The notes under the pieces are model-generated. The model was not told the origin of the DNA. It worked only from the letters and a program-made list of their open reading frames with translations, and ran no database searches. Source: a virus. Taken from it: a stretch of 64,000 nucleotides of DNA. Shown here piece by piece: positions 1 to 64,000 of this stretch. The DNA is taken from positions 16,993-80,992 of the IMG/VR virus record IMGVR_UViG_3300003323_000790; one strand, given 5' to 3'. How positions within the stretch are numbered: the first letter of the stretch is position 1; each line of letters starts with the position of its first letter. The position numbers and the translations under genes were made by a program.

Positions 1-21
1 AACTGGGTTAGGAGCTATTAC

Positions 22-567
22 GTGGGCGGTCAGCGCTATACAACCAAGGCAGACGTCGTCTGGAAGAACATACTGGCTCGCTGTATCCCTGGCGGCCCGT
101 ACCAGACAAGGGTGCCGAGCTATGTGGGCTGCACCAACGGCTTCGCAGATTTCCAGGAATTCGCTTCCTGGGCGACCTTGGCAGTCGGGTACGGCCGAGA
201 GCACTGGGTCATTGACAAAGATCTGTTGGCTGGTGGCCGAGGTAAAGTCTACTCGGCCGAGGTATGTCTTTTCATCCCGAGGGAGATCAATTCTTTCCTG
301 ACGAACGCTGCCGCAGTACGTGGAGATTTGCCCGTCGGTGTGGTGCGCGACACAGGTAAATGGGGCAGAACTGGTTACATGGCGCAGTTGCAAGATGGCA
401 CGCGGCGGAGAACTTTAGGGCGCTTCCACACAGCTAAAGATGCCTTTTCCGCCTACAAAGAAGCCAAAGAGGCTCGCGCGCGACAGCTTGCAGACCACTA
501 CGCGCCAAGCCTTGACGCCCGAGCTGTACAAGCTTTGCGAGATTTTCGCGTCCACTTCGACGCATAA
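22..567 (+). CDS. Degenerate HNH / AP2-like DNA-binding protein (homing endonuclease-like)
   Basis: 181 aa from a GTG preceded by AGGAG. The frame is open to base 1, so a longer form cut by the window edge is possible. The first ~95 residues carry a conserved Trp/Arg-Cys pattern and a W-x-x-D-K-D-L-L signature typical of degenerate HNH proteins in phages. Residues ~115-150 (RRTLGRFHTAKDA) resemble an AP2-type DNA-binding sheet. I do not see a complete catalytic H-N-H set, so nuclease activity is uncertain. Proteins of this kind are usually free-standing mobile genes. It stands alone ahead of a run of small genes. Confidence 0.6.
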   Translation: MGGQRYTTKADVVWKNILARCIPGGPYQTRVPSYVGCTNGFADFQEFASWATLAVGYGREHWVIDKDLLAGGRGKVYSAEVCLFIPREINSFLTNAAAVRGDLPVGVVRDTGKWGRTGYMAQLQDGTRRRTLGRFHTAKDAFSAYKEAKEARARQLADHYAPSLDARAVQALRDFRVHFDA

Positions 568-593
568 CTACCTCAACATAAAGGACTGACAAA

Positions 594-1067
594 ATGGGAA
601 TCTTCTCCAGCATCCTGGAGGCCTTGGGCCTCAAGAAACGCAAGAGCCTAGCGCCGGCGTATCCGAAGTTTCCAGAGCCGACTCGGCCGGCCCCGCCGGT
701 GCCGAAGATCAAGGCCTTCCAGCCCCTGCGCAGCCCGCCGCCTCCCGAGCCGCCGGCGACGCGCCGCATTCGCGATGACCAGCCACCGCCAAAGCCCTCC
801 ACGGCCCCTACAGCGCGCGCTACGGCCGAGGAAACCCGTCGGCAGCAGGACGACCACTACAGCTGGCCCTACGGCCCTGGCGGGGTTCTGTACGACCGCA
901 CCGGGCACATGACGTCCAGCTTCGACAGCAGTCCGGCGCCGTCGCCAGCGCCGTCTTCGTACGATTGCCCGGCACCGAGCCCAAGTCCGAGCTACGACAG
1001 CCCATCACCATCTAGCGACTGTTCGCCATCGTCGAGCGATAGCTCGTCTTCCAGCAGCTGGGATTAA
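594..1067 (+). CDS. Hypothetical Pro/Ser-rich protein
   Basis: 157 aa with AAAGGA upstream of the ATG. The N-terminus (MGIFSSILEALGLKKRK) could be a short amphipathic or membrane-contact helix. Residues ~20-75 are rich in proline, and the last ~50 residues are almost only Ser, Pro, Asp and Tyr, ending in a serine run and Trp-Asp. Such a tail is likely disordered. I recognise no enzyme motif. It heads a tightly packed set of small plus-strand genes. Confidence 0.65.
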   Translation: MGIFSSILEALGLKKRKSLAPAYPKFPEPTRPAPPVPKIKAFQPLRSPPPPEPPATRRIRDDQPPPKPSTAPTARATAEETRRQQDDHYSWPYGPGGVLYDRTGHMTSSFDSSPAPSPAPSSYDCPAPSPSPSYDSPSPSSDCSPSSSDSSSSSSWD

Positions 1068-1078
1068 GGAGACAAGAA

Positions 1079-1384
1079 GTGAAACTGATCATCGAGACCC
1101 TCGACCGGCCGGGTCACGCCGGCGCCAGCCACCTCTACAAGATCAGCGGCTATGACAGTTCGCTCAATCCGGCGGAGGCGCGCCGGCTGCGCCCGGACAA
1201 GTTCACCGCCATCATGCTCCAGAGCGGCCCGACCAAGGAGACGCCCAACGGTGTCTCCATGACGGCGCTGCTGGCCGTCATGGAGCACCACATCACCAGC
1301 CGGTCCGACCGCGACAACCTGCACTATGCCCGCGCCCTGATGCACATGGAAGCGGCGCGCCATGAATTGGAGCAATTACCATGA
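1079..1384 (+). CDS. Hypothetical protein
   Basis: 101 aa from a GTG that follows an AAGGAG site 12 bases after the previous stop. Mixed alpha/beta composition, no signal peptide or membrane segment, no recognised motif. Its stop overlaps the next start (ATGA), so the two are probably translationally coupled. Function unknown. Confidence 0.65.
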   Translation: MKLIIETLDRPGHAGASHLYKISGYDSSLNPAEARRLRPDKFTAIMLQSGPTKETPNGVSMTALLAVMEHHITSRSDRDNLHYARALMHMEAARHELEQLP

Positions 1385-1698
1385 ACCTGCCACCAATGGT
1401 CACCTTGGAAGTGCGCATCGGGGAAATGCAGCACGGCATCAACGCGCTGCTCGATGCGCGCGAGCTGGATCTCAAGGCTCGCATCAGCGAGGTGCTTTCC
1501 ACGCACCTCACCGAAGACAAGCTCCAGGCGCTGATCTGGAAAACCACGACCGAGACGACCGACAAGATGATCACCCAGATCACCGAGCAGGCCGTCCGGA
1601 ATTTCTTCTACAACGACGGCGGCGCGGTGGTTGAAGCCGCCGTCAAGGCCAAGCTCCGGACGGAGATGGCCAAAATCCTGCAGGAGCCAGAAGCATGA
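1381..1698 (+). CDS. Hypothetical alpha-helical protein
   Basis: 105 aa. The sequence is charged and looks mostly helical, with possible coiled-coil stretches at residues ~10-50 and ~60-100. The start overlaps the upstream stop, and the stop overlaps the next ATG, as in an operon. No family recognised. Confidence 0.65.
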   Translation: MNLPPMVTLEVRIGEMQHGINALLDARELDLKARISEVLSTHLTEDKLQALIWKTTTETTDKMITQITEQAVRNFFYNDGGAVVEAAVKAKLRTEMAKILQEPEA

Positions 1699-1985
1699 AG
1701 ACCATCTACAAATACCAGATCCCGCTCGACACCGACGCGCCGATTCTCGACCTGCCTGATGGCGCGCAAATCCTGCACGTCGACACCCAGACCGGCGAAG
1801 ACCTGTGTCTGTGGGCGCTGGTCGATCCGAGCCTGGACAGCTGCACGCGGCGCTTCCTGCACATCGTCGGCACTGGGCAGCCGGTGCCGCAGGTGAAGTA
1901 CGGCCTGGCCCACCTTGGAACGGCGCTGATGATGGGCGGCCGTCTCGTCATCCATGTTTTCGAGCATGTGTGCAATGAAACCTGA
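1695..1985 (+). CDS. DUF7352-like small phage protein
   Basis: 96 aa beginning MKTIYKYQIPLD. The beta-rich pattern (K-Y-x-I-P near the start, LWALVDP in the middle, GTGQPVP, then LVIHVFE near the end) matches what I recall of the DUF7352 family of short phage and plasmid proteins. No biochemical role is known to me. It is coupled to the gene before by an overlapping start and overlaps the gene after by 11 bases. Confidence 0.65.
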   Translation: MKTIYKYQIPLDTDAPILDLPDGAQILHVDTQTGEDLCLWALVDPSLDSCTRRFLHIVGTGQPVPQVKYGLAHLGTALMMGGRLVIHVFEHVCNET

Positions 1986-2211
1986 TACCCTTTACGGCTT
2001 CTTCTATTGCAGCTGTATCTACGAAAGTGCCGATGCACTGCAGAGTCTGCACCGCACGAAAGCCGGAGCTTGGCACGCCTTGCGCGCTGCGTTGTTTGCC
2101 CGTGCGGTGCAGGAGCGCGAGGCCGCCTTGCGGTTCGGCCGTCACCTCACTGTAGAGCGGTGGTGGAAGTACGAGCGGTACACTGTTCACCCAATCGAGG
2201 TGCAGGAATGA
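1975..2211 (+). CDS. Hypothetical protein
   Basis: 78 aa if the ATG at 1975 is used. An in-frame ATG at 1954 lies deeper inside the previous gene and is less likely. Contains Cys-Ser-Cys near the N-terminus and a helical Arg/Ala-rich middle. No family recognised. Start assignment is uncertain because the Shine-Dalgarno sequence is weak. Confidence 0.5.
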   Translation: MKPDTLYGFFYCSCIYESADALQSLHRTKAGAWHALRAALFARAVQEREAALRFGRHLTVERWWKYERYTVHPIEVQE

Positions 2212-2244
2212 AACCACTTAAACAACAAACGGAGGAATTTCTCA

Positions 2245-2535
2245 ATGGAGAAAATAAAGCTGCCAGAGAGCGTCGTGCAGCGCGCTGCGAATGCGGCGAA
2301 GGCGATGCGTGCCCAGGCCGCGCCGCCTGCCAGCGAGAGCTCGCAGAGTCGGGCGGCGTTCTACAGCCGCCGGTACGGCGGCGGCTACCGAACGGCACGT
2401 AAGGCCTTCACCTGCAACCAGTTCGGATGCTTCCGTCGCATCGAGCCCGGCACCAGCTATTTCGACACGATGGAAGTAACCGAATTCCCCAAGACCAAGC
2501 GAATCTGCGCAGCGTGCGCCGAGGAACACACATGA
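2245..2535 (+). CDS. Small Cys-rich, probable zinc-binding protein
   Basis: 96 aa with a strong GGAGG before the ATG. The first ~50 residues are Ala/Arg/Ser-rich. The C-terminal ~45 residues hold C-x4-C and C-x2-C pairs (FTCNQFGCF ... ICAACAEEH), the layout of a small treble-clef or zinc-ribbon fold. Likely a nucleic-acid or protein-binding factor, but this is inference from the cysteine pattern only. The end overlaps the start of the J-domain gene (ATGA). Confidence 0.65.
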   Translation: MEKIKLPESVVQRAANAAKAMRAQAAPPASESSQSRAAFYSRRYGGGYRTARKAFTCNQFGCFRRIEPGTSYFDTMEVTEFPKTKRICAACAEEHT

Positions 2536-3152
2536 CCCAATCCGTCTACGACATTCTCGGCGTCAAGGCCACGGCCTCGCCGGCCGAGATCAAGAAAGCC
2601 TGGCGCAGGCTCGCGCAGGCGAACCATCCCGACAGAGGCGGCGATCCCAAGCTCTTCCAGAGCATCCAGCAAGCCTACGAAGTGCTGATCGACGTCGAGC
2701 GCCGCGCGCACTACGACCAGACCGGCTCCGACAAGGTGTCGGAGCCGGTCAGTAAGGAGCAGGTTCTGCTGGCCGAGGCCCAGCAGAACCTCGGCGTCTT
2801 GCTCAGTAGCCTGGTCGCGGCACACATCGACACCGTCCAGAGCCAGCCGCTCAAGTCGTTGCTGGTATTCGAGATCAAGGATCGGCTGGGCAAGGTGGGC
2901 AGGGACTTGGCACTCTTTGCCAAGGAGCGTTCAGCCCTGCTGGAAGTGGCGGATCGCTTTACCAGCAAGAGTGGTGCCTCGACGCTCTCCGACCTTGCCC
3001 GGTCGATCCTGTCAGGAGTGGACCAGAAGATTGATTCGGCGTCGAACTTCCGCCAGGTATGTGAGAAGATGCTGGAAATTGTCGAGCAGCACGAGTACCA
3101 CGCCGATCTGGCGTTGCCCGTCTCTGCGTCGACATGGTTTAGCCGGGTGTAG
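2532..3152 (+). CDS. J-domain (DnaJ-like) protein
   Basis: 206 aa from the ATG at 2532. Residues ~1-68 are a J domain: YDILGV at the start, the signature His-Pro-Asp (NHPDRGG) and a closing helix up to HYDQTG. J domains stimulate Hsp70 (DnaK) ATPase. The remaining ~135 residues are helical, without the Gly/Phe region or zinc centre of cellular DnaJ, so this part probably binds a phage-specific client. It is the last gene before a bidirectional terminator. Confidence 0.88.
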   Translation: MTQSVYDILGVKATASPAEIKKAWRRLAQANHPDRGGDPKLFQSIQQAYEVLIDVERRAHYDQTGSDKVSEPVSKEQVLLAEAQQNLGVLLSSLVAAHIDTVQSQPLKSLLVFEIKDRLGKVGRDLALFAKERSALLEVADRFTSKSGASTLSDLARSILSGVDQKIDSASNFRQVCEKMLEIVEQHEYHADLALPVSASTWFSRV

Positions 3153-3161
3153 AAGAAGAAA

Positions 3162-3179
3162 GCCCGCCAAATGGCGGGC
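3162..3179. terminator. Bidirectional hairpin terminator
   Basis: GCCCGCC/GGCGGGC stem with a 4-base loop between the convergent J-domain gene (+) and the tail module (-). On the minus strand it is followed by TTTCTTCTTCT, so it is best placed to stop minus-strand transcription. Confidence 0.75.
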
Positions 3180-3188
3180 TTCAACTGC

Positions 3189-3222
3189 CTGAAGATGAGG
3201 GCCTGTTTCGGCAGGCCTTCAG
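3189..3222. terminator. Second hairpin between convergent genes
   Basis: CTGAAG/CTTCAG outer arms and GGCCTG/CAGGCC inner arms, just past the stop of the minus-strand gene ending at 3223. Probably helps terminate or stabilise the 3' end; no clear U-tract. Confidence 0.45.
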
Positions 3223-3393
3223 CTAGCGACGATAGCTCTCATGCTCGGGCAGGTCGCTTTCGCTTATTTCCACAATCTCGTAGCTGCCCTCCGGAAACGG
3301 GCCGACGTCCTCGTTGAACTTGCTGTCGGCTTTCTCCTTGCTTTCTGCAGCGTAGTACAGGGTGAAGCCGGGGGCACTGATTTTGAAGTACAT
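3223..3393 (-). CDS. Hypothetical 56-aa protein
   Basis: Short gene (MYFKISAPGFTLYYAAES...) with a near-perfect AAAGGAG 8 bases before its ATG and GC-rich third positions like its neighbours. It begins 12 bases after the stop of the deacetylase-like gene and ends just before the hairpin pair, so it is the last gene of this minus-strand unit. Acidic, beta-rich; no family recognised. Its size hides it from a 60-residue ORF cut-off, and the longer ORF on the same strand here has poor coding character. Confidence 0.72.
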   Translation of the reverse strand: MYFKISAPGFTLYYAAESKEKADSKFNEDVGPFPEGSYEIVEISESDLPEHESYRR

Positions 3394-3404
3394 GGTAAGC
3401 TCCT

Positions 3405-4757
3405 TTAAATATACACATCGGCGTCAAGAACCGCCTTCGATTGCGAGCATAGCACGTTCTGGAAGCCGTCCGTGAACTCTGCGGCCTTCATCAGTTCGCA
3501 CCACTGGTAGAACTGCGTCAGATCAATACCAAGTCCATCAGGTGGGCCGGACTTGGCAGTGTGCGTGAAGAAGTGCTGAAGGCCGCCGTGGAATTTAAGG
3601 GCTGCAATGCGATTCACCAGCTGCGTGTAAGCGGTTCCGGTATTCAGATTCGTACCGAGCAGCTGGTTTTGCCCCTGGCGCGTCATGCCGTCCACAAAAC
3701 TCGACCCGCCAGTACCGACACTGTTCAGCACCGGGCTGCCGCCGCCACGACGCCACACCACACCCTTGGATGCGAGAGTCGCATCGTTGGCGCGGTTGGA
3801 TGAGTTCAGTGGGTAGGCAAACACCTTGGGCGCTGGCAGACCAGCGGCCACGAAGTTGTCAACGCTGGCGAGCCAGTCCGCACCGATGTCGCGACCATTT
3901 GAGCTGTAGTCGGTATGCCCAATGCCTTGCGTACCCACTTCCCAGCCGTAGGTATTGATCAGGGTTTTCAGCATCGCCGCGTTGTTATTCACGGTGGCAG
4001 CGTCGCCGTCGATGAATGCTGTTGCTACCCAGCCGTTTGCTGCGAATGCAGGCGCAATAACGCTCAGGATTGTGGAGTCAGGGCTATCGGTCGAGAATGA
4101 CCAGCGCGGGATCCCCTTGGAGCCAACCACCAGCGAATCCAGCCAGCAAGTTTTGCTGGCCAGGCCGGTAAAGACAATCTCAAAATAGTTAAACGGATCA
4201 CCCCACGCCTGGCCGCCAGTGGAAACCCACGTCGTACCGGCCTGCGGCTCCATGGTGCCGTCTTCGCCAGCGCGCAAGGGAATAAAGTTCCAGCCTGGCC
4301 GGAAGTAAAAATTGGTCAGCGTGTAGGCAAGATTCTTGGTTGCCAAGGCATCCGAAGAAAACTTGATGATGGCAGTGGTGCTGCCAAAGGTAGGCTCATC
4401 GATGTAGACGGCCAACTTCATTTCCGTGCCGGACTGGATGTAAAACACCGTGCCGAACGTTTTCTTGATGCCGTCGTTGCTCGCACCGGCACCGAACACG
4501 CATTTGATTGCAGCCGAGCTACGCTGCGCTTTAGCCGCATCCGACGAACGGGTCACGCCGCCCGAGACAGCTGCCCAGTTCGCCGTATCGGAGAAGTCGA
4601 ACAGGACCGAAGCCTTGCGGTTACGTGGCTGTGGCACCAAGATTGGCGGCGCATTGGGGACCGCAAACCCTGGGGAATATCCTGTAGGGCTGCGCAAAGT
4701 CAGCGCAGGGGCCGAACCCTGCTGGATAACTGCATCTCGGCGAATCGTCGCACTCAT
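3405..4757 (-). CDS. Polysaccharide deacetylase-like tail/virion protein
   Basis: 450 aa. The N-terminal ~200 residues are Gly/Ser/Thr-rich and resemble a beta-sandwich carbohydrate-binding or virion-attachment part (FDFSDTANW...). Residues ~215-400 resemble a NodB-type deacetylase barrel: a metal-site-like FSTDSPDST, then a WEVGTQGIGHTDYSS segment in the position of the H-x3-H motif. The classic TFDDG and double His are altered, so activity is uncertain. Phages use such enzymes to modify capsule or exopolysaccharide. Overlaps the upstream small gene by 4 bases. Confidence 0.65.
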   Translation of the reverse strand: MSATIRRDAVIQQGSAPALTLRSPTGYSPGFAVPNAPPILVPQPRNRKASVLFDFSDTANWAAVSGGVTRSSDAAKAQRSSAAIKCVFGAGASNDGIKKTFGTVFYIQSGTEMKLAVYIDEPTFGSTTAIIKFSSDALATKNLAYTLTNFYFRPGWNFIPLRAGEDGTMEPQAGTTWVSTGGQAWGDPFNYFEIVFTGLASKTCWLDSLVVGSKGIPRWSFSTDSPDSTILSVIAPAFAANGWVATAFIDGDAATVNNNAAMLKTLINTYGWEVGTQGIGHTDYSSNGRDIGADWLASVDNFVAAGLPAPKVFAYPLNSSNRANDATLASKGVVWRRGGGSPVLNSVGTGGSSFVDGMTRQGQNQLLGTNLNTGTAYTQLVNRIAALKFHGGLQHFFTHTAKSGPPDGLGIDLTQFYQWCELMKAAEFTDGFQNVLCSQSKAVLDADVYI

Positions 4758-5104
4758 GCTGCACCCATACCAGAAGCCGCTGCCGTGACAGAAGCCGATA
4801 CCAGGCCGCCACCATTTACCGACACAACGTTAGCACGCACACGAGGGAAAGGCGCATTCGGATCGACGTCCGAGTTGGTCACCGGCACGGTCAAGGTGGA
4901 GGTGCCATCGAGATTAAACGTCAGGCGAGTCGCTGGAATGCCGTCATTGTTATCCACCTCGATAATAACCTTGGCGGTTACTGCTGCCGCCACACCCCCC
5001 AGGCTGATCACATAGCCGCGGTTCGACATTTCCGGATGCAAGGTGTGCCAGGCGCCAGGGCCGGTGGTGCCCTGCGCTGTCATAAGGGTTTTGGTCTGGG
5101 CCAT
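4754..5104 (-). CDS. Small virion-associated protein of the deacetylase module
   Basis: 116 aa from an ATG with AAGGAG 9 bases upstream. The sequence is Gly/Val/Thr-rich and probably all beta (ISLGGVAAAVTAKVIIEV), typical of small tail or decoration proteins. Its stop overlaps the start of the deacetylase-like gene, so the two are coexpressed and may form one adhesin complex. No named family recognised. Longer upstream starts run into the promoter region and are unlikely. Confidence 0.6.
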   Translation of the reverse strand: MAQTKTLMTAQGTTGPGAWHTLHPEMSNRGYVISLGGVAAAVTAKVIIEVDNNDGIPATRLTFNLDGTSTLTVPVTNSDVDPNAPFPRVRANVVSVNGGGLVSASVTAAASGMGAA

Positions 5105-5146
5105 GATGGAGAACTCCTTGGGTGGCGAGAAATTGGTATTCCCGAC

Positions 5147-5175
5147 ATTCTGGCATGAAACTTGCCCTGGGTCAA
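5147..5175 (-). promoter_or_regulatory. Promoter for the deacetylase module
   Basis: Minus strand: TTGACC, 17 bases, CAGAAT. The -10 ends 43 bases before the ATG at 5104. It is back to back with a plus-strand promoter at 5190-5218. Confidence 0.55.
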
Positions 5176-5189
5176 AGAAGAAGTCCACA

Positions 5190-5218
5190 GTGACACAAAT
5201 GAGAAAGTTTGATAGATT
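5190..5218 (+). promoter_or_regulatory. Promoter for the replication operon
   Basis: GTGACA, 17 bases, TAGATT, 30 bases before the GTG at 5249. It has the same GTGACA -35 and spacer as the promoter at 12733-12761. Confidence 0.55.
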
Positions 5219-5248
5219 AAGTTCCTCAACCGTAACAAGGAGAACGAA

Positions 5249-5455
5249 GTGCAAGTACAGGTGAACAAAGACGTAGCATGGGAATACATTCAACCGGCAC
5301 CACTCAATAAGAAGCTGCTGCTCCTGACCAAGGACAACCAGTGCGTGGTGGGTGTTTTCAAAGGTGAGCCGTTGCCGGACAACCGCACCTATAAGGCGTG
5401 GCAAGGCCTCCCGGACCGCAACCGGGAAACCGAGCTGGCACTGGGCTACGCATGA
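5249..5455 (+). CDS. Hypothetical protein
   Basis: 68 aa from a GTG with AAGGAG 6 bases upstream. A compact, basic/hydrophobic protein without recognised motif. First gene after the promoter at 5190; its stop overlaps the next ATG (ATGA). Function unknown. Confidence 0.65.
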   Translation: MQVQVNKDVAWEYIQPAPLNKKLLLLTKDNQCVVGVFKGEPLPDNRTYKAWQGLPDRNRETELALGYA

Positions 5456-5862
5456 GCGACCCAAAATTCACAGCCTTGATGGCCAAGCTGCAGCGCAACC
5501 CGCTCTGGTTTGGCCCTCGCGGGTGGACGTGGACGACGCCCGACGGGCAGGTCCAGACGTTAGAGAACATCGCTCGGCAGCTGCCGGGCATGGCCAACCT
5601 GCTGTGGCTCTCGCTGCCGCTGGAGCGCCCAGCCGAGTACGACGCCCGCAATAACAGCGTCTACATGTGGGTGCTAGCCATCGGCGGCACCTCCCATAAC
5701 GTAAAGCGCTGGCCGGCCGGAACCTGGGAGCAACTCGCCGAGGGCCTGACCCTGGAAGAGTTTATCGCGCTGCCGGTGCCGCCGGCCGGCAGCACGGCCG
5801 ACCACCTGCAACGCCTTGCCCTTATCAAGGAAACCCATGCCAAAGCCAAAACTCACACTTGA
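5452..5862 (+). CDS. Hypothetical protein
   Basis: 136 aa from the ATG at 5452. Trp-rich (LWFGPRGWTWTTPDG) with helical segments after residue 50. No family recognised. It overlaps the start of the helicase gene by 26 bases, which suggests coupled translation. Confidence 0.6.
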   Translation: MSDPKFTALMAKLQRNPLWFGPRGWTWTTPDGQVQTLENIARQLPGMANLLWLSLPLERPAEYDARNNSVYMWVLAIGGTSHNVKRWPAGTWEQLAEGLTLEEFIALPVPPAGSTADHLQRLALIKETHAKAKTHT

Positions 5863-8185
5863 GCAGGTGATGGAACGGTATCCGTTCCCCTTCGAGCTCA
5901 AGCCCAATCAGAAAGAGGACATTATCCAGCTGGCCGAGTGGGGCCGCGCGCTGGGCGACCTGCCGGTCGGTTACGGCAAGACAGCGATCGCCACGGCCGT
6001 GGCTTTAATGCTACAGCCGGACGTCACCGTTGTGCTGGTGCCGCCTATCCTGGTGCCGGACTGGGTGCACTGGCTAAACAGCATCCCGAACATCGGCAGG
6101 GTGGTGGCGTGGGACGGCTCGCCGAAAGTGCGCGCCACCTTGGACCCGCACTCCGACTGGCTGGTCATGTCGTACGGCGTATTCCTGAAGGACGCCGAGC
6201 GCCTGAAGAAGGCGCTTCGAGAGGTCAACTTGTTCACGATTGTGGACGAGTGCTTCCCAGAAGGCACGTCGGTGCTCACACCGGAAGGTGAGCGGCCGAT
6301 AGAGGCCCTACGGAGCGGAGATTTAGTGTTGACCTCGGCAGGCCCACAAAGTATCGTTGAAGTATTTAAAAATCTGGCTTTTCAACTTTACACCCTGGAG
6401 CTTACGAATGGTACTGAGCTTACTTGCACAGGAAATCACCCAATATTTACGGACCTTGGATGGGTTGCCGCACGAGATTGTGAAGGAAGACAGGTACTTC
6501 ATCACGCTCAGGTGTGTGATGTGTCAAACGGAGTTCGAAAAGAAGATCTCGCTCATGGCCTATGCGATGCGCCACAAGAAACCCCTTGGGACCGCTTGCT
6601 CGAAGACATGCAAAGCGCATCGCCGAGCCTTGTTGTACCCAGAAAGCTACAAAGCAGCTGGCCTGAAGATGAAAGGAATTCCAAAGCCGGGTCCGAGAGG
6701 GGCGGGGAAAACTCGGATGCCCCTGAGCGACGCACACCGTGCGGCAGTGTCCGCAACTCTGAAGGCCAAGAGCCACAGGCCGCCCGTGCGGAAGGGGAAC
6801 GGGACTGGAATGACTCCAATGGAGGCAAAGTTATGGCCCCTGCTGATCTCTCTGGGGTTTGTGTGGAACCACGCAGTGAGCCTGGGCGCCAAGCACGAGA
6901 AGGGGTATCCATTCTGCTACAAGCTGGACTTCGCCCTTCCGGACGAGAAGGTGGGTCTGGAGGTGGATGGCCTATCGCACAACCTGATTTCTCGGCAAGC
7001 ACAGGACAGGAAGAAAGTCGAGAAGCTGGCGGAGTTAGGGTGGCGCGTGTTTCGTGTCAAGAATTCTCAGGTGGAATCCCTGTCTTCAACCTCCACGTTG
7101 CTCGACGTCATGACTATTATGCCGGAGGAATTCTCGTCCATAATTGCCAGAACTTTAAGAACTATCAGTCCAAGCGGTACATCGAGCTCAAGGCCTTGAC
7201 CGATGGCCAAGCGGCCGCGCCGCTCATGATGTCAGGCACCATGCTCTCGTCGCCCGAGGACGCCTACGGCTACGTGAAGCTGACCAACCCGAGCGCCTAC
7301 ACCAGCTTCCTGCAGTTCCGCAACATCCACGTCGCCGAAGTGGACTTCTTCGGGCGCGTTACGAAGTGGCAGCAGCTGGACCTCATGCAAAAGAATCTGT
7401 CCTATCGCCGCGTACGTCGGCTGAAGGAAGAAGTGCACGCCCACTTGATCAAGCCCCTTGTAATTCCGATCTTCTACGACCTGCCCAAGGAGCACATGAA
7501 GCTCTACAAGGAGCTGATGAACGACCAGATCCTGCTGCTGGATGACGGAAGCAAGATTGATGCCAGCACCGCGCAGCGGCTTTACCACTACTCACAGCAG
7601 ATCATCACCAACTGGGGCTACTTCGCCGACGACCCGACGAAGCGCTCGGCCGTGTTCGACCTGATCGACCAGGTGTGCGAGCAGCTGCGGCTCGGCGAGC
7701 CCCCGGTGCCGGGCGTCGAGGCCGGCCCCGACGCCGAGAAGCTGATCCTCTGGACGATGTACAAAATGACCAGCCGCACCGTGCTGGGCTACCTACAGGA
7801 AAAGCTTAAGCCGCTGGGCAAGGAGGCTGTGGGCGCATGGTCCGAGACCGACAGTCGCAAGGCTGTGGCCGCTTTCATGCGCGATCCGGACACGGTCGGC
7901 ATGGCCGCCCAGCCGGGCTCGGTCGGCGCCGGCCTGAATCCGCAGTACGTGTGCCGGGCGATCGGTTACGTCGAGATCCCGACCCGCACGATTGGTTTCA
8001 TCCAGTCGTCGGGGCGCATCTATCGCGAGGGTCAAAAGTATCAGCCGCTGGTGTGGCTCTTTGTTGCGCGCGACACCATCCAGGAAAAGCTGCTGGAGAA
8101 CCTACAGACAAACGACGACCTTGTCAATAAAGTTTCCGGCACGAAGCAGGGGATCAGAAATATGATTTTCCCAAATGGAAGATAG
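5837..8185 (+). CDS. SF2 (DEAD/SNF2-like) helicase with intein
   Basis: 782 aa precursor from the ATG at 5837 (AAGGA upstream; a TTG at 5816 is possible). After removal of a 298-aa intein the mature protein would be ~484 aa. Motif I is LPVGYGKTA. Motif II reads VDE|CQNF and is split by the intein. The C-terminal lobe has a motif V-like QPGSVGAGLNPQ and motif VI QSSGRIYREGQ. These mark an ATP-driven translocase or helicase acting on DNA, probably in replication or recombination. The 3' end uses more AT-rich codons than the body. Confidence 0.85.
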   Translation: MPKPKLTLEQVMERYPFPFELKPNQKEDIIQLAEWGRALGDLPVGYGKTAIATAVALMLQPDVTVVLVPPILVPDWVHWLNSIPNIGRVVAWDGSPKVRATLDPHSDWLVMSYGVFLKDAERLKKALREVNLFTIVDECFPEGTSVLTPEGERPIEALRSGDLVLTSAGPQSIVEVFKNLAFQLYTLELTNGTELTCTGNHPIFTDLGWVAARDCEGRQVLHHAQVCDVSNGVRKEDLAHGLCDAPQETPWDRLLEDMQSASPSLVVPRKLQSSWPEDERNSKAGSERGGENSDAPERRTPCGSVRNSEGQEPQAARAEGERDWNDSNGGKVMAPADLSGVCVEPRSEPGRQAREGVSILLQAGLRPSGREGGSGGGWPIAQPDFSASTGQEESREAGGVRVARVSCQEFSGGIPVFNLHVARRHDYYAGGILVHNCQNFKNYQSKRYIELKALTDGQAAAPLMMSGTMLSSPEDAYGYVKLTNPSAYTSFLQFRNIHVAEVDFFGRVTKWQQLDLMQKNLSYRRVRRLKEEVHAHLIKPLVIPIFYDLPKEHMKLYKELMNDQILLLDDGSKIDASTAQRLYHYSQQIITNWGYFADDPTKRSAVFDLIDQVCEQLRLGEPPVPGVEAGPDAEKLILWTMYKMTSRTVLGYLQEKLKPLGKEAVGAWSETDSRKAVAAFMRDPDTVGMAAQPGSVGAGLNPQYVCRAIGYVEIPTRTIGFIQSSGRIYREGQKYQPLVWLFVARDTIQEKLLENLQTNDDLVNKVSGTKQGIRNMIFPNGR
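6251..7144 (+). mobile_element. Intein 1, in helicase motif II (Walker B)
   Basis: 298 residues from Cys (CFPEGTSVLT, block A) to Asn (ILVHN, block G), followed by a Cys nucleophile at 7145. Block B is TGNHPIFTDLGW, and block F is VFNLHVARRHDYYAGG. The frame stays open throughout, but the ~180 residues between the halves are low-complexity (Ser/Gly/Glu/Arg). That stretch lies over a real endonuclease gene in the +1 frame. Splicing would restore VDE-CQNF in the ATPase site. Confidence 0.88.
6408..7199 (+). CDS. Vsr-like (EDxHD/DUF559) homing endonuclease overprinted on intein 1
   Basis: 263 aa in the +1 frame relative to the intein, from an ATG with GGAG at 6397-6400; an earlier in-frame ATG lies at 6357. 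Domains: a zinc finger (RCVMC ... ACSKTC), a NUMOD3-like helix motif (MPLSDAHRAAVSATLKAK), then a Vsr/DUF559 nuclease with TPMEAKLWPLL, YKLDFALPDEKVGLEVDG and GWRVFRV. This order is typical of mobile phage endonucleases. The stop lies 55 bases beyond the intein, inside the helicase C-extein. Independent translation is inferred from the start site. Confidence 0.8.
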   Translation: MVLSLLAQEITQYLRTLDGLPHEIVKEDRYFITLRCVMCQTEFEKKISLMAYAMRHKKPLGTACSKTCKAHRRALLYPESYKAAGLKMKGIPKPGPRGAGKTRMPLSDAHRAAVSATLKAKSHRPPVRKGNGTGMTPMEAKLWPLLISLGFVWNHAVSLGAKHEKGYPFCYKLDFALPDEKVGLEVDGLSHNLISRQAQDRKKVEKLAELGWRVFRVKNSQVESLSSTSTLLDVMTIMPEEFSSIIARTLRTISPSGTSSSRP

Positions 8186-8226
8186 GCTAGAATTCCATTC
8201 TCAACTGAAACACTTACGAGGCAACA

Positions 8227-8739
8227 ATGGTTACCGATAAAGAAAAAGAACAGCGAGCCAAAGAGGCCGCCTGGAACATCGCCGCCCTGGCTGGCTCTCC
8301 TGATCTGCAGGCCTACCGCATGCTGGCTTCCAAGGTGCGCGGCCTGGCTCGACATAACTCCGCGCTGGCGGTATGGGAGATCCAGGACGGCGAGATTTAC
8401 GTCCGTAACCGCTACTTCGTCATCAACGCGGCGGCCACACTGGAGCACGGCATGCGCCTGTTCCTGCGGGAGGAAATGACCCGCGCAACCTTGGAGATCG
8501 GCCACATCCCCACCCGCCTGCCCGGCACCGACTGCTTTGTGTGGGTCCCACGCCACACCGACGCGCGCTTCTGCCCGTCGGACCCGGCGGACGTGACCAG
8601 CCACACCCGGCTCTCAATGGGCATTATGTTCGGCTGCCCGGCGCGCATCGGCACCCTGGTGGAGGGCAAGGAATACCTGACCCTTGCCCGAGACATCGAA
8701 TCTTACCGACAACAGCTGGGAGCATTGGCACATGCCTAA
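8227..8739 (+). CDS. Hypothetical protein
   Basis: 170 aa between the helicase and primase genes. N-terminal helices are charged (DKEKEQRAKEAAW), and the middle is mixed alpha/beta with no nuclease or ATPase motif I can name. It overlaps the primase start by 8 bases, so it is part of the replication operon. The upstream 41 bases contain a TAGAAT that could be a -10 box, but I find no good -35. Confidence 0.6.
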   Translation: MVTDKEKEQRAKEAAWNIAALAGSPDLQAYRMLASKVRGLARHNSALAVWEIQDGEIYVRNRYFVINAAATLEHGMRLFLREEMTRATLEIGHIPTRLPGTDCFVWVPRHTDARFCPSDPADVTSHTRLSMGIMFGCPARIGTLVEGKEYLTLARDIESYRQQLGALAHA

Positions 8740-11700
8740 TTTCATCTACTACCAAGTCAAGGGTGGTGAAGAGCGCTGGACGGTCGGACCAGCCTCGCAG
8801 GTAGAGCGCATTCGCGACGAATTCAACCCTATGTTCATCACGGCCCTGTCGGTGGCCAAGATGCCTGAAGAGCTGGAGTACGACGAGAAGCTGAAGCTGG
8901 CCTACTACGGTCCGCTCTATTTCGACTGGGATTCCGAGGACGGCGCCCACGTGATCGAGAAGGTCAACGAGATGCTCGACAACCTCGAAGAGCTAGGCCT
9001 GGACCTGCATGCCTGCCGGCTCTACGCCACCGGCGGGCGAGGCTATCACCTGGAGATCCCACCCTATCTCTTCATCGACAAAGACCCGTCCAACCGCGGC
9101 GTGGTGATGCTGCCGGCGATCTACCGCGAAATGGCGCTGGACTTGGCCGTCGACACCCTTGACCTGACGATCTATTCGACCGGGCGCGGCCGCATGTGGC
9201 GCCAGCCTAACGTCGAGCGCCAGAACGGCCGCTATAAGGTGCCGATCACGGTGGACGAAATGCGCTCGATGACCGTCGAGCGTTGCGAAGAGCTGACCTC
9301 CAAGCCGCGCTCCTTGGAAGCACCGACCAAGGCCGAGTTGTGCCTGAAGCTGAACATCAAGTACGAAGAGGCCAAGCAAAAAGTCGAGGCGCTGATGAAG
9401 CGTCGCGGCAAATTCAAGGCCGATCCGAAGGCCAAGGAGAAGGCGAATGGCCTGTCGGTCGAGATGATGCTGGCCGGCCTGGGTATCAAGGAAGGTTCGC
9501 ACTTCCAGCAGATCGCCACGCAGCTGGCGATCGTGGCGCACACGGCCGGCTGGTCGGAGAGCGATCTGGTCGAGAAAGCGCAGGGGTTGGTGAACAGCCA
9601 CCAGAGCGACGGCAATCGCTACAACAGTCCGGAGAAGCGCAACAATGAGCTGCGCCGCATGTGGCGCTACATGTACGACAACGTCTGCTACGAATTCAGC
9701 ATCGGCGCCCTGAAGGCGCTGATGTCACACTCGGCGCCCGACTTGGACAACATCCCAACGACGCGCGAAGAGCTGGAGCAGACCATCAAGGAAGAGGCGG
9801 CGGCCGAGGCGGAATCGGAAGATCAGGAGATCGACGAATACGCCGACGTCGCCGCCGGCATTTCGCTCACCAAGTACGGCGTGTACATGCAGACCGCCAC
9901 CGAAGGCAAGAAGCGCATCTGCGCTGTCTCCTTCGAGACATCGGCGGTGCTGTTCTCCACTGAGTCCGGCCAGATCGTGGCCTTCGAGGCCGAGGTGCTG
10001 GTCAACGGGCGGCCGTCGGGCCGCCAAACCCTTGAGCTGGATGTGTTCTCCGGCCTTGTGCAATTCAATCGCTTTGTGGCCCGCTACGGGCACTCATTCC
10101 AAGGCACAGATCTTCAAGTACGGACGGTTATGATGCGCTTTGTCGAGCAAGCAAAAAAGAAAGGCGAGAGCCTGTACATCGTGAAGCGGGAAGGACTTGA
10201 CCTCGTCAACATCCAGCACCACGAAAACGAACTCTACCGCAAGCCCTTCCTGGTGTGGGCTGACCACCACCAAGTCGTGCTGCAAAAAGAAATCGCCGAG
10301 TCGGGCCTGAACCTCGTCTTCACCGGCTTCCCTGATCCGCAGGGTGAGTTCAAAACCGACCTGTCACAGGCGCCGGTGCTCAAGGAGTGGATCGAAGAGC
10401 CTGGCAATAAGGAAAAGCTGCGCGACGTGCTGCAGGCGGCGATGACCTGCCAGAAGTCGGAGCTGATCGGCAAGTACATCGGCTGGTATGTGGCCTGCTT
10501 CTGGAAGCCGCTGTTCCAGGCGGCGTACGGCAAGTTCCCGCTGCTGCACGTGAACGGCGCGGCGGGCGCCGGGAAATGTATGGGGTTCAACACTCCGGTG
10601 ATCATGGCCGACGGCACCACGAAAATGGTACAGGACGTGCAGGTTGGCGACCAGTTGCTCGGACCGGACGGCGGCGTACGCAACGTGCTGTCGCTGGCGC
10701 GCGGCCGGGAGCTGATGTACCGCGTGACCCCGGTAAAGGGTGACTCGTATGTTGTAAATGCGTCACACATCCTGAGCCTGAAACGTTCAGATCGCTCCTG
10801 CCGGCTGTCGGACGGGACTCAGGTTACCGCGGCAGATGACGTCGTGAACGTCAACGTCGAGGTCTACGCACACAGTTCGGCTGCCGCCCGCAAGGCGTTG
10901 AAGGGGTGGCGCAGCGACGCGGTGGAATTCCACCGCGAGGCAGAAGACCTGCCGCTGGACCCTTACTGGCTGGGCGTATGGTTGGGCGACGGCAAGCACG
11001 ACCTGCCGCAGATCACGAAGCCAGCAGATACGAACATGGTGCGCTGGTGGATTGCCCACGCTGAGCAACATGGCCATCTGGTCTCTCGCCATGAGTATGA
11101 TGATCGCTGCCCGAGCTGGGCGGTACGCTCTAAGGACGGGCGCTGGGATGCACAAGGCAACCAGTTCACGCAGCGCCTGCAGGCCCTCGGCCTGCTGGGC
11201 AACAAGCATATTCCGGCGGCATACAAGTTCGCGCCGATGGAAGACCGCTTGCGTCTGCTGGCCGGCCTGATTGACTCCGACGGCTCCCTGGACAAGGCGG
11301 GCTACGACTGGGTCAGCAAAGACAAGTCACTGGCGGAAGATTTTGCCTTCCTCTGCCGCTCGGTCGGCCTGGCCGCTTATGTCAAGGAGTGCACGAAAGG
11401 TATCCAGTCGACTGACTTTGTGGGCACCTACTGGCGCGTGAGCGTCAGTGGGGACTGCGACAAGATCCCTTGCCTGGACAAGAAGGCGCCGCCACGCAAG
11501 CAGGCAAAGCGTGTGACGGTGACTGGCATCTCGGTGGAGCCTATCGGCGTGGACAACTACTACGGTTTCCAGATCGACGGCGATCATCTGTTCTTGCTGG
11601 GCGACTTCACGGTCACCCACAACACCGACATGACCAAGTCCTTCTCCTGCTTCTTCTACCACCAGCGCGAGCCGTACTCGACGTCGCCGACCTCGACCGT

Positions 11701-12730
11701 CTTCTCGATCACCCAGCAGATCTCCAGCACCTCGTCGATCCCCTTCGTACTGGACGAGTACAAGCCGCACGCGCTGCAGGGTGACATGGTCAACAAGTTG
11801 CGCGCGATCTTCCGAGACAGCTACAACCAGACGATGATGGCGCGCGGCGGCGGCACACGCGAGAACGACGACTACCGCCAGCTCCAGCGCACTCAGCTGT
11901 CGGCGCCGGTGGTATTCATCGCCGAGGCGGCCGAATCCGAGCCGGCCGTCATGGAGCGCGTGGTGCTGGCCACCGTGGTGCCGCCGCCGGCGTCGATGAA
12001 GAACACGTGGCGCGCGCGGTTCCAGCTGTTCCGCCAAAACCGCGAGCTGCTGGGCATCCTGGGCCAGTACCTGGCCGCCAAGGTCGTGCAGTCCTATTCG
12101 GTGGACCGCCTGCGCACGGAGTTCAACGACCTGTACGAAGAGGCTGCCAACACCTACATGCTCAACGCCGACGACATCGAGCGCATGAAGGCCGGCGACC
12201 TGGACGAAGAGCTGTCGCTCAAGGCCAACGCCAAGGAGCGCTCGGTGTACAACCACACGGTGGCCAAGTTCGGATTCCAGCAGTTCAGGAGCCTGATTAA
12301 CCAACTCTTGGGACCTGTGCTTGATGACCTGATGGGCGAACTTGAGTCCGGTCTCTACGCGCGCATGTCCGACTTGCAGGCCTCGACCACACCGGAAATT
12401 GTCCGCGTGCTGGAGACGATGTCGCGCATGACCTATGCGACGGAGGACACCCGGCCGGATGCGTTGCGCGAGAACTACGAATATGCGATTGCCGGCGACA
12501 CCTTGGAGCTGGACGCTTACTCGGCCTACACGCGTTATCGCATCTTCATGCGCCAGGCTGCCTTGCAGCCGCTCTTCCCTGACGTCTATCCATTCCTGCA
12601 GGCGATGAAGGACTTGGAGGCGTACAAGTCGACGGCGACGGGCGATCACTTGAAGCGGCCGCAGGTGATTGTGCTGTCGATCAACGCGCTGACCCGCGCC
12701 GGCGTGCCGCCATTTAAAGGCGGCAAATAA
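8732..12730 (+). CDS. AEP-type primase / helicase fusion with intein
   Basis: 1332-aa precursor, ~983 aa after loss of a 349-aa intein. The N-terminus has archaeo-eukaryotic primase signatures: FDWDSED (residues 64-70, metal ligands), GGRGYH (~101-106) and YSTGRGRMWRQPN (~150). A helical PriCT-like region follows (~240-340). The C-terminal half is an NTPase: P-loop GAAGAGK|T split by the intein, and VLDEY as Walker B. It likely primes and unwinds at the phage fork. The start overlaps the upstream gene by 8 bases. Confidence 0.82.
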   Translation: MPNFIYYQVKGGEERWTVGPASQVERIRDEFNPMFITALSVAKMPEELEYDEKLKLAYYGPLYFDWDSEDGAHVIEKVNEMLDNLEELGLDLHACRLYATGGRGYHLEIPPYLFIDKDPSNRGVVMLPAIYREMALDLAVDTLDLTIYSTGRGRMWRQPNVERQNGRYKVPITVDEMRSMTVERCEELTSKPRSLEAPTKAELCLKLNIKYEEAKQKVEALMKRRGKFKADPKAKEKANGLSVEMMLAGLGIKEGSHFQQIATQLAIVAHTAGWSESDLVEKAQGLVNSHQSDGNRYNSPEKRNNELRRMWRYMYDNVCYEFSIGALKALMSHSAPDLDNIPTTREELEQTIKEEAAAEAESEDQEIDEYADVAAGISLTKYGVYMQTATEGKKRICAVSFETSAVLFSTESGQIVAFEAEVLVNGRPSGRQTLELDVFSGLVQFNRFVARYGHSFQGTDLQVRTVMMRFVEQAKKKGESLYIVKREGLDLVNIQHHENELYRKPFLVWADHHQVVLQKEIAESGLNLVFTGFPDPQGEFKTDLSQAPVLKEWIEEPGNKEKLRDVLQAAMTCQKSELIGKYIGWYVACFWKPLFQAAYGKFPLLHVNGAAGAGKCMGFNTPVIMADGTTKMVQDVQVGDQLLGPDGGVRNVLSLARGRELMYRVTPVKGDSYVVNASHILSLKRSDRSCRLSDGTQVTAADDVVNVNVEVYAHSSAAARKALKGWRSDAVEFHREAEDLPLDPYWLGVWLGDGKHDLPQITKPADTNMVRWWIAHAEQHGHLVSRHEYDDRCPSWAVRSKDGRWDAQGNQFTQRLQALGLLGNKHIPAAYKFAPMEDRLRLLAGLIDSDGSLDKAGYDWVSKDKSLAEDFAFLCRSVGLAAYVKECTKGIQSTDFVGTYWRVSVSGDCDKIPCLDKKAPPRKQAKRVTVTGISVEPIGVDNYYGFQIDGDHLFLLGDFTVTHNTDMTKSFSCFFYHQREPYSTSPTSTVFSITQQISSTSSIPFVLDEYKPHALQGDMVNKLRAIFRDSYNQTMMARGGGTRENDDYRQLQRTQLSAPVVFIAEAAESEPAVMERVVLATVVPPPASMKNTWRARFQLFRQNRELLGILGQYLAAKVVQSYSVDRLRTEFNDLYEEAANTYMLNADDIERMKAGDLDEELSLKANAKERSVYNHTVAKFGFQQFRSLINQLLGPVLDDLMGELESGLYARMSDLQASTTPEIVRVLETMSRMTYATEDTRPDALRENYEYAIAGDTLELDAYSAYTRYRIFMRQAALQPLFPDVYPFLQAMKDLEAYKSTATGDHLKRPQVIVLSINALTRAGVPPFKGGK
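10577..11623 (+). mobile_element. Intein 2 with LAGLIDADG endonuclease, in the primase-helicase P-loop
   Basis: 349 residues from Cys (CMGFNTPVIMADG) to Asn (GDFTVTHN), next extein residue Thr. Block B-like VNASHILSLKR. Two LAGLIDADG helices are visible: YWLGVWLGDGK and LLAGLIDSDGSL. The insertion splits the Walker A Lys from Thr, a common intein target. Unlike intein 1, the endonuclease is in frame. The extein residue is Thr, compatible with splicing. Confidence 0.9.
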
Positions 12731-12732
12731 TA

Positions 12733-12761
12733 GTGACACTTAGAAAAATTCGTGATACGAT
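12733..12761 (+). promoter_or_regulatory. Promoter for the 12843 gene
   Basis: GTGACA, 17 bases, TACGAT, directly after the primase stop. It gives a ~75-base leader before the ATG at 12843. Same -35 as the promoter at 5190. Confidence 0.6.
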
Positions 12762-12842
12762 GGTTTCTCACTTTTCATGAGTGACGCGACGCTCCGGCGA
12801 TACTGGGGCATAAATGTAAATTCAACTGTAAAGGCAAATATC

Positions 12843-13709
12843 ATGGCACTGAACAAGAGCGCAGCAGCAGCACCAAAATTCGAAAACCCAGAAGACGGCG
12901 ACGGCTTCCCAGGCGCCGGTGAAGGTGCTGGTGACGAGGAAGACGAAGACGCGGTTGAGGTGGTTGAAACCCCGCAGGCGACCGGCAAGGACAAGCTGGC
13001 AGAAGCCCGCCGCCAAGCCGCGGCGCACGCCGAGAAGGAAGCGGCAGCTGCAGCCAAGGCCGAAGCACAGCCAGCCAAAACCACCGCACTGGCGGCCAAG
13101 GCCGGCGGCGCAGTAGCGGTCACCAAGATCGCGGACCTGGACCCGTTCAAGCAACTGGAAAACCAGTTCGTGGTCGAGTTCAACACCTTCCCGCAGATCA
13201 AGGTCAACCAGGGCGCCTTCCGCCTGGCCGACGGCGACAAGAACATGGGTGACACCATCGCGATGGAAGTCATCTCGTGGCAGAAGCAGTGGCAGCTGGC
13301 GCCGGGCGATATCGACAATCCGAAAGCAAAGGAATTCCTGCGCTACTCGAAGGACGGTATCACCGCTGAAAACGGCGACGACATGAAGGAAATCCTCGCG
13401 CTGGCGAAGTCGAACGGCTTCCCGAACGCGAAGATCAGCGAGCGTGTGATCGTGGTCGGCCAAGTCATCGACGGCGGCAAACAAGCCAAGTCGACCAACA
13501 GCAAGATCCACCAGATCGACCTGTCGAGCACCTCGGTGGCCAACTTCAACCGTCACCGCATCGGCGTGGCGTTGCAGGCCAGCAAGGGTCAGCTGCCGGA
13601 CGACTTCAACGCTTCGCAAGTGAAGATGTTCGCCAAGGCCAAGGCGCAGGGCCAGAAGTCCTGGACCGAAGTCCTGTTCGGCGACATGAGCGCCGTCTTC
13701 GAAGACTAA
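12843..13709 (+). CDS. Hypothetical replication-associated protein with acidic N-terminus
   Basis: 288 aa from the ATG at 12843 (AAAGG upstream; an in-frame ATG at 12777 would add 22 residues). Residues ~15-45 are strongly acidic (GDEEDEDAVEVVE), ~50-95 are Ala/Lys-rich and probably helical. From ~100 onward it is a mixed alpha/beta domain I do not recognise. It has its own promoter and terminator, so it may be made in quantity. A single-strand-binding or recombination role fits the position between primase and exonuclease, but this is a guess. Confidence 0.6.
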   Translation: MALNKSAAAAPKFENPEDGDGFPGAGEGAGDEEDEDAVEVVETPQATGKDKLAEARRQAAAHAEKEAAAAAKAEAQPAKTTALAAKAGGAVAVTKIADLDPFKQLENQFVVEFNTFPQIKVNQGAFRLADGDKNMGDTIAMEVISWQKQWQLAPGDIDNPKAKEFLRYSKDGITAENGDDMKEILALAKSNGFPNAKISERVIVVGQVIDGGKQAKSTNSKIHQIDLSSTSVANFNRHRIGVALQASKGQLPDDFNASQVKMFAKAKAQGQKSWTEVLFGDMSAVFED

Positions 13710-13729
13710 GCGCTTAGCCGCTTAACCAA

Positions 13730-13754
13730 GAGCAGCCTCCGGGCTGCTCTTTTT
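13730..13754 (+). terminator. Rho-independent terminator
   Basis: GAGCAGCC/GGCTGCTC stem, TCCG loop, then TTTTT. It closes the 12843 transcription unit. The Shine-Dalgarno of the exonuclease gene (AGGAG) follows at once, so read-through must supply that gene. Confidence 0.9.
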
Positions 13755-13767
13755 ATAGGAGTTTCAC

Positions 13768-14517
13768 ATGGAACAAACCACCGCACCGATGCGCTTCCTG
13801 ATCGGCGACACCGAGACCTGCGGGATCGGCCCCAACAACAAAGCCTGCGAGATCGCCTGGATCGAAATCGATCCGGTCACCTTGGAGATCATCAACGAAG
13901 ACGTGTGCCAGCTGATCGACCCGCAGTGGGAAATCACGCCCGGCGCGCAGGAGATCCACGGCATCACGCAGGAGATGGTCGAGCACGAGCCAACCTTGCA
14001 GGAGTTCAAGGATCTGATCCTGGGCGACCGCTACGCCGGCTGTGATGTGACGCTGATCGGCCACAACATCAGCTTCGACTTGCCCGAGCTGGGCAAGGTG
14101 CTGCCGGTGGCGCGCACCGTCTGCACCTTGGCCTGGGCGCGCCGCCTGATCACCGACTCGGCCAACCATAAGCTGGGCACCTTGCGCGAGCACTTCGGCT
14201 ATCCGGAAGGCGAAGCGCACCGCGCGCTGGCCGACTGCTACACCACGCGCCGCGTGCTCAAGGAGCTGCTGCAACGCTCCGGCTTCACGCTGGAGCAGTT
14301 CGCTCGCAACGGCGAGCACACCATCTACGTCATGCCGTATGGCAAGCACAAGGGCACGCTGATGGCCGCCGTGCCGGTGCCGTATCTGAAGTGGTTGTGG
14401 GACCGCGAAGAGCTGGAGCCGAACATGCGCGAGTCGGTCAAGAAAGCATTGAAGACCAATGGCGTCGACGTGCCAAAGAAGGGCGGTAAGTTCAACCCAG
14501 AAGGAGCAGTAGCATGA
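13768..14517 (+). CDS. DnaQ-like 3'-5' exonuclease with DUF3820-like C-terminus
   Basis: 249 aa. DEDDh exonuclease motifs: IGDTETCG (Exo I, D-x-E), LIGHNISFDLPEL (Exo II) and AHRALADCY (Exo III, H-x4-D). Residues ~190-215 (VMPYGKHKGTLMAAVPV, then YLKWLW) match the DUF3820 module often fused to phage exonucleases. Probable proofreading or end-processing on DNA during replication or recombination. The stop overlaps the next start. Confidence 0.87.
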   Translation: MEQTTAPMRFLIGDTETCGIGPNNKACEIAWIEIDPVTLEIINEDVCQLIDPQWEITPGAQEIHGITQEMVEHEPTLQEFKDLILGDRYAGCDVTLIGHNISFDLPELGKVLPVARTVCTLAWARRLITDSANHKLGTLREHFGYPEGEAHRALADCYTTRRVLKELLQRSGFTLEQFARNGEHTIYVMPYGKHKGTLMAAVPVPYLKWLWDREELEPNMRESVKKALKTNGVDVPKKGGKFNPEGAVA

Positions 14518-15050
14518 GCCAATTTTCAGCAGACATCAAAGCTTTCAACGAAATGTACGGCATGCCGGTCAACCAGTTGCCGACGCTGATCAGCGCGCAG
14601 CGCCTGCGCGACTTCAAGTCGATCCTGGGCAAAGAGCTGGACGAGATTGACGAGATTATTGAAGATCTCGCAATCTACGAGATTGCGTCGGCCGGTGAAG
14701 CTGAGCGTCTGGCCATCCTGACCAAACTGGCCGACCTGCTGGGCGACCTCCAAGTCTACTGCGCCAGCGAAATGGCCAAGTGGGGCCTGCCGCGGGACAT
14801 GGTGCTGGCGGTCATCATGCAGTCGAACTTCAGCAAGATGGGTGCCGACGGCAAGCCGATCTACGACGGCGAGGGCAAGTTGCAGAAGGGGCCGAACTAC
14901 TGGAAGCCCGAACCGAAGATCCACCTGGCGCTGCAGATGGTCAGCCTGCGGTCCTTGGCTTTGGCCAAGGCGGAAGAAGCCGCCGCGCTGGGCGCTGCGG
15001 CTGAGAAGATGTACGAAGACATCTTCCCGTCCGCTTCGACGGAAGCCTGA
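14514..15050 (+). CDS. MazG-like all-alpha NTP pyrophosphohydrolase
   Basis: 178 aa, all helical. It carries the phage HisE/MazG-like signature: a Glu-rich helix (GKELDEIDEIIEDL), KLADLLGDLQVYC with acidic metal ligands, then PIYDGEGKLQKGPNY and PEPKI. This family hydrolyses nucleoside triphosphates to monophosphate and pyrophosphate, shaping nucleotide pools. It is coupled to the exonuclease gene by an ATGA overlap. Confidence 0.75.
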   Translation: MSQFSADIKAFNEMYGMPVNQLPTLISAQRLRDFKSILGKELDEIDEIIEDLAIYEIASAGEAERLAILTKLADLLGDLQVYCASEMAKWGLPRDMVLAVIMQSNFSKMGADGKPIYDGEGKLQKGPNYWKPEPKIHLALQMVSLRSLALAKAEEAAALGAAAEKMYEDIFPSASTEA

Positions 15051-15051
15051 T

Positions 15052-16074
15052 ATGCGGCAAGGTCTCTCCACTGCCGTGCAGAGCCTTGTCCGCCTGGTCG
15101 GCGTCGCTTTTCAGCGCGCCGACCTGCCGGGCGATGCACTTCAAACGCCGATCGTGTACCGCGACCTGCCGTGGCAGTGCCCGCCGCTGGTCACCGACAT
15201 GATGTTCGAGCGCATGCCGTTGCAGACCTTCCTCGACTTCCCGATCCGCGCCGCCTCGGCCGAGGCATTGTACAGCTGGTGGGCGCGTACACTGGAAACG
15301 ATGTACTACAGCCCGTCGCGTTTGGTCGACCGTGGCGCGCTGGTTGGCTCAGGCAGCGTCTTTGTCGGCAGCCGGCTCGGCGCCCGCGCACTGCGCTTCT
15401 CGATCCCGGCCAACTGCCCGGAGCCGCTGGATCGCATGTCGGGCATCGTCTTCTCGCTCGAGGCGGCGCACGCTGCGCACCTTGCGCTCCCCGGCGCCGT
15501 GCTGATCAAGAGCGACGACAGCTATTACGTGGAAGTCGGCGGTTTGGTGATTGGCGTGCGCGAGGGTCGTCCGGCGGCCGGCCCGGACTGGGAAGTGACG
15601 GCTGAGGGCTTCGTGCCGGAACTGCTCACCATGCCGCGCGGCGAGCGCATGCACGAATGCCACTTCGACTCGCTGGCCAAGGCCCGCTCGCTGCTGCACG
15701 AGCACCCGAGCCGCTTCCCGGAGTTCGCCACCTTGGATACGGTCCTGCAGGCATTGCGCTACATGACTTGGGGCTCGATCGCACCGAACGTCCTGCAGCA
15801 GATGACGATCGCCCGGCAGATGCGCCCGCGCGCCGAAGAGCACATCCGCAAGCTGCAGCGCTCGCTGGAGCTGCTGGACGACCCAGCCGTGTCGGACCGG
15901 GCCAAGCTGGTCCAGATGCACGGCACCTTGGTGCCCGACATCATCTCGCCGACGGCGTTCCGGAACATCTTCCACCACGGCCCGCCCTTCCCTTACGTCG
16001 CGCGGCCGGAGAAAATGCTGCGGATTAAACAAGAGCTCGAAGAGCGAATTTCAAAACTAGAAAGGGGCAAATAA
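15052..16074 (+). CDS. Hypothetical protein
   Basis: 340 aa from the ATG 2 bases after the previous stop. The N-terminus is hydrophobic/amphipathic, the middle alpha/beta, and the last ~110 residues helical and charged (RIKQELEERISKLERGK at the very end). No motif or family recognised. It lies in the nucleotide-metabolism part of the operon and its stop overlaps the next ATG. Confidence 0.6.
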   Translation: MRQGLSTAVQSLVRLVGVAFQRADLPGDALQTPIVYRDLPWQCPPLVTDMMFERMPLQTFLDFPIRAASAEALYSWWARTLETMYYSPSRLVDRGALVGSGSVFVGSRLGARALRFSIPANCPEPLDRMSGIVFSLEAAHAAHLALPGAVLIKSDDSYYVEVGGLVIGVREGRPAAGPDWEVTAEGFVPELLTMPRGERMHECHFDSLAKARSLLHEHPSRFPEFATLDTVLQALRYMTWGSIAPNVLQQMTIARQMRPRAEEHIRKLQRSLELLDDPAVSDRAKLVQMHGTLVPDIISPTAFRNIFHHGPPFPYVARPEKMLRIKQELEERISKLERGK

Positions 16075-16295
16075 TGCAAACACGTAAGCAGTCTGCAGTC
16101 GAGGTGGGCATCTCGACGCTGCTGGCGTTTTTGATCAGTGCCGCGTTGCAGCAGTGGGTAGTTACTCCACTGTTCAACCTGGACACGACACATGCGCAGA
16201 ATCTCTTGATCACGGTGTTCTTCACCGTCGTTTCCCTCGTGCGGTCGTATGTCTTCCGCCGAGCATTTAATTACCTGCATAGGAGCAAAGCATGA
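16074..16295 (+). CDS. DUF7220-like small membrane protein
   Basis: 73 aa with two predicted membrane helices (~13-32 and ~44-60). The pattern MQTRKQSAVEV ... NLLITVFFTVVSLVRSYVFRRAFN matches the DUF7220 family as I recall it, found in phages and plasmids of Proteobacteria. Inner-membrane location is expected; function is not known to me. Overlaps both neighbours by one to four bases. Confidence 0.75.
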   Translation: MQTRKQSAVEVGISTLLAFLISAALQQWVVTPLFNLDTTHAQNLLITVFFTVVSLVRSYVFRRAFNYLHRSKA

Positions 16296-16636
16296 CCGAA
16301 AAAGACCCAAATGGCGTCTCGCCAAATCAACCCGGCGCCAAGCTCGACGCTGGCAAGTCCCCCGTGCGTCGTGGCCTGCTGGAGTATTTCCCGCGTGCCT
16401 GCATGGCAGTAGCCGACGTGTCGGCGGCCGGCGCCAACAAATACACCTGGGGCGGTTGGCAGACGGTGCCGGGCGGCGTCGATCGTTACGGCGACGCAGA
16501 AGCGCGGCATATTTGCAAGGCTGCCATTGAGGGCGACGTCGACAAAGATTTCGGCCTGCTGCATGCGGCGCACGAGGCCTGGAATGCGATGGCACGCCTG
16601 GAGCTGATCCTGCGCGAGAAAGAGGCCGCCAAGTGA
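16292..16636 (+). CDS. DUF5664-type dATP/dGTP diphosphohydrolase-like protein
   Basis: 114 aa. Conserved pattern GAKLDAGKSPVRRGLLEYFP, then GANKYTWGGW, DRYGDAEARHI and the helix LLHAAHEAWNAMARLEL, which I recognise from the DUF5664 family (N-terminal domain of predicted phage dATP/dGTP diphosphohydrolases). With the MazG-like enzyme upstream it suggests active control of deoxynucleotide pools. The assignment rests on motif resemblance only. Confidence 0.75.
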   Translation: MTEKDPNGVSPNQPGAKLDAGKSPVRRGLLEYFPRACMAVADVSAAGANKYTWGGWQTVPGGVDRYGDAEARHICKAAIEGDVDKDFGLLHAAHEAWNAMARLELILREKEAAK

Positions 16637-16887
16637 GCGAGAAATTCTCCGACCCGATCGACGCGGCCGCCGCGTCAGCACAACACTCCAACGACGTGGC
16701 CGAGCAGCAGCGGCAGATCGCCGAGCGGCGCCGCCTGCTCGAATACCAGCGCCACCTGGATGACGGCGACATCGACGGCGTACACTGCATGGACTGCGAC
16801 ATCGAGCTGCCGACGCTGCGCCAGCAGGAAAAGCGCCTGCGCTGCACAGCGTGCCAAACCACACACGAGAAGAAAGGTAAGCGATGA
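16633..16887 (+). CDS. TraR/DksA-type zinc-finger protein
   Basis: 84 aa from a GTG that overlaps the previous stop. Helical N-terminus (~20-50), then CMDCDIELP ... RCTACQTTH: two C-x2-C pairs as in TraR/DksA proteins. Such phage proteins bind RNA polymerase through the secondary channel and alter promoter response without ppGpp. It overlaps the polymerase start by 4 bases. Confidence 0.75.
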   Translation: MSEKFSDPIDAAAASAQHSNDVAEQQRQIAERRRLLEYQRHLDDGDIDGVHCMDCDIELPTLRQQEKRLRCTACQTTHEKKGKR

Positions 16888-19800
16888 AACGACAGCTGCT
16901 AGGCGTAGATGGAGCGTCCTTTCTCTGGCGCGGCCTGCGCAAGGGCAAGGACACCGAGAACGGCTACAACGTCCACCGCGACGGCAAGGACATCTGGATC
17001 AACAGCGCCATCTACGGCTTCGAGAACGCCCTGAACTACCTGCACACCGTGCTGAAAGAATTCAAAATCTCGCCGATCAATCTGATCCTGGTGACCGAGG
17101 GCAAGCAGAGCAAGTCGCGCCGCCAGCTGATCAGCCTCAAGTACAAGGCCTCGTCCGACAAGGCTGAGGAAGAGTACGTCGAGTTCCACAAGGCGCGCGA
17201 CCTGCTGGTGCGCTTCGTGCTGGACCTTGGCGGCCAGGTGCTGACGCAGCCGTTTGCTGAGGGCGACGACACCTTGGGCTGGCTGGCCGAAAACACGGAA
17301 GTCGATCTGGCGATCGCCACCTACGACAACGATATCTCGGTGCTCAACGGCGTCAACGAGTATGGCGCCAGCGTGCAGGTCTGGAATGATGGTGTCATCG
17401 GCGGCAACAAGTATGGCACCTTTCCGCACAAGCTGATCACGTTGTACAAGGGGTTGGTGGGCGACCCGAGCGATAAGATTCCCGGCGCCTACAAGTTTGG
17501 TGAGGCTGCCTTCCTGGAGGTGGCGAACGCCTACGGCATCGATGGTCTGTGGGAGCTGGACTCGATGTGCCGCGCGCAGGACCTGTCGCCCCTGGCCGCC
17601 CTGGCCGAAGATCCGAAAAACAAGAAGCTCAAGCTGATCTATGAGCAGGCACCCAACGTGATCGACTCGTACAACATGGCGCGCATCCGTCCGGACTGGG
17701 TCGACACGCTGGACGATCCGTTGGAGTGGCAGGCCGGCATGGTGCGCCCGCTGCGCGCCGACGACGACCCGCGCTTCAAGCACTGGTATGGCCGTCAGCG
17801 ACTGGTGACCGGCGACATTTTCGACCAGGTGGTCGAGTGGGCCAAGCCGCTGATCCTCAAGTCGCCTGAAGTGGCGCTGGATATCGAGACCTCGTCCTGC
17901 GACGAGTCCGATGACTGGCTGGCCGCGCAGTCGAAATCGGGCGACGCTGACGAAGGTGGCATCGACGTGCTGGCGCACCGCCTGACCGGCTTGTCCATCA
18001 CGTTCGGCGACAACAACCAGCAGAGCCTGTACTTCAGCGTTGACCACGCCCGCACGCGCAACTGCGACAGTGAGAAGCTGCGCCAATTCATCGCGTGGAT
18101 CACGGCGCAAGGCAAGGATCTGATCATCCACAACATGAACTTCGAGCTGGTGGTGCTGTTCCAGGAATGGGGTCAGCGCCAGCTGGACAACGACTTCCAC
18201 GGCTTCTTGCCGAACGTGCTGGACACGCAGCTCTCCTGCGCCTACGTCGACGAGAACAGCCCGCGCGGCCTGAAGTTCCGCAGCGAGACGGTGCTCAAGT
18301 ACCAACAGCAGACCTACAAGGAGACGACCGAGCTGTCGGGCTTTGAAGGCACGCTGCCACCGGGTGGGCGCGAGATCATGGTGACCGAGCCGACTTACCT
18401 GACCGAGCATGTCGGCACCGGAAAGTTCGAGCCGATCTTCGACGAAGTAACAGGCGAAATCATCGGCGCCGGGCCTGAGATCACCAAAGAGGTCTTCGTA
18501 CTGGACGAGGCCGGCGAGAAGATCGTCAAGACGCCGCCGGTGCACACGCGCCGCTACCGCATGAACGAGCTGACCGGCAAGCACGTCACGTCCTACGGCT
18601 GCGACGACACCATCTGCACGATGGCCCTGCACAACTACAACCGCCTGCGCTGCGAGCTGGAGCACCAGTGGCAGGTGTACAAGGACGTGGAGATCGCGGC
18701 CGGCTACCTGCACGCCAAGAACTTCCTGGACGGGATCAAGGTGTCCCTGGGAAAGCTGCGGGAGCTGTCGAAAGAGGATGACGCAATCCACGACAGCTCC
18801 TGGGCCACCTTGCGCCAGTATTTGATCGACAGCGGCTGGGACGGCACCAACCCTCCGGTGTACCGGGCGCCGCTGGAGCCGGCGGACATCAAGGAAGCGT
18901 ACCAGATCGTGACCGGCCGCAAGCTCATCACGCAGGTGCGCACGCCGTCGAAGTTCATTCCGCTGCTGGAAGACGACGGCTGCCCAGACCCGCGCTTCAT
19001 GAGCCACCTGAAGCTGGCAATCGAAGGCGGCGACGCCGAGGTGGCCGCCTTCACGCGCTACGTGCAGTCACACTTCAAAGGCGAGCCGAGCTTCAACAAC
19101 GGCTCGTTCGTGCAGAAACAGCGGCTGTTCTACGAAGTGATGGGCCTGCCGATTCGCGTGCGCAACGCGCCGACCGAAGAGATGCGTAAAAAGGGCATCC
19201 GCGACGGCGGCCCGAAGACCGACTCGCTGGCGATCGCCTACGGCTTGCAGGACTGCGCGCCGGAGCTTAAGCCAGTGCTGAAGGCGATCCTGCTGATGGG
19301 CATGGTGGAAACGCGGCGCAAGCTGTTCTACAAGCCGTACCCATACTTCGTGCACTGGAAGACCGGCAAGATTCACCCGTCACACCGCCAGTCGTCCACC
19401 AACACGCGGCGCGCGTCGGTGAGCAAGCCGAACTTCCAGCAGATGAGCAAGCACCCTAAGGTGCCCGGTTACGACCCTCGCATCCGCGAGGTCGTGGTGC
19501 CGCACCGCGCCGACGCTGTCGTGGTGTCGATCGACTTCAAGGCGCAGGAGCTGCGCATCATCGCCGAGTGGTCGCAGGACCCGGTCATGCTGTCGATGTA
19601 CATCGGCGACGACAAGAAGGACCAGCACCACTTGACCGCCCTTGCAATCGCGCAGAAGAAGCAGCCCGACTACGGCTGGAGTTACGAGAAGCTTGCGAAT
19701 GTCCTTGAACACAAGTCGCACGTCGACTATGCTTGGACTAAGGAAACTCGCAATCTTGCCAAAAAGCTAAATTTCACCGCTGAATATTTGGCAAGAGCAC

Positions 19801-20393
19801 CGAAAGTCGCAATAACCTTAATGATTACCAAGGAAGAGGCCCAAGAATATTTGGACGCTCGGGAGGGTCTTTATGTTGTTGCCTCGGCCTGGAAGACGCA
19901 GGTGATCAAGGAAGCCAAGATCACTGGCAAGGTTCGTTCGCTGCTGGGCTCGGTGCGCCACCTTGGCCCGGCCTTCACCTCGCCCGACAAGTTCCGCGTG
20001 GCTAAGGCCGAGCGCCAGGCCGTGAACTTCAAGGTTCAAGGCTCGGCCGGTGAGCAGACCAAGCTGGCCGAGGGTCGGATGTGGAAGGACAATCTGTTCT
20101 TCGACTTCGACGCCGTGTGTTACGGCCCGGTGCACGACGAGGTGGTTTCCTCGACGCGCATCCCGGACCTGTACGAGTTCATCCCTCGCATGCACGCCGC
20201 CATTGTGGCGAACTACGCCAACATGGGCGTGCCGATCGAGGGCTCGATCAGCTTTGGGTTGTCATTTGGCCATCAAATTGAAATAGGTGAGCAGCCGACC
20301 GTCGAAGCCATCAACCACGGCTTATCGTTCCTGTGGGACGAAGAGTTTTACCGCAAGAGTTCGTATGTGTACCCGAAGTTAGCTATAATGTGA
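16884..20393 (+). CDS. Pol I-type DNA polymerase with 5'-nuclease and proofreading domains
   Basis: 1169 aa with three domains. Residues ~1-310: FEN-like 5' nuclease (GVDGASFLWR, EGDDTLG, TYDNDIS). Residues ~330-590: 3'-5' exonuclease (ALDIETSS, IIHNMNFE, YGCDDT). Residues ~690-1169: family A polymerase (motif A DFKAQELRIIA; motif B RNLAKKLNFTAEY; motif C GPVHDEVV). Motif A keeps D and E, but the usual SQI is KAQ. Bases ~19690-19870, which hold motif B, use AT-rich codons unlike the rest. This is the phage replicase. Confidence 0.92.
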   Translation: MKRQLLGVDGASFLWRGLRKGKDTENGYNVHRDGKDIWINSAIYGFENALNYLHTVLKEFKISPINLILVTEGKQSKSRRQLISLKYKASSDKAEEEYVEFHKARDLLVRFVLDLGGQVLTQPFAEGDDTLGWLAENTEVDLAIATYDNDISVLNGVNEYGASVQVWNDGVIGGNKYGTFPHKLITLYKGLVGDPSDKIPGAYKFGEAAFLEVANAYGIDGLWELDSMCRAQDLSPLAALAEDPKNKKLKLIYEQAPNVIDSYNMARIRPDWVDTLDDPLEWQAGMVRPLRADDDPRFKHWYGRQRLVTGDIFDQVVEWAKPLILKSPEVALDIETSSCDESDDWLAAQSKSGDADEGGIDVLAHRLTGLSITFGDNNQQSLYFSVDHARTRNCDSEKLRQFIAWITAQGKDLIIHNMNFELVVLFQEWGQRQLDNDFHGFLPNVLDTQLSCAYVDENSPRGLKFRSETVLKYQQQTYKETTELSGFEGTLPPGGREIMVTEPTYLTEHVGTGKFEPIFDEVTGEIIGAGPEITKEVFVLDEAGEKIVKTPPVHTRRYRMNELTGKHVTSYGCDDTICTMALHNYNRLRCELEHQWQVYKDVEIAAGYLHAKNFLDGIKVSLGKLRELSKEDDAIHDSSWATLRQYLIDSGWDGTNPPVYRAPLEPADIKEAYQIVTGRKLITQVRTPSKFIPLLEDDGCPDPRFMSHLKLAIEGGDAEVAAFTRYVQSHFKGEPSFNNGSFVQKQRLFYEVMGLPIRVRNAPTEEMRKKGIRDGGPKTDSLAIAYGLQDCAPELKPVLKAILLMGMVETRRKLFYKPYPYFVHWKTGKIHPSHRQSSTNTRRASVSKPNFQQMSKHPKVPGYDPRIREVVVPHRADAVVVSIDFKAQELRIIAEWSQDPVMLSMYIGDDKKDQHHLTALAIAQKKQPDYGWSYEKLANVLEHKSHVDYAWTKETRNLAKKLNFTAEYLARAPKVAITLMITKEEAQEYLDAREGLYVVASAWKTQVIKEAKITGKVRSLLGSVRHLGPAFTSPDKFRVAKAERQAVNFKVQGSAGEQTKLAEGRMWKDNLFFDFDAVCYGPVHDEVVSSTRIPDLYEFIPRMHAAIVANYANMGVPIEGSISFGLSFGHQIEIGEQPTVEAINHGLSFLWDEEFYRKSSYVYPKLAIM
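20360..20389 (+). promoter_or_regulatory. Possible promoter for the HNH gene at 20416
   Basis: A perfect TATAAT at 20384-20389 lies inside the last codons of the polymerase gene; the best -35 is TTCGTA 18 bases upstream, which is weak. It would give the HNH gene its own transcript. Confidence 0.4.
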
Positions 20394-20415
20394 GGTAACT
20401 ACCTTCGGAGGCTTT

Positions 20416-21096
20416 ATGCGTAATTTAGAAATCCCGGTCGGGGCGGTATTCGGGAGATTGACGGTAATCGGCCCTGCGATCTCCACTGCACATCACAGGC
20501 GCATACCAGTAGTGTGCGCCTGTGGCGAATTGCTGGCGCCAGCAGCGACAGGGCTCAGAAGAGGCAACAATCGGTCGTGCGGATGCTTGAAGTTAGAGAA
20601 ATCCATAGCCAGAATTTTGCTGGCCAGGAAGCCTAAAAAGTACCCTGCAGGCTCTGAAAGGAGTGTCGGAGTGTGGAAGCAAATGCTGGACAGGTGCAGC
20701 AACCCGCAGAATAAATTTTGGCACCGCTATGGAGGTCGCGGCATTGCAGTAAGCGAAAGTTGGCTGAACTTTGACAGCTTCTACGCGGACATGGGGACAG
20801 CACCAAAAGGCTATCATCTCGACCGAATTGACAACGACGGCCCGTACTGCAAAGAGAACTGTAAGTGGGTGACCGTAGCTGACTCCCTCAAAAACCGGAG
20901 CCTCACACTCTGGGTAACCTACCAAGGAGAAAAGCTTTCTTTGAAAGAGCTGTCAGTGCGACTGGGTATTCCTTATGACCCGATCTACCGACGATACGCG
21001 AGTATGCGAGGCAATATAGACATGGAAAAATTAACAAAGCCACTGGCGAAAAGGAGAAAGAAAGATGCCCAAGTTGCAACTGACAAGTGCGATTAA
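20416..21096 (+). CDS. HNH homing endonuclease (zinc ribbon + HNH), copy 1
   Basis: 226 aa. An N-terminal domain (FGRLTVIGPA, CACGE, SCGCL) supplies four Cys for a zinc ribbon. Then WKQMLDRCSNPQNKFWHRYG and YHLDRIDNDGPYCKENCKW give the HNH-type core, followed by a helix-turn-helix-like tail (LSLKELSVRLGIPYDPIYRR). It sits between polymerase and ligase genes and overlaps the ligase start by 32 bases. AT-richer codon use than its neighbours marks it as an insertion. Same architecture as the genes at 22149 and 24767. Confidence 0.88.
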   Translation: MRNLEIPVGAVFGRLTVIGPAISTAHHRRIPVVCACGELLAPAATGLRRGNNRSCGCLKLEKSIARILLARKPKKYPAGSERSVGVWKQMLDRCSNPQNKFWHRYGGRGIAVSESWLNFDSFYADMGTAPKGYHLDRIDNDGPYCKENCKWVTVADSLKNRSLTLWVTYQGEKLSLKELSVRLGIPYDPIYRRYASMRGNIDMEKLTKPLAKRRKKDAQVATDKCD

Positions 21097-22114
21097 AGAC
21101 TCGTGGAGCCCTGAAAAGCTCGAATTCCCCTGCATGTCGTTCAGGAAAATCGATGGCGTGCGCGCCGGCCACCTGCACGGCTTCCTGCACGGCCGCAGCC
21201 TTGACCCCTTCAAGAACACGGCGCTGAACGCCAAATTCGCCGACAAGATCTACACCGGCTTCGACGGCGAGCTGACCATCGGCGGCGCGCTGACCGACAA
21301 GGCGCTGAAGGCGATGATCGCCGGCGGCCGCATCGTCACCGACGAGCCTGACAGTTCCTTGTGCAGCTTGACCACCGGCTTGACCAATCGCTCGAAGTTG
21401 AAGCCCGGCGAGCTGGCGCTGCCGGACAACGCCGTGTGGAACCTGTTCGACTACTTGCACGACGACGTGATCGATCTCGAATACCTGCAGCGCTACGAAG
21501 CGCTGGAGCGCTACCTCGACAAGCATGCGCCGCCGCACGTGCGTCTGCTGCCGTTCAAGTGGATTCGCACACCAGAAGAAGCAGCGGCCTGGGTCGAAGA
21601 GTGCCTTGAGCTGACGTTCGAAGGCGCCATCTTCCGCAATCCTCGGGCAAAGCACAAGTCGGGCCGCGCCACGGCGAAGCTGGGTGACTTCTGGCGCTAC
21701 AAGCCCAAGTCGGACAAGGACGGCGTGATCGTCGGCTACGAGGCGGCCTTGGCCAACAACAACGAAGCCACCATCAACAGCCGCGGCCATACCGAGCGCT
21801 CGTCGCACAAGGAGAACAAGGTGGCCAAGGACGAGATCGGAAAATTTTCAGTGTACGACCTGGAGTCTGACCGGGTCATCCTTGTCGGGCCGGGCACCAT
21901 GTCGCTCCAGGATCGTCGAAATTACTGGGCAGATCCGGCAGCATTACTGGGGCACCCGATGAAATATAACAGCCTGGATACGGGAGTCAAAGATAAGCCG
22001 CGGCAGGCGTTTTTCCATAGTCTGCGTAGCTGGGAAGACATGGATAAGCTGTCTGAGTATCAGAAAACCCGAGTAGCTGAGATGATAAAGGCATTTATTG
22101 ACTCCAGCGTCTGA
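21065..22114 (+). CDS. ATP-dependent DNA ligase
   Basis: 349 aa with GGAG upstream of the ATG. Nucleotidyltransferase motifs: I = KIDGVR (residues 28-33, Lys28 adenylated), III = FDGEL (66-70), IV = FEGAIFR (~192), V = WRYKPK (~218). The C-terminal ~110 residues form the expected OB-fold. It joins nicks in replicating or recombining phage DNA. The last ~270 bases, next to the inserted HNH gene, are AT-richer than the rest. Confidence 0.92.
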   Translation: MPKLQLTSAIKDSWSPEKLEFPCMSFRKIDGVRAGHLHGFLHGRSLDPFKNTALNAKFADKIYTGFDGELTIGGALTDKALKAMIAGGRIVTDEPDSSLCSLTTGLTNRSKLKPGELALPDNAVWNLFDYLHDDVIDLEYLQRYEALERYLDKHAPPHVRLLPFKWIRTPEEAAAWVEECLELTFEGAIFRNPRAKHKSGRATAKLGDFWRYKPKSDKDGVIVGYEAALANNNEATINSRGHTERSSHKENKVAKDEIGKFSVYDLESDRVILVGPGTMSLQDRRNYWADPAALLGHPMKYNSLDTGVKDKPRQAFFHSLRSWEDMDKLSEYQKTRVAEMIKAFIDSSV

Positions 22115-22126
22115 TTACACTAGAGT
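22098..22126 (+). promoter_or_regulatory. Promoter for HNH gene copy 2
   Basis: TTGACT, 17 bases, TAGAGT, overlapping the end of the ligase gene and 23 bases before the ATG at 22149. A palindrome (ATTACACT AG AGTGTAAT, 22114-22131) covers the -10. Confidence 0.65.
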
Positions 22127-22148
22127 GTAATTTTCATTGGAGGGACAT

Positions 22149-22814
22149 ATGCCGACAAAGCTAAACTTGCTGGGTCAGCGATTCGGTCGTTTGGTAGTCC
22201 TGCGCCAGACTGCGGATCGAGGTAAAGGTACTGTGTGGGAGTGCCAGTGCGATTGCGGCCTGACGCTGACCGTTAAGGCTGGCCCTCTGCGCACCGGGCA
22301 CACGAAATCTTGCGGTTGTTTGGTTCGAGAAAGGGTCCGTACGCTGCACACATTTCATAAAAACGTGGTAATCCACGGCGGCGCGCGGAAGGGAAATGAT
22401 GGTAGCTATAGGATCTGGCGGCTGATGTTTTTACGCTGCGAAAATCCTGATAACATCTCCTACCCCCTGTATGGTGCCCGAGGCATCTCTGTCTGTGAGC
22501 GGTGGAGGAGTTTTCCCGCGTTTAGGGAGGACATGGGGCCACGACCTCCAGGGCTTACCCTGGAGCGTGTGGACAATGAAGGCGACTACACACCTGAAAA
22601 TTGTGTGTGGGCCACGCTGTCACAGCAAGCTAGGAATAAGCGCAATACTGTGCTTATGACTTATTTGGGGCGCACGCAAAGTTTGCGAGACTGGGCGGAT
22701 GAGTTGGAGGTTTCGTTTAATAGCCTTTACTACAATTTCCGGAAACGGGGGGCTTCCCCAGAAGCAGCGGTGGCGAAGGCCGTAGCGTACGCCGAAACGA
22801 GAGCTACGAAATGA
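22149..22814 (+). CDS. HNH homing endonuclease (zinc ribbon + HNH), copy 2
   Basis: 221 aa from the ATG with GGAGG upstream. Zinc ribbon (FGRLVVLRQ, CQCDCG, SCGCL) at ~10-60; HNH-type core WRLMFLRCENPDNISYPLYG and LTLERVDNEGDYTPENCVW at ~90-160; C-terminal DNA-binding tail (LRDWADELEVSFNSLYYNF). It is inserted between the ligase gene and the small genes before thyX, with its own promoter. The stop overlaps the next ATG by 4 bases. Confidence 0.88.
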   Translation: MPTKLNLLGQRFGRLVVLRQTADRGKGTVWECQCDCGLTLTVKAGPLRTGHTKSCGCLVRERVRTLHTFHKNVVIHGGARKGNDGSYRIWRLMFLRCENPDNISYPLYGARGISVCERWRSFPAFREDMGPRPPGLTLERVDNEGDYTPENCVWATLSQQARNKRNTVLMTYLGRTQSLRDWADELEVSFNSLYYNFRKRGASPEAAVAKAVAYAETRATK

Positions 22815-23026
22815 ATGATGCACTGAAGAGAACGCCTGAAGAGATCTGCCGCAGCAAGAAGGTGTACCGATCGAAGTCTGTCGCGCGCGAGTTTGGGCGC
22901 GCAGCGCTGCAGTACCGGGATACGCCGCTCTGGGTGTACCAATGTGCCGTCTGTAATCGGTGGCACCTAACCTCACAGCCGCAGCCTGCACCCAGCTCGG
23001 CTGTGACCTACGAAAGGAAGAAGTGA
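22811..23026 (+). CDS. Hypothetical Cys-containing small protein
   Basis: 71 aa. The N-terminus is basic (RSKKVYRSKSVAREFGR). A YQCAVCNRWHLT element near residue 45 looks like a short zinc knuckle of a kind seen in many small phage proteins. Function unknown. Coupled to both neighbours by overlapping start and stop codons. Confidence 0.62.
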   Translation: MNDALKRTPEEICRSKKVYRSKSVAREFGRAALQYRDTPLWVYQCAVCNRWHLTSQPQPAPSSAVTYERKK

Positions 23027-23253
23027 TGCACATCGAAAAGCCCATACCCGAGCCGGAAGTGGTCGTCCTGACGGTGTCGGAAATTCAGGAAGCCGTGCGC
23101 GACTTGGTCCGGATACAAACCGGCCGAGAGATCGCTTATATGGCGGCCTGCGATATCCAGCCCTACCAAACAATCGGTGTTCGGCAGGTCAACTACACCG
23201 GCGCCGTGCGCTTTGCACTCAAACCTAAAGCTGAAGGAGCAGTAAATGAATGA
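23026..23253 (+). CDS. Hypothetical protein
   Basis: 75 aa from the ATG that overlaps the upstream TGA by one base. Alpha/beta pattern (VVVLTVSEIQEAVRDLV, then VRQVNYTGAVRFAL). No family recognised. It overlaps the thyX start by 8 bases, so it may be translationally coupled to it. Confidence 0.6.
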   Translation: MHIEKPIPEPEVVVLTVSEIQEAVRDLVRIQTGREIAYMAACDIQPYQTIGVRQVNYTGAVRFALKPKAEGAVNE

Positions 23254-23929
23254 CCCTATCAAAGTTCTCGATCACGGCCACGTCCGCCTCGTCGAAAGCA
23301 TGGGCAGCGACCTGTCCATCGTGCGCAATGCTCGCGTGTCGTATGACGCCGACTGGCGCACCGGGGAAGACGAGGGCAAGGATGCCAAGCTGCTCGAATA
23401 CTTGGTGAAGAACCGCCACACCTCACCGTTCGAATCGTGCGTCTTCACTTTCGACGTCAAGGCGCCGATCTTCGTATTCCGCCAGTGGCATCGCCACCGC
23501 ACCTGGAGCTTCAACGAGATCAGCGCGCGCTACGCCGAGCTGCCGGAAGAATACTACGTGCCAGCGGTCGACAAGATCACGACGCAGTCGACGTCGAATA
23601 AGCAGATGCGCACCGACGAGCAGCTGGAAGATGCAGTCCGCGTGGCGGAGATGATTGACCGCGTCAATCACGAAGCCTTCCGAACCTACAAATACATGCT
23701 GGACATCGGCGCGCCACGCGAGCTGGCCCGCAGCGTGCTGCCAGTTGGCACCTACAGTCACATGTTCGCCACGGTTGACTTGCACAACCTGATGCACTTC
23801 CTGAAGCTGCGCCTGCACTCGCACTCCCAGTACGAAATCCGCGTCTACGCTGAAGCGATGCTGCAGCTGATCGAGCCGATCGTCCCGGTGTCGGTGGCAG
23901 CCTTCCGGCGCCACGTGCTGGAGGCGTGA
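23246..23929 (+). CDS. thyX: Flavin-dependent thymidylate synthase
   Basis: 227 aa, the usual ThyX length. The signature RHRTWSFNE (R-H-R-x2-S-x-N-E) is complete, and NARVSYDADWR, HTSPFESCVF and the C-terminal LMHFLKLRLHSHSQYEIR are where expected for FAD and dUMP binding. ThyX makes dTMP from dUMP using methylene-tetrahydrofolate and FAD. It supports phage DNA synthesis together with the pyrophosphohydrolases upstream. GGAG precedes the start. Confidence 0.95.
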   Translation: MNDPIKVLDHGHVRLVESMGSDLSIVRNARVSYDADWRTGEDEGKDAKLLEYLVKNRHTSPFESCVFTFDVKAPIFVFRQWHRHRTWSFNEISARYAELPEEYYVPAVDKITTQSTSNKQMRTDEQLEDAVRVAEMIDRVNHEAFRTYKYMLDIGAPRELARSVLPVGTYSHMFATVDLHNLMHFLKLRLHSHSQYEIRVYAEAMLQLIEPIVPVSVAAFRRHVLEA

Positions 23930-24283
23930 ATGCCCAAGGTCTGTCCTGAAGCCACGGCCGGCGGCCGGTGCCGTCACCCTAAGTCCGACCGCACGCTGTG
24001 CGTGCTGTTGGACTCGCGCGCGGTCGACTGTAAGTTGCGGCGCGCGATGGAGCGCGTCGAGCCCCTCGTCTACGCGCCGCGTGCGCCGAAGGTGCATGCC
24101 ACCGTCGGCCTGAAGGGGCGGCCTGAATTCGTCGGGCCACCAAAGCCTGTGCAGGCATTGCGCAACGAGCGCCGGCGACTTGAGCGCGCGGCGCGGAAGG
24201 CACAGGCAGAATCTGCTCAGCCGGCGGCGCCGCAGAGTCTGGCCACACCATTCGACGTACTTTTGAAAGGAACAAAATCATGA
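23930..24283 (+). CDS. Hypothetical basic protein
   Basis: 117 aa. The N-terminal ~40 residues have four Cys (VCPEA, GRCRH, LCVLL, DCKLR) that could bind a metal. The rest is basic and Pro/Ala-rich, with a helix at ~78-100. It starts directly after the thyX stop and overlaps the next gene. No family recognised. Confidence 0.6.
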   Translation: MPKVCPEATAGGRCRHPKSDRTLCVLLDSRAVDCKLRRAMERVEPLVYAPRAPKVHATVGLKGRPEFVGPPKPVQALRNERRRLERAARKAQAESAQPAAPQSLATPFDVLLKGTKS

Positions 24284-24786
24284 GCGGAGCAGCTAACAGA
24301 GGTCGCTATGCTGAAAATAAGGTGCGCGAACACCTCAAAGCCATCGAAGCGCGATGGTCCAATTTCACCTTCAATCGCAACCAAGATGCACATGCCGCCC
24401 GCGGCGCTTTCGTGGCAGTGCCAGGAGACTTCCAGGCGTTCAAGGGGTGGTCCGACGATGCTGGACAGCCGAGGCATGAATCGTATATATTAGAGGTGAA
24501 GGAAGTTGCTCATGCCTCACGGCTGCCGTATAAAAATTACAGCGCGGACAAAGTTGCACGAATTCGTGTCCGTGAATTGTGTAATTGCCGGTGTCTGGTG
24601 CTGGTCTGCCACCGAGCTGGTGGGAAAATATTTTGGCGTGCGGTACCTCAAAATTTCTTCTACACCCGCAACGAACAAACCCCTTCAGGAAGCTGGGACC
24701 TCAGCGAATTTCCTATAGTTGATTTTCGAGTGGCAATAAATAATCTAGTCGGGCTGGAGCTGGACAATGGTGAGAAGAAACTTTAA
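24280..24786 (+). CDS. PD-(D/E)XK nuclease, Holliday-junction-resolvase-like
   Basis: 168 aa. NRGRYAENKVREHLK is the N-terminal helix with catalytic Glu. GAFVAVPGDFQAF supplies the Asp, and YILEVKEV the E-x-K. This order fits archaeal-type Hjc/VRR-like nucleases, which phages use to resolve recombination or replication junctions or to clip DNA. A substrate cannot be fixed from sequence. The 3' end is AT-rich next to the inserted, broken HNH gene, which overlaps it by 20 bases. Confidence 0.68.
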   Translation: MSGAANRGRYAENKVREHLKAIEARWSNFTFNRNQDAHAARGAFVAVPGDFQAFKGWSDDAGQPRHESYILEVKEVAHASRLPYKNYSADKVARIRVRELCNCRCLVLVCHRAGGKIFWRAVPQNFFYTRNEQTPSGSWDLSEFPIVDFRVAINNLVGLELDNGEKKL

Positions 24787-25444
24787 AGATCCATCAGAAT
24801 ACATAGGTCAGGCGTTCCACCGTCTGATCATAATTGGTCACGGCAAAAAAGACCGCCGAGGGCAGCAGCTATGGGCCTGCCGATGCGCCTGCGGGAAAGA
24901 GCTGGACGTGCCTTACCACCGCCTTCGGTAGGGGCAAACAAAATCTTGCGGATGTTTCCAGAGGGACGAGGCTCGACGCCGGGCCAAAGAAAGCGCGGAG
25001 CATGGGCTCTGTGTCAACTCTACCTCGGAGGTGAAGCGCACCTGGCTGACGTGGTCAGCGATGTTACAACGCTGCAACGATCCGAAGAATTCGGCGTGGC
25101 CAGACTATGGCGGCCGAGGCATCACCGTATGTGAGAAGTGGCACAAATTCTCAGGCTTCTTGGAAGACATGGGTTTTCGTCCGGAAAAGTTGACGCTGGA
25201 TAGGTTAGACAACAGCCAAGGGTATTGTCTATCAAACTGCGCCTGGGTGCCTCGGCCATATCAGAGTATCAACACGCGCAAGACCATCCGCCTAGAGTAT
25301 TCCGAGCAGGAGTGGTGCTTAAAAAGACTTTCACAATTTCTGCAGGTGCCGTACATGAAAGCTTACCACGCGTATCGAAAGGGCAATCTAGACGCTGTGT
25401 TTGGATTGCCTCCCGGCAGCATTACCATAAAGGAAAAGAAATGA
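24767..25444 (+). pseudogene. HNH homing endonuclease copy 3, interrupted by an amber codon
   Basis: One continuous frame of 225 sense codons broken by a single TAG at 24929-24931 (codon 55). Before the stop: the zinc-ribbon half (FHRLIIIGHG ... CRCACGKEL). After it, still in frame: SCGCF, then WSAMLQRCNDPKNSAWPDYG, LTLDRLDNSQGYCLSNCAW and a C-terminal DNA-binding tail. No frameshift is needed to join the halves. A GTG at 25031 could restart translation of the HNH part. It overlaps the nuclease gene before and the sbcD-like gene after. Confidence 0.85.
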
Positions 25445-26478
25445 CCCTAGCTATTTTTAACGATGTGCACGCAGGGGCCAATCGCACCGGCGGCACCACG
25501 CCACAAACCGCATGGCAGATCCGCCAGGATCTGCTGCAGCAATTCGAAGAAGCCCTGTACCAGGTCGACGGCGACTTGATGATCCTGGGTGATCTGTTCG
25601 ACGGCCCGGACATTCCGAAGCCGGACTTCCTGCGCACCTTCCTCGTACTGCAGGACTGGCTCAATCGTACCTCTGGGCAACTTTACTTACTCCCAGGCAA
25701 CCATGACCTCTCCAAGTCCAGCACCACGATGTCGGCCTTCCAGCTGCTCGGCGCGCTGCTGGGCGCTGCCGGCGGCGAGCGGGTGAAGTACATGGCCGAG
25801 CCGGGCGCCACGCCGTACGGCTATGTGATTCCCCACTTGGCCAACCAAGACCTCTTCAACGCCGCGCTGGCCCAAGTCCCGAAGAGCCCGCTGCTCTTCG
25901 TGCACTGCAACTACGACAACAAGTTCGCCGTCGAGAGCGACCACAGCTTGAACCTGAGCCGCGAGCAGGCAGAAAAGCTGCCGGTCGAGCACATCGTCTT
26001 CGCCCACGAGCACATCGGCCGCGAAGAGCTGGGCGACAAGGTGGTGATCATCGGTAACAATTGGCCTAGCAGCGTGAGCGACTGCCTGGGCAACGCCACC
26101 AAGCGCCGTCTGGTGGTCGACATCGACGCCGCCGGCGAGCCTCAGCTCTCCTTCGTCGAGACCTGGCGCGCCGAGGGCGACTACAGCGAGCAGGACTGGC
26201 GCGAGCTGGAAGACAAGGGTCGCTTCATTCGCGCGGTTGGCAGCGCCACGGCGGCCGAAGCCGACCTGCTGGTGAAGACCTTGAGCCGCTTCCGGCGCGA
26301 CGCCAAAGCGTTGGTGATCACCAACGCCGTGAAGCTGGAGGGCGTGGCCGACGCCGCGCAGCTGCAGCTCTCGCACGAAGAGGTCACCAACTTCAACGTG
26401 CGCGAGGCGCTGCGTGAGCTGCTGGAGCCGGCCGAGAACGAAAAAATTGACCGCTTACTGGAGAAACACTCATGCTGA
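25441..26478 (+). CDS. SbcD/Mre11-like metallophosphoesterase
   Basis: 345 aa from the ATG at 25441 with AAAGGA upstream. Calcineurin-like motifs in order: NDVHAG, GDLFDG, PGNHD, VHCNYD and AHEHIG. With the SbcC-like ATPase downstream it should form an Mre11-Rad50-type complex (as T4 gp47/gp46) that processes DNA ends and hairpins for recombination-dependent replication. The last codons (LEKHSC) are repeated exactly at the end of the methyltransferase gene that separates the pair. Confidence 0.88.
   Translation: MTLAIFNDVHAGANRTGGTTPQTAWQIRQDLLQQFEEALYQVDGDLMILGDLFDGPDIPKPDFLRTFLVLQDWLNRTSGQLYLLPGNHDLSKSSTTMSAFQLLGALLGAAGGERVKYMAEPGATPYGYVIPHLANQDLFNAALAQVPKSPLLFVHCNYDNKFAVESDHSLNLSREQAEKLPVEHIVFAHEHIGREELGDKVVIIGNNWPSSVSDCLGNATKRRLVVDIDAAGEPQLSFVETWRAEGDYSEQDWRELEDKGRFIRAVGSATAAEADLLVKTLSRFRRDAKALVITNAVKLEGVADAAQLQLSHEEVTNFNVREALRELLEPAENEKIDRLLEKHSC
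26457..26478 (+). repeat. Direct repeat, left copy (flanks the methyltransferase gene)
   Basis: 22 bases identical to 27176-27197, starting ACTGGAGAAACACTC. Each copy encodes the C-terminal LEKHSC-stop and the overlapping start ATGCTGA of the next gene. Confidence 0.9.
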
Positions 26479-27197
26479 CCTTGCACTGCGGCCGCGCAGA
26501 AGATCTATTCAAGCTGGTGCCGGACCATAGCGTGCATGCCGTGATCTGCGACCCTCCCTACGGAGTCACCCGAAATAAGTGGGATGCTATCATTCCCCTC
26601 GACTTGATGTGGCAGGAACTGGACCGAATACTCACTCCAAACGGAGCAGCCATCTTTACAGCCAGCCAGCCCTTCACCAGTCAGTTGGTGGTATCGAACC
26701 TAAGCGGTTTCCGCCACGAGTGGATCTGGCGCAAGAATAAAGCAAGTGGGCATCTAAACGCCAAGCGGGCGCCGATGAAAGCCCACGAGTCGATCTTGGT
26801 GTTCGCCGCGAACGGGCTGACCTACACCCCGCAGATGGAGCTTGGGCACGCGCCGATGAACGCTTACTACACGAGCCACTCGGGGCAAAACTACGGCGGC
26901 GCCAAGGTGATGGCTGGTGGTGGCTCTACGCAGCGCTACCCGAAATCCGTGCTGGACTTCGCGGTGGTCAACAACAGCGATCCGGAGAAGTTCCACCCCA
27001 CGCAGAAACCGGTCAGCATGTTGGAATACCTCGTGCGCACGTACACTTTGGAGGGCCATACTGTACTCGATTTCGCTATGGGAAGCGGCAGTACAGGCGA
27101 AGCCTGCCTCAACACTGGCAGAGAATTTATCGGCTTCGAGCTGGAAGAGGATATGTTCCAACTTGCCAAACAACGACTGGAGAAACACTCATGCTGA
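26472..27197 (+). CDS. DNA methyltransferase (N4-cytosine / N6-adenine, DPPY type)
   Basis: 241 aa. Motif IV is DPPY (residues 27-30). The SAM-binding motif I is C-terminal (DFAMGSGSTGEAC), preceded by HPTQKPVSMLEYLVR, giving beta-class order. It methylates an amino group of A or C at an unknown site, probably to protect phage DNA from host restriction. It sits between sbcD-like and sbcC-like genes, flanked by 22-base direct repeats. No cognate restriction gene is seen. Confidence 0.9.
   Translation: MLTLHCGRAEDLFKLVPDHSVHAVICDPPYGVTRNKWDAIIPLDLMWQELDRILTPNGAAIFTASQPFTSQLVVSNLSGFRHEWIWRKNKASGHLNAKRAPMKAHESILVFAANGLTYTPQMELGHAPMNAYYTSHSGQNYGGAKVMAGGGSTQRYPKSVLDFAVVNNSDPEKFHPTQKPVSMLEYLVRTYTLEGHTVLDFAMGSGSTGEACLNTGREFIGFELEEDMFQLAKQRLEKHSC
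27176..27197 (+). repeat. Direct repeat, right copy (flanks the methyltransferase gene)
   Basis: Exact copy of 26457-26478, 719 bases downstream. It forms the junction between the methyltransferase and sbcC-like genes. Confidence 0.9.
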
Positions 27198-29377
27198 AAA
27201 AAGTCCGCCTGCAAAACTTCGGCCGGCACGCTGACCTGACCGTCAACTTCACTGAAGGCGTCAACGCCATCCGTGGCTCCAATGAAGCAGGCAAGTCCAC
27301 GGTGCTTCAGGCTATCGGCTACGCCCTGTTCGGCGCCAGCGCGCTGTCGCGGCCGATCGACCGCGTCGTCACCTACGGCGTGCCGGTCTCCAAGCTCCGC
27401 GTCGAGCTGGACTTCGAGTACCTGGGCATCGAATACAGCCTGTACCGGGCCAAGTCCGGCGCCGAGCTGACCTTCTTGGGCGAGCGCATCACCGGCCAGA
27501 CCGAGGTCACCAAGTACGTCGAGAAGCTGTTCAAGGCCGACGCCAAGATGGCCGGCCAGCTGATGATCGCCGCCCAGAAGAAGCTGGCCGGCGAGATGAC
27601 CACGGGCAGCGTCGGCGCGGCGCGCCTGATCGAGGCCTTGGCCGACTTCGATCTGCTGGACGTGATCAAGGACTTGATCCAGGAGCACCTGCCGAGCGGG
27701 AATACAGCCAGCTTGGAGGGGCGCATTGCCACGCTAACAGCACAGGCCGAGCCAACTGCCTTGGAGGACGTGGCGCCGCTGCAGGAAGCTTTCCAAGCGG
27801 CTGCCGCAGCGCATGCGAAGGCAGCCGAGGCCGTGCAAGATGTGCGCTCGCAGCTGACTGACCTGCGTGCCAAAGATCCAGCCAAGGTACTGGCCGAGCT
27901 GAAGGCGGCGCGCGCGGCCGAAAGCAATTTGCGTGCCAAGGTCGAGGACCTGAAGGCCCGCGCCGCCGTGCCGACACCGGCGGCACCGTCCGACGCCGAG
28001 ATGGATAAGCTGATCGCCGCGCACGAGGCGTCGAAGCGTGTGACGACGGCGCTGGTGCTGCACACCGAGCTGCAGGCGGCCGACACCACGATGCTGTGGG
28101 ACGAGCCGCGCGCGGCGCTGGACGCCGAAGTGCTGGCGGCTCGTGCGCGCTTGGAGGCGCTGTCCGCTCGTGAGGCCGAGCAGGCTTGGACCAACCGGAA
28201 CATCGCAGGCAGCAACCATATCCGCGATCTGCAGGAAGCGATCAAACTGGCCAAGATGAAGATCATCCAGGACAACACCTGCGCGTTCTGCCAGAAAGAC
28301 CTGACCGACGTGCCCGAGGTGGTGAAGATCAATACCGACGCTGCGCGTGAGATCCAGCTGCTCGAAGAGCAGCTAGCCGCGTTCAAAGCCACGCTGACCC
28401 TTGAGCTGGACGCTCTGCAGAAAAAGCTAGCGGAGGTCAATTCTAAGATCCTCGAACAGCTGGAAGAGTGCAAGGCACTGGACAACGTGGTCAAGGTAGC
28501 CGACCGCCTGGCACCGCTCTACGCCAAGGCAGCCGAATACATCGAGCTGGATGAGAGCGTGGTGCCTGCGCAGTGGAAGTGGATCGGTCCGACGTCCGGC
28601 AACACCGACGCCGCCGAGAAGCGTTTCGCCGCCGAGAAGGCGCGCCGTGAGGCGGAAGCGCACCGCGGCGCTGTGGCCGAGGCCCAGCGCCAACTGACCG
28701 CCGTGCAGGGCGAGCTGGCCGAGGTCGCCACGCAGGTGGCCGCCCTGGCCGAGAAGGAAGACGAAGCTGAGATGCAAATGTCTCTGCTGGCCGACTTGGC
28801 TGACAAAGAGGATACGTTAAGGCTCCTGCATACCACTGCCAACGTGGCAATGGTCGAGGCTCAGCGAGCGCTCCAGCGTGCCGAAGTGAGCAACGCCGCC
28901 GTCGTGAAGGCGATGGGGCTGGCCAAGGAGCAGCTCGCCGCCGCCCACACCGAGCTGGCCGAGACCCAGGCCAACAACCTGCTGGTGAAGAAAGTCGCGG
29001 CCGCGCGCCCGACGATTACCGATAAGCTGTGGAATATGGTGCTCGGCGCCGCGTCGACCTACCTGTCGGCCATGCGCGGCGAGGTGTCGGCCATCACGCG
29101 CGCCGACGGCGAGTTCCTCGTCAATGGTCGGCCGGCCAGCGACCTGTCCGGCTCCGGCGAGGATTGCTTTGGCCTGGCTTTGCGTGTAGCCTTGACCCGG
29201 ACTTTCATTCCGACGGCGCCGTTCCTGATCTTGGACGAGCCTGCGGCGGCGTGCAGCGCGGAGCGTGAGGTGGCGATGCTGGGCCAGATCGCCGCGCTGG
29301 GCTTCGATCAGACCATCGTGATCACCCACTCGGACCTGTGCGAAAGCTTCGCCAACAACCTGATCATCATTGAATAA
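27191..29377 (+). CDS. SbcC/Rad50-like SMC-family ATPase
   Basis: 728 aa. Walker A GSNEAGKST (residues 29-37) in an N-terminal ABC half. Long Ala/Glu/Lys coiled-coil arms (~200-345 and ~385-600) surround a zinc-hook CAFC near residue 364. The C-terminal half has the signature LSGSGEDCFGLALR and Walker B/D-loop FLILDEPAA. Partner of the SbcD-like protein (compare T4 gp46) in end processing and recombination. The start overlaps the methyltransferase stop. Confidence 0.9.
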   Translation: MLKKVRLQNFGRHADLTVNFTEGVNAIRGSNEAGKSTVLQAIGYALFGASALSRPIDRVVTYGVPVSKLRVELDFEYLGIEYSLYRAKSGAELTFLGERITGQTEVTKYVEKLFKADAKMAGQLMIAAQKKLAGEMTTGSVGAARLIEALADFDLLDVIKDLIQEHLPSGNTASLEGRIATLTAQAEPTALEDVAPLQEAFQAAAAAHAKAAEAVQDVRSQLTDLRAKDPAKVLAELKAARAAESNLRAKVEDLKARAAVPTPAAPSDAEMDKLIAAHEASKRVTTALVLHTELQAADTTMLWDEPRAALDAEVLAARARLEALSAREAEQAWTNRNIAGSNHIRDLQEAIKLAKMKIIQDNTCAFCQKDLTDVPEVVKINTDAAREIQLLEEQLAAFKATLTLELDALQKKLAEVNSKILEQLEECKALDNVVKVADRLAPLYAKAAEYIELDESVVPAQWKWIGPTSGNTDAAEKRFAAEKARREAEAHRGAVAEAQRQLTAVQGELAEVATQVAALAEKEDEAEMQMSLLADLADKEDTLRLLHTTANVAMVEAQRALQRAEVSNAAVVKAMGLAKEQLAAAHTELAETQANNLLVKKVAAARPTITDKLWNMVLGAASTYLSAMRGEVSAITRADGEFLVNGRPASDLSGSGEDCFGLALRVALTRTFIPTAPFLILDEPAAACSAEREVAMLGQIAALGFDQTIVITHSDLCESFANNLIIIE

Positions 29378-29388
29378 GGAGTAACATC

Positions 29389-29589
29389 ATGTACGTCAAT
29401 CTGGAGTCGCTGGTCAATAAATTCGCCCTGGACGAAATGGCCGTGCGGCGCGCCATGTCCAAGGGTCAGCTGATCCGCGGGGAGCATTTCTCGTCGGAGA
29501 ACGGCACGACGACCGTTTTCGATGAAAGCAAGGCTGTTGAGCGTCTGAAGGAGCTCAACATCCTGAAAGCGCCAGACCGTCTGGCGTGA
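29389..29589 (+). CDS. Small protein, possibly winged-helix-like
   Basis: 66 aa with GGAG upstream. The pattern DEMAVRRAMSKGQLIRG ... FDESKAVERLKEL is reminiscent of small excisionase/MerR-like DNA-binding folds, but no motif is diagnostic. It follows the sbcC-like gene by 11 bases. Confidence 0.55.
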   Translation: MYVNLESLVNKFALDEMAVRRAMSKGQLIRGEHFSSENGTTTVFDESKAVERLKELNILKAPDRLA

Positions 29590-29595
29590 CCGTTG

Positions 29596-29618
29596 CGGCT
29601 CCGGTTGAGCCGTATTTT
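29596..29618 (+). terminator. Weak hairpin with T-rich tail
   Basis: CGGCTC/GAGCCG stem, 5-base loop, then TATTTT, between the genes at 29389 and 29634. It may attenuate transcription. Confidence 0.4.
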
Positions 29619-29633
29619 CTATGGAGTATTACC

Positions 29634-29924
29634 ATGAGCTATTCGTTCCGCGTCCAAGGTGCCGACAAACGCGCCGCCGCTGCCTTGGCGGAGGAGAAAT
29701 TCGATGAAGTGATCGCCAACCAAGCAGTGCACGCGCGAGACAAGGACGCTGTCATGTCCAACATCGACGCCGTGCTGGCCCTGCTGGCCGACGACGACAC
29801 CAAGGACGTTGCGATCAACGTCAATGGCTACGTCAGTTGGCTGAATCCGCCTGATCAGGAGCCTGTGTTCAGCTCCGTCTCCGTGTGCGCCTCGGCCGGA
29901 CACATCGAACGGATGGTGAAGTAA
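29634..29924 (+). CDS. Hypothetical protein
   Basis: 96 aa from the ATG with GGAG upstream (an in-frame start at 29586 is less likely). Alpha/beta, acidic, with SFRVQGADKRAAAALAEEKF near the start and VAINVNGYVSW in the second half. I recognise no named family. Last gene of the central plus-strand operon, directly before a bidirectional terminator. Confidence 0.6.
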   Translation: MSYSFRVQGADKRAAAALAEEKFDEVIANQAVHARDKDAVMSNIDAVLALLADDDTKDVAINVNGYVSWLNPPDQEPVFSSVSVCASAGHIERMVK

Positions 29925-29928
29925 TAAC

Positions 29929-29950
29929 AGCCTGCCCTCAGCGGCAGGCT
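29929..29950. terminator. Bidirectional terminator between convergent operons
   Basis: AGCCTGCC/GGCAGGCT stem with a 6-base loop, between the last plus-strand gene (ends 29924) and the Rz gene (ends 29938). The Rz stop lies inside the hairpin. Confidence 0.75.
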
Positions 29951-30492
29951 GCTTCTATTGTGCGGTAGTGGGCAAGGAGGTCGTTGAAAGCTTGCACGTC
30001 TCCTGCACTGTCTCCGGCGATGCGGAGAATAGCTGCAGCAACCTCTGGCATGATGTCGGCTGTTTTGGCTGGCTCAGCGTGATGGGCAGTTGCGGCAGTG
30101 TCACCTTCGGCTGATCCAGCAACCTCACTGGCTGGATATCGGACTTCGACGCGCAGGCGCTCAACGCCAGACAGCACAGCAGCAGTGTGTTTTTCCAAGG
30201 TAAGCTCATGATCTTTCTCCCATTTCGCGGACTGCGCCGCCAGTTTCGCATCCTCTTCGGCCAGGGCCTTCTGCCTGGCCAATGCCGCCTCCAGCTTCTT
30301 CGTGTAGGCCGCCTCGGCCGCCGCGCTGATGGCCTTTTCCTTCGCCGCCCACTCCGCCGTCACCTCGGTGCGCACGCGTGCTTCGATCTTCCCCTCCCAC
30401 CAGAAATACCCACCGACCAGCGCGGCCAGTGCGAGCAAGCTCAGCAGCGGTCGGCGCCAACGTACAAACAGTTCCAGAGCAGCGAGCATCAC
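29938..30492 (-). CDS. Rz: i-spanin (Rz-like)
   Basis: 184 aa. N-terminal membrane anchor (LLSLLALAALVGGYFWW, ~16-32) followed by a long charged coiled coil (~35-115) in the periplasm. This is the inner-membrane spanin layout. With the nested outer-membrane lipoprotein it would bridge and fuse the two membranes in the last step of lysis. It overlaps the endolysin stop by 4 bases. The named symbol rests on architecture and location, since Rz sequences diverge quickly. Confidence 0.85.
   Translation of the reverse strand: MMLAALELFVRWRRPLLSLLALAALVGGYFWWEGKIEARVRTEVTAEWAAKEKAISAAAEAAYTKKLEAALARQKALAEEDAKLAAQSAKWEKDHELTLEKHTAAVLSGVERLRVEVRYPASEVAGSAEGDTAATAHHAEPAKTADIMPEVAAAILRIAGDSAGDVQAFNDLLAHYRTIEAACR
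29955..30209 (-). CDS. Rz1: o-spanin lipoprotein (Rz1-like), nested in Rz
   Basis: 84 aa in another frame, entirely inside the Rz gene. MSLPWKNTLLLCCLALSAC is a lipoprotein signal with lipobox LSAC; the mature part is Pro-rich (VRLLDQPKVTLPQLP), as usual for Rz1. GGGAG precedes the ATG. Some other phages place Rz1 only partly inside Rz; here containment is complete. Confidence 0.85.
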   Translation of the reverse strand: MSLPWKNTLLLCCLALSACASKSDIQPVRLLDQPKVTLPQLPITLSQPKQPTSCQRLLQLFSASPETVQETCKLSTTSLPTTAQ

Positions 30493-31094
30493 AGCACCTG
30501 TAAGGCAAGGTTGCGGATAGCGAGGCGCTTGGCGTAGCCAAGGCTGTCACCTACCTTTTCAGTCTTCCTGCCGAGGTTGACCAGATCGCACTGCTTGTCG
30601 AAGTCGGCCACGGCCGCGCTGATGTTGCGCGCCTTCCAGAAGTCACCGGCGCTCCAGATCGCTCCGCCTGGCGTACGGATCCAGTCCGCAAACTGCTCGA
30701 CCGGCATGCCGCGTCGGCGCGCGCCAGCTTCATAGTTCGCCTTGAACGTCAGCTGGATACCGCCGCCGCCGCGATACTTATAGCCCTCGGCCGGGCCATT
30801 ACCGTACCGGCCGCCGTAAATGGTATTGCCGATGGCGACCGGATTGCCGGCCAGCGCAGCGGCACTAGCCGGCGTGAAGCGCGTCGGGAATACCTCCAGC
30901 AGCCGCTGCGCAGAGTAGTTCAGGTTCTCGCTCAGCTGGGTCAACTCCGCTGTCTCGGCGCCGACGTTGCCCAAGAAGGCTGCCTGATCCGCCTTGCTCG
31001 TGATGCCGAACTCGGCAAAGCAGGCGTTGAGCAGGGGTGTAAAAATAGCCGCGTCGCAACGCGGCATGATCTTTTTGAGCTGCTCCGGGGTCAT
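30489..31094 (-). CDS. Endolysin, GH19 (chitinase-like) family
   Basis: 201 aa. Recognisable GH19 core: AAFLGNVGAETAELTQLSEN (catalytic Glu region), LNYSAQRLLEVFP, and YKYRGGGGIQLTFKANY with the conserved G-R-G-x-x-Q-L pattern. It cleaves peptidoglycan glycan strands. No signal peptide, so it needs the holin for export. It is flanked by holin and spanin genes. Confidence 0.9.
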   Translation of the reverse strand: MTPEQLKKIMPRCDAAIFTPLLNACFAEFGITSKADQAAFLGNVGAETAELTQLSENLNYSAQRLLEVFPTRFTPASAAALAGNPVAIGNTIYGGRYGNGPAEGYKYRGGGGIQLTFKANYEAGARRRGMPVEQFADWIRTPGGAIWSAGDFWKARNISAAVADFDKQCDLVNLGRKTEKVGDSLGYAKRLAIRNLALQVL

Positions 31095-31324
31095 TTTGCT
31101 TCCTCGTCAGGTTTCTCTGGCAGGACGTTCGGCTGCGCGATGACGCGGCCCAAGATGCCGGCAACAAAAGTTGCCAAGGCGGCATACTGCACCCATTCTG
31201 GGGGGATCGCTGATTTGAACTCTTGCGGCAGCGCCAAGTAGCCGGCGGTTACCGAAGCGCCGACGGCGCTTAGCTGAACGGACAGCAACTTCCACGAGAG
31301 GTGCCAGTTATCAATTAGTTTCAT
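31091..31324 (-). CDS. Holin candidate (DUF7940-like, two membrane segments)
   Basis: 77 aa. Two hydrophobic segments (~12-32 and ~44-63) and a charged C-terminus (PNVLPEKPDEEAK). WKLLSVQLSAVGASVTAGYL and the PPEWVQYAALA turn resemble small phage holins annotated as DUF7940. It forms lesions in the inner membrane to release the endolysin. It overlaps genes on both sides by 4 bases. Confidence 0.75.
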   Translation of the reverse strand: MKLIDNWHLSWKLLSVQLSAVGASVTAGYLALPQEFKSAIPPEWVQYAALATFVAGILGRVIAQPNVLPEKPDEEAK

Positions 31325-31692
31325 GATTGGGTCCGGTCCCGCACGATGGCGATAAGTTGCTGCATATTCTGCGACAAGTTGGCATTGGCGGCGAGCATTT
31401 CTTTTCTCAGCTCGGAAACACTTACCTGAACTTGGCTGATCTGTCCCTGCAGGGCGTCGATCTCGCGATCCTGTCGACGATGGATCTCAGCCAGCTGCTC
31501 GCGGAATTGGGCGCGCAGCTCACGGATCTCTTCTCGATGCAGCTCCTTGACCTCAGCCAGAGCTTCTGTAGAGGCCTTTTTCTCCAAGGCCAGCTCATAC
31601 CTCTTGGACTCCTGGCGCAGCAGGCCCCAGATCACTAACAGGAGAGCCCCGGCCACAGAGAGTGCATAGACCAGCATTTGACTTTCAGACAT
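31321..31692 (-). CDS. Membrane-anchored coiled-coil protein of the lysis cassette
   Basis: 123 aa. One N-terminal membrane segment (~7-25), then a charged coiled coil to ~100 (EALAEVKELHREEIRELRAQ). The layout recalls XhlA-type holin partners or antiholins. A specific role is inference from position. It overlaps the holin gene by 4 bases. Confidence 0.65.
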   Translation of the reverse strand: MSESQMLVYALSVAGALLLVIWGLLRQESKRYELALEKKASTEALAEVKELHREEIRELRAQFREQLAEIHRRQDREIDALQGQISQVQVSVSELRKEMLAANANLSQNMQQLIAIVRDRTQS

Positions 31693-32119
31693 GACCGGCC
31701 TCTTTCATAAAGCGGCGCATGGTACGCCTTTGTTGTATTTTCGTGACACTATCGGACAGCACGATGCAGACTAACAACTGAGCTGTCTCGAACATAGGCT
31801 GGGTGATTTTGTAGACGCCGAGACCTTCGGAAGGGCCAAAGATGGCACCGAAAATATGCCCGGCAGACAGGAATGCGGACAGCACAGCTACCCAGCAGCT
31901 GGCGCGCACTTGGAGGGCAATTGCCAGAACCATGAGCACTAGCTCGATTACCAGCCACTCTACATACCAAATCCAAGTGGGCCAGACCCATGGGAGTTCG
32001 GTCAGCAGAACGGCAGCGACGCTGCCGGACAAGAGCATACCGCGCCCGCAGGCGCGATTGAGCCACAGGGCTGCGCAGAGCAGCACCACATAGGCAATGT
32101 GCAGCCCTGTGTAAAACAT
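31685..32119 (-). CDS. Polytopic membrane protein of the lysis cassette
   Basis: 144 aa with about four membrane helices (~5-20, 27-45, 50-72, 77-100). Trp-rich (WVWPTWIWYVEW). No family recognised. It could be a second holin or an antiholin. Its start has no clear Shine-Dalgarno and lies 3 bases after the micro-ORF stop, so it is probably coupled to it. Confidence 0.62.
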   Translation of the reverse strand: MFYTGLHIAYVVLLCAALWLNRACGRGMLLSGSVAAVLLTELPWVWPTWIWYVEWLVIELVLMVLAIALQVRASCWVAVLSAFLSAGHIFGAIFGPSEGLGVYKITQPMFETAQLLVCIVLSDSVTKIQQRRTMRRFMKEAGHV

Positions 32120-32122
32120 GGC

Positions 32123-32197
32123 TTACTGCGACGGCGGTTTTGGTGGGGTTGGTGGCGGCTCGTTACCGTTACCGCCCAGGCAGATAAATGGGTTCAT
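32123..32197 (-). CDS. 24-aa Pro-rich micro-protein or leader peptide
   Basis: ATG with GGAGAG 4 bases upstream, reading MNPFICLGGNGN and then a Pro-rich tail ending PSQ. First coding unit after the lysis promoter; its stop is 3 bases before the next ATG. It may serve mainly to couple translation to the membrane-protein gene. Its Shine-Dalgarno lies in the 3' arm of a hairpin. Confidence 0.55.
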   Translation of the reverse strand: MNPFICLGGNGNEPPPTPPKPPSQ

Positions 32198-32200
32198 TTT

Positions 32201-32229
32201 GCTCTCCAGAAATTGACTATCTGGAGAGC
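32201..32229 (-). promoter_or_regulatory. Hairpin hiding the Shine-Dalgarno of the lysis leader
   Basis: Stem GCTCTCCAG/CTGGAGAGC (9 bp), 11-base loop. On the minus strand the 3' arm contains the GGAGAG ribosome site of the micro-ORF. RNA started at the adjacent promoter would begin inside the 5' arm and could not form the hairpin. Confidence 0.65.
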
Positions 32230-32230
32230 A

Positions 32231-32259
32231 ATTCTACTAGGAAACGAACTCAGCAGCAA
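32231..32259 (-). promoter_or_regulatory. Lysis-cassette promoter
   Basis: Minus strand: TTGCTG, 17 bases, TAGAAT, directly after the tail fibre stop. Predicted start near 32222-32225. Confidence 0.65.
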
Positions 32260-32262
32260 ATT

Positions 32263-34452
32263 TTATGCCAGGTGCAGGCACTGAATCGTCAGGGTTGCGG
32301 ATGGGTTAGGGCCGGCGGCGGCCCAAACCGTATCTTGGTAGTTCGCACTGACATTCAACGCGCGGCTGTTGGCTGCCGTGTTGATCAGTCGTACAGGGAT
32401 CGACGTCGGCTCGGCCCAGCCATAGTTGCTGTACTGCAAGGAGGGCTTGGCGCCGTCAAGTACGGTCAATGCCCGTGCTGTGCTGCGCAACAGATTACGC
32501 GGCTTCGTGGCCTTGATGTCCGAGTTGTCCAGCGGCGTAGCCGTCTGAGCGTATGTAGCTGCTCCTGGCATCCTCCAGTCATCCGGGTAGGTGCCAAATC
32601 CATAAGACGGAGCAACCATGGTCACTTCCGTTGCCGTAGCAAGTTGCCAGCGTCCATCGTTGACATATACGGCAGTTGCAGCCGCATCGGTGTAGACCAG
32701 GGCGCTGGCGTTACCTGTCGGGATGCCGCTGAGGAAGCCGACCGACCAGAATTCGGTGACCGGCCGCGAGGATACCGTGCCCGTTACGGCGATGTAGAAG
32801 GGTGAGCCGGCGAGGTCGGCATTGCCGCCCCCGTAAGCTGCCGTAAGCGAAGTGACCGTACCTTGGAACACCACCGAAGTAGAGAATGCCGCGGCGGGTG
32901 CGGCACTTACTGTCAGGGCGGCCACACGCACCGTCGTATTGACGAGCATCACTGCCCACAGCGCATTACTGCTGTCGTAGCGCACTGCCAGATAGGTAAC
33001 AGCCGTGGTCGTTGCGGTCGCTACGGTTCCCAGCGTCAGCGCGCCGCCCGCTCCAACGGTATAAGGGCGAGCGGCGATCTGCGTTGCACTGGCCGCCAGC
33101 AATAGAGTAACCACATTGTCGCTGGTGCGTGGGAGCTGCGTAACGACAGACGAAACGATAGTGTTGGTCACTGCCGTCCCGGCGACAAGGGTGGCGCCGG
33201 AGATTTCCAGCCCATACGAAACGCAGCTGGTAGCCGAGGTCAGGCCGGTAATCATAAAACGCCCCGATCCCAGGCCGGCCGGAACCATGTCCTGGATCTT
33301 CGTCCAAGCGGTGCCGAGCGTAATGGAGAGCGGAGTGCCTAGTGTGATGGTACTCGCCGCGATGGTCAGGCGCACCACTTGCAGCGCCGTGCCATTGACC
33401 GAGGCCACGATCACATCGTTCGATCCGTCATTCACCATGCAGGCGTAGACGCTGCCGTCGTCGCCGGCGGCGACTAGACCAGTGCGAATTTGTGCCGGCG
33501 ACTGCAATGTCGCCGGGAAATTAGCCGGGTCGTACAGTACTGCATGCAGGCTGGCTCCGTGCACAAGCACCAGTTGCGTGGAACCGGTCAGCAGCAGTGA
33601 TTTGGTGTACAGGCCGCCGGTCCCGGCCACAGCCGAAGAGAATGTGACCTTATCCATCATGACCGTACCGTACGGGCGCGTTTCCCCTGAAATGTCCCAC
33701 TCTGCCGTGCCGCCATTCAACTCGGCTTGGCGGTCCGGAGGCAGATAGCAATCGGTGCCGGAGAATGCGTTGATGGCCACGTCATAGCCATAGCCATACC
33801 CGCCAGGACCTGCTTGGTTACGCAGTGAAAAGACATTCGGCCCCTGTTGCTGAGTAGCTGCCGCGGTAACGGAGAAGGCCGCGCCGGCGCCTGCCGGCTT
33901 ATTGACCTGATATCTATTGCTTGTGGTGCCCACCAGCATCACTGCGCTGGACGAGGTGACTTGGCCTGTGTCGGGTACGCCGGGCGCCGAGGCACTGATG
34001 GTCCAAGTGCTCGACGCGCCGGTGCCGCGTGCGCGAGTAACCGCCACGGTCGTGGAGCCGGTGCCAGAGTTGTAAGCCGTGATGGGGCCGTTCATCCAGC
34101 GCGTCGAGGGCGTAGTGGTGTCCGCGACGGTAACCCACATGCCAACCACCCAAGTCTTGCCGGTCTGGGAAGTGAATGTTTTGCTGGCCACCGATGGCGT
34201 CAGGCTAGTCGTAGACGTGCCGTTGGTATTCGGCGTGGCGATGGCCGAAGCAGCAGATGCCGCCGCATTGGCGGCAGCAGCATTTGCGGAGGCCAAAGTG
34301 GCATCCGCGTATGCCCGGTCTGCATTGGTCTCGACCATGATGTCCGATAGCATCGGCAACAGGCGAACGCGAAAACCGCCGTTCCCCATGCCGGTGACTG
34401 GATCGTCATCGTCGGTATAAGTATGGCCATTGGCGATAACAGTGGTGGTCAT
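32263..34452 (-). CDS. Tail fibre / receptor-binding-type virion protein
   Basis: 729 aa. An N-terminal Ala-rich helix (~40-70, ADATLASANAAAANAAASA) of the kind found in tail fibre trimer stalks, then ~650 residues rich in Gly, Thr, Ser and Val that look all-beta. Many short tandem-like strands with alternating hydrophobics suggest a beta-propeller or beta-helix, but I could not fix which. Last gene of the tail operon before the lysis unit, the usual fibre position. It overlaps the upstream gene by 4 bases. Confidence 0.7.
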   Translation of the reverse strand: MTTTVIANGHTYTDDDDPVTGMGNGGFRVRLLPMLSDIMVETNADRAYADATLASANAAAANAAASAASAIATPNTNGTSTTSLTPSVASKTFTSQTGKTWVVGMWVTVADTTTPSTRWMNGPITAYNSGTGSTTVAVTRARGTGASSTWTISASAPGVPDTGQVTSSSAVMLVGTTSNRYQVNKPAGAGAAFSVTAAATQQQGPNVFSLRNQAGPGGYGYGYDVAINAFSGTDCYLPPDRQAELNGGTAEWDISGETRPYGTVMMDKVTFSSAVAGTGGLYTKSLLLTGSTQLVLVHGASLHAVLYDPANFPATLQSPAQIRTGLVAAGDDGSVYACMVNDGSNDVIVASVNGTALQVVRLTIAASTITLGTPLSITLGTAWTKIQDMVPAGLGSGRFMITGLTSATSCVSYGLEISGATLVAGTAVTNTIVSSVVTQLPRTSDNVVTLLLAASATQIAARPYTVGAGGALTLGTVATATTTAVTYLAVRYDSSNALWAVMLVNTTVRVAALTVSAAPAAAFSTSVVFQGTVTSLTAAYGGGNADLAGSPFYIAVTGTVSSRPVTEFWSVGFLSGIPTGNASALVYTDAAATAVYVNDGRWQLATATEVTMVAPSYGFGTYPDDWRMPGAATYAQTATPLDNSDIKATKPRNLLRSTARALTVLDGAKPSLQYSNYGWAEPTSIPVRLINTAANSRALNVSANYQDTVWAAAGPNPSATLTIQCLHLA

Positions 34453-35303
34453 AGCAGTTCCTTAATTTCGTAAGCCTTGGAATTTGTGTTGTAGTAAGGA
34501 TACTTGATAGGGCTCAACTGCCGCAAGCGGCCGAGGAATCGCCGCCGGTATTGGTGCGTGGTGTCCGCAGTGTCCTGCACCCACAGCACCTCTTGATCGA
34601 TACCTGCTTGACGATCCATATCAAATGCGCGCGAGAGTGCCTCATCCACTCCCATGTAGTCCAAGGTGAACCTGGTCGACCGGAATGACAGCCGACGATC
34701 AAACGTCTCGGCGCCGCCGAGCGCTTCTTGTACATCGGTCGTCGTCTCCCAGCCCAGCTCCAAGTCGAAGCTAGGATTCTTGCTCGGCACCCAGCCGGGG
34801 CCGAAAAAGACCCGCCCAGCTTGAATGTAGCCGGCGGAATTATTCGTATCGTCCACCTCTAATTTCCAGTATCGCGAGTACTTGACACTAGGCAGAAGAA
34901 TAATCAGGTTGCGGTAGCTGCCAGCCAAGTCCTCTTCAAGATACTTACCGGACCACCAACGATCGTCTTCCCATTCCAGCACTGGGTAGGGGTAGATGAC
35001 TGGCCACACATCGACCCAACCGCTGTCATAATCCGTGGTGGTGAACGTCGAATCGTCGCTACCTCGCAAACGGTATTTCCCGGCCGTGGAGATGTTGTTG
35101 TTCACCAAGGCAAATACCTGGACCTGTCGCTGCCGCCCAAAATCAAGAGAAAATTGCGTGCTGGTTAAGGCAGCATTCGTACTGCGCGCGACCCTCCCGA
35201 TGGTGCGTTGCTGCAGGTTGGTGACCGGCAAGGAAGAGCGCCACGATCCTCCAGAGAGGGTTGCGGTATCGATTCGGTTCGGGAAGCCGATCATGCAGCT
35301 CAT
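34449..35303 (-). CDS. Tail tip protein
   Basis: 284 aa, beta-rich with many Trp, Tyr and Arg. SLDFGRQRQVQVFALVNNN, then W-x-x-G and YWKLEVDDTN elements resemble discoidin-like jelly-roll segments in distal tail proteins. The C-terminal part (LGRLRQLSPIKYPYYN) looks like an assembly arm. It lies between the hub-type protein and the fibre. Specific function inferred from order. Confidence 0.62.
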   Translation of the reverse strand: MSCMIGFPNRIDTATLSGGSWRSSLPVTNLQQRTIGRVARSTNAALTSTQFSLDFGRQRQVQVFALVNNNISTAGKYRLRGSDDSTFTTTDYDSGWVDVWPVIYPYPVLEWEDDRWWSGKYLEEDLAGSYRNLIILLPSVKYSRYWKLEVDDTNNSAGYIQAGRVFFGPGWVPSKNPSFDLELGWETTTDVQEALGGAETFDRRLSFRSTRFTLDYMGVDEALSRAFDMDRQAGIDQEVLWVQDTADTTHQYRRRFLGRLRQLSPIKYPYYNTNSKAYEIKELL

Positions 35304-35304
35304 A

Positions 35305-36837
35305 TCATCCCCATAAGCTAAGCGTCACTTGATAAGATTTCAGCTGATAGGAAATACCGATCAGTCGAAATAGTTTACCAGAGGACATACCATAACGGTC
35401 GATTAACAGCTCGACCACGTCCATGAAGTTCATGGCCGCCGGCAGGAGGCTGATAGGGATCGTTACCTCAAAAATGTCTCGCCGGGGGTTGTAGAGCTGA
35501 TACTGCCGGAACGCTTCCGCAGTGGCGTCAGCTTGCTGTGTGAACAAGCTCTCCACCTCCAGCTTCGTGGCCAGCTTATGCAGTTGCTTGGCTGTAGCAT
35601 CTTGGTAGGCCGCTGTGCGGAAGTCCTGCGCAAGATAGGCCTTAAACGCCGCCTGCGCGCCGGCGGCACCCGCAATATCAGTCTGCACCGTCCAGACCTT
35701 GGCGTATTTGAGGCTGACCCACCAAACGGGGATATTGTTGTCATACGCCGACAGCCGCTGGATCGAATTCGCCACGTCGAAATCCTGCAGCGAAAGCACC
35801 GGCGTGCCTGCCGGGTTGGTGAGGCGCCCCATCCGAAGCAGGCCGGTGCCATCGAACCCAAACCATGCGCCTACCGAGGCGGCCACGGTATCCATAAGAC
35901 TCAAGTACGTTGTGCTGGTATCCTGCACATAAACGCCGATCTCCCCCGGCGCAGCAAGGTCCAGCGCCGCCACGTCCGGCGCGGAGACGCTACCGGGATC
36001 TACTCCGGACGCCAGGGCGATCGAGCGCAGCACCTGTGCGACGGTACGGGACGTCGGCGTGCCTTGGACCACATCGGCCGTCACTGTGCCTGCAGGGCTG
36101 GAGCCCAGTTGGAACAGGCCCTCTGCCAAGCAGGTATTGTAGCTGCCTGCTGCCGGAGTCGACGCCAGCAAGAGTGCGTTATTGGCGAAATCTGCGCCGA
36201 GGGTGAGAATGACACCTCGGTCGTACACCAAAATCGACTGCACCGGACCATCATTAACTTGGTGCGTCAGTTTCGAGGTGTTGACTTGTATGGCGCTGAT
36301 CTGAAAAACCGAACCCCAAACGCGCGGCTTGGCTTTGCCGGCGATGTCATTCACCGTGCCGTCGATACCGTTTGGCAGGGCGTTGGTGCCTCCGTAGAGA
36401 TTTGGCTGCGCTGGGACCTCCAGCACATACTGTGCGTCTCGCAGGCGCAGGCTCAAGGTGCGCCAGTCGGCTGTGTCAATATTCTCCGCTGTGCCGTTAA
36501 ACAGGGTCGTCCATGCGGCCGGGTACGGTGTGCCTGGGTCCCCGGACCGAATCACCACTTTCTGCCCGTCGAACCCGTAATCGAGCAAGTAGTCGAGCGC
36601 TCCGTCCGCATTTGACAAGGTGGTCTCGCCGATCTCCAACTTAACTCCGCCCCCGGTAGTCGTCTGCCCTGACGCATAGGCATGCAGACTGATGCTGCCG
36701 GGGTCAATCAGGCGTGGTTCAAACGCCACATCCGGCGGCGCGTCTGTCGGGGACGTAACAAACGCCCCGCTACTGAAATACAGCGTAGTTAGGGTGCCGT
36801 GAATATCTGTCGCGGCGGTCAGTTCAAGTACGATCAT
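35305..36837 (-). CDS. Tail hub / baseplate-type protein
   Basis: 510 aa following the tape measure. The N-terminus (MIVLELTAATDIHGT, then LYFSSG) and the middle (DYGFDGQKVVIRSGD, PRVWGSVFQISAIQVN, PVQSILVYDRG) match tail proteins of Chi-like and related siphophages as I recall them. Beta-rich, no enzymatic motif. Probably part of the tail tip that the fibre and tip proteins dock to. Confidence 0.65.
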   Translation of the reverse strand: MIVLELTAATDIHGTLTTLYFSSGAFVTSPTDAPPDVAFEPRLIDPGSISLHAYASGQTTTGGGVKLEIGETTLSNADGALDYLLDYGFDGQKVVIRSGDPGTPYPAAWTTLFNGTAENIDTADWRTLSLRLRDAQYVLEVPAQPNLYGGTNALPNGIDGTVNDIAGKAKPRVWGSVFQISAIQVNTSKLTHQVNDGPVQSILVYDRGVILTLGADFANNALLLASTPAAGSYNTCLAEGLFQLGSSPAGTVTADVVQGTPTSRTVAQVLRSIALASGVDPGSVSAPDVAALDLAAPGEIGVYVQDTSTTYLSLMDTVAASVGAWFGFDGTGLLRMGRLTNPAGTPVLSLQDFDVANSIQRLSAYDNNIPVWWVSLKYAKVWTVQTDIAGAAGAQAAFKAYLAQDFRTAAYQDATAKQLHKLATKLEVESLFTQQADATAEAFRQYQLYNPRRDIFEVTIPISLLPAAMNFMDVVELLIDRYGMSSGKLFRLIGISYQLKSYQVTLSLWG

Positions 36838-36845
36838 TGGTTGCC

Positions 36846-39800
36846 TCAGTTTTTAGAGTTGTTGCTGCGCGCGACGCGCTGAGCTCTGCGCTGCTCGTCC
36901 AAGTCCGCGGCCGCCAGCTCTTCTTCTCGTTCGGCGATTGCTGCGCGCTGTGCGTTAGCTGCTTGCGCTTCCCGTACGAGGCTTTCCAACAACTGCCGCG
37001 CGACAGGGTCATAGCTTGCTTGTGGGCCCCGGGCAAACATGCCAGCGGTTTGCGCGGCTGGGTAGACTTGCGCTGGGTGCGTAAAGTCGACCAGTTCTGG
37101 CCCCCGCTCGCCGACCAAACTGACACCGTAAGCCATGCCGCCTTTGGCGTGACTATGCTTGGAGAGGTACTCATCGGACTTGTAAAAGTCCGAAGCAATC
37201 GTATCTAGGCTAACCCCCTTGTTGTAGGCCTCTATCCAGTTGGCCAGGCCTGGCGCATCCGGCTCCCGCTCCAAAATATTCCTATAGAACGAAGTGATCG
37301 CCAACTCAATAGCGCTGTGACTTGCCTGGCTCGGGTCTCCGGACGGAGTCTTGATGTCTTTCGTGGAATTAAGCGTAGCAATAGCCTGGCCCAGGGCCTT
37401 AACAGCGTCCGCCACGGCTTGCAGTCCACTAGCCGTAGTGGACGTCTGCAGACCCAAAGCATCCAGTTGCGCCTTCGCAGTGGCCAGAATGTCTTTTTGC
37501 ACACTGATCTGGCTGCGAGTCGAGGTCGCCAGCTTAGTGATGTCGTTTTGTACTCTTGTGGCATCCGCAGCGTAAGTCGGGTTGCTGGCGTTATACGCAC
37601 GGCTGGCCTTAAGGTAATCCTGAGCCACCGAGCTTAAATTGCCTTGGGCAGTCTCGTCGCCGGCTATCGCCTTGGCCACGGTATCTTCATACGTCACCTT
37701 AGCCTTAGCCAGCTTTTGCTCTGGCGTAAGGGTGCTGAGGTCGCCTTGGTTCAGCGTCTGCTGCAGGTTGTCAAGGCTGTCAGCGAACTTAGTTAAAGCG
37801 TCCACAGCCGACTGCGACTTGGTCACCAAGTCTTGGTAGGCGTCCGTCACACCTTTTGACGCCTGTGCCACGTACAGCTCTTTGTTCAGTGCGGCGAGCG
37901 CCGGCGTCAGGCCTTGCAGCTGCAGGGTCTGAATTGCGATTTGTGCGGCAGCCTTGCCGGCCGAGTTCCCCAAGGCTTCACTGATCTGACTTTGCAGCTG
38001 CAGCTCAGAGAGCATATCCTGAGTGCGCTGCTGGTTGGCTTGCTGACTAGCTTGCGCCGCCCAAGTGGCTTTCGTCGCCTCGGCCAGCGCTGCGCTCATG
38101 TCTTTCAGGGCGAGCTGGTGCTGCTGCTCCAGCACAGCGGCGGCAGCTGCCTTGTCTCCGGTGATTTCGTAGAGTTGGGCCTGCTGCTCCAAAATCGCCT
38201 TCTGCTCGTCTAACGCTTCTTTCTTTGCAGCTTCGGCCTTTTGTGCGTCCCACACAGCTTGGGTAGCAGCCGCCAGCTCGACGCTCATGTTTTGGAGGGC
38301 AAGTTGATGTTGCTGCTCCAATACGGCCGCCGCGGCTGTCTTGTTCCCGGTGATTTCGTAGAGTTGCGCTTGCTGATCAAGGATAGATTTTTGGTCTTCC
38401 CGCGCAGCGGTGGCCTTCTGCGCACCCCACACAGCTTGGGTGGCAGCAGCCAATTCGGCGCTCATACCCTTCAAGGCGAGCTGGTGCTGCTGCTCCAGTA
38501 CTGCGGCCGCTGCAGCTTTGTCTCCCGTCAGCTCATAGAGCTGGGCCTGCTGAGACAAGATGTTAGCAGTCTCTGCAGCCTTATCTACAGCCGGCGTAAC
38601 TTGCGCAAATGCCGCCTGCAGGTCCATCAGAGAGTTGAAGGTGCTCACTTGGGCGGCATCCGTCAAATCCAGCCCACTGACCAGCGCTTTAAACTCCTCG
38701 CGGGTAGTCGGGACCTTTACGTTCAACTTCGCAAATTCGGCGTTCAGTGCGGCTATAACCGGCGCATTCTGCTCCTGCGTCGTCAGGTAATTCTGCGAGT
38801 AGCTGGTGAGCTTACTCGACAGGGCATCAATGCCGCCCGACATATTAATGAATTGCTCCCGCGCGGTGAGCGAGGCGATGCCGATGGCGCCAAAAGCTTG
38901 CACACCCGTCTTGCCCAGCAGCTGCGCAATGGTGTCAGTAGATTTATAGTCGCCTGCCAAGCGCTGCAGCGTAGCGCTGGCAGCCTCGCCAACTTTACTA
39001 AAGCTGGCGATGCTCGGCAGCAACTTGGTCGATAGCTCATCCCCCACCTGCGCAAAGAACGCTGTGATGGCGTCGGTATTTTTCGTCTGGTCCGAGCCCA
39101 AGGAGATGTCGAACGCCTTGGTGTAGTCCTTCAGTACATCCGTAGACAGGCCCAGCACTGCCGCATAGCCAGCCGCCGCGACTTTCACTTGCGTGAAGCC
39201 GGACACCAGCGAATTGCTGAAGTCGCTCGGCAGTGCGGCGGTATTGGTGTAGCGCTTGTCGCTGCGGAACCAGCCACCCTTTTCCAAGATGTTGGCATAC
39301 GACTCGCCACCGGCGATGCCGGTATCCGAGATCGTGCCGCGTACACCTTGGCTCGTCACTACCGGGTCGGCGCGACCGAACAACTTGGTGTTAATGGCCG
39401 CGCCGGACAGAATATTGGCCAAGGTGCTGCCTACGCCCAGCTTGCTCAGCGAGCTGTAGACAAGATTCGTGGGCGCGGAGATCGCCTTGAAAATCGGATT
39501 GGTAATGGTGCCGTTGTTCGGGGTGAACCCCTGCTTCATGAAGCTGTTGGCCGCCTCCATACCTGCGATGATCCACCCCACAATCGGGATCGCCTTGGCC
39601 GCACCAGCGCCATAGCTCGCGGCCGCTGAGCCGGCATAGCCGCTAGACGCAGATGCAGTACCGGCACCCAAGGCGCCGCCTTGCATGCCTGCGCCAAAAG
39701 CGGATAAGGCCTCCGAGCCAAACAGTGAGCCGGCCGACGAGATCGAAGAGGCCAGGCTGCCAGTGATGCCGGAGGTCAGACCGCCATAAATTGCCTTACC

Positions 39801-42800
39801 GATCGTGAAGAGGTTGCTGGCGCCTCCTAGAATACTGGCCATGGTCGAGCTGCCGCCGGCTGCGCCAGTACTTTCCGACGAGCCACCCAACAGTGTGGAC
39901 AGGGCGCTGCCGCCGCTCGTGATAGAGCTCAGTGCGCCAGTCACATTGGTGCTGATCTCGATGATCCATTTTTTGATGGTCAGCTGGTACAGCATGTCAA
40001 GGATCGAGGTCTTGATGGCCTCTTTGATCTTTTTCATCGTGTCTACACCGGACTTACCCCAGCTCACAAACGCGTCGTGTGCTGATTGGTCGACAGTTTT
40101 CCAAATCGATTTCCAGGTATCCCCGAAAGGCTTAGTGGCCTTTTCCAGCGTATTGACTTGCTGCTGGTATTTCTTGTTAATCTCTTCGAACGCTTTCGCC
40201 AGCTCTGGGTTGTTGCTAGTCTCGGCGATCGCCTTGAGCTGGGCCCACAGCTCCTTGGTCGTCGGAAGCAACTTACGTTGGATACTTTCCGCAGCGTCTG
40301 AAACACCCAACATGCCGGCAAGGCCACCTTCCTCAGTACCCTTGGCCTGTGCCTCCTGCACCGCCCCCTGGATCGAATTGATCAAGGTGTCGAACTGAGT
40401 CTTCAGTTGCGCGAACAAGGCCGTATCGACGCCGGCCGAGCGGCGCTGGCTGATGGCGTTGAGTGCCGTGTTCAACTTGCCCAGCTTCTCCAGCAAGTCG
40501 TCCACGTTGGACGTGTCGCCGCTCTCCAGCGCTTTCGTGATGTCGCTTTCCAAGGCCTTGATATTCGACTGCAGGCCACTGACGGTCTGCGAGGTGTCGG
40601 CCTCGAACTTGAGCAAGTAGGCGTCCACCAGCTGGCCTCGCGCTTGCAGGGCGTCCGCCTGGCGCGTCAGGTTTTCCTTGTCCAGCTGAGTGAAATAGGC
40701 CTGTTCAGCCGCTGCCTGTTGGATCAGCAGCTGTTTGCCCTTCTCGATAGCGTCGTTTGCTTGGTTGGTGTACTTCTGCTCGGCACCACGTTTCTTGTCG
40801 GCGGCCGACATCAGCGCCGCCTCGCTCATTGCGGTGTCGTAGGCGACGGTCAGGCTCTGCCGCTCCAAGGTGGTCTTTTGCCGTAGGTATTCCAGCTCAC
40901 CTACGCGACCGGCGGCACGGGCAGCGTCCAGCTCCAGCGTTTTGGTGCGCTGCTGGATATCGAACAGCTGCTTGGCCCCCTGCAACTGCTGCACCTGCGC
41001 GTTCAGCTCGTCATTGGTGGCTGTCTTCGGGCGATCTTGCAGCGAGGCGTTGTAGTCGCGACGCGTCTCAGTGTACGCGGCCAAGGCTTGCGTGTAGGTC
41101 AGGCTATTGGACTTGAACTTCTCCAGGATATCGAGGGCTTCAGCCGCCTTGCCGCGCGCGGCCTCGTTCGACTGGTCTTCAACAGCCACGTCTTTGCCGC
41201 CGATGGTCTTGATGACCTCCGACTTCTTGGCCAGGTCTTCCAGCTGCTTGATCAGTGCAGCGCGGTCGTTCAGCGTTTTCTGCTCGGCATTGAGCCCCTT
41301 GTTCGCGGTTTCCGCCGCAGACAACTTGTAGTAGTTGGCCTGTGCCTCTTCCGCCTGCTTACTCAAGTTGGCGTAGTTCGCCAGCATCTCCTTGGTAGGG
41401 GACATGGCGTTATCGACCGTCTTCTTCGCAGCGGCGGCAGCCGCGTTCAGACGATTCATCGCCTCCGCAGCTGCTTGCAGGGTGGTCGGCGCCGCCGGTT
41501 GGTCGCCTTTGTCGCCCTCCAGGCGCAGCTTTTCCCGGATCAGTTCGATCCGCTTCTCCAGTGACTTGTTCTCTGAATCGAGCATATCGATTCGGGTGCG
41601 CGTGCTGTTCTGGATCTTCTGGTTGGCCTGCTCTTGCTTATCGATCTCAGCGTTGTAGAGCTGATACGCAAGTGTGAGACCGCCGATCAGCAGCGCCAGC
41701 GGGCCGAGCACACCCATCGCCAGGCGGGTGGCGGTGGTGAAGGTGATGGTCGCTGCTTCCGCGCCGGCCAGGGCCGTGGTGTAGAGCGTCGTGGCGCCGG
41801 TCCAGGCCTTCATGCCCAAGGTCACGGTCGACACGGCTGCCACCAGCACGCCGATCTCCTTGGCGCTGCTGACGGCACCTTGCGCCAGCGATACCGTGCC
41901 GGCGGCCAGATTGGTCAGGATGCGCGTTGCGCCCTCGCTACGCGCAACCTGCGCCAGCCCGTCCACGAGCGCCTGCAGGGCCGGCTGCGATTGCGAGAAC
42001 GCACGGATGAACGTCTCGTCCATCGAGTTCTTCAGGCGCTTGAACGCGCCTTCCGTAGAGTCGCCCAGCGTGGTCACCGCGTCCGACATGAAGCCGGTCG
42101 CGTCGCGCGCTTCTTGGATCTTTTTCTCGTAATCGTCGAGATACTGCAGCAGCGTCGATACGGCCTTGGCGCCGCGGTTATTGGTGATGTCGCCGATGTA
42201 GTTGGCCTGCGCCGACTCGTTGTATTTGGACAACGCGTTGCGCAGCTCGGCCAGCAGCACGGAAGAGTTCTTCAGTGAGCCGTCTACATTCTTGGCGGAC
42301 ACACCCAGCTCGTCCAGCGCTTTGGTCGCCTGCTTGGTCGGCGCGTACAGGCTGGTCAGCAGGTTGCTGTAAGCCGTACCGGCTTGGCTGCCGACAATGT
42401 TGATCTTGGCCAAGGTGCCCAGCGCGGCACTAGTTTCTTCGATTGACACGCCGTAGAGCGAAGCCGCAATCGAACCCTGCTTGAGCGATTCGGTCATCGC
42501 GGCGACGCTGGTGTTCGACGACGCGGCCGTCTTGGCCAGGATGTCACCGACGCGCTCGATGTCGCCGATCTGCAGGCCGAAGGCCGACAGCGCGCCGGTG
42601 GCAGCCAAGGCCGCCTGCTCGACGCCCATCTCGCCGATGGTGGCCAGATTCAGCACGGCCGGCAGCACGGCGAGCGAGTCCTTCACGCTCAGGCCGTTCT
42701 GCGCCAGCGCGCGCATACCCTCAGCAGCATCCTTGATACCAACGACGGTGCCGCCTGAAATGGCGAGGAAGTTGTCCAACGGCACAGCCTCTTGGCTCAG

Positions 42801-43817
42801 CGCCTGCACGAACTTGAGCTGGTACTCGACTTCTTTGCCGACGGTCACCACATTCTTGAGGGACGCGGCCAGCGCGGCGCCAGCCGCCAGCGGGATCAGG
42901 CTGCCGTAGGTCAGCCACAGGCCGCCCAAGGAGCCCGCCAAGCCGCGCGCCAGTGCGTGGCCTTCGGCCATTGCTTCGTTGTGCGCGGCGATCGCCGCCG
43001 TGCTGGAGGCGGCCGCCGGCGGCATGGCAGCCAGTTGGCGCCGCAGCTCTGCCAGGTTGGCGCCGGCGGCGGCGCTGCCGTAGCGCTCCGATGCGTTGCC
43101 GCCGAGGCTGCCATAGACGGCCGCCTTCTCGGCCGTGGCGATTTGGCTGGCCAGGCTGGAGGTGGTGAAGTTGGTGTTGAGCACGCGCTGCTTTTCAGCG
43201 GCAGCGGCCTTCTTGGCTTCCAGATCGAGCGTATTCTGCCAAGAGGCGGCAGCCGCTGCTTCTTCCAGTGCGCGCCGCTTGCGAAGCTCGGCTTCCAAGG
43301 TAGCGGTCTTCTTGGCTTCGAAGCTGAGCAAGGTTTGCCACGAGGCTGCAGCGGCGGCCTCGCTGATAGCAGCAGCGCGGTCATAGCTGGCTTGCAGCGC
43401 GGCGGCGCGCTTGTTCTCAGCCGCCATCTCGGCTTCCAGCTCCTTCATAGCCGTGGCGGTTGCTTTATTGATCCGGGCCGAGGCAGCGGCCTCCTGCGCT
43501 GCCTCGGCGGCGGCGTAGAACTTGTTGCGGTCAAACAGCATCTTGTCGAGACCCTTCTCGACAGCGGAAGCTTCTTCGGCTGCGGCGGCTTTGGCGCTGG
43601 CTACGCGCCGGCCCTGGGCGGCCGTCTGGACGGAAAGGATCTCGGTGAGAGAGGTGGAAATGGTCTTGACCATCGCCTCCATTTGCTGGGTGAGCGAGGC
43701 CAGCGCGGTCTCGCGCGCGGCAAGCTTGTCGAACGACGAGGCGACCCGATCGATGGCATCTGCCATTCGCTTTAGGTCGTCTGCGCCGCTGGCATTGATG
43801 CTGTTGTTCTCGTCCAT
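36846..43817 (-). CDS. Tail tape measure protein
   Basis: 2323 aa, the longest gene. The first ~250 residues are Ala/Glu/Lys coiled coil. Hydrophobic segments lie at ~660-730 (LAMGVLGPLALLIGGL). At ~1750-1925 three near-identical ~60-residue repeats carry QAQLYE(L/I)TGDKAAAAAVLEQ, with a weaker fourth. At ~2165-2218 is a DUF4214-like unit (FYRNILEREPDAPGLANWI), followed by KGGMAYGVSLVGERGPELV, typical of tape-measure ends. It sets tail length and helps DNA entry. Its Shine-Dalgarno (AGGGG) is inside a hairpin. Confidence 0.93.
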   Translation of the reverse strand: MDENNSINASGADDLKRMADAIDRVASSFDKLAARETALASLTQQMEAMVKTISTSLTEILSVQTAAQGRRVASAKAAAAEEASAVEKGLDKMLFDRNKFYAAAEAAQEAAASARINKATATAMKELEAEMAAENKRAAALQASYDRAAAISEAAAAASWQTLLSFEAKKTATLEAELRKRRALEEAAAAASWQNTLDLEAKKAAAAEKQRVLNTNFTTSSLASQIATAEKAAVYGSLGGNASERYGSAAAGANLAELRRQLAAMPPAAASSTAAIAAHNEAMAEGHALARGLAGSLGGLWLTYGSLIPLAAGAALAASLKNVVTVGKEVEYQLKFVQALSQEAVPLDNFLAISGGTVVGIKDAAEGMRALAQNGLSVKDSLAVLPAVLNLATIGEMGVEQAALAATGALSAFGLQIGDIERVGDILAKTAASSNTSVAAMTESLKQGSIAASLYGVSIEETSAALGTLAKINIVGSQAGTAYSNLLTSLYAPTKQATKALDELGVSAKNVDGSLKNSSVLLAELRNALSKYNESAQANYIGDITNNRGAKAVSTLLQYLDDYEKKIQEARDATGFMSDAVTTLGDSTEGAFKRLKNSMDETFIRAFSQSQPALQALVDGLAQVARSEGATRILTNLAAGTVSLAQGAVSSAKEIGVLVAAVSTVTLGMKAWTGATTLYTTALAGAEAATITFTTATRLAMGVLGPLALLIGGLTLAYQLYNAEIDKQEQANQKIQNSTRTRIDMLDSENKSLEKRIELIREKLRLEGDKGDQPAAPTTLQAAAEAMNRLNAAAAAAKKTVDNAMSPTKEMLANYANLSKQAEEAQANYYKLSAAETANKGLNAEQKTLNDRAALIKQLEDLAKKSEVIKTIGGKDVAVEDQSNEAARGKAAEALDILEKFKSNSLTYTQALAAYTETRRDYNASLQDRPKTATNDELNAQVQQLQGAKQLFDIQQRTKTLELDAARAAGRVGELEYLRQKTTLERQSLTVAYDTAMSEAALMSAADKKRGAEQKYTNQANDAIEKGKQLLIQQAAAEQAYFTQLDKENLTRQADALQARGQLVDAYLLKFEADTSQTVSGLQSNIKALESDITKALESGDTSNVDDLLEKLGKLNTALNAISQRRSAGVDTALFAQLKTQFDTLINSIQGAVQEAQAKGTEEGGLAGMLGVSDAAESIQRKLLPTTKELWAQLKAIAETSNNPELAKAFEEINKKYQQQVNTLEKATKPFGDTWKSIWKTVDQSAHDAFVSWGKSGVDTMKKIKEAIKTSILDMLYQLTIKKWIIEISTNVTGALSSITSGGSALSTLLGGSSESTGAAGGSSTMASILGGASNLFTIGKAIYGGLTSGITGSLASSISSAGSLFGSEALSAFGAGMQGGALGAGTASASSGYAGSAAASYGAGAAKAIPIVGWIIAGMEAANSFMKQGFTPNNGTITNPIFKAISAPTNLVYSSLSKLGVGSTLANILSGAAINTKLFGRADPVVTSQGVRGTISDTGIAGGESYANILEKGGWFRSDKRYTNTAALPSDFSNSLVSGFTQVKVAAAGYAAVLGLSTDVLKDYTKAFDISLGSDQTKNTDAITAFFAQVGDELSTKLLPSIASFSKVGEAASATLQRLAGDYKSTDTIAQLLGKTGVQAFGAIGIASLTAREQFINMSGGIDALSSKLTSYSQNYLTTQEQNAPVIAALNAEFAKLNVKVPTTREEFKALVSGLDLTDAAQVSTFNSLMDLQAAFAQVTPAVDKAAETANILSQQAQLYELTGDKAAAAAVLEQQHQLALKGMSAELAAATQAVWGAQKATAAREDQKSILDQQAQLYEITGNKTAAAAVLEQQHQLALQNMSVELAAATQAVWDAQKAEAAKKEALDEQKAILEQQAQLYEITGDKAAAAAVLEQQHQLALKDMSAALAEATKATWAAQASQQANQQRTQDMLSELQLQSQISEALGNSAGKAAAQIAIQTLQLQGLTPALAALNKELYVAQASKGVTDAYQDLVTKSQSAVDALTKFADSLDNLQQTLNQGDLSTLTPEQKLAKAKVTYEDTVAKAIAGDETAQGNLSSVAQDYLKASRAYNASNPTYAADATRVQNDITKLATSTRSQISVQKDILATAKAQLDALGLQTSTTASGLQAVADAVKALGQAIATLNSTKDIKTPSGDPSQASHSAIELAITSFYRNILEREPDAPGLANWIEAYNKGVSLDTIASDFYKSDEYLSKHSHAKGGMAYGVSLVGERGPELVDFTHPAQVYPAAQTAGMFARGPQASYDPVARQLLESLVREAQAANAQRAAIAEREEELAAADLDEQRRAQRVARSNNSKN
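37930..38575 (-). repeat. Tandem ~60-codon repeats in the tape measure gene
   Basis: Three close copies (about 38425-38575, 38257-38400 and 38065-38220) of a unit encoding QAQLYE-x-TGDKAAAAAVLEQ and QHQLAL-x-MSAELAAAT, plus a degenerate copy (LQSQISEALGNSAGKAAAQ) toward 37930. Boundaries are approximate. Confidence 0.85.
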
Positions 43818-43821
43818 AGAA

Positions 43822-43861
43822 GAAGCCCCTCAGTAGATACGGATTATCGCTGAGGGGCTTC
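43822..43861 (-). promoter_or_regulatory. Hairpin hiding the tape measure Shine-Dalgarno
   Basis: 12-bp stem GAAGCCCCTCAG/CTGAGGGGCTTC with a 16-base loop. The 3' arm holds AGGGG 8 bases before the tape measure ATG. The -10 box of a promoter (43843-43848) is in the loop, so locally started RNA lacks the 5' arm. It could also act as a partial terminator. Confidence 0.7.
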
Positions 43862-43871
43862 CTATTGGCAA
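43843..43871 (-). promoter_or_regulatory. Tape measure promoter
   Basis: Minus strand: TTGCCA, 17 bases, GATAAT (5/6 matches each to the sigma70 consensus). Predicted start near 43836, between the two arms of the hairpin. Confidence 0.65.
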
Positions 43872-43875
43872 CAAC

Positions 43876-44705
43876 TTATGCCTTCATCGTGACGCCGGCG
43901 GCCTTACGCATTTCGTCTAGGCTGCCTGATTTGGCATGCTTGGCCGCGTGGCGCTCCCGGAATACTTGATCCATGTTCTGGACGTACAGCAACAACTCTG
44001 CATACTCGTCCGGATCAAATATCCCAAGGGCCCAGCAATGCGCCTGAACTTCTGAGACAGGGACTGCCAGAGGCTGGCCTTGGTCGAATCGCCGGCTGTG
44101 GCTGAGTTCTCGGTATATCTGCGCAAAGTAGCTTTGCCGGAACGTCAGGACTGGGCGGCGGTCCAGATAGGCTGGCCTGGGAATCCCTGATTTTGCCAGG
44201 TATTCTAGGTCAGCTGCACTGTGCTTTCCGCCCCAGTCAAGTTCCCACTCGATGTGGGCACGGAGTTTTTTGCGTTTTCATCCTCCTGCTGAACCAGGAA
44301 GCTGCGATGGCTTTCTGCGATGCGAGTGATCACCGCGCGGAAGTCTTTGATGGCCAGCAGCTCTTCTGCTGCTTCCGTCGAGTAGGGCAGTGGGTTGCCC
44401 TTACGGTCGGTCATGCCGGCCCAGTTCAGCAGCACGGTCTTGGCCAGCGCGGTACCTACCAGCTTGAAAGCCAGATCGTCGCCAGCCTTGCGCTCTTCCT
44501 CGGTTGCGTCATCCGCTTGACCACGCTTCAGAGTTTCTTCGTTGGCCTTCCACATAGCCGACAGCAGGCGGGAGTAGGCGCGATTGCCGGCGCGCGCGAT
44601 GGTGCAGGTGACGCCTGGGCCAAAACCCAGCTCTTTATCGAATACGCGGCCCTTTTCCTCTGCAGTCAGGTCGGTCTCGAAAGCTTTGAAGGGGTTGAAA
44701 GACAT
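43876..44705 (-). CDS. Tail assembly chaperone fusion (GT-type, by -1 frameshift)
   Basis: The frame beginning at 44705 meets A-AAA-AAC (forward 44265-44271) and can slip back one base. The -1 frame then runs 129 codons to a TAA at 43876: LRAHIEWELDWGGKHSAADL ... MRKAAGVTMKA, with coding-quality composition but no start of its own. The 276-aa product (147 + 129) matches the G/GT scheme of long-tailed phages: chaperones that coat the tape measure before tube assembly. It directly precedes the tape measure, as expected. Confidence 0.85.
44205..44705 (-). CDS. Tail assembly chaperone (G-type, unshifted)
   Basis: 166 aa from the ATG at 44705 (AGGAG 8 bases upstream; the longer ORF start is not supported). 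Helical: FKAFETDLTAEEKGRVFD, then TIARAGNRAYSRLLSAMW. The last 19 residues follow the slip site and are replaced in the fusion. Product in excess over the GT form is typical. Confidence 0.85.
   Translation of the reverse strand: MSFNPFKAFETDLTAEEKGRVFDKELGFGPGVTCTIARAGNRAYSRLLSAMWKANEETLKRGQADDATEEERKAGDDLAFKLVGTALAKTVLLNWAGMTDRKGNPLPYSTEAAEELLAIKDFRAVITRIAESHRSFLVQQEDENAKNSVPTSSGNLTGAESTVQLT
44265..44271 (-). promoter_or_regulatory. Ribosomal -1 frameshift site AAAAAAC
   Basis: Heptamer of the X-XXY-YYZ type, in the correct zero frame (GCA AAA AAC). AGCAGGAGGAT begins 19 bases upstream on the mRNA; its AGGAGG could act as an internal stimulatory Shine-Dalgarno. Confidence 0.82.
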
Positions 44706-44734
44706 TGAAATTCTCCTAGGAAATGTGTCCTCTG

Positions 44735-44763
44735 AGAATATCATTCTTTTCTGAAAGTGTCAA
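44735..44763 (-). promoter_or_regulatory. Promoter of the chaperone genes
   Basis: Minus strand: perfect TTGACA, 17 bases, TATTCT, about 30 bases before the ATG at 44705. Confidence 0.8.
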
Positions 44764-44832
44764 AAAGAAGTGCCGACGGGACATCCACACCGCCAGCACC
44801 TAAACCCTAGAAGCTCAGCATACGACTAAAAT

Positions 44833-44861
44833 AAAAAAGGCGCAACCTGAAAGGTTGCGCC
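44833..44861 (-). terminator. Rho-independent terminator after the tail tube gene
   Basis: Minus strand: GGCGCAACCT/AGGTTGCGCC 10-bp stem, 3-base loop, then TTTTTT. It isolates the tail tube unit from the chaperone unit. Confidence 0.92.
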
Positions 44862-44876
44862 AAACCCACGACAGAA

Positions 44877-46115
44877 TTAGAACAGGTTAGGCACCGCAAC
44901 GCCGACGCGATCGATGAACAGCGTCTGGCGCAAGGTTGCGTCAGCATTGCCCATGTCGCCGTAGGCTTCGTATTCAAACGATAGCATCATGTCGCCGTCC
45001 TTGGCTTCCGCGTTCACCTTGCCCGAGGTCAGGTTGACGCGTGGCAGGCTGAATACATAGCCGTTGCCTGCGGTGTCCTGCACCGACAGAACCACCGAGG
45101 TGTAAGCGTCCGAAATGAACTTGGTGTAGATCGCGGCGTCGGCGAAGTAGACTTCCATCGAACCCTTCACCATGAAGGTGCCCACGCCGATACCTGCGTA
45201 GCCCAGCGTACCGATCGCCTCTTGACCACGCAGGCTATTGTCGATGTCCAAGGTCATCGACTTGATCGCCGTGCCGGTGATCGGCGCACCACCTTCCCAC
45301 ACCTGAGCCACGCCCGACACCGCGTTGGTGATGTCGTAGGGCTTCGAGGCGACGGTCGTGCCTGGCATCGAGGTGACCGTGGTCGGCGCGCCCGACGACT
45401 TGCCCATGAACGAGAAGGTCGCTTCCACCAGTGAGCCCGAGGCAAACGAAGTCGAGAATTTCGACACGGCCATACCAGTGAAGGTGAAGAACTGGCCGAC
45501 GTCGGCTGCGGCACGCTCGAAGGAGAACGTCGGCATCGTCACGCCGTTCGACAGGCGGCTGGACTGGATAGCGCAGTTGGCCACGGCCGAAGCGACAGCT
45601 GCCGGCGTGCCTGCGTCCAGGGTGATCACCGTCGCGGTTGGTGCCGTAACCGTCGAGACGCGCAGCAGTCGGCCATTGTTCGCGTTGCTCGGCGCCAGCA
45701 GGCGGAACCACTGGCCTTTTTTCAGGTTGGTGAACGCATTAGCTCCGGTGGTGGCCACCGAAGCGGTGATGGTGGTGGCGGTGAAGTCCGCAGTGAAGGT
45801 CGTGCCGACACCATTGGTGCCGAACATGACCCAGTCGTTCTGCATCAGGCCGGCGAGCAGCGGATCGTATTCGGCGTACTGCATGTGGACTTTCAGATCA
45901 CCGGCGGCGTTCGCGCTGACCGTGGTGGTGGACGACAGCTGGCGGTCCGAGCGGATCTCTTTGTCGGCCTGCTTGGTCAGGTTCCAGTTGAAGGTCTCGC
46001 CGGTCATGCGCAAATATGCGCCGTTGCCCGAGGTAGGCAACACACCGAAGTCGCTTTCCTTGATGTAGGTTAGCTGGGCACGGTTGGTCGAGGAAAAGTG
46101 GTTAGCAGCGGTCAT
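44877..46115 (-). CDS. Major tail (tube) protein
   Basis: 412 aa, rich in Thr, Ala, Gly and Val. LTYIKESDFGVLP near the N-terminus and the DKEIRSDRQLSSTTTVSANAAG stretch (residues ~38-58) are hallmarks I associate with siphovirus tail tube proteins; the rest is beta-sandwich-like. It has its own terminator, in keeping with high expression. The 69 bases upstream hold no strong promoter, only a weak extended -10 (TGCTAAACT). Confidence 0.85.
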   Translation of the reverse strand: MTAANHFSSTNRAQLTYIKESDFGVLPTSGNGAYLRMTGETFNWNLTKQADKEIRSDRQLSSTTTVSANAAGDLKVHMQYAEYDPLLAGLMQNDWVMFGTNGVGTTFTADFTATTITASVATTGANAFTNLKKGQWFRLLAPSNANNGRLLRVSTVTAPTATVITLDAGTPAAVASAVANCAIQSSRLSNGVTMPTFSFERAAADVGQFFTFTGMAVSKFSTSFASGSLVEATFSFMGKSSGAPTTVTSMPGTTVASKPYDITNAVSGVAQVWEGGAPITGTAIKSMTLDIDNSLRGQEAIGTLGYAGIGVGTFMVKGSMEVYFADAAIYTKFISDAYTSVVLSVQDTAGNGYVFSLPRVNLTSGKVNAEAKDGDMMLSFEYEAYGDMGNADATLRQTLFIDRVGVAVPNLF

Positions 46116-46184
46116 GGCAGCCTCTCTGGTTGAATTTCAGCAAGTTTAGCAGCGAAATTGTGACAGTTGGGCAAAAAGTATGAC

Positions 46185-46601
46185 CTACTCCCAAATATAG
46201 TAGAACGGAATGATTAACGGCTGGTAATACCACTCCTTCTCCTTGCGTGGCTTCTGCAGGGAAATGGCAAAGCAACGCACCGTAGCAAAATCCTTCATGC
46301 TGAAATATGGTGCGATGAAGTCCAGCAGATCTTCGATGTCACCGGTGCCCTTGCCTTGCTTGGCGGCGATCGCAAGTTGGATTTGTCCGTACTGGCGTGT
46401 GCGCGGCGCAGCGCCAAGGTCGAGCTGCTCCCCGGATAAGTTGATGATCGAGGCGCAGATAAATGGATTCGTTTGACTGGCCAGGTCGACAATGTCCCGG
46501 TTGTCGGTCTCGATCAGCAAGGTGTAGTTTGTCCAGTCTGCCTTGACCTGTGCGAACACTGCGCGGATCTCGCCGGCGGCGGCGGAAAAAGGTGTGCTCA
46601 T
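46185..46601 (-). CDS. Tail terminator-like protein (DUF4128-like)
   Basis: 138 aa. FSAAAGEIRAVFAQVKADW (helix), then a beta-rich part with RQYGQIQLAIAAKQGKGT, as in tail terminators that cap the tube and join it to the head. Overlaps the upstream gene by 4 bases. Confidence 0.65.
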   Translation of the reverse strand: MSTPFSAAAGEIRAVFAQVKADWTNYTLLIETDNRDIVDLASQTNPFICASIINLSGEQLDLGAAPRTRQYGQIQLAIAAKQGKGTGDIEDLLDFIAPYFSMKDFATVRCFAISLQKPRKEKEWYYQPLIIPFYYIWE

Positions 46602-47083
46602 AGGCCGCCTCCAAATCGACTCTGCATGTAAGCCTTGATGGTTTGGCCGCTGCTGATCACATTCTCGGGCCGCAGTGGCCGAGTGACACCATCCGGGCCA
46701 GTCACGTCAGTACCAGTGAAATGCAGCGGTGTCGGATTAACGAAGTAAATTTTATCGTTGTAGCTGAAGGGCTTGCGCACCACCGCCTCGCGCGCGACCA
46801 GGATGGCCGGCGCGTCGCCGGCGCGATGCGGTTGAATCGCTCGCCCAAGGAGGAAGTCCACCTGCGTGGCGTTCTTCTCTGGGCTCTCCACGTAGCTCGG
46901 CATGCTGTCGGCTTGCGTGATGATGCGCCAGTTACTGGTGAAGTCGCCAGAGAACTGGTAGCTCACCAGCAGCATTTCCTCGAACATGTAGTAGACGCGT
47001 TTGCGGTAGGCGCGGTTGCCTCGCTCCACCCAAGCCTTCTTGGTAGCGCCTAGCCATCGCTTGTTGATGGAGATGTTGATCAT
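46598..47083 (-). CDS. Neck / head-tail joining protein
   Basis: 161 aa from the ATG at 47083 (overlapping the upstream stop; the longer ORF start lies inside the previous gene). INKRWLGATKKAWVERGNRAYRKRV is a basic helix; the rest is alpha/beta. Position between closure-type and terminator-type genes suggests an HK97-gp10-like role. No diagnostic motif. Confidence 0.6.
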   Translation of the reverse strand: MINISINKRWLGATKKAWVERGNRAYRKRVYYMFEEMLLVSYQFSGDFTSNWRIITQADSMPSYVESPEKNATQVDFLLGRAIQPHRAGDAPAILVAREAVVRKPFSYNDKIYFVNPTPLHFTGTDVTGPDGVTRPLRPENVISSGQTIKAYMQSRFGGGL

Positions 47084-47904
47084 GCCAGCCTCGTGTTCAA
47101 GGCCCAGCAATCCAGCTCCAGTGCAGCGGTGCGAATGCGGTACTCCGCGCCCAGCCATACGACCGACTGACCTACCTTCGGCGTAACCTCGGCTTGCGGC
47201 ACCAAGAAGACTGTGTCGCCAGGGCGATAGTCGCTGTCCGACTGCACCTCATACCGGTAAAATTTACCCAAGTCCATGCGAATTGCGTGGATCAGGGTAG
47301 AGGTGTCGCTTTCCTTATCCGTGACGGGGTCGATAAGCTTACCGAAAAGGCTGGCCGTGCGTGGCCCGTCATCAAGTTCGTCGCACTCGGCGATCCAAAG
47401 CAATTCTTGTGCCAGATAGGTGTTGCGAATGCGTAACAGCTTGCCAGCTGCGCGCAGGAATTTACCCTTCGCTGGCGCCTCGCTGCCGGCGATGAACACA
47501 TTCCACATGGTGTTGTATTCTGACGACGTCATCGCGTCGAACTGGTCTCGATACCATTCACGCCGAATATAGGCTTGCATGCCGGTCTGTGACAGGCATG
47601 CCTGCGATGGGCTCAGCAAGTTGGCCAGATCGGTCACCTTTTTGAGGTCATAGCTGCGACGGATAGGCTCACCCTTGTAATGATCAAGGTTGTTGGTGCC
47701 GACCAGCCAGTAGTCGTCCAGCGCCTTGACCACGGCGCGCGGTGGTGCCGTAGTGGCCGGGTCGGTGGTCATGGTGCGACGTCGACTGGTCGCGCCGGAC
47801 GAACTGTGGTCGTCATGCGACGCCAACCGTGCATAGAAAAGCAGGCTGTTCGAATACCCGTCGTAGATGGGCGTTTTCGAAAATCGCTGGGCCGACTTAA
47901 GCAT
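47080..47904 (-). CDS. Head closure-type virion protein
   Basis: 274 aa. The N-terminal ~55 residues are Ser/Thr/Arg-rich and probably flexible. The C-terminal ~80 residues (RPGDTVFLVPQAEVTPKVGQ) look like a small beta-barrel as in head-tail stoppers. Assigned by order in the head-neck cluster. Overlaps the downstream gene by 4 bases. Confidence 0.55.
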   Translation of the reverse strand: MLKSAQRFSKTPIYDGYSNSLLFYARLASHDDHSSSGATSRRRTMTTDPATTAPPRAVVKALDDYWLVGTNNLDHYKGEPIRRSYDLKKVTDLANLLSPSQACLSQTGMQAYIRREWYRDQFDAMTSSEYNTMWNVFIAGSEAPAKGKFLRAAGKLLRIRNTYLAQELLWIAECDELDDGPRTASLFGKLIDPVTDKESDTSTLIHAIRMDLGKFYRYEVQSDSDYRPGDTVFLVPQAEVTPKVGQSVVWLGAEYRIRTAALELDCWALNTRLA

Positions 47905-47907
47905 GGT

Positions 47908-48393
47908 TTAGCCCGTCACAGGATCAACGGCAAGGCCTGCCGCGGCGCCGCTGATAGGTGTAGCGGTGCCCAGCACCTCAGCGGCCGGGAACAGGTCCAG
48001 GTAGGCGTCAGTCAGCTTGCTCAGCACGTAGGCCATCGTCGCTTGGATATTCTCGCGCAGGTTCTTGAAGGGGTCGTCCACGCGGATATCCGAGGTGCGG
48101 TCATCCTTCATTTCTTTGAGGGCAAACAGCGGGGCGCTGGTCACCAGCTGCAGCGCGACGGCGTAAGTGGCGTAGAGACCTGCCAGGTCGATCAGGTGCT
48201 GCTGGTCGGCGGTCGGCGTGCCTGCGATCAGTGCGTCCAGGTCCGTCTTGAAGGTCGGGCCGACGCTACGCAGCGCGGCGCCCATGGCCACCTCATATAG
48301 CTTGAGGTTCAGGGTGTCGTCCGAAATGTCGTCGCTAGACACGCCGATGGCGGCGCGCACTTGATCGACGTCGGTATAGGGAGTGAGGGCCAT
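47908..48393 (-). CDS. Head-tail adaptor-type protein
   Basis: 161 aa, mostly helical. PYTDVDQVRAAIGVSSDDI is the N-terminal pattern of gp6-like adaptors that bind under the portal; the C-terminus is Ala/Gly-rich. First gene of a unit with its own promoter. Confidence 0.62.
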   Translation of the reverse strand: MALTPYTDVDQVRAAIGVSSDDISDDTLNLKLYEVAMGAALRSVGPTFKTDLDALIAGTPTADQQHLIDLAGLYATYAVALQLVTSAPLFALKEMKDDRTSDIRVDDPFKNLRENIQATMAYVLSKLTDAYLDLFPAAEVLGTATPISGAAAGLAVDPVTG

Positions 48394-48420
48394 GAGATGC
48401 TCCAGAGCAGGATTTCTCTC

Positions 48421-48449
48421 ATTATGGCACGCTCTTTGCTACAAAGCAA
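48421..48449 (-). promoter_or_regulatory. Promoter of the neck gene unit
   Basis: Minus strand: TTGCTT, 17 bases, CATAAT. The -35 lies in the T-tract side of the upstream terminator. Start of the 47908-48393 gene is 28 bases downstream of the -10. Confidence 0.7.
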
Positions 48450-48476
48450 AAACCGGACCAATGGTCCGGTTTTTGC
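48446..48476. terminator. Strong bidirectional terminator
   Basis: GCAAAAACCGGACC/GGTCCGGTTTTTGC 14-bp stem, AAT loop. It ends the minus-strand gene at 48477 and works as U-tract in both directions. Confidence 0.9.
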
Positions 48477-48881
48477 TTACTTCTTGCCTTTTGGCTCGGC
48501 TGGCGCCGGGGCCGGTTCGGTGGCAGGCTCGGTGGCAGGCTCGGCTGGGGCCGGTGGCTCGCTCAAGGCTGGTGCGTCCGGGTGGGCCTCGTTATAGGCT
48601 TCCCGCAGAGTGGTCATGTCCTTGGTGACGTTCGGCTCCTGTACCAGCGCCAGCACGCCTTGGTCTTCGTCGTCGGTCTTGAGCATGACGGGCTGATCGA
48701 TCATCCACTGCGTCGGGTTGATCTTGTACTTGATGCCCGGCTCGAAAGGGAAATTGGTCTGGTTCTCCGGACCGGCTTCCTGATCTTGGTGGACCTTGCG
48801 GGTCGGGTCGACCATACGATATGCCGCAGTGTTGATGTACCACTGTGCATTAGGTCCAGTGTCAATTACCTTGAGCTCCAT
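48477..48881 (-). CDS. Hypothetical head-region protein with Pro/Ala/Glu tail
   Basis: 134 aa. The first ~95 residues are a folded part (NAQWYINTAAYRMVDPTRKV; FPFEPGIKYKINP). The tail repeats EPAT/EPAP units and ends KGKK. Single-gene unit with its own promoter and terminator inside the head cluster, so probably an abundant virion or capsid-associated protein. No family recognised. Confidence 0.6.
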   Translation of the reverse strand: MELKVIDTGPNAQWYINTAAYRMVDPTRKVHQDQEAGPENQTNFPFEPGIKYKINPTQWMIDQPVMLKTDDEDQGVLALVQEPNVTKDMTTLREAYNEAHPDAPALSEPPAPAEPATEPATEPAPAPAEPKGKK

Positions 48882-48914
48882 GATTTCTTACTCCTGTGGT
48901 GGGTGATTTCAGGG

Positions 48915-48943
48915 AAGATACAGTAGGTCTTGTTTTTCCGCAA
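48915..48943 (-). promoter_or_regulatory. Promoter of the 48477-48881 gene
   Basis: Minus strand: TTGCGG, 17 bases, TATCTT. Its -35 overlaps the plus-strand promoter of the endonuclease island. Confidence 0.6.
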
Positions 48944-48958
48944 GTGACATGCTAGAGT
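48930..48958 (+). promoter_or_regulatory. Promoter of the RHH/GIY-YIG island
   Basis: TTGTTT, 17 bases, TAGAGT (same -10 plus GT as the HNH promoter at 22121), 30 bases before the ATG at 48989. Confidence 0.6.
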
Positions 48959-48988
48959 GTCTTTACATTCACTTTCGTGGAGATTTAT

Positions 48989-49141
48989 ATGAGTACCTTA
49001 ATTAATTTCCGAGTGTCGCCGGAGCTGTTAGAAGAGGCTAAAGCACTAGCAGCTTCGATGGACCGCTCACTCGCTTGGGTGATCAGGGACTTGCTGAAGA
49101 AAGCAATCGCCGCTTCGGAGGAGAAGAGTGATGCCCAGTAA
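48989..49141 (+). CDS. Ribbon-helix-helix DNA-binding protein (50 aa)
   Basis: MSTLINFRVSPELLEEAKAL, then AASMDRSLAWVIRDLLKKA: a beta strand and two helices in the Arc/MetJ/CopG pattern. GGAG precedes the ATG. It overlaps the GIY-YIG gene by 11 bases and shares its promoter, so it may autoregulate the island. It is on the strand opposite to all surrounding structural genes. Confidence 0.8.
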   Translation: MSTLINFRVSPELLEEAKALAASMDRSLAWVIRDLLKKAIAASEEKSDAQ

Positions 49142-50120
49142 CTACCGCACCGAAGATCCTGCAGATGTCTTGGCTGTCGGCCAGTGGGCTCCACTGGCCG
49201 ACGCCGCAAGGCGTGTGCCCTGCGGCGCCGGCTTATACATCGTAAGGCACAGGGCGTCTGGCAAAGAGTATGTCGGCCTCAGTAAGAATGTCTACACTCG
49301 GCTGGACTCTCATCGCCGAGCTGCTTCGGGGTCGTTCCTTCACCGCGCAATCCGCTGCTATGGTGTAGACGCCTTCGAGGCGTGCTTATACATTCAGGCA
49401 GAGCCAGACGATCTCGGCGAGCTGGAACGCATGCTAATCGAAGAGCGTAACACTGCCGCTCCGAACGGATACAATCTGACCCTTGGTGGAGACGGTCTCT
49501 GGGGCTACACTCCTTCAACCGAAACCCGGCAGAAACTGCGCATGGCGCTTCTGGGTCGAGAAGTGTCGGAGTCCGTACGTCTAGCGGTCGCTGAGTCCAA
49601 TCGGCGTCGGGGTCAGACACCTGAAGCACGTGCAAAGATAGCCGCCTATGGCAGGACCAGAACTGCTTCGCCAGAAACACGGGCGAAGATGAGCCGGTCG
49701 CAGATGGGCCACGCGATCACTGAAGAAACCAAGCGGAAAATCGCCGCAACAAAAATCGGTATCCCACTCTCAGAAGAGCATCGACGTAAAATGTCGGAAG
49801 CCTTGAAGGGTCGCATAATCTCTGAGGAACACTGTCGAAACCTCAGCGCCGCGCTGAAAGGCAAGCCCAGGTCTGCCGAGGCTCGCGCAGCTTACTGTCT
49901 AGCTAAACAGAGACAGTTACGAGACGATCCCGCAACGTTCAGCCACCTGAACGGCGGCGGTGCTCGGCCGGTGGTTGTCACCGAACTTGATGGACAAGAG
50001 TTAGAATTCACGTCAGGCAAAGCTGCCAGCATCCACTATGGGCTTGGTCGGCACTACGTGCCCGTCAGTATTCGGATTGGGCGTAAACTGCCTGGAGGGC
50101 AGAGCGTACGGTGGAAATAA
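49131..50120 (+). CDS. GIY-YIG homing endonuclease with NUMOD3 repeat array
   Basis: 329 aa. GIY-YIG nuclease at ~30-115 (GLYIVRHRASGKEYVGLS, Arg and Glu further on, N-G-Y-N-L-T-L-G-G at ~108-116). Then about eight NUMOD3-like units of ~17 residues each (for example LSEEHRRKMSEALKGR) to ~265, and a C-terminal NUMOD1/HTH-like part (SGKAASIHYGLGRHYVPV). The repeats should wrap along the target DNA. Inserted between capsid and head genes on the other strand, with its own promoter and terminator. Confidence 0.9.
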   Translation: MPSNYRTEDPADVLAVGQWAPLADAARRVPCGAGLYIVRHRASGKEYVGLSKNVYTRLDSHRRAASGSFLHRAIRCYGVDAFEACLYIQAEPDDLGELERMLIEERNTAAPNGYNLTLGGDGLWGYTPSTETRQKLRMALLGREVSESVRLAVAESNRRRGQTPEARAKIAAYGRTRTASPETRAKMSRSQMGHAITEETKRKIAATKIGIPLSEEHRRKMSEALKGRIISEEHCRNLSAALKGKPRSAEARAAYCLAKQRQLRDDPATFSHLNGGGARPVVVTELDGQELEFTSGKAASIHYGLGRHYVPVSIRIGRKLPGGQSVRWK

Positions 50121-50147
50121 AACAGCCCGCCGAAGCAGGCTGTTTCT
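50121..50147. terminator. Bidirectional terminator
   Basis: AACAGCC/GGCTGTT outer stem with paired inner bases and T-rich flanks on both strands. It stops the island (+) and the capsid unit (-). Confidence 0.8.
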
Positions 50148-50161
50148 TTACTTTCAACGGC

Positions 50162-51403
50162 TTACGAGATAGTAAGCACGTCAAAAGGAGTCAGATCATT
50201 GTCAGAATATAAACGTGCGACCTCTTCCGACCAGTGCCAGACGGCCGTGGTCGTGCGCTTGAGTGCAAACGCTTCCGAGGCTTGGTAATCCGCTTCAGTG
50301 TTCTTCAGGAACATGAACGCTTGCGCCTTGTCCAGCGCCCACACGGTGTTCGCTGGCACTGGGCCGCCGTCGGTCGCAGCATCCACGATCACCCACTGCA
50401 CGTCGCCGCCAAAGGTCGGGTTGCCCGGCAACAGTTGAGGGTCAATACGGGCCAGGGTCGGGTCGTAGTTGTTCGTGCCTGGGCGGCCCGTGCGGGACTC
50501 AATCTTGAGATAGGAGTCCAGATCCGCTATTACGTGAGTGATGCGGCGTTTCTTGCGATTGCGGGCCAGGAACTTCAGCCAGGCCTTGTGGGTCATCACG
50601 CCGCCGGTGGCATTGCTGTCCAGCGAGTTCGAGGTGACGGCCGACACGGCGCCGATGTTCATGTCCAGGTCGCCGGCGAACAAGTTGGTCAGGTAGCGGT
50701 ACGCGCGCTTGTCTTTCTCGATTTGCATGAAGCGAGAAATTGTCAGAGTGAAAAGATCCAGGGTTGTATTTTTTACAGCATCATCGGTCATTTCGACGCC
50801 GATACCGTAGGTTGGGATCTTTTTGTAGCGATCCGACGTGCCCAGGAACAGAACGACCGGCACGTTGGCGCCTTGCACGAAGCGCGACTCGCCTGCACCG
50901 AAGGCGCCGGTGTTGGCACCGCCTGCGTTCTGGTAGCTCAGCACAGGTTGGGTGAAGGTCGAGCCGATGATCGGCACGGTCATCGCAGCCATCGCCTGCA
51001 CGTTGGCGTAGTCGGTCACGCGATCAGGCTGGATCGAGTCTTCGATCGCCTGGATCACGAAAGCTGGGAACAGCGAACGCGACTGCACACCGAACGGATC
51101 GGTTTTGCGGCCCACGTTGGTTGCTGCTTGCACGCCAGCCTTACCTTCGAAGATATCGTGCAGCGAGACCGAACCGGTGCCGGTGCCGAAGTAGTCTTTC
51201 TGGGTCGACAGCTGCAAGCCGTTCGAAGCGCAGATCTGCTCGAACGCCGAGCCGTACGCGCGGTCGGCGTCCGGGAACATACGGTTGATTAGCTGCGGTA
51301 CGGTGACGCGAGCGGTTGCCGCTTCACTGTACAGGTGGGCGTGGATCTTGTCGTCCGGGATTTCTTGGCGGCCGCCAGTGGCCGCGTCCATGATGAAAGT
51401 CAT
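50162..51403 (-). CDS. Major capsid protein (HK97-fold)
   Basis: 413 aa, in the canonical slot after protease/scaffold and decoration genes. AFVIQAIEDSIQPDRVTDY, TFTQPVLSYQN and the C-terminal EAFALKRTTTAVWHWSEEV segment fit capsid proteins of Chi-like siphophages. No processed N-terminal delta domain is obvious, consistent with a separate scaffold. AAGGAG precedes the start. Confidence 0.85.
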   Translation of the reverse strand: MTFIMDAATGGRQEIPDDKIHAHLYSEAATARVTVPQLINRMFPDADRAYGSAFEQICASNGLQLSTQKDYFGTGTGSVSLHDIFEGKAGVQAATNVGRKTDPFGVQSRSLFPAFVIQAIEDSIQPDRVTDYANVQAMAAMTVPIIGSTFTQPVLSYQNAGGANTGAFGAGESRFVQGANVPVVLFLGTSDRYKKIPTYGIGVEMTDDAVKNTTLDLFTLTISRFMQIEKDKRAYRYLTNLFAGDLDMNIGAVSAVTSNSLDSNATGGVMTHKAWLKFLARNRKKRRITHVIADLDSYLKIESRTGRPGTNNYDPTLARIDPQLLPGNPTFGGDVQWVIVDAATDGGPVPANTVWALDKAQAFMFLKNTEADYQASEAFALKRTTTAVWHWSEEVARLYSDNDLTPFDVLTIS

Positions 51404-51418
51404 TTTATTTCTCCTTGA

Positions 51419-51958
51419 TTACAGTTTGCGGCCGACAGGGGCGATCACGATCAGGGTGCCGACGGCGCCGGTGCCAACTGGACCGAGCGAGACGACACGC
51501 CATGCGCCAGCGCGCAGCAGATCGGCTTGGCGACCAGCGCCCGCTAGGTCGGCAGGAGCTACGCCCAGCTGCACAGTCGACTTGCAGACCTTCGCGTATG
51601 GGGCGGTGGACGACAGGGCGGTGTTGCGCGCCACGACGGTGCCGACGCAGACATAATCGCCTACGGCCAGGGTGCCGGTGCCCGGCGTGGCCTGCAAGCC
51701 GTCGGCAATCGCGAAGATGCGGTCACGGTCGGCAATGTTGCCGATGGTGAAGCCGCCCGAAGTGGCTTCGTCGATCTTGGCCACGACCGCTTCGATCGGG
51801 TCACCTGCGGCGGCCAGGTCATACTGCGATTCGCTGGTGGACAGCTTCACGAACTTCCACAGATCGGTGTAGTTGAAGGTGGTGGCCGTGCCGCCCAGAC
51901 GGACGGTGACCATGTCCGACGATGGGCCAGTCGGCTGGATGCGGTGTGCTTGCGACAT
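51419..51958 (-). CDS. Head decoration-type protein
   Basis: 179 aa, beta-rich, Gly/Ala/Thr-rich. RIFAIADGLQATPGTGTLAVGDYVCVGTV (split here: residues ~80-110) looks like a compact beta-barrel of decoration proteins. Between protease and capsid genes, 15 bases before the capsid start. Identity inferred from position and composition. Confidence 0.68.
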   Translation of the reverse strand: MSQAHRIQPTGPSSDMVTVRLGGTATTFNYTDLWKFVKLSTSESQYDLAAAGDPIEAVVAKIDEATSGGFTIGNIADRDRIFAIADGLQATPGTGTLAVGDYVCVGTVVARNTALSSTAPYAKVCKSTVQLGVAPADLAGAGRQADLLRAGAWRVVSLGPVGTGAVGTLIVIAPVGRKL

Positions 51959-51969
51959 GATGTTGCTCC

Positions 51970-52587
51970 TTATTTAGCGGCACGGGCCGCAGCAGCGCGG
52001 GCCAGCTGTTCAAACTGCGGGGATACCTGAACCTTGGTATTCTTGTCGTCGGTCTTCGCTGCGGCTGCAGCGGCGCCGCCGATCGGGAAGGCGGCCTCGA
52101 AGGCGGCCTTGGCTTTCGGGTATTCGGCGATCACGGTGGCAGCGTCCATCGCGGCTGCGGCGTCTTTCGAACCACCCATCGGGATGTACATTTTGGTGAT
52201 GCCTTCGCGGGCCAGCGCCAACAGGCCGGAATGGGTTGCTTCCATCGCGGTCATCTTGGCCTTCAGGGTCGCGTTTTCGGCGGCCAGGCGGGTGGCTTCC
52301 TCGGTCTTGGCGGTCACCTGGGCGATCAGCTGCGCGGTAACGTCCGGCGGCGCGGCGGCTGGATTTGCGGCCAGCTTCGCGGCGGCCTCGGCGGCGGCCT
52401 TTGCGGCAGCTTCGTTCGCGGCGGCGAGCGCAGCCGCTTGGCCTTTGTCGTCCGCGGCGGCGGCAGCGGTTTCAGCGCGTACGGCTTCGTGGTGGGCTGC
52501 GATCTGCTCGGCGGAGAAACCCAAGGATTCCAGGGTCGCGCCGGCGGCGATGGCAGCTACTTGCGTTTCGTTCAGAGTGATTTTCAT
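51970..52587 (-). CDS. Nested scaffold protein (internal start in the protease gene)
   Basis: In-frame ATG at 52587 (MKITLNETQVAAIAAG), preceded by AAAGGTG, gives a 205-aa protein equal to the C-terminal coiled coil. This matches the lambda C/Nu3 and related arrangement in which protease and scaffold share a C-terminus. Independent translation is inferred, not shown. Confidence 0.6.
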   Translation of the reverse strand: MKITLNETQVAAIAAGATLESLGFSAEQIAAHHEAVRAETAAAAADDKGQAAALAAANEAAAKAAAEAAAKLAANPAAAPPDVTAQLIAQVTAKTEEATRLAAENATLKAKMTAMEATHSGLLALAREGITKMYIPMGGSKDAAAAMDAATVIAEYPKAKAAFEAAFPIGGAAAAAAKTDDKNTKVQVSPQFEQLARAAAARAAK

Positions 52588-53433
52588 GGCAGCACCTTTT
52601 GAATTGGAGGAAGTATCTTTCTTGACAGAATTCTTGTCAAGCAATTTTAATGCCTGCTCGAAATTTGCAACGCGATCAACCAAGCCGGCCTTCACGGCAG
52701 CCTGCCCGAGGAAGGTTCGACCATCGGTTGCAGTTTCGAGTTGTTTGGCCGTCAGGTTCGGGCGGCCGGCCTGGACTTGCGCGACGAACATGTCGTGCAG
52801 CTGCCCAAGTTGTTCGAGAGCGTAGGCTTCAGCTTCGCTGCTGAGCGGCTCGTAGGCGTTCATGCGTGCCTTCATCGGCACGCTGCGCAGCACCTTGACG
52901 GTCACGCCCGCGTCGGCCAGTTGCTTGCTGCGTTCCATTGCGATTTGCAGCACGCCGATCGAGCCGATCTCGGCCGTCGGGCCGGCGGTCTTGAGGCCAT
53001 TGATGGAGCTCATCAGCCAGTAGCCGGCGCTGCCAACTAAGCTGGAGCCGTGCGCGGCTGATGGCTTGGCCTTGGACACGGCGCCCAGCAGATTGCCAAG
53101 GTCGGCCACGCCTGCCACTTCGCCGCCTGGCGAGGTGATGTGGAACATGATCTGCTTGACTTCGGGATCGGCGGAGATTTCCGCCACTGCGTTGGCGATG
53201 TCGGCGTAGCCTAGCACGCCGAACAGCTGGCCCCAGCCGGCCGAGCCGTTAATGAGGCTGCCCTTGATGTTCATGACGGCCGTGCTGCCCACTTTCTGCC
53301 ACAGAGGCGGCAGGTCAGTTTTTGCCGGGCTGGCATCCCAACGCCCGGCCAGACGGCCTTCAGCCACCATCTTCATGGTGGCCTGGGCGCTTTCAAATGA
53401 GGCTTCAGTGCCGAGCCAGTATTGGTAGTTCAT
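51970..53433 (-). CDS. Capsid maturation protease (S49 family) with scaffold C-terminus
   Basis: 487 aa. Residues ~50-270 are an SppA/ClpP-type S49 protease: VMNIKGSLING, ITSPGGEVAG (oxyanion), catalytic Ser in GSAGYWLMSS and TAEIGSIGV. Residues ~283-487 are Ala/Glu/Lys coiled coil. It processes scaffold and perhaps itself during head assembly. The portal gene overlaps its start by 4 bases. Confidence 0.88.
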   Translation of the reverse strand: MNYQYWLGTEASFESAQATMKMVAEGRLAGRWDASPAKTDLPPLWQKVGSTAVMNIKGSLINGSAGWGQLFGVLGYADIANAVAEISADPEVKQIMFHITSPGGEVAGVADLGNLLGAVSKAKPSAAHGSSLVGSAGYWLMSSINGLKTAGPTAEIGSIGVLQIAMERSKQLADAGVTVKVLRSVPMKARMNAYEPLSSEAEAYALEQLGQLHDMFVAQVQAGRPNLTAKQLETATDGRTFLGQAAVKAGLVDRVANFEQALKLLDKNSVKKDTSSNSKGAAMKITLNETQVAAIAAGATLESLGFSAEQIAAHHEAVRAETAAAAADDKGQAAALAAANEAAAKAAAEAAAKLAANPAAAPPDVTAQLIAQVTAKTEEATRLAAENATLKAKMTAMEATHSGLLALAREGITKMYIPMGGSKDAAAAMDAATVIAEYPKAKAAFEAAFPIGGAAAAAAKTDDKNTKVQVSPQFEQLARAAAARAAK

Positions 53434-54965
53434 TGCTTGGTCCCTTTCGGCGCCTGCGCCGGCTTATTACGGTTGCTTCCGATATTCGAGGTGGTGCTGG
53501 TGGCGTTCGGATCGGCGTTAGGGTCGGCCGGCGCGGCGCCGTCCATGAAGTAGGTGCCCGAGCGCGGCTTGAATCCGGGTGTCGGCAGCGCGCCCGTTGT
53601 GCGCAAGCAGTATTCCTCGTCGGTGATGTAGCCGTCCGACAGCTTCTGGCGCCAGAACGCGTCTTCCATCTGGCGATAGGCCCACAGTTCGCTCTTCGGG
53701 CGCAGCTCGATCTCGTCATAGATGAACTCGACCGTCACGTCCAGGCCCATCAAGCGGCAGGCCAAGGTGAGCCACTTGCTGTGTAGCTCCATCAGCTTGA
53801 CGCGGATCATACCGTTCACGGAGGCCAGGAACATCTGGACTTCCGCGTTGGCCGCTGAGGCGCTGCTGGCGCCGGTGCCGAGCACGGAAGCCGGCGTCTT
53901 GGTGGCCACGGCGATCTTGCTCGTGTAGATGTCCGGGATCGTGTTGAGCAGCTCGGGCGTGTCGGTCTGGTCGCCTTCGATGTAGGTGACTTTGAAAAAG
54001 TCGTAGTGCACCAGCGCGTCTTCCACGCCCAGTGTCTCGATCAGCGAGGTCAGCTCCTGCAGCTGCTGATCCATCCAGGCCTTGTGCTTGGTCGGGTCGA
54101 CCGCGATCTGCGGTGGCACACGCTTGGTCAGCTTCTCTTCGTCGATGCTGATGTCGAAGCGCTTGTAGATGTGCCGCGCGCACAGCCGGCGCAAGTCGGA
54201 TAAGAAGGTTGCCGAGGCCAAGGTTGGCTGGATGGCGCTTTCCATCGGGCTCTGCGGGTAGGCGTCCAGCAGGTCCGGGTCCACCGCGACGCGGAAATAG
54301 GTCGGCACGTCGAGGTCGATCTCGTCGCCGCCGATGCGCTGCACTGGCTTGATCGCCTTGTCGTCTTCGTAGAAGTAGACGTGCTCTTCGGCCACCGGCT
54401 GCAGTGCGAACGGCATGCGCTGCTTGTCTAGCACCAGCTCAAGGCCGGCCGCGCCGTTTTGCCACAGCTGGATGCCCAAGGCCTCATCTACGCTGCGCAT
54501 GCTGGCGACGTGGCTAAAACCATTCTCGTAGTCCGAGATGTAGTTCATGCGGCCGAGAAGCTGCAGCGCCAGGCGCGTGGCGTCCACGTTGAAGCTGTTG
54601 TCCGGATTGCGCGCGATGGCGATCCGGCCTTCCGGAATGCCTAGGCGGATGTGCGCCGCCCGGCTGGCGGCCATTTCCGGCACCGCGCGCGTCAGGTTGC
54701 GGATGATGGTGACATTGTCCGCGCCGGTGCGATAGGTGCTGGTGATGTCGACGTTCGCTACATCGAAGCTTTTCTTGGCGATGCGCGCAGGGTTCGGCGC
54801 CGTGTTGGTCCGCCAGTCTGGATACGTCTCGCCGCCCGGTGCGGTCGGCTTTGGCGGTGCGATGGGCGGAAGTTGCGTTGCCGCCAGGCGATCAGGCTTA
54901 CTGGCCCGATCCTTGGGAGGATCGGGCAACATGAAGGTTCCGATGGCTTTGAGCAATTTTCGCAT
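53430..54965 (-). CDS. Portal protein
   Basis: 511 aa, next to the terminase gene. Pro-rich N-terminus (~15-60), central alpha/beta stem and clip region (AAGLELVLDKQRMPFALQPV; FRVAVDPDLLDAYPQSPM), a long helix (~330-420) and a flexible Asn/Ala/Pro tail. The dodecameric ring through which DNA is packed. Family call rests on position, length and pattern. Confidence 0.85.
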   Translation of the reverse strand: MRKLLKAIGTFMLPDPPKDRASKPDRLAATQLPPIAPPKPTAPGGETYPDWRTNTAPNPARIAKKSFDVANVDITSTYRTGADNVTIIRNLTRAVPEMAASRAAHIRLGIPEGRIAIARNPDNSFNVDATRLALQLLGRMNYISDYENGFSHVASMRSVDEALGIQLWQNGAAGLELVLDKQRMPFALQPVAEEHVYFYEDDKAIKPVQRIGGDEIDLDVPTYFRVAVDPDLLDAYPQSPMESAIQPTLASATFLSDLRRLCARHIYKRFDISIDEEKLTKRVPPQIAVDPTKHKAWMDQQLQELTSLIETLGVEDALVHYDFFKVTYIEGDQTDTPELLNTIPDIYTSKIAVATKTPASVLGTGASSASAANAEVQMFLASVNGMIRVKLMELHSKWLTLACRLMGLDVTVEFIYDEIELRPKSELWAYRQMEDAFWRQKLSDGYITDEEYCLRTTGALPTPGFKPRSGTYFMDGAAPADPNADPNATSTTSNIGSNRNKPAQAPKGTKQ

Positions 54966-54999
54966 AATGGGCGCATTGTGGCATGGAATTTGCTACGGA

Positions 55000-56724
55000 T
55001 CAACCTCGGCGTACCGGCACCTGACCGCCCATCTTGCAGCGGAAGGCTAGGGAGAAGCCCTCGGCGGGCAAGCTCCAGGAGGCGGTGGGTGCTAGGCGAC
55101 ATGCCACGTGCAGGTAGCCGACTGAATGCCAGAAGTGGTCTTGCGCCATTTTTGATTTTTCCCACGTGTAGGCCATGCCGCCGTCTTTTTTGAAAATTTG
55201 CCCGCGCGTCATGTCAAGGCAGTGGCCGACAAAGACGGCGTCGTCTTCCGTGGTTGTGGAGGCCCAGCGCACACGACCGGCCTTGAACATGAACATGATC
55301 TCGTCGAAATTGAGGTCGCGGTGGATCTTGGCTTGGCTGACCGGCAGCTTGCCCTTGGCGGCTTCTGCCTCCACTTTCTTTAGCTCATAGGTCGCCAGTT
55401 GGGGATTGTCGTGGTAGACCCCGCCCCACAGATTCTGGTCAACCAGTTGCATCTGCATGACCATGTAGGTTTCCGGGAAGGCGTCGATGACAGTCATGAC
55501 GACGCTGTACTGGATCATCAGCTCGATTTTACGCGTCGGTAGGTTGGCTAAGCTGCAACGTTCTTTGTGGACAATCAGCAACATACCGTCTTGCGTGATC
55601 CGGCCGACCGAAATGTGGCAAGTCTGACCGACGTCGATCCCCATGCAGTGCACTTCGCTTGACCGCATGCTGCCTTGTGGCAGGACGGAGCCCATCAAGT
55701 CGGTTTCCGTCAGGCTGCTGTTATCCGAGTTGGAAGTTTCACCTAGCGCTTGGTTCTGGAATTCGGCCCAGCTCTCGTAGTTGGTGATCTCTTCGACCAG
55801 CTTGGGGATGGTGACGATGTTCGGGAAGGCAAAAGGCGTGACAAAATAGCCGATATCGATGTGGTTTTCGTTCACATTTTCGACCACCCAGTTGCGGTGC
55901 TGGCGCTGCAAGGATGGGACTTTGTCACATTTCGGGCAATGCACGGACGCTTTCTTGTAGTTGAGCATCTGCAGCATGTGACGTGTGATGTCCTCTTTTT
56001 TGCCCTCGAAGCCTGGAATGCGCACGTGATCGTGAAAATTCGGTAAAAACCAGTGGTTGCAGTGGTTGCATTTGGTCAAGTAATGTCGGCGCATGGAGGT
56101 TTCCATGTACTTGGCAATACCGCGCTTGGCCGCTGTCGGCGTGCCGAACCGGCGCGTCATCTGGAATTTGCCGTGTTTCAGGCGCGACTGATACTGGCCC
56201 AAGGTGGCGCGGTCACTCCGGTCCACTTCGTCGTGGATCAGCAGCTCGGCCGGCACCGAGAGCGCCGTCGTGTTGCCGATAGTGCCCTTGAAGTACATGT
56301 AGCTGGTGCCGATCGACTTCAGCTCTGAATTATCGATGTTGCGATCCAGCAGCTCGCGCAGTGCCGGGCTCTCGGTCAGGATTGGATCGATACGTGTCCG
56401 GACAAAATTGCTGGCGTCGGTCGCGCTCGGCATGGTCTGGATGACGTTAAAGTAGGGCAGCATGGCCGCCAGGCCAAGCCCGTAGCGGGACATGGCTTCG
56501 GACATACCGACCTGTGCGCATTTTTGGACGTTCACTACCTTATTGGTGTCGGATAGGATGTCCGCCTGCACTTCGTGGTCCTTGAAGCTGAACCGACTGC
56601 CTTGGAGGAAGGTCTTGTCTTCCAGAAACTTGACCACGTCCTTCAGGTCATAGGTGTTCAGGACGTCGGTTTTGAGCTTGCTGAGGTGAGTCAGCAGCTT
56701 TTTGTCACTGGCCAGGTGGTCCAT
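55000..56724 (-). CDS. Terminase large subunit (GpA-like)
   Basis: 574 aa. N-terminal ATPase: variant Walker A QKCAQVGMSE (67-76) and Walker B LLIHDEVD (161-168). A zinc-binding insert (CNHCNHWF ... CPKCDKV, ~219-270) is typical of lambda GpA-type terminases. The C-terminal nuclease starts at CMGIDVGQT (~362). It cuts and pumps DNA into the head. The upstream small gene overlaps its start by 20 bases. Confidence 0.9.
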   Translation of the reverse strand: MDHLASDKKLLTHLSKLKTDVLNTYDLKDVVKFLEDKTFLQGSRFSFKDHEVQADILSDTNKVVNVQKCAQVGMSEAMSRYGLGLAAMLPYFNVIQTMPSATDASNFVRTRIDPILTESPALRELLDRNIDNSELKSIGTSYMYFKGTIGNTTALSVPAELLIHDEVDRSDRATLGQYQSRLKHGKFQMTRRFGTPTAAKRGIAKYMETSMRRHYLTKCNHCNHWFLPNFHDHVRIPGFEGKKEDITRHMLQMLNYKKASVHCPKCDKVPSLQRQHRNWVVENVNENHIDIGYFVTPFAFPNIVTIPKLVEEITNYESWAEFQNQALGETSNSDNSSLTETDLMGSVLPQGSMRSSEVHCMGIDVGQTCHISVGRITQDGMLLIVHKERCSLANLPTRKIELMIQYSVVMTVIDAFPETYMVMQMQLVDQNLWGGVYHDNPQLATYELKKVEAEAAKGKLPVSQAKIHRDLNFDEIMFMFKAGRVRWASTTTEDDAVFVGHCLDMTRGQIFKKDGGMAYTWEKSKMAQDHFWHSVGYLHVACRLAPTASWSLPAEGFSLAFRCKMGGQVPVRRG

Positions 56725-57172
56725 TGCGTAGCTCTTCGATGTTTTGGGACGTCAGGTACTCGCCGTAGAGGTCGATGTAGGCTTCGCGCATTTCTGTCGG
56801 CGCCTTGGCCAAGGTGAGGCGGATTGCGGCCTCATAGCGCTTTAGGCGCTCTTGGCTCAGCACCGCATCGCGCGTTTCGGCCAGCATTTTTAGCATGTTG
56901 GTGACCTGGTTGAGGGTTGCCGTGCGGTCTTTCATGCCGGATTCGCTGTCGGACTCCATAGCTTCGGCCTGCAGCATTTTGGCGTTACGAAATTGGTGGT
57001 CTAGCTCTTCCAAGAGGTCGATGTTGGCGGCGCCGAGGTTAAGTCTGGCACTCAGCAGCGAGTGCAAGGTCAGAGCATCAGCCTCGTTGAGGTTTTTGAC
57101 GAGCGTCTTGAGGTCGGCCAAGTCGTAATAAGAGGTGCTTTTTTGGTTGTTTTTCAGGCTGTAGTCTTCCAT
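56705..57172 (-). CDS. Helical protein beside the terminase, small-subunit candidate
   Basis: 155 aa from the ATG with GGAGG upstream. All-helical, acidic, possible coiled coils (ADLKTLVKNLNEADALTLHS; LNQVTNMLKMLAETRDAVL). Directly before the large terminase and overlapping it. Either this or the HTH protein upstream could be the small terminase subunit. Confidence 0.62.
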   Translation of the reverse strand: MEDYSLKNNQKSTSYYDLADLKTLVKNLNEADALTLHSLLSARLNLGAANIDLLEELDHQFRNAKMLQAEAMESDSESGMKDRTATLNQVTNMLKMLAETRDAVLSQERLKRYEAAIRLTLAKAPTEMREAYIDLYGEYLTSQNIEELRNGPPGQ

Positions 57173-57462
57173 TTGGCCCTCCAACGGTAGATGGATCGTT
57201 TTGAGAGGCCCGTTACGCGCATGGCTTTTTCCATGTCAAGCGTGGTGGCGGACTCACCTCGGAATTGTTTTCGGGCCGCGGTCAGGCGCTTTTTCGCGTT
57301 TAGGCGCTCTTGGCTTTGTCCGGGCACTTTTTTGATCCCGAGCTGGCGCAGCGTGCGCGAAATGGTCTCTGGGCTGCAGCCGATTTCGGCGGCAACCTCC
57401 AGATTTGTCCTCTTGCGGCCTTGCAGATCGCTAAGGAAGGGGATGATTTTTTCGCGGACCAT
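57154..57462 (-). CDS. HTH DNA-binding protein, small terminase candidate
   Basis: 102 aa from the ATG at 57462; a GTG at 57570 would add 36 residues, and neither start has a good Shine-Dalgarno. Two helix-turn-helix segments: LEVAAEIGCSPETISRTLRQ and MRVTGLSKRSIYRWRA. DNA recognition next to the terminase genes fits a packaging-site-binding small subunit, but a regulator is also possible. Confidence 0.6.
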   Translation of the reverse strand: MVREKIIPFLSDLQGRKRTNLEVAAEIGCSPETISRTLRQLGIKKVPGQSQERLNAKKRLTAARKQFRGESATTLDMEKAMRVTGLSKRSIYRWRAKWKTTA

Positions 57463-57690
57463 AGCAAGGAGTGTGCCAGCGTTGTTGCCGGGTGTCAAAT
57501 TGCTAGGTAGATTGATGTTGTCTTTTTGATAACAAAACCTGTAGAAATATTGCGGCGGTGTCGGGGTCACCTGGTGCTGGCGGGCACCGCCCCAAATGCC
57601 AAAACCCTATACGTCACCGCCTACCACATCTCCCCCGCCCCGTCAATGACACGGCAATGACCATGGCGTAAATACAACAAACAACAGCTT

Positions 57691-57708
57691 TTAGAGGATT
57701 TCCTCTAA
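57691..57708. promoter_or_regulatory. 18-base palindrome, operator candidate
   Basis: TTAGAGGA TT TCCTCTAA, 16 bases upstream of the -35 of the promoter at 57724. The core TAGAGG-N4-CCTCTA occurs again at 62720-62735. The surrounding 57571-57826 holds no gene. Confidence 0.5.
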
Positions 57709-57723
57709 TTACCAAAATTCTGG

Positions 57724-57752
57724 TTGCTAAACACAATAGATCGGATCATAAT
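57724..57752 (+). promoter_or_regulatory. Early promoter candidate
   Basis: TTGCTA, 17 bases, CATAAT, reading into the 57827 gene. The ~65-base leader holds two hairpins (GTCATC/GATGAC at 57761-57775; CAGCGC/GCGCTG at 57777-57797). Confidence 0.65.
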
Positions 57753-57826
57753 ATGTTCATGTCATCGCCGATGACGCAGCGCCCGCACTGCGCGCTGACT
57801 GTTCTACTTACTTTGGAGTCACTACC

Positions 57827-58612
57827 ATGAACAAAGCCCCTACCAAAGCCGAGCGCGCCGCCGTGCACAAGGCTGCTTCCCCGTTCAGCGCCAATCAGTC
57901 GCTGAGCGACATTATCCGCCTCGTCGCTGGCCACGCTGAGGCCAAACAGGATGTCATCCTCGGCGCTGTGCACAGCGCGTACTATCAGGCGTTGAAGCAC
58001 GGCAACAAAGCTCAGCTGCAAGGCCGCGCCAACAGCCTGTACGAGCAAGCCAAGATGTACAGCACGGCAACCAACGCCAAAGCCGCCGGTTTCGCTAAGC
58101 CCCAGACCGCCGCCACCGTCTACGCCGCGCACCTGTCGGCGCTGGACATCGTTGGCATTCCCGGCAAAGCCAGTGCTGATCAGCTGGTGGACGACGACGG
58201 CAACGTCGTCAGTGTGGAAACGCTGGCCGAGGGCATGGCGCTGGCGTATATGGACGCTGTGACCGCCTATGTTGCCGAGGTGGAACAGGCCAAAGCCGAC
58301 AAGCGCGCCGCCAGCAAGGCCGCACAAGCCAAAGCCGCACCCTCACCAGAAGCGGTGGAAGCGGTGGCTGATGCCAAGGAAGCCGCTGCACAAGCAAATT
58401 CCGTGCCAGTGGTTACGCTGACCATGGCGGAGATGGTTGCGGCTGTGGCGGCGGCGCTGCGCACCGGTACGCTGGACGCCGACCTGCACAACCAGATCGC
58501 GGACGCCGCCGCTGAGTACTCCGAGCTGGAAGCGCTGCGCGAGCAAGTCCCTCCGGCGCTGGCAGCCATGACCATGCCAGCCGGTGAAGTAGCAGCGGCG
58601 CTGGCATCCTGA
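57827..58612 (+). CDS. Hypothetical Ala-rich early protein
   Basis: 261 aa with GGAG upstream. The N-terminal ~135 residues look folded and helical (SDIIRLVAGHAEAKQDVILG; KAAGFAKPQTAATVYAAHL). The Ala/Lys/Glu-rich middle (~145-195) may be a coiled coil. No family recognised. It is the first gene of the right-hand plus-strand region, behind a good promoter, so early expression is likely. Confidence 0.65.
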   Translation: MNKAPTKAERAAVHKAASPFSANQSLSDIIRLVAGHAEAKQDVILGAVHSAYYQALKHGNKAQLQGRANSLYEQAKMYSTATNAKAAGFAKPQTAATVYAAHLSALDIVGIPGKASADQLVDDDGNVVSVETLAEGMALAYMDAVTAYVAEVEQAKADKRAASKAAQAKAAPSPEAVEAVADAKEAAAQANSVPVVTLTMAEMVAAVAAALRTGTLDADLHNQIADAAAEYSELEALREQVPPALAAMTMPAGEVAAALAS

Positions 58613-58615
58613 GCG

Positions 58616-59480
58616 CTGTAGGACTGGCGCACCACAGCGCCAGTCCCTACAGGCATGCGCGTACCGCGCCCATGCCTGTAGTAAGAAGCCACGGGCAATA
58701 GCCGCCCGTGCTGTGAAAGCCACTGCCTCTATAGCAGTCCCTCCCTTGCTTCGCGCTTGGTTGGCTCTCTGTAGTCGCTATGGTCAGTAGCACCGTTCCT
58801 TAACAATCTGACAACCTCAAACAGTCCTCGCGGCGATTGCCTGCGCGGCCGTCCCTTGCTTGCTTCGTGCTCGCTTGGCTTGGCTGCGCTCGCTCTAACG
58901 CGGCGTGGATATGCGAGTGTTGTATGAGAGTAATGACATGTGGGCCGCCCGATAGCGGTTTCGCAAGGTAAGACGGTCCCGCGTGGCTGTCGACTAAGCA
59001 GGTGCTGTAGTTCGCCCTAGCAAGCGGGGATGCTTGCTGTAGCAGGGCAGCGCCGACGTTCTCCAAACGGCTGGATGTGCTTTGCGAATCACTGGCGCTG
59101 TCGCCAATCCACATGACGTAATCCCCTCCACGGGATGAACTGGCTGGACCAAAGTAAGCTATTGAGAACACTGACTTGATAGCAGCGCTGGCCGGACGTA
59201 GACGCCTAGCCCGATGGCGTAGTAATCGGGCCTGGCAGTGTGATTAGTGTTGGCAGGATGACAATTGTCGTCGCTGAAATTGAGTGAGGCGGTGGATCAT
59301 CACGCCCCTAGTCATGTTGCTAAATGAACAATGCGCCCCTTGGATGTGTCGGCGCAGAATGAGTACACGTCCCACAGTGTTGCATCGGCGCAACACTGTA
59401 AATCTTGCGCCTTGGGAAACAGGGCGCACACTTAAGCCGCTTGGCTACAGGTAGCTTAATTGTAAATTCGGTTGAATAGG
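58616..59480 (+). ncRNA. Long structured noncoding region (candidate RNA)
   Basis: About 970 bases (58613-59584) without a credible gene on either strand. At least eight hairpins: 58616-58652, 58647-58681, 58690-58710, 58722-58738, 59014-59048 (7 + 5 bp with a bulge), 59093-59106, 59209-59231 and 59374-59399 (10 bp). The first two share CTACAG and are mutually exclusive. CCTTAACAATCTGACAACC at 58798-58816 resembles an rRNA-leader boxA. Read from the early promoter it would be a long 3' UTR or a free RNA. Strand and ends are guesses. Confidence 0.45.
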
Positions 59481-59494
59481 CAGTTCACAATCAT

Positions 59495-59523
59495 TTTACA
59501 TAATACGGTTTCGCGCGTATTTT
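59495..59523 (+). promoter_or_regulatory. Promoter candidate for the 59585 gene
   Basis: TTTACA, 17 bases, TATTTT in an AT-rich stretch, ~60 bases before the ATG at 59585. Confidence 0.5.
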
Positions 59524-59584
59524 TAGCGCAGTTTCATGGTACGTCTAAAAGTTGTAATTTAACAACATTTCTAGGGAGGCAATC

Positions 59585-59725
59585 ATGTTTATCGTCTGGC
59601 TTTCGTTCCACGGCGTAGAGCACCGCGTGGATGTTGTCGCTACCTCGCGCGGCAACGCCGTCCAGCAGATCCGCGACAGCGCCAAATACCGCGGCTACAA
59701 CATCGATGGTGTGGTGCGGGCATGA
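59585..59725 (+). CDS. Hypothetical 46-aa protein
   Basis: MFIVWLSFHGVEHRVDVVA..., with a strong AGGGAGG upstream. Beta-alpha-beta pattern (RGNAVQQIRDSAKYRGYNID), no family recognised. Its stop overlaps the next ATG (ATGA). Its size keeps it below common ORF cut-offs. Confidence 0.7.
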   Translation: MFIVWLSFHGVEHRVDVVATSRGNAVQQIRDSAKYRGYNIDGVVRA

Positions 59726-59934
59726 AAGCCGCACTGATCGCCCAAATCGCGCTGGCAGCGCTGATCTTGGGCATCTGCCGGGCACTGTGCCCGGCCAAAG
59801 TCGGCCAGGTAGCCGCTGAACTGATCGGCTGGAGCGCCGCCGCGTGGGCCGTGGCGGCGCTCCTGTACTGCTGGCCTATGCTGGTTTTGTTACAGGCATT
59901 GGCGACTGGCCTTCTGGCAGCTTCTCGTAAATGA
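59722..59934 (+). CDS. Small membrane protein
   Basis: 70 aa with two hydrophobic segments (~3-22 and ~36-64) and a basic C-terminus. Coupled to the 46-aa gene. Its last 59 bases overlap, tail to tail, the minus-strand gene ending at 59876. Function unknown; an early inner-membrane protein is likely. Confidence 0.62.
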   Translation: MKAALIAQIALAALILGICRALCPAKVGQVAAELIGWSAAAWAVAALLYCWPMLVLLQALATGLLAASRK

Positions 59935-60715
59935 TAGGCAGCCGCTTGCAATACTCGTGCTCACAGTGAGCCTTGTGCTCCAAGACGGCTTGCAAGCTCC
60001 AAGGTGTCACGGCCGCAACCCGGCCGTGCTCCTCGCTCCAACGCATCGCGAATGCGCCCAATTCCTCAAAGGCATGACAGCGCACGATGTAATCATCCAT
60101 CGGATGCACCGGCGCTGTGGTGCGCAGCCACTGGAACGTGCGAAAGTGCCACTTATAGCCAGGCTCTGCTTTAGGTGGCGTCGGCCGGCTGCGGCGCTGG
60201 CGCAACAGCGCCACCGTCTTGGCCGTTTTCCGGATGTCCGCCGCCGCGCGGCGCGCCATTACCTGCGGATCAATACGGTAGGCATCCGCCTCACGGCGAT
60301 CCTTCAAATACACCTGCGCCGAGCGGGTGCCGTAGAGCTTCACTAGGCAGTCACGCCACGCCGCCAAGCAAGCCTCTGGCGTCGTGTAAGTGCGGGTTTC
60401 AAGTGGGTGGGTGTAAGCCCCCTGCGCGCCGGATTGCAGGTAACGATGATTCGCTCCTGTGAGCGCCAGCAGATTGTCGGCCACGAGATTGCGATAGTCC
60501 CCGTCCTTGGGGATCACGCGATATTCGGGGATGGCAAGGGTTTGCAAGGTCCAGGCCAAGGAGGCAGCATCGTACTCTTTGCCTTGGAACATCACGTAAA
60601 GCACACCTCGCCGGAAATACCCGACTTCTTTCAGATCAGCACCTACGCGCTTTTTCAAGTGGCCGTGCTCGATCACAAACGTATGGAAGAAAGCATCAAC
60701 GTCAAAACGGTTCAT
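59876..60715 (-). CDS. Degenerate HNH-like protein
   Basis: 279 aa. Residues ~20-90 follow the phage HNH pattern (FRRGVLYVMFQGKEYDAASL, then the EYRVIPKDGDYRNLVADNLL region, where active enzymes have D-H-x-D-G-x-x-x-N-x-x-x-N-L), but the catalytic His is absent. The rest is basic and Arg-rich with an RRSRPTPPKAEPG linker. It may bind DNA without cutting. Only minus-strand gene in the right-hand region; AGGAG precedes its start. Confidence 0.6.
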   Translation of the reverse strand: MNRFDVDAFFHTFVIEHGHLKKRVGADLKEVGYFRRGVLYVMFQGKEYDAASLAWTLQTLAIPEYRVIPKDGDYRNLVADNLLALTGANHRYLQSGAQGAYTHPLETRTYTTPEACLAAWRDCLVKLYGTRSAQVYLKDRREADAYRIDPQVMARRAAADIRKTAKTVALLRQRRSRPTPPKAEPGYKWHFRTFQWLRTTAPVHPMDDYIVRCHAFEELGAFAMRWSEEHGRVAAVTPWSLQAVLEHKAHCEHEYCKRLPIIYEKLPEGQSPMPVTKPA

Positions 60716-61200
60716 TTTGTTGCTCCTAAAATAAAAATTACCATATCTTTCTGGTCGTTACTCACCACCCCCTGAAAAAAGAGACCATAGACCGATTTCC
60801 ATTTCAAAAAATAGAACTAAGGTACAAATTATTGTAATAACGTCCGTTGAGTTATGGTAATTTGTTTTGAAATCCCGGTTTTGGGGTGGGGGAGGGTCTT
60901 CCGGGCCAACCCTTGCATAATAATGGAAAACCAGTACATCGTACAGTTTATTGTAGGTGATATTCACCAACCTACCAAAACCCTTGCTAAACGTACATCA
61001 AAATAAATTACAGCAAGTCTATCCTTAGCTAGACAAAAGATTCCGTACGGCAACGCGAAAATCGCCAAAAAGGTCAACTAAGCCACGTGATCCTAGGCGG
61101 GTCTGTTGGGCGTGTTGTCGTCGAATTTTGGTCATTTTTGTACGTTCCACTCCACCGAACAAGTATTCCAAAATTCCTTGCTTGAGCACTTCAAGAATTT
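60716..61200. other. AT-rich intergenic region (origin or control region candidate)
   Basis: About 500 bases between divergent genes with low GC. Inverted repeat AAATTACCATA (60736-60746) / TATGGTAATTT (60853-60863); TTATT-GT-AATAA (60829-60840); GGTGA-TAT-TCACC (60956-60968); GTCTA/TAGAC (61016-61034); and a G-rich run at 60884-60900. I see no coding potential. Such features suit a replication origin or early control region, but none is diagnostic. Confidence 0.4.
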
Positions 61201-61250
61201 TTGGACCGTACTAGCGACCATGAACTTACCATTTCGTTAGGAGAAGCGCC

Positions 61251-61664
61251 ATGTCCCTCAAAGCCCTCGCCCACGCCATCCTCACCCTCCCACCGCCTCA
61301 TGAGGACGTCGCCAGAGGTATCTGCGACGCCACTTGGCGAGCCCTCGTTGCCTCTCCAGACCTGCGCGACCACGCCACCACTATGCGCACCTTCCTCGAC
61401 GGTCAGCTCAGTGGGCGCCGTGTCGGCTCCTATTGCACCATCGACAATCTGGTCGACACGGTCGTCAACGGCTTCAAGCCCTACAACCTGCGCCGCGAAG
61501 GCGACTACTCCACCCTCTGCTGGGCCGACCCAGGCACGCCCATCCGCAACACCGCCAACCACATCCGCGAAGCCTGGCTCAGGCAGGTCGCTGAAACCGG
61601 CGAGCTCCCACCCTTGCCCACCGACGTGGAAATCATCACCATCTACAAATCACTGGAGCAATAA
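61251..61664 (+). CDS. Small early protein, RxxWL family (member 1)
   Basis: 137 aa with AGGAG upstream. N-terminal helix, GICDATWRAL, then a C-terminal HIREAWLRQVAETGELPPLP. The last element recurs in five other small proteins downstream. No known domain. First gene of the right-end plus-strand run. The longer ORF covering it in another frame (from 61201) is a shadow until 61666. Confidence 0.65.
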   Translation: MSLKALAHAILTLPPPHEDVARGICDATWRALVASPDLRDHATTMRTFLDGQLSGRRVGSYCTIDNLVDTVVNGFKPYNLRREGDYSTLCWADPGTPIRNTANHIREAWLRQVAETGELPPLPTDVEIITIYKSLEQ

Positions 61665-61665
61665 C

Positions 61666-62067
61666 ATGACCAAACTGCAATTTCTCGAAGCTGTGAGGCA
61701 GACGCTGATTGCCTGGCGTGACCATGGCACCGGCGAATCCGCCATCTGTGACGCCGCCTACTATGTAGCAGCCAAGTACGGCATCCGCGAGGCTCGCGTG
61801 TGGCTGGTTGAGCACGTCAGCCGCCAGCTGGGTAAGCTCGGCCACAGCTTCGCCTCTATCGCCGCTTTCGAGGTAGTGTTCGACCACCTGGAAGTGGACG
61901 AGGTATTGAAGTACGAGGCAGGCCTCATGACGCGCGGCCCTCTTGGCACCGCCATCCGCCTGCTGTGGGTCGACCAGTTCATCCACGCCACCGAGCGCGC
62001 ACTGCCGCTGCCGCCCTTCCCGAGCAAGGAAGACCTGCTCCCGCTGTTCCAACCTTGGATGAAATAA
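61666..62067 (+). CDS. Small early protein, RxxWL family (member 2)
   Basis: 133 aa. AICDAAYYVAAKYGIREARV near the N-terminus, then C-terminal AIRLLWVDQFIHATERALPL followed by PPFPS. Helical. Starts 1 base after the previous stop. Function unknown. Confidence 0.65.
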   Translation: MTKLQFLEAVRQTLIAWRDHGTGESAICDAAYYVAAKYGIREARVWLVEHVSRQLGKLGHSFASIAAFEVVFDHLEVDEVLKYEAGLMTRGPLGTAIRLLWVDQFIHATERALPLPPFPSKEDLLPLFQPWMK

Positions 62068-62068
62068 C

Positions 62069-62368
62069 ATGAACGACAGACAGCTAATGGCCGACGCCCT
62101 GCGAGATATCTTGAACGCAGCCAGCAACGGACAGCCTTACTCCCTGCAAGACCTGCAAGGGGCAGACTTTGTCGAGGCATTCGACGCTGCGGGACGTAAA
62201 ACCAGCGACTCCGAACCTCAGCCGGCCTACGCTGTGTCGGTAGGCAACCCATACGACGGCATGACGCTGTATGGTCCATTCGACAGCCCCGAAGAGGGCG
62301 GCGAGTTCGCCTCCACCCAAGAAGAGTGTCACCTGGTGACGCTGAACCCGCCGGATGACGCAAAATGA
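62069..62368 (+). CDS. Hypothetical acidic protein
   Basis: 99 aa, acidic, with an N-terminal helix (RQLMADALRDILNAA) and a beta-rich second half (YAVSVGNPYDGMTLYGPF). It lacks the C-terminal Arg-x-x-Trp motif of its neighbours. Overlaps the zincin gene by 4 bases. Confidence 0.6.
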   Translation: MNDRQLMADALRDILNAASNGQPYSLQDLQGADFVEAFDAAGRKTSDSEPQPAYAVSVGNPYDGMTLYGPFDSPEEGGEFASTQEECHLVTLNPPDDAK

Positions 62369-62778
62369 CCTGCGCCGAACTGATCCTCGCCACCTTCCTC
62401 GCGGTGGGCCGGCAGGCCCAAGCCGTCTACCCAGACACGCCGCTCCGGCCCATCCTGGAAGATGGCCCTGTCCTGCCCAAAGCGGACGCCCAGACCACGC
62501 CGGTGACGCAGCGCTTTAACCGCATCGCCACCACGCGCTACTACGTCCGCATCCACGAGCGCTTGTGCAAGAACCCGGCCTACCTCAAGGCCGTCGTGGC
62601 GCACGAGTTCGGCCACATGCTGGCGCATGCCAAAGACTACAAGGACAGCGAGCAGCTGGCCACCACCTTGGGCGCCACGCTGCTGACCGACGAAGAAAAG
62701 CAGGCCACGCTGTCTTACTTAGAGGAAAACCTCTACACAGACCACTTGCGCATGTGGCAGTATGCTACGGCTAAGTGA
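62365..62778 (+). CDS. Zincin-type metallopeptidase-like protein
   Basis: 137 aa. VVAHEFGHMLAHAKDY contains the H-E-x-x-H zinc-protease motif, and SEQLATTLGATLL 10 residues on offers the third ligand Glu in the spacing of ImmA/IrrE-like and SprT-like zincins. The N-terminus (CAELILATFLAVGRQAQA) is weakly hydrophobic, a signal peptide being doubtful. ImmA-type enzymes inactivate repressors; here the substrate is unknown. TAGAGG-N4-CCTCTA lies in the coding sequence at 62720. Confidence 0.7.
   Translation: MTCAELILATFLAVGRQAQAVYPDTPLRPILEDGPVLPKADAQTTPVTQRFNRIATTRYYVRIHERLCKNPAYLKAVVAHEFGHMLAHAKDYKDSEQLATTLGATLLTDEEKQATLSYLEENLYTDHLRMWQYATAK
62720..62735. repeat. Second TAGAGG-N4-CCTCTA palindrome
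   Basis: Half-sites identical to those at 57692-57707, spacer AAAA instead of ATTT, here inside the zincin gene. Confidence 0.5.
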
Positions 62779-62794
62779 CAGAAAGGAATAAATC

Positions 62795-63136
62795 ATGACC
62801 ATCACCGAATTCCTGCAACACGTCAAAGAGATCAAGCTGCAGCACATGGAGTCAGATCGCGGCCTGTGCTGGTGCGCCGAGAAGCCCGGCAACCCAATCC
62901 ACCCCGTAATCGCCCTCAGGGAGCACATGGGAGCCTGGCTCGGCGACGCCGACGGCTGGATCTCCGACAAGGTGGAAGATATCGACAAGGGCCAGGCAGA
63001 GCACCGCTTCTACATGGCCATCGCCAACCAGATCCGCATCGACTGGCTCGACGCGTCCATCGCGCTGGGCGCCTTCGCGGCCCTGCCGACCGACGACGAG
63101 GTCAAGGAGATGCTACGCAAAGCGAGGGCTGTATGA
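62795..63136 (+). CDS. Small early protein, RxxWL family (member 3)
   Basis: 113 aa with AAAGGA upstream. N-terminal helix, RGLCWCAEKPGNPIHPVIAL, and the C-terminal NQIRIDWLDASIALGAFAAL followed by PTDDEV, close to member 1's PTDVEI. Cys-rich first half. Function unknown. Overlaps the next start by 4 bases. Confidence 0.65.
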   Translation: MTITEFLQHVKEIKLQHMESDRGLCWCAEKPGNPIHPVIALREHMGAWLGDADGWISDKVEDIDKGQAEHRFYMAIANQIRIDWLDASIALGAFAALPTDDEVKEMLRKARAV

Positions 63137-63381
63137 AGCCCGCAGAGCTCATCCACGCCTACCAGACCATCGCCAACCTCATGCAGATGCGTAAGGAAGG
63201 CCGGTCCGCGCAAAAGGCTTTCGACTCGGCGGTGACATGTGCGCACGCCATCGGGCTGACCACCTTGGGCATCGAGCTGCACCGCTTGCACATCCCGGAA
63301 GACCAGCACCTCGCTTGGCTCCAAGCCCGTATCCGAACTCTTCAAATATGTGAGACAGCTACATGCGCCCCCAATACATAA
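63133..63381 (+). CDS. Small early protein, RxxWL family (member 4, divergent)
   Basis: 82 aa from the ATG at 63133. Helical; AQKAFDSAVTCAHAIGL in the middle and DQHLAWLQARIRTLQI near the end, a looser form of the shared motif. Overlaps the next gene by 19 bases. Confidence 0.55.
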   Translation: MKPAELIHAYQTIANLMQMRKEGRSAQKAFDSAVTCAHAIGLTTLGIELHRLHIPEDQHLAWLQARIRTLQICETATCAPNT

Positions 63382-63656
63382 GCCAGGTCATCAAGCACCT
63401 GAATCACGACACCATCAGTTTGCAAAATGCCTGCCTGATGGCCTACGAGACGCTCGGCCCCGACTTCGGGCCGGACTACACCCAGCTGCTCAATCACATC
63501 TCTAAAACCTTGGGCACCATGAGTTTCGCCAGCCACTACGCGAAGCTCTTCGGTAAGAAGGGCGCCGACCTGCAAGCCAAGCGGATCCAGTGGATGGCCG
63601 CCTGCCTTGCAAGCACAATCGCCGAGCTGCCCACCTTGCCGCCAGTTCTGGAGTAG
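63363..63656 (+). CDS. Small early protein, RxxWL family (member 5)
   Basis: 97 aa. LQNACLMAYETLGPDFGPDY, then C-terminal AKRIQWMAACLASTIAELPT and LPP. Same layout as members 1-3: N-terminal helix, a Cys-containing turn, a central helix and the closing Arg-x-x-Trp helix before a Leu-Pro stretch. Function unknown. Confidence 0.62.
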   Translation: MRPQYISQVIKHLNHDTISLQNACLMAYETLGPDFGPDYTQLLNHISKTLGTMSFASHYAKLFGKKGADLQAKRIQWMAACLASTIAELPTLPPVLE

Positions 63657-63659
63657 GAA

Positions 63660-64000
63660 ATGGACAACCACACCTTGCAGCACTTCTTCGCGAGGGCGCG
63701 CCTTTATCTGCAGAACACGGCGAGCCGTAGTTGCAGCGGACCCTACCTCTGCAACGCGCTGATGTTTTCGGCGCAGACCAGCAGCGAACAGCTACTGTTC
63801 CGCCGCCTGGAAAAGCAGATCGAGTTGGCCCTGCACGCCGAGATGCCGATGTTGGCGGGCTCCCGGTGCACCTACGACAAGTTCGCCAAGGCGCAGGGCT
63901 ACGCCACGTCGGCCGAGTGGCGCGCCGGGCGCCTGCTCTGGCTCGACCAGATCGAAGACGCCGTCATCAATAACAAGTCGTTCCCTCCACCTCCCATACC
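63660..64000 (+). CDS. Small early protein, RxxWL family (member 6), cut by the window edge
   Basis: At least 113 codons, open at base 64000. Starts MDNHTLQHFFARARLYL; contains YLCNALMFSAQTSSEQLLF, RCTYDKFAKAQGYAT and the shared GRLLWLDQIEDAV, followed by FPPPPI. This end looks nearly complete by comparison with its paralogues. GGA lies just before the ATG. Confidence 0.65.
   Translation, partial: MDNHTLQHFFARARLYLQNTASRSCSGPYLCNALMFSAQTSSEQLLFRRLEKQIELALHAEMPMLAGSRCTYDKFAKAQGYATSAEWRAGRLLWLDQIEDAVINNKSFPPPPI

Follow-up and report, generated by a model that had tools for sequence, protein, structure and literature searches.

Predicted promoters inside ribosome-site hairpins at the starts of four late units, including the lysis cassette, of an unclassified phage

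Four consecutive late units of an unclassified phage, headed by a connector-region gene, the tail assembly chaperone, the tape measure, and the first open reading frame (ORF) of the lysis cassette, each appear to open with a promoter-in-hairpin gate, that is, a hairpin that covers the Shine-Dalgarno sequence (SD) or start codon of the first gene and within which a sigma70-like promoter is predicted to start transcription. Judging by the modelled RNA energies, these gates probably insulate the translation of each unit from transcripts reading through from the unit upstream. The DNA analysed (the window, 64,000 nt) comprises bases 16,993 to 80,992 of an 80,992-bp record and has a G+C content of ~60%. 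The genome is of siphovirus type and non-T4, and no T4-like relatives of it were found. Its minus strand carries the late genes, encoding the large terminase, portal, S49-type protease, major head protein, and connector-region genes, followed by a tail protein, the tail assembly chaperone, the tape measure, further tail genes and, last, the lysis cassette. Terminase, tail, and endolysin matches in the collections searched were 21 to 45% identical, as were the relatives recovered via P0005, P0008, P0009, and P0010, and none was close. The viral_contigs set held no usable relatives for P0002, the capsid protein, the tape-measure N terminus, or the tail-tube protein. Apart from a similar site in one locus, L103, the promoter-in-hairpin arrangement was absent from distant relatives (32 to 42% protein identity).

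Other features of the genome were recorded alongside. A GIY-YIG/NUMOD3 homing-endonuclease-like ORF (49128-50120, plus strand) lies opposite the late genes, in the interval separating the major head protein from the late gene that follows it, and a 1332-aa ORF (8732-12730, plus strand) carries a Hint/LAGLIDADG intein at a GAGK motif. The second half of the S49-protease ORF (53433-51970, minus strand) contains an in-frame internal start at 52587 preceded by a dedicated promoter, TTGACA-17-GATACT, a layout that would suit a nested scaffold protein.

Upstream of the lysis cassette, the minus-strand intergenic stretch from the stop of the 729-aa tail gene (32263) to the ATG at 32197 reads AATTTGCTGCTGAGTTCGTTTCCTAGTAGAATTGCTCTCCAGATAGTCAATTTCTGGAGAGCAAA. 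Its 5' arm TTGCTCTCCAGA (32220-32231) and 3' arm TCTGGAGAGCAA (32199-32210) form a perfect 12-bp stem with a 9-nt loop (32231-32199), longer than the 9 bp quoted in an earlier note on this DNA, which had rightly placed a hairpin over the GGAGAG of the first ORF. This SD (32207-32202) lies in the 3' arm, 4 nt ahead of the ATG. The fold z-score was -4.3, and none of 200 shuffled sequences was equally stable. A weight-matrix scan identified a -35-like hexamer TTGCTG (32254-32259) and a -10-like hexamer TAGAAT (32231-32236), separated by 17 nt, with a predicted start at ~32224 (32222-32225) inside the 5' arm, in agreement with the earlier note. The promoter matches the consensus at 8 of 12 positions, with a poor -35 (3 of 6 matches) and the best purine start 9 nt beyond the -10, and is too weak to be detected by a stricter consensus scan; by weight matrix it ranked within the top 37 of 161,892 positions and far outscored all others in the intergenic gap. 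The chance of an equally good promoter placing its start in the arm or loop was 0.003 to 0.005. All promoter scores refer to the Escherichia coli sigma70 model, which may not be that of the host. No Rfam family matched above its gathering score in the window.

In modelled read-through RNA, opening the lysis SD costs 15 to 16 kcal/mol, compared with 5.6, 4.6, 2.0, and 2.8 kcal/mol in transcripts starting at 32225, 32224, 32223, and 32222, respectively. The modelled probability that the SD is unpaired accordingly rises from ~1e-11 in read-through RNA to 1e-4 (32225), 6e-4 (32224), or 0.01 to 0.04 (32222-32223), a shift in accessibility of approximately seven to nine orders of magnitude. Transcripts starting at 32224 or 32225 retain 5 to 6 bp of remnant pairing; hence, while read-through RNA is predicted to fold as had been proposed, the accompanying claim that promoter-derived RNA could not fold was too strong. 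The tail-gene stop lies ~31 nt ahead of the 5' arm, far enough that ribosomes terminating there should leave the stem intact.

The first ORF of the lysis unit, P0001 (32123-32197, minus strand, as are all genes of the unit), encodes a proline-rich 24-aa peptide, MNPFICLGGNGNEPPPTPPKPPSQ, that had no match in database searches. The earlier note had called it a lysis ORF outright, a designation for which a peptide lacking detectable relatives offers no support; a role in lysis is inferred from its position and its likely coupling to P0002. The latter, a 144-aa hydrophobic protein also without relatives (31685-32119), has no SD and starts 3 nt past the P0001 stop, and is therefore probably translationally coupled to P0001. 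Next come P0003 (31321-31692), a weak match to Rz-like spanins (PHROG E 3e-4), the holin P0004 (31091-31324; phrog_1356, DUF7940), the endolysin P0005 (30489-31094; phrog_181), and the Rz-like spanin P0006 (29938-30492; phrog_2466). The ends of P0003 to P0006 overlap. A single gate could control entry into the cassette, although several downstream genes carry their own SDs. P0001 (32197-32123) has PPPTPPKPP right before its stop, and motifs of this type are known ribosome stallers. A second stem of 11 bp, CACAGGGCTGC/GCAGCCCTGTG (32111-32064, minus strand), begins a few bases past the P0002 start codon.

The earlier note had reported a recurrence of the arrangement at the tape measure, and this, too, was recovered; with two further sites, the number of late starts so arranged rises to four. 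At the tape measure, a 12-bp stem with a 16-nt loop (43861-43822, minus strand) covers the GAGGGG ahead of the ATG at 43817, and the opening energy of this start, 26.7 kcal/mol, was the highest of 88 starts. The promoter, TTGCCA-17-GATAAT (43843-43871), has its -10 within the loop and a predicted start at ~43836, past the 5' arm. At the tail assembly chaperone, the hairpin TGA.ATTCTC..AGGA/TCCT..GAGAAT.TCA (44706-44743, minus strand) covers the AGGAG ahead of the ATG at 44705, and an extended -10 promoter, TTGACA-17-(TGA)TATTCT (44735-44763), is predicted to start at ~44728, within the hairpin, lowering the opening energy from 13.8 kcal/mol in read-through RNA to 2.7 kcal/mol. At the connector-region gene, CCAT...TGAGA pairs with TCTCATGG (48390-48427, minus strand) over the start codon at 48393; the promoter TTGCTT-17-CATAAT (48421-48449) has a predicted start at ~48414, and the opening energy falls from 15.0 to 4.7 kcal/mol. 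A slippery heptamer, A_AAA_AAC, occurs at 44271 (minus strand) within the chaperone gene (ORF 44705-44205), where a -1 shift would give a long extension to ~43877, ending just ahead of the tape measure, the usual G/GT arrangement.

The arm sequences differ among the four gates, on which ground a copied repeat or shared operator was rejected. The -10 precedes the arm at the lysis gate, falls within it at the chaperone and connector-region gates, and occupies the loop at the tape-measure gate. Together, the differing arms and varied -10 placement suggest selection on function and not copying. Strong terminators lie just upstream of the connector-region gate (48478-48444, the end of whose stem coincides with the promoter -35) and the chaperone gate (44861-44839), and both of these hairpins are weaker; none was found just upstream of the tape-measure or lysis gate, where the hairpins are strongest. 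With four gates, this relation between hairpin strength and terminators is suggestive only.

On the reading that we favor, polymerase arriving from an upstream unit would produce RNA containing both arms, and their pairing, if it occurs in vivo, would hide the SD or start codon of the first gene. Polymerase recruited by the local sigma70-like promoter, presumably an active one, would instead start inside the hairpin and lose most of the 5' arm, leaving a leader of 19 to 27 nt with a largely free ribosome site, and the first gene of each unit would be translated mainly from its own promoter. At the lysis cassette, the gate would shut out read-through from the tail operon, given that P0001 opens the cassette, P0002 is probably dependent on P0001, and the genes after them overlap. 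Counting against insulation, strong terminators already limit read-through at two of the units.

The earlier note instead took the lysis hairpin for a timing switch in the manner of T4, with read-through RNA silent early, local promoters used only late, and the hairpin delaying lysis specifically. The anatomy is indeed that of T4 e and I-TevI, the site heads a lysis cassette, and a delay of lysis by the hairpin is plausible. However, the upstream genes are tail genes, so that read-through RNA would itself be late, the promoters resemble host sigma70 sites that would be active early, and the same gate guards structural genes (the tail chaperone, tape measure, and connector-region gene), leaving specificity for lysis without support. 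As a whole, this timing switch seems unlikely. The purpose served in T4, avoidance of premature lysis from early RNA, does not transfer directly to a site with late genes upstream and sigma70-like local promoters, and insulation is preferred. Phages usually need head and tail-tube proteins in large numbers but only few tape-measure molecules; the placement of many-copy proteins ahead of the gates and of the few-copy tape measure behind one fits insulation of dosage. A dosage or insulation role thus fits better than lysis delay, and a limited dosage of lysis genes, and hence an effect on lysis timing, is a possible consequence.

It is rather improbable that the palindromes act at the DNA level, as operators spanning the start sites to which a repressor or activator binds, with RNA folding incidental. 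A perfect dyad over +1 is the classic operator position, and a similar palindrome precedes the gene of an HTH-like protein in the distant relative L103, but the four palindromes have no common sequence and overlap their promoters differently, bulges interrupt the chaperone stem, and every 3' arm masks an SD or start codon, something an operator would not need to do. We give still less credence to a role of the hairpins between units in intrinsic termination, attenuation, or processing by RNase. In favor of such a role, TTCTTCT follows the G+C-rich stem at the tape measure; the lysis stem, by contrast, runs into AAAATG and not into the U-tract that follows the G+C-rich stem of an intrinsic terminator, and was not called as a terminator. 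Moreover, strong terminators distinct from the hairpins are already present immediately ahead of two of the gates.

To place the four gates among all starts, the energy required to unpair positions -14 to +3 was computed for each of 88 called genes (mechanical start calls), the best upstream promoter was scored, and the RNA was refolded from the predicted start site. A promoter score of at least 10 together with a drop in opening energy of 10 to 20 kcal/mol occurred at four starts, 48393, 44705, 43817, and 32197, all on the late strand, all with 17-nt spacers, and all with 19- to 27-nt leaders. Among the remaining starts with a promoter score of at least 9.5, the drop was at most 2.3 kcal/mol. 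The lysis start ranked second of 88 in opening energy (19.2 kcal/mol; median, 5.8), and the closed state of the gates was robust to flank length. A separate mechanical scan of the 81-kb genome, covering every SD-preceded ATG with at least 20 codons, returned the same four of 158. The internal promoter TTGACA-17-GATACT (52640-52612) of the start at 52587 served as a negative control and showed no gate (4.2 kcal/mol in read-through and ~6 kcal/mol in local RNA). A hairpin at 24471-24518 (plus strand) with TATATT in its loop was set aside, as it is internal to a 168-aa ORF and had not been returned by the scan.

The combination was found in 0 of 3,480 dinucleotide-shuffled upstream regions and, in other loci (1.13 Mb in total, almost entirely from viral contigs and in many cases surrounding lysis genes), at 2 of 1,638 starts (Fisher p 8e-4) or, at G+C of at least 50%, 1 of 878 (p 2e-3); the p-values are somewhat optimistic because thresholds were set after the first cases had been seen. 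A mere coincidence of structured leaders and weak promoter matches would draw on the general enrichment of long stems in this genome (nine perfect stems of at least 12 bp versus 0.125 expected in random sequence, several of them terminators or intragenic) and on the modest consensus match of the lysis promoter, but is the least probable reading in view of these controls and of four gates that are all on the late strand.

An independent search of the other loci for stems of at least 9 bp over an SD gave only three matches. In one, a GIY-YIG-like ORF in L031, the stem hides the start region and TATAAATA lies in the loop, resembling the published segB and I-TevI arrangement (PMC2988022), which indicates that the search can find the known kind. 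Two further sites were noted. L010:3470 combines TTGATC-17-TATAAT with a GACAGATC/GATCTGTC stem that reaches the start codon of a primase-like ORF. L103:650-740, in a distant terminase relative, has TTGACA-18-TACACT and a CTCTGCAGG/CCTGCAGAG stem in front of an HTH-like ORF of 349 aa that lies upstream of the terminase; this site has the same geometry as the gates and could be an autoregulatory operator.

Translational insulation remains the preferred reading. Its extension to a general device, in which every late unit needing separation is made deaf to read-through and takes its dosage from a local sigma70 promoter, and in which the hairpins are strongest between units that no terminator separates, is offered tentatively, as a possibility with somewhat less than even prospects. 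Such a gate may serve as a modular insulator that lets co-directional late genes share one array while each unit is dosed separately. The scan, combining promoter score with the drop in opening energy at the predicted start, is applicable to many phage genomes and could establish the frequency of such gates, and synthetic operons could adopt the design.

The closest known system is T4 gene e, whose long read-through RNA is folded and silent and which is translated from RNA whose promoters leave out the 5' strand of that stem (McPheeters et al. 1986, as reviewed in PMC3014915). There, read-through RNA is early and the promoters are phage late promoters (TATAAATA, gp55) (PMC3014915). The comparison drawn in the earlier note holds for the geometry, with the start site in the 5' arm and the SD in the 3' arm: both sites have a lysis context, an SD sequestered in read-through RNA, and a local start, here predicted, that removes the 5' strand. 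Across the four gates, the SD or start codon is paired in modelled read-through RNA (13.8 to 26.7 kcal/mol), and the predicted starts (32224, 43836, 44728, and 48414) lie inside or after the 5' arm. Unlike in T4, read-through would come from late tail genes, the gated lysis ORF is a 24-aa leader-like ORF and not the endolysin, and all four promoters are sigma70-like with 17-nt spacers and not of the TATAAATA late class; hence, we do not file the arrangement as a T4 late-promoter element, although it would work like one. Promoter-in-hairpin gating is also found at T4 soc, 49, I-TevI, and segB and at Aeh1 mobE (PMC3014915, PMC2988022). The likeness is that several genes of one phage or family are gated, and the differences are the promoter class and the guarding of a tape measure, tail chaperone, and connector-region gene. 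A literature search beyond T4-like phages found no apt description of the arrangement. L031 and L010, whose GIY-YIG-like and primase-like labels are read from their sequences, likewise have a stem over the start region with TATAAATA or TATAAT in or before it, but each is a single case in its locus and L010 is A+T-rich. The mechanism itself is known from T4; what differs here is its pairing with sigma70-like promoters and its apparent use at several late structural units of a non-T4 genome of siphovirus type, which suggests that the T4 lysozyme trick is not bound to T4 late promoters or to early/late timing.

Follow-up and report, generated by a model that had tools for sequence, protein, structure and literature searches.

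Hairpins that hide a ribosome binding site on RNA arriving from upstream, with internal promoters whose messages omit the 5' arm, are known from T4 e, I-TevI and segB and from mobE of Aeh1 (PMC3014915, PMC2988022). The hairpins of T4 soc and 49 are listed alongside these e-type cases, and the effect of the hairpin at e is reviewed as about 100-fold (PMC3014915, PMC2988022). The start regions of T4 genes 25 and 26, which are late tail (baseplate) genes, are also sequestered in hairpins (PMC2988022). In the literature searched, with most subscription papers outside its reach, no report was found of a hairpin of this kind at a tape measure gene, and the promoter-in-hairpin switch is described only in T4-like phages. 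The tape measure protein is present in few copies per tail and must stay in proportion to the tail assembly chaperones, a balance for which frameshifting and coupled translation are the usual explanation.

In the window analysed here (64,000 nt, positions 16993-80992 of an 80,992-base virus record), a hairpin precedes the tape measure gene that is probably a cis-acting translational block with a predicted promoter built into it. As in T4 e, soc, 49, I-TevI and segB and Aeh1 mobE, the Shine-Dalgarno (SD) sequence and/or the start codon lie in a stem of the read-through RNA, and as in e, I-TevI, segB and mobE there is a promoter, here a predicted one, whose RNA omits the 5' arm. What sets the present case apart is that the tape measure gene is concerned, in siphoviruses that are not related to T4, and that a sigma70-like promoter takes the place of a T4 late one; the RNA reading in would also derive from another structural gene, with no early/late separation evident. 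The starts of T4 genes 25 and 26 are sequestered as here, but these are not tape measure genes. The comparison with gene e made in the initial annotation was apt, e, soc, 49 and I-TevI being documented cases (PMC3014915, PMC2988022).

Table 1. Late-module genes and regulatory elements of the window
Feature	Coordinates	Strand	Basis or remark
Terminase	55000-56724	-	
Portal	53430-54965	-	
S49 protease	51970-53433	-	
Capsid	50162-51403	-	
Tail tube	44877-46115	-	
Intrinsic terminator 3' of tail tube gene	44839-44861	-	score +51; isolates G/GT unit
Promoter TTGACA-17-TATTCT upstream of G	44735-44763	-	top-scoring site of window, sigma70-like; TG precedes -10
Tail assembly chaperone G	44205-44705	-	phrog_313, phrog_8233
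-1 frameshift heptamer A_AAA_AAC	44265-44271	-	in slip phase, index 473 from 44744
GT extension of tail assembly chaperone, -1 frame	43876-44268	-	Phage_TAC_18 and tail chaperonin matches
-35 element TTGCCA	43866-43871	-	between chaperone stop and hairpin
5' arm of hairpin (GAAGCCCCTCAG)	43850-43861	-	14 nt past chaperone stop codon
Loop of hairpin, 16 nt	43834-43849	-	holds -10 and predicted start site (~43836)
-10 element GATAAT	43843-43848	-	17-nt spacer; within loop
3' arm of hairpin	43822-43833	-	carries SD AGGGG (within CTGAGGGGCTTC)
Tail tape measure protein, 2323 aa	36846-43817	-	ATG start 43817; tblastn to tape measure proteins

The late genes of the window are on the minus strand (Table 1). 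The chaperone is encoded as G and, through a -1 frameshift site, as GT, which ends in TAA at 43878-43876 and has a Phage_TAC_18 match slightly below the cut-off. G/GT probably starts its own transcript, since a strong terminator and the best sigma70-like promoter lie between the tail tube gene and G, and this transcript meets no obvious stop before the tape measure gene. Terminators are also annotated at the tail tube/G junction in Sansa and Seuss. Residues 270-617 of the window tape measure match residues 278-648 of that of phiVP505. An in-frame ATG at 43766 is a possible alternative start, although the similar offset of the conserved domain (residue 270 counted from ATG 43817, 278 from the Vibrio GTG) speaks for 43817. 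Elsewhere in the late module, a GIY-YIG homing endonuclease, free-standing and bearing a NUMOD3 motif, is encoded on the opposite strand beside the capsid gene (49131-50120, +), and a perfect 17-bp inverted repeat with a 1-nt loop, probably a terminator, is found between late genes at 48444-48478. Intein/Hint domains are encoded on the plus strand both within a helicase-like protein (5837-8185) and within a protein of 1332 aa that carries a LAGLIDADG endonuclease (8732-12730).

The two arms form a perfectly complementary 12-bp stem with AGGGG 8 nt ahead of the ATG. This stem had been proposed in the initial annotation, where the minus strand was implied, and both the complementarity and folding bear it out. 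On folding, it lengthens to 14 pairs, a 4-bp inner stem is added, and the ATG is partly paired. The 141-nt region is more stable than all of 200 shuffles (z-score -4.4). Perfect stems of at least 12 bp with loops of 3-20 nt occur at a mean of 0.075 per shuffled 64-kb window versus about 8 distinct sites in the real one; the stem is thus unlikely by chance, but is one of several in the window. Occlusion was computed as the cost of freeing the SD-to-ATG stretch, and of the 103 starts that automatic, approximate gene calling gives for the 81-kb record, that of the tape measure ranks first (26.4 kcal/mol versus a mean of 8.5, sd 4.5). Opening costs 26.8 kcal/mol on the read-through RNA versus 6.5 kcal/mol on RNA from the predicted start site, and stays at 5.8-6.7 kcal/mol for RNAs starting anywhere from 43833 to 43838. 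No Rfam match was found at the gathering score, the sole sub-threshold match being at an unrelated terminator (44832-44893). The hairpin is not a repeated or mobile element, searches of the window and of phages, plasmids and viral contigs having found no second copy.

The sequence and placement of the promoter also agree with what had first been described, a TTGCCA-17-GATAAT element with its -10 in the loop. It ranks 9th of 127,940 promoter-like positions on both strands by an approximate E. coli matrix. Both among shuffled intergenic sequences and among places drawn at random from the window, an equally good promoter with its -10 so placed has a frequency of 0.025%, a rough estimate from 1 hit in 4000 each. 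By sequence match and placement, it is a predicted promoter whose RNA omits the 5' arm.

The nearest group by capsid protein is that of the ~82-kb Vibrio siphophages SHOU24, phiVP505, PS14A.1, 51E28.4 and K120 (27-29% identity to that of the window; PMBT3, Lana and UAntarctica reach at most 23% across most of the protein length). In these, the gap of ~60 nt between GT and the tape measure gene is occupied by a long hairpin, different in sequence from that of the window, whose pairing takes in both the SD (GAGGA) and the GTG start. Opening costs 25-28 kcal/mol on full-length RNA versus ~5-7 kcal/mol from a local start in the five distinct relatives, and in each of the four loci ranked no start is more occluded than that of the tape measure (25-27 kcal/mol; next start at most 19 kcal/mol). 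Among the five sequences, both sides have changed at four base pairs: A-U/G-C, G-C/C-G and C-G/U-A in the outer stem, and G-C/A-U in the inner. In all, 96% of cells in the stem are paired versus 35-54% in slid controls. The compensations may be few events, as three of the four pairs are adjacent and split the same two lineages. The outer 3' arm is coding (GTG AGC TTT versus GTG GCT TTT); its change is tracked by the 5' arm, which is non-coding, and this is the strongest sign that selection acts on the pairing itself. Covariation of the stem, which the initial annotation had looked to relatives for, is therefore positive for the equivalent Vibrio stem.

The best promoter-like site in the Vibrio gap, [GC]TGACT-17-TANACT, is present in all four loci scanned, with the predicted start in the loop past the 5' arms. 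Its TGACTAA core, in a stretch that is neither paired nor coding, does not vary, whereas the columns beside it do; taken singly, the scores are modest, being reached by 1.4-2.9% of shuffles. Ahead of the capsid gene, the Vibrio loci examined (L037:15961, L039:143, L034:3474 and L032:20258) have a conserved TTGAAC-17-TAGACT. The resemblance suggests that the gap element and the capsid-gene element are one promoter class, and the latter is possibly a late promoter of the group. In both the window and the Vibrio phages, folding places the SD in a stem on upstream RNA, as a gene e-type switch requires. The proposed promoter-in-hairpin switch gains support from the difference in opening cost and from the shared layout in the Vibrio phages, where base changes are compensated; as anatomy it is well supported, and its promoter is a predicted one.

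The hairpin might instead be an intrinsic terminator or attenuator of the chaperone transcript, with the nearby promoter restarting transcription and the hidden SD a by-product. Its GC-rich stem closes the G/GT unit and is followed by the T-rich stretch CTTCTTCTAT, the Vibrio stems finish GGCTTTT or GAGCTTT, and the same phage uses a terminator followed by a promoter at the tail tube/G junction. However, terminator scores are -10 to -22 for the window hairpin and -8.5 to +0.8 for those of Vibrio, versus +51 and +40 for two clear terminators, that after the tail tube gene and one in L003, and with negative scores the window hairpin does not have the stable GC stem with a strong U-tract that marks an intrinsic terminator. 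In Vibrio, moreover, the start codon and the codons just after it are part of the stem, and the non-coding arm matches the changes of the coding arm, which argues against termination as the function of the stem. This explanation is therefore unlikely, although partial attenuation could act together with a translational block. That the inverted repeat serves as a protein-bound operator over the promoter, and not as an RNA element, is very improbable. A 40-bp interrupted palindrome does overlap the promoter, but the half-site GAAGCCCCTCAG, even when cut to TGAGGGGC, is single-copy in the 81-kb record, the 28-bp spacing of half-sites is no whole number of helical turns, and relatives preserve the pairing and not the sequence.

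A block without an internal promoter was also considered, in which the hairpin would reduce tape measure translation on a single polycistronic RNA and be opened now and then, either by ribosomes shifting frame into GT or through RNase cleavage, so that the tape measure is tied to GT output. The distance from stop to stem is alike in the window (14 nt) and in Vibrio (~14-17 nt), and in most other relatives the GT stop and tape measure start overlap or nearly abut, as in translational coupling. A ribosome at a stop codon covers only ~10 nt beyond it, however, so that one parked on the GT stop leaves the main stem shut, with a computed 24 kcal/mol remaining. The promoter among the ten best of the window and the conserved Vibrio -35 are also left unaccounted for, and this explanation appears more doubtful still than termination.

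Under the preferred reading, a translational block with its own promoter, RNA from the chaperone promoter at 44763 would traverse G/GT into the tape measure gene and fold, so that the SD, and weakly the AUG, would be sequestered by a stem of about -24 kcal/mol. On finishing GT, a ribosome would halt 14 nt before the stem, which would stay unmelted. Polymerase at TTGCCA-17-GATAAT would start at ~43836, beyond the 5' arm, giving a local message with a leader of ~19 nt and an exposed SD. Tape measure output would then be fixed by its own promoter in place of chaperone-coupled translation, and the purpose may be separate dosing, with few tape measures and many chaperones. Two purposes had been put forward in the initial annotation: silence of the read-through RNA until the local promoter fires, and limitation of tape measure dose relative to the chaperone. 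The former, as early/late timing, is unsupported because the upstream RNA is itself structural (tail chaperone) and both promoters are sigma70-like; separate dosing fits better and is most likely what the arrangement serves.

Close relatives were sought in viral_contigs via GT, tail tube, capsid, terminase and the tape measure C-terminus, with none or only distant ones found, and a genome_contigs search gave one distant locus. The window hairpin sequence has no match elsewhere, leaving no alignable relative for its own stem. The first relatives found suggested a private oddity, a view reversed once capsid and portal searches reached the Vibrio group. In most of the more distant relatives the GT stop touches, overlaps or nears the tape measure start with no such hairpin, and where the hairpin is absent the opening cost of that start is at most 13.4 kcal/mol. 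Seuss, Lana, PMBT3, UAntarctica and the loci L006, L007 and L009 have the coupled G-GT-tape measure arrangement of many tailed phages. The gene order is that of the window, and the -1 frameshift chaperone is common to the window and, as annotated, Seuss; unlike the window, all seven lack the hairpin, and their GT stop overlaps the tape measure start or is separated from it by a few nt. In L003, a strong terminator (6391-6417) lies ~45 nt ahead of the tape measure start, beside an apparent inserted opposite-strand gene.

The window and Vibrio hairpins are alike in layout and structure and not in sequence, at a capsid identity of ~28%, and the capsid tree is compatible with shared descent of the two as well as with convergence. 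More tentatively than for the switch itself, a group of ~80-kb siphophages may have swapped chaperone-coupled tape measure translation for a promoter-in-hairpin insulator, with dosing from the gene's own promoter and silent read-through RNA, the structure and layout, not the sequence, being kept across phages with different hosts. A hairpin and promoter at the chaperone/tape measure junction in two distant lineages would be a second, testable way of dosing the tape measure and, if true, would place the T4 lysozyme-type switch in use outside T4-like phages.

The hairpin at the GTG would also explain why annotated tape measure starts are too far downstream in several Vibrio phages. In K478b, K404, K120 and K45 (L035, L038, L041 and L042, respectively), the annotated ATG is 75 nt downstream of the conserved GTG, and the start is probably misplaced.
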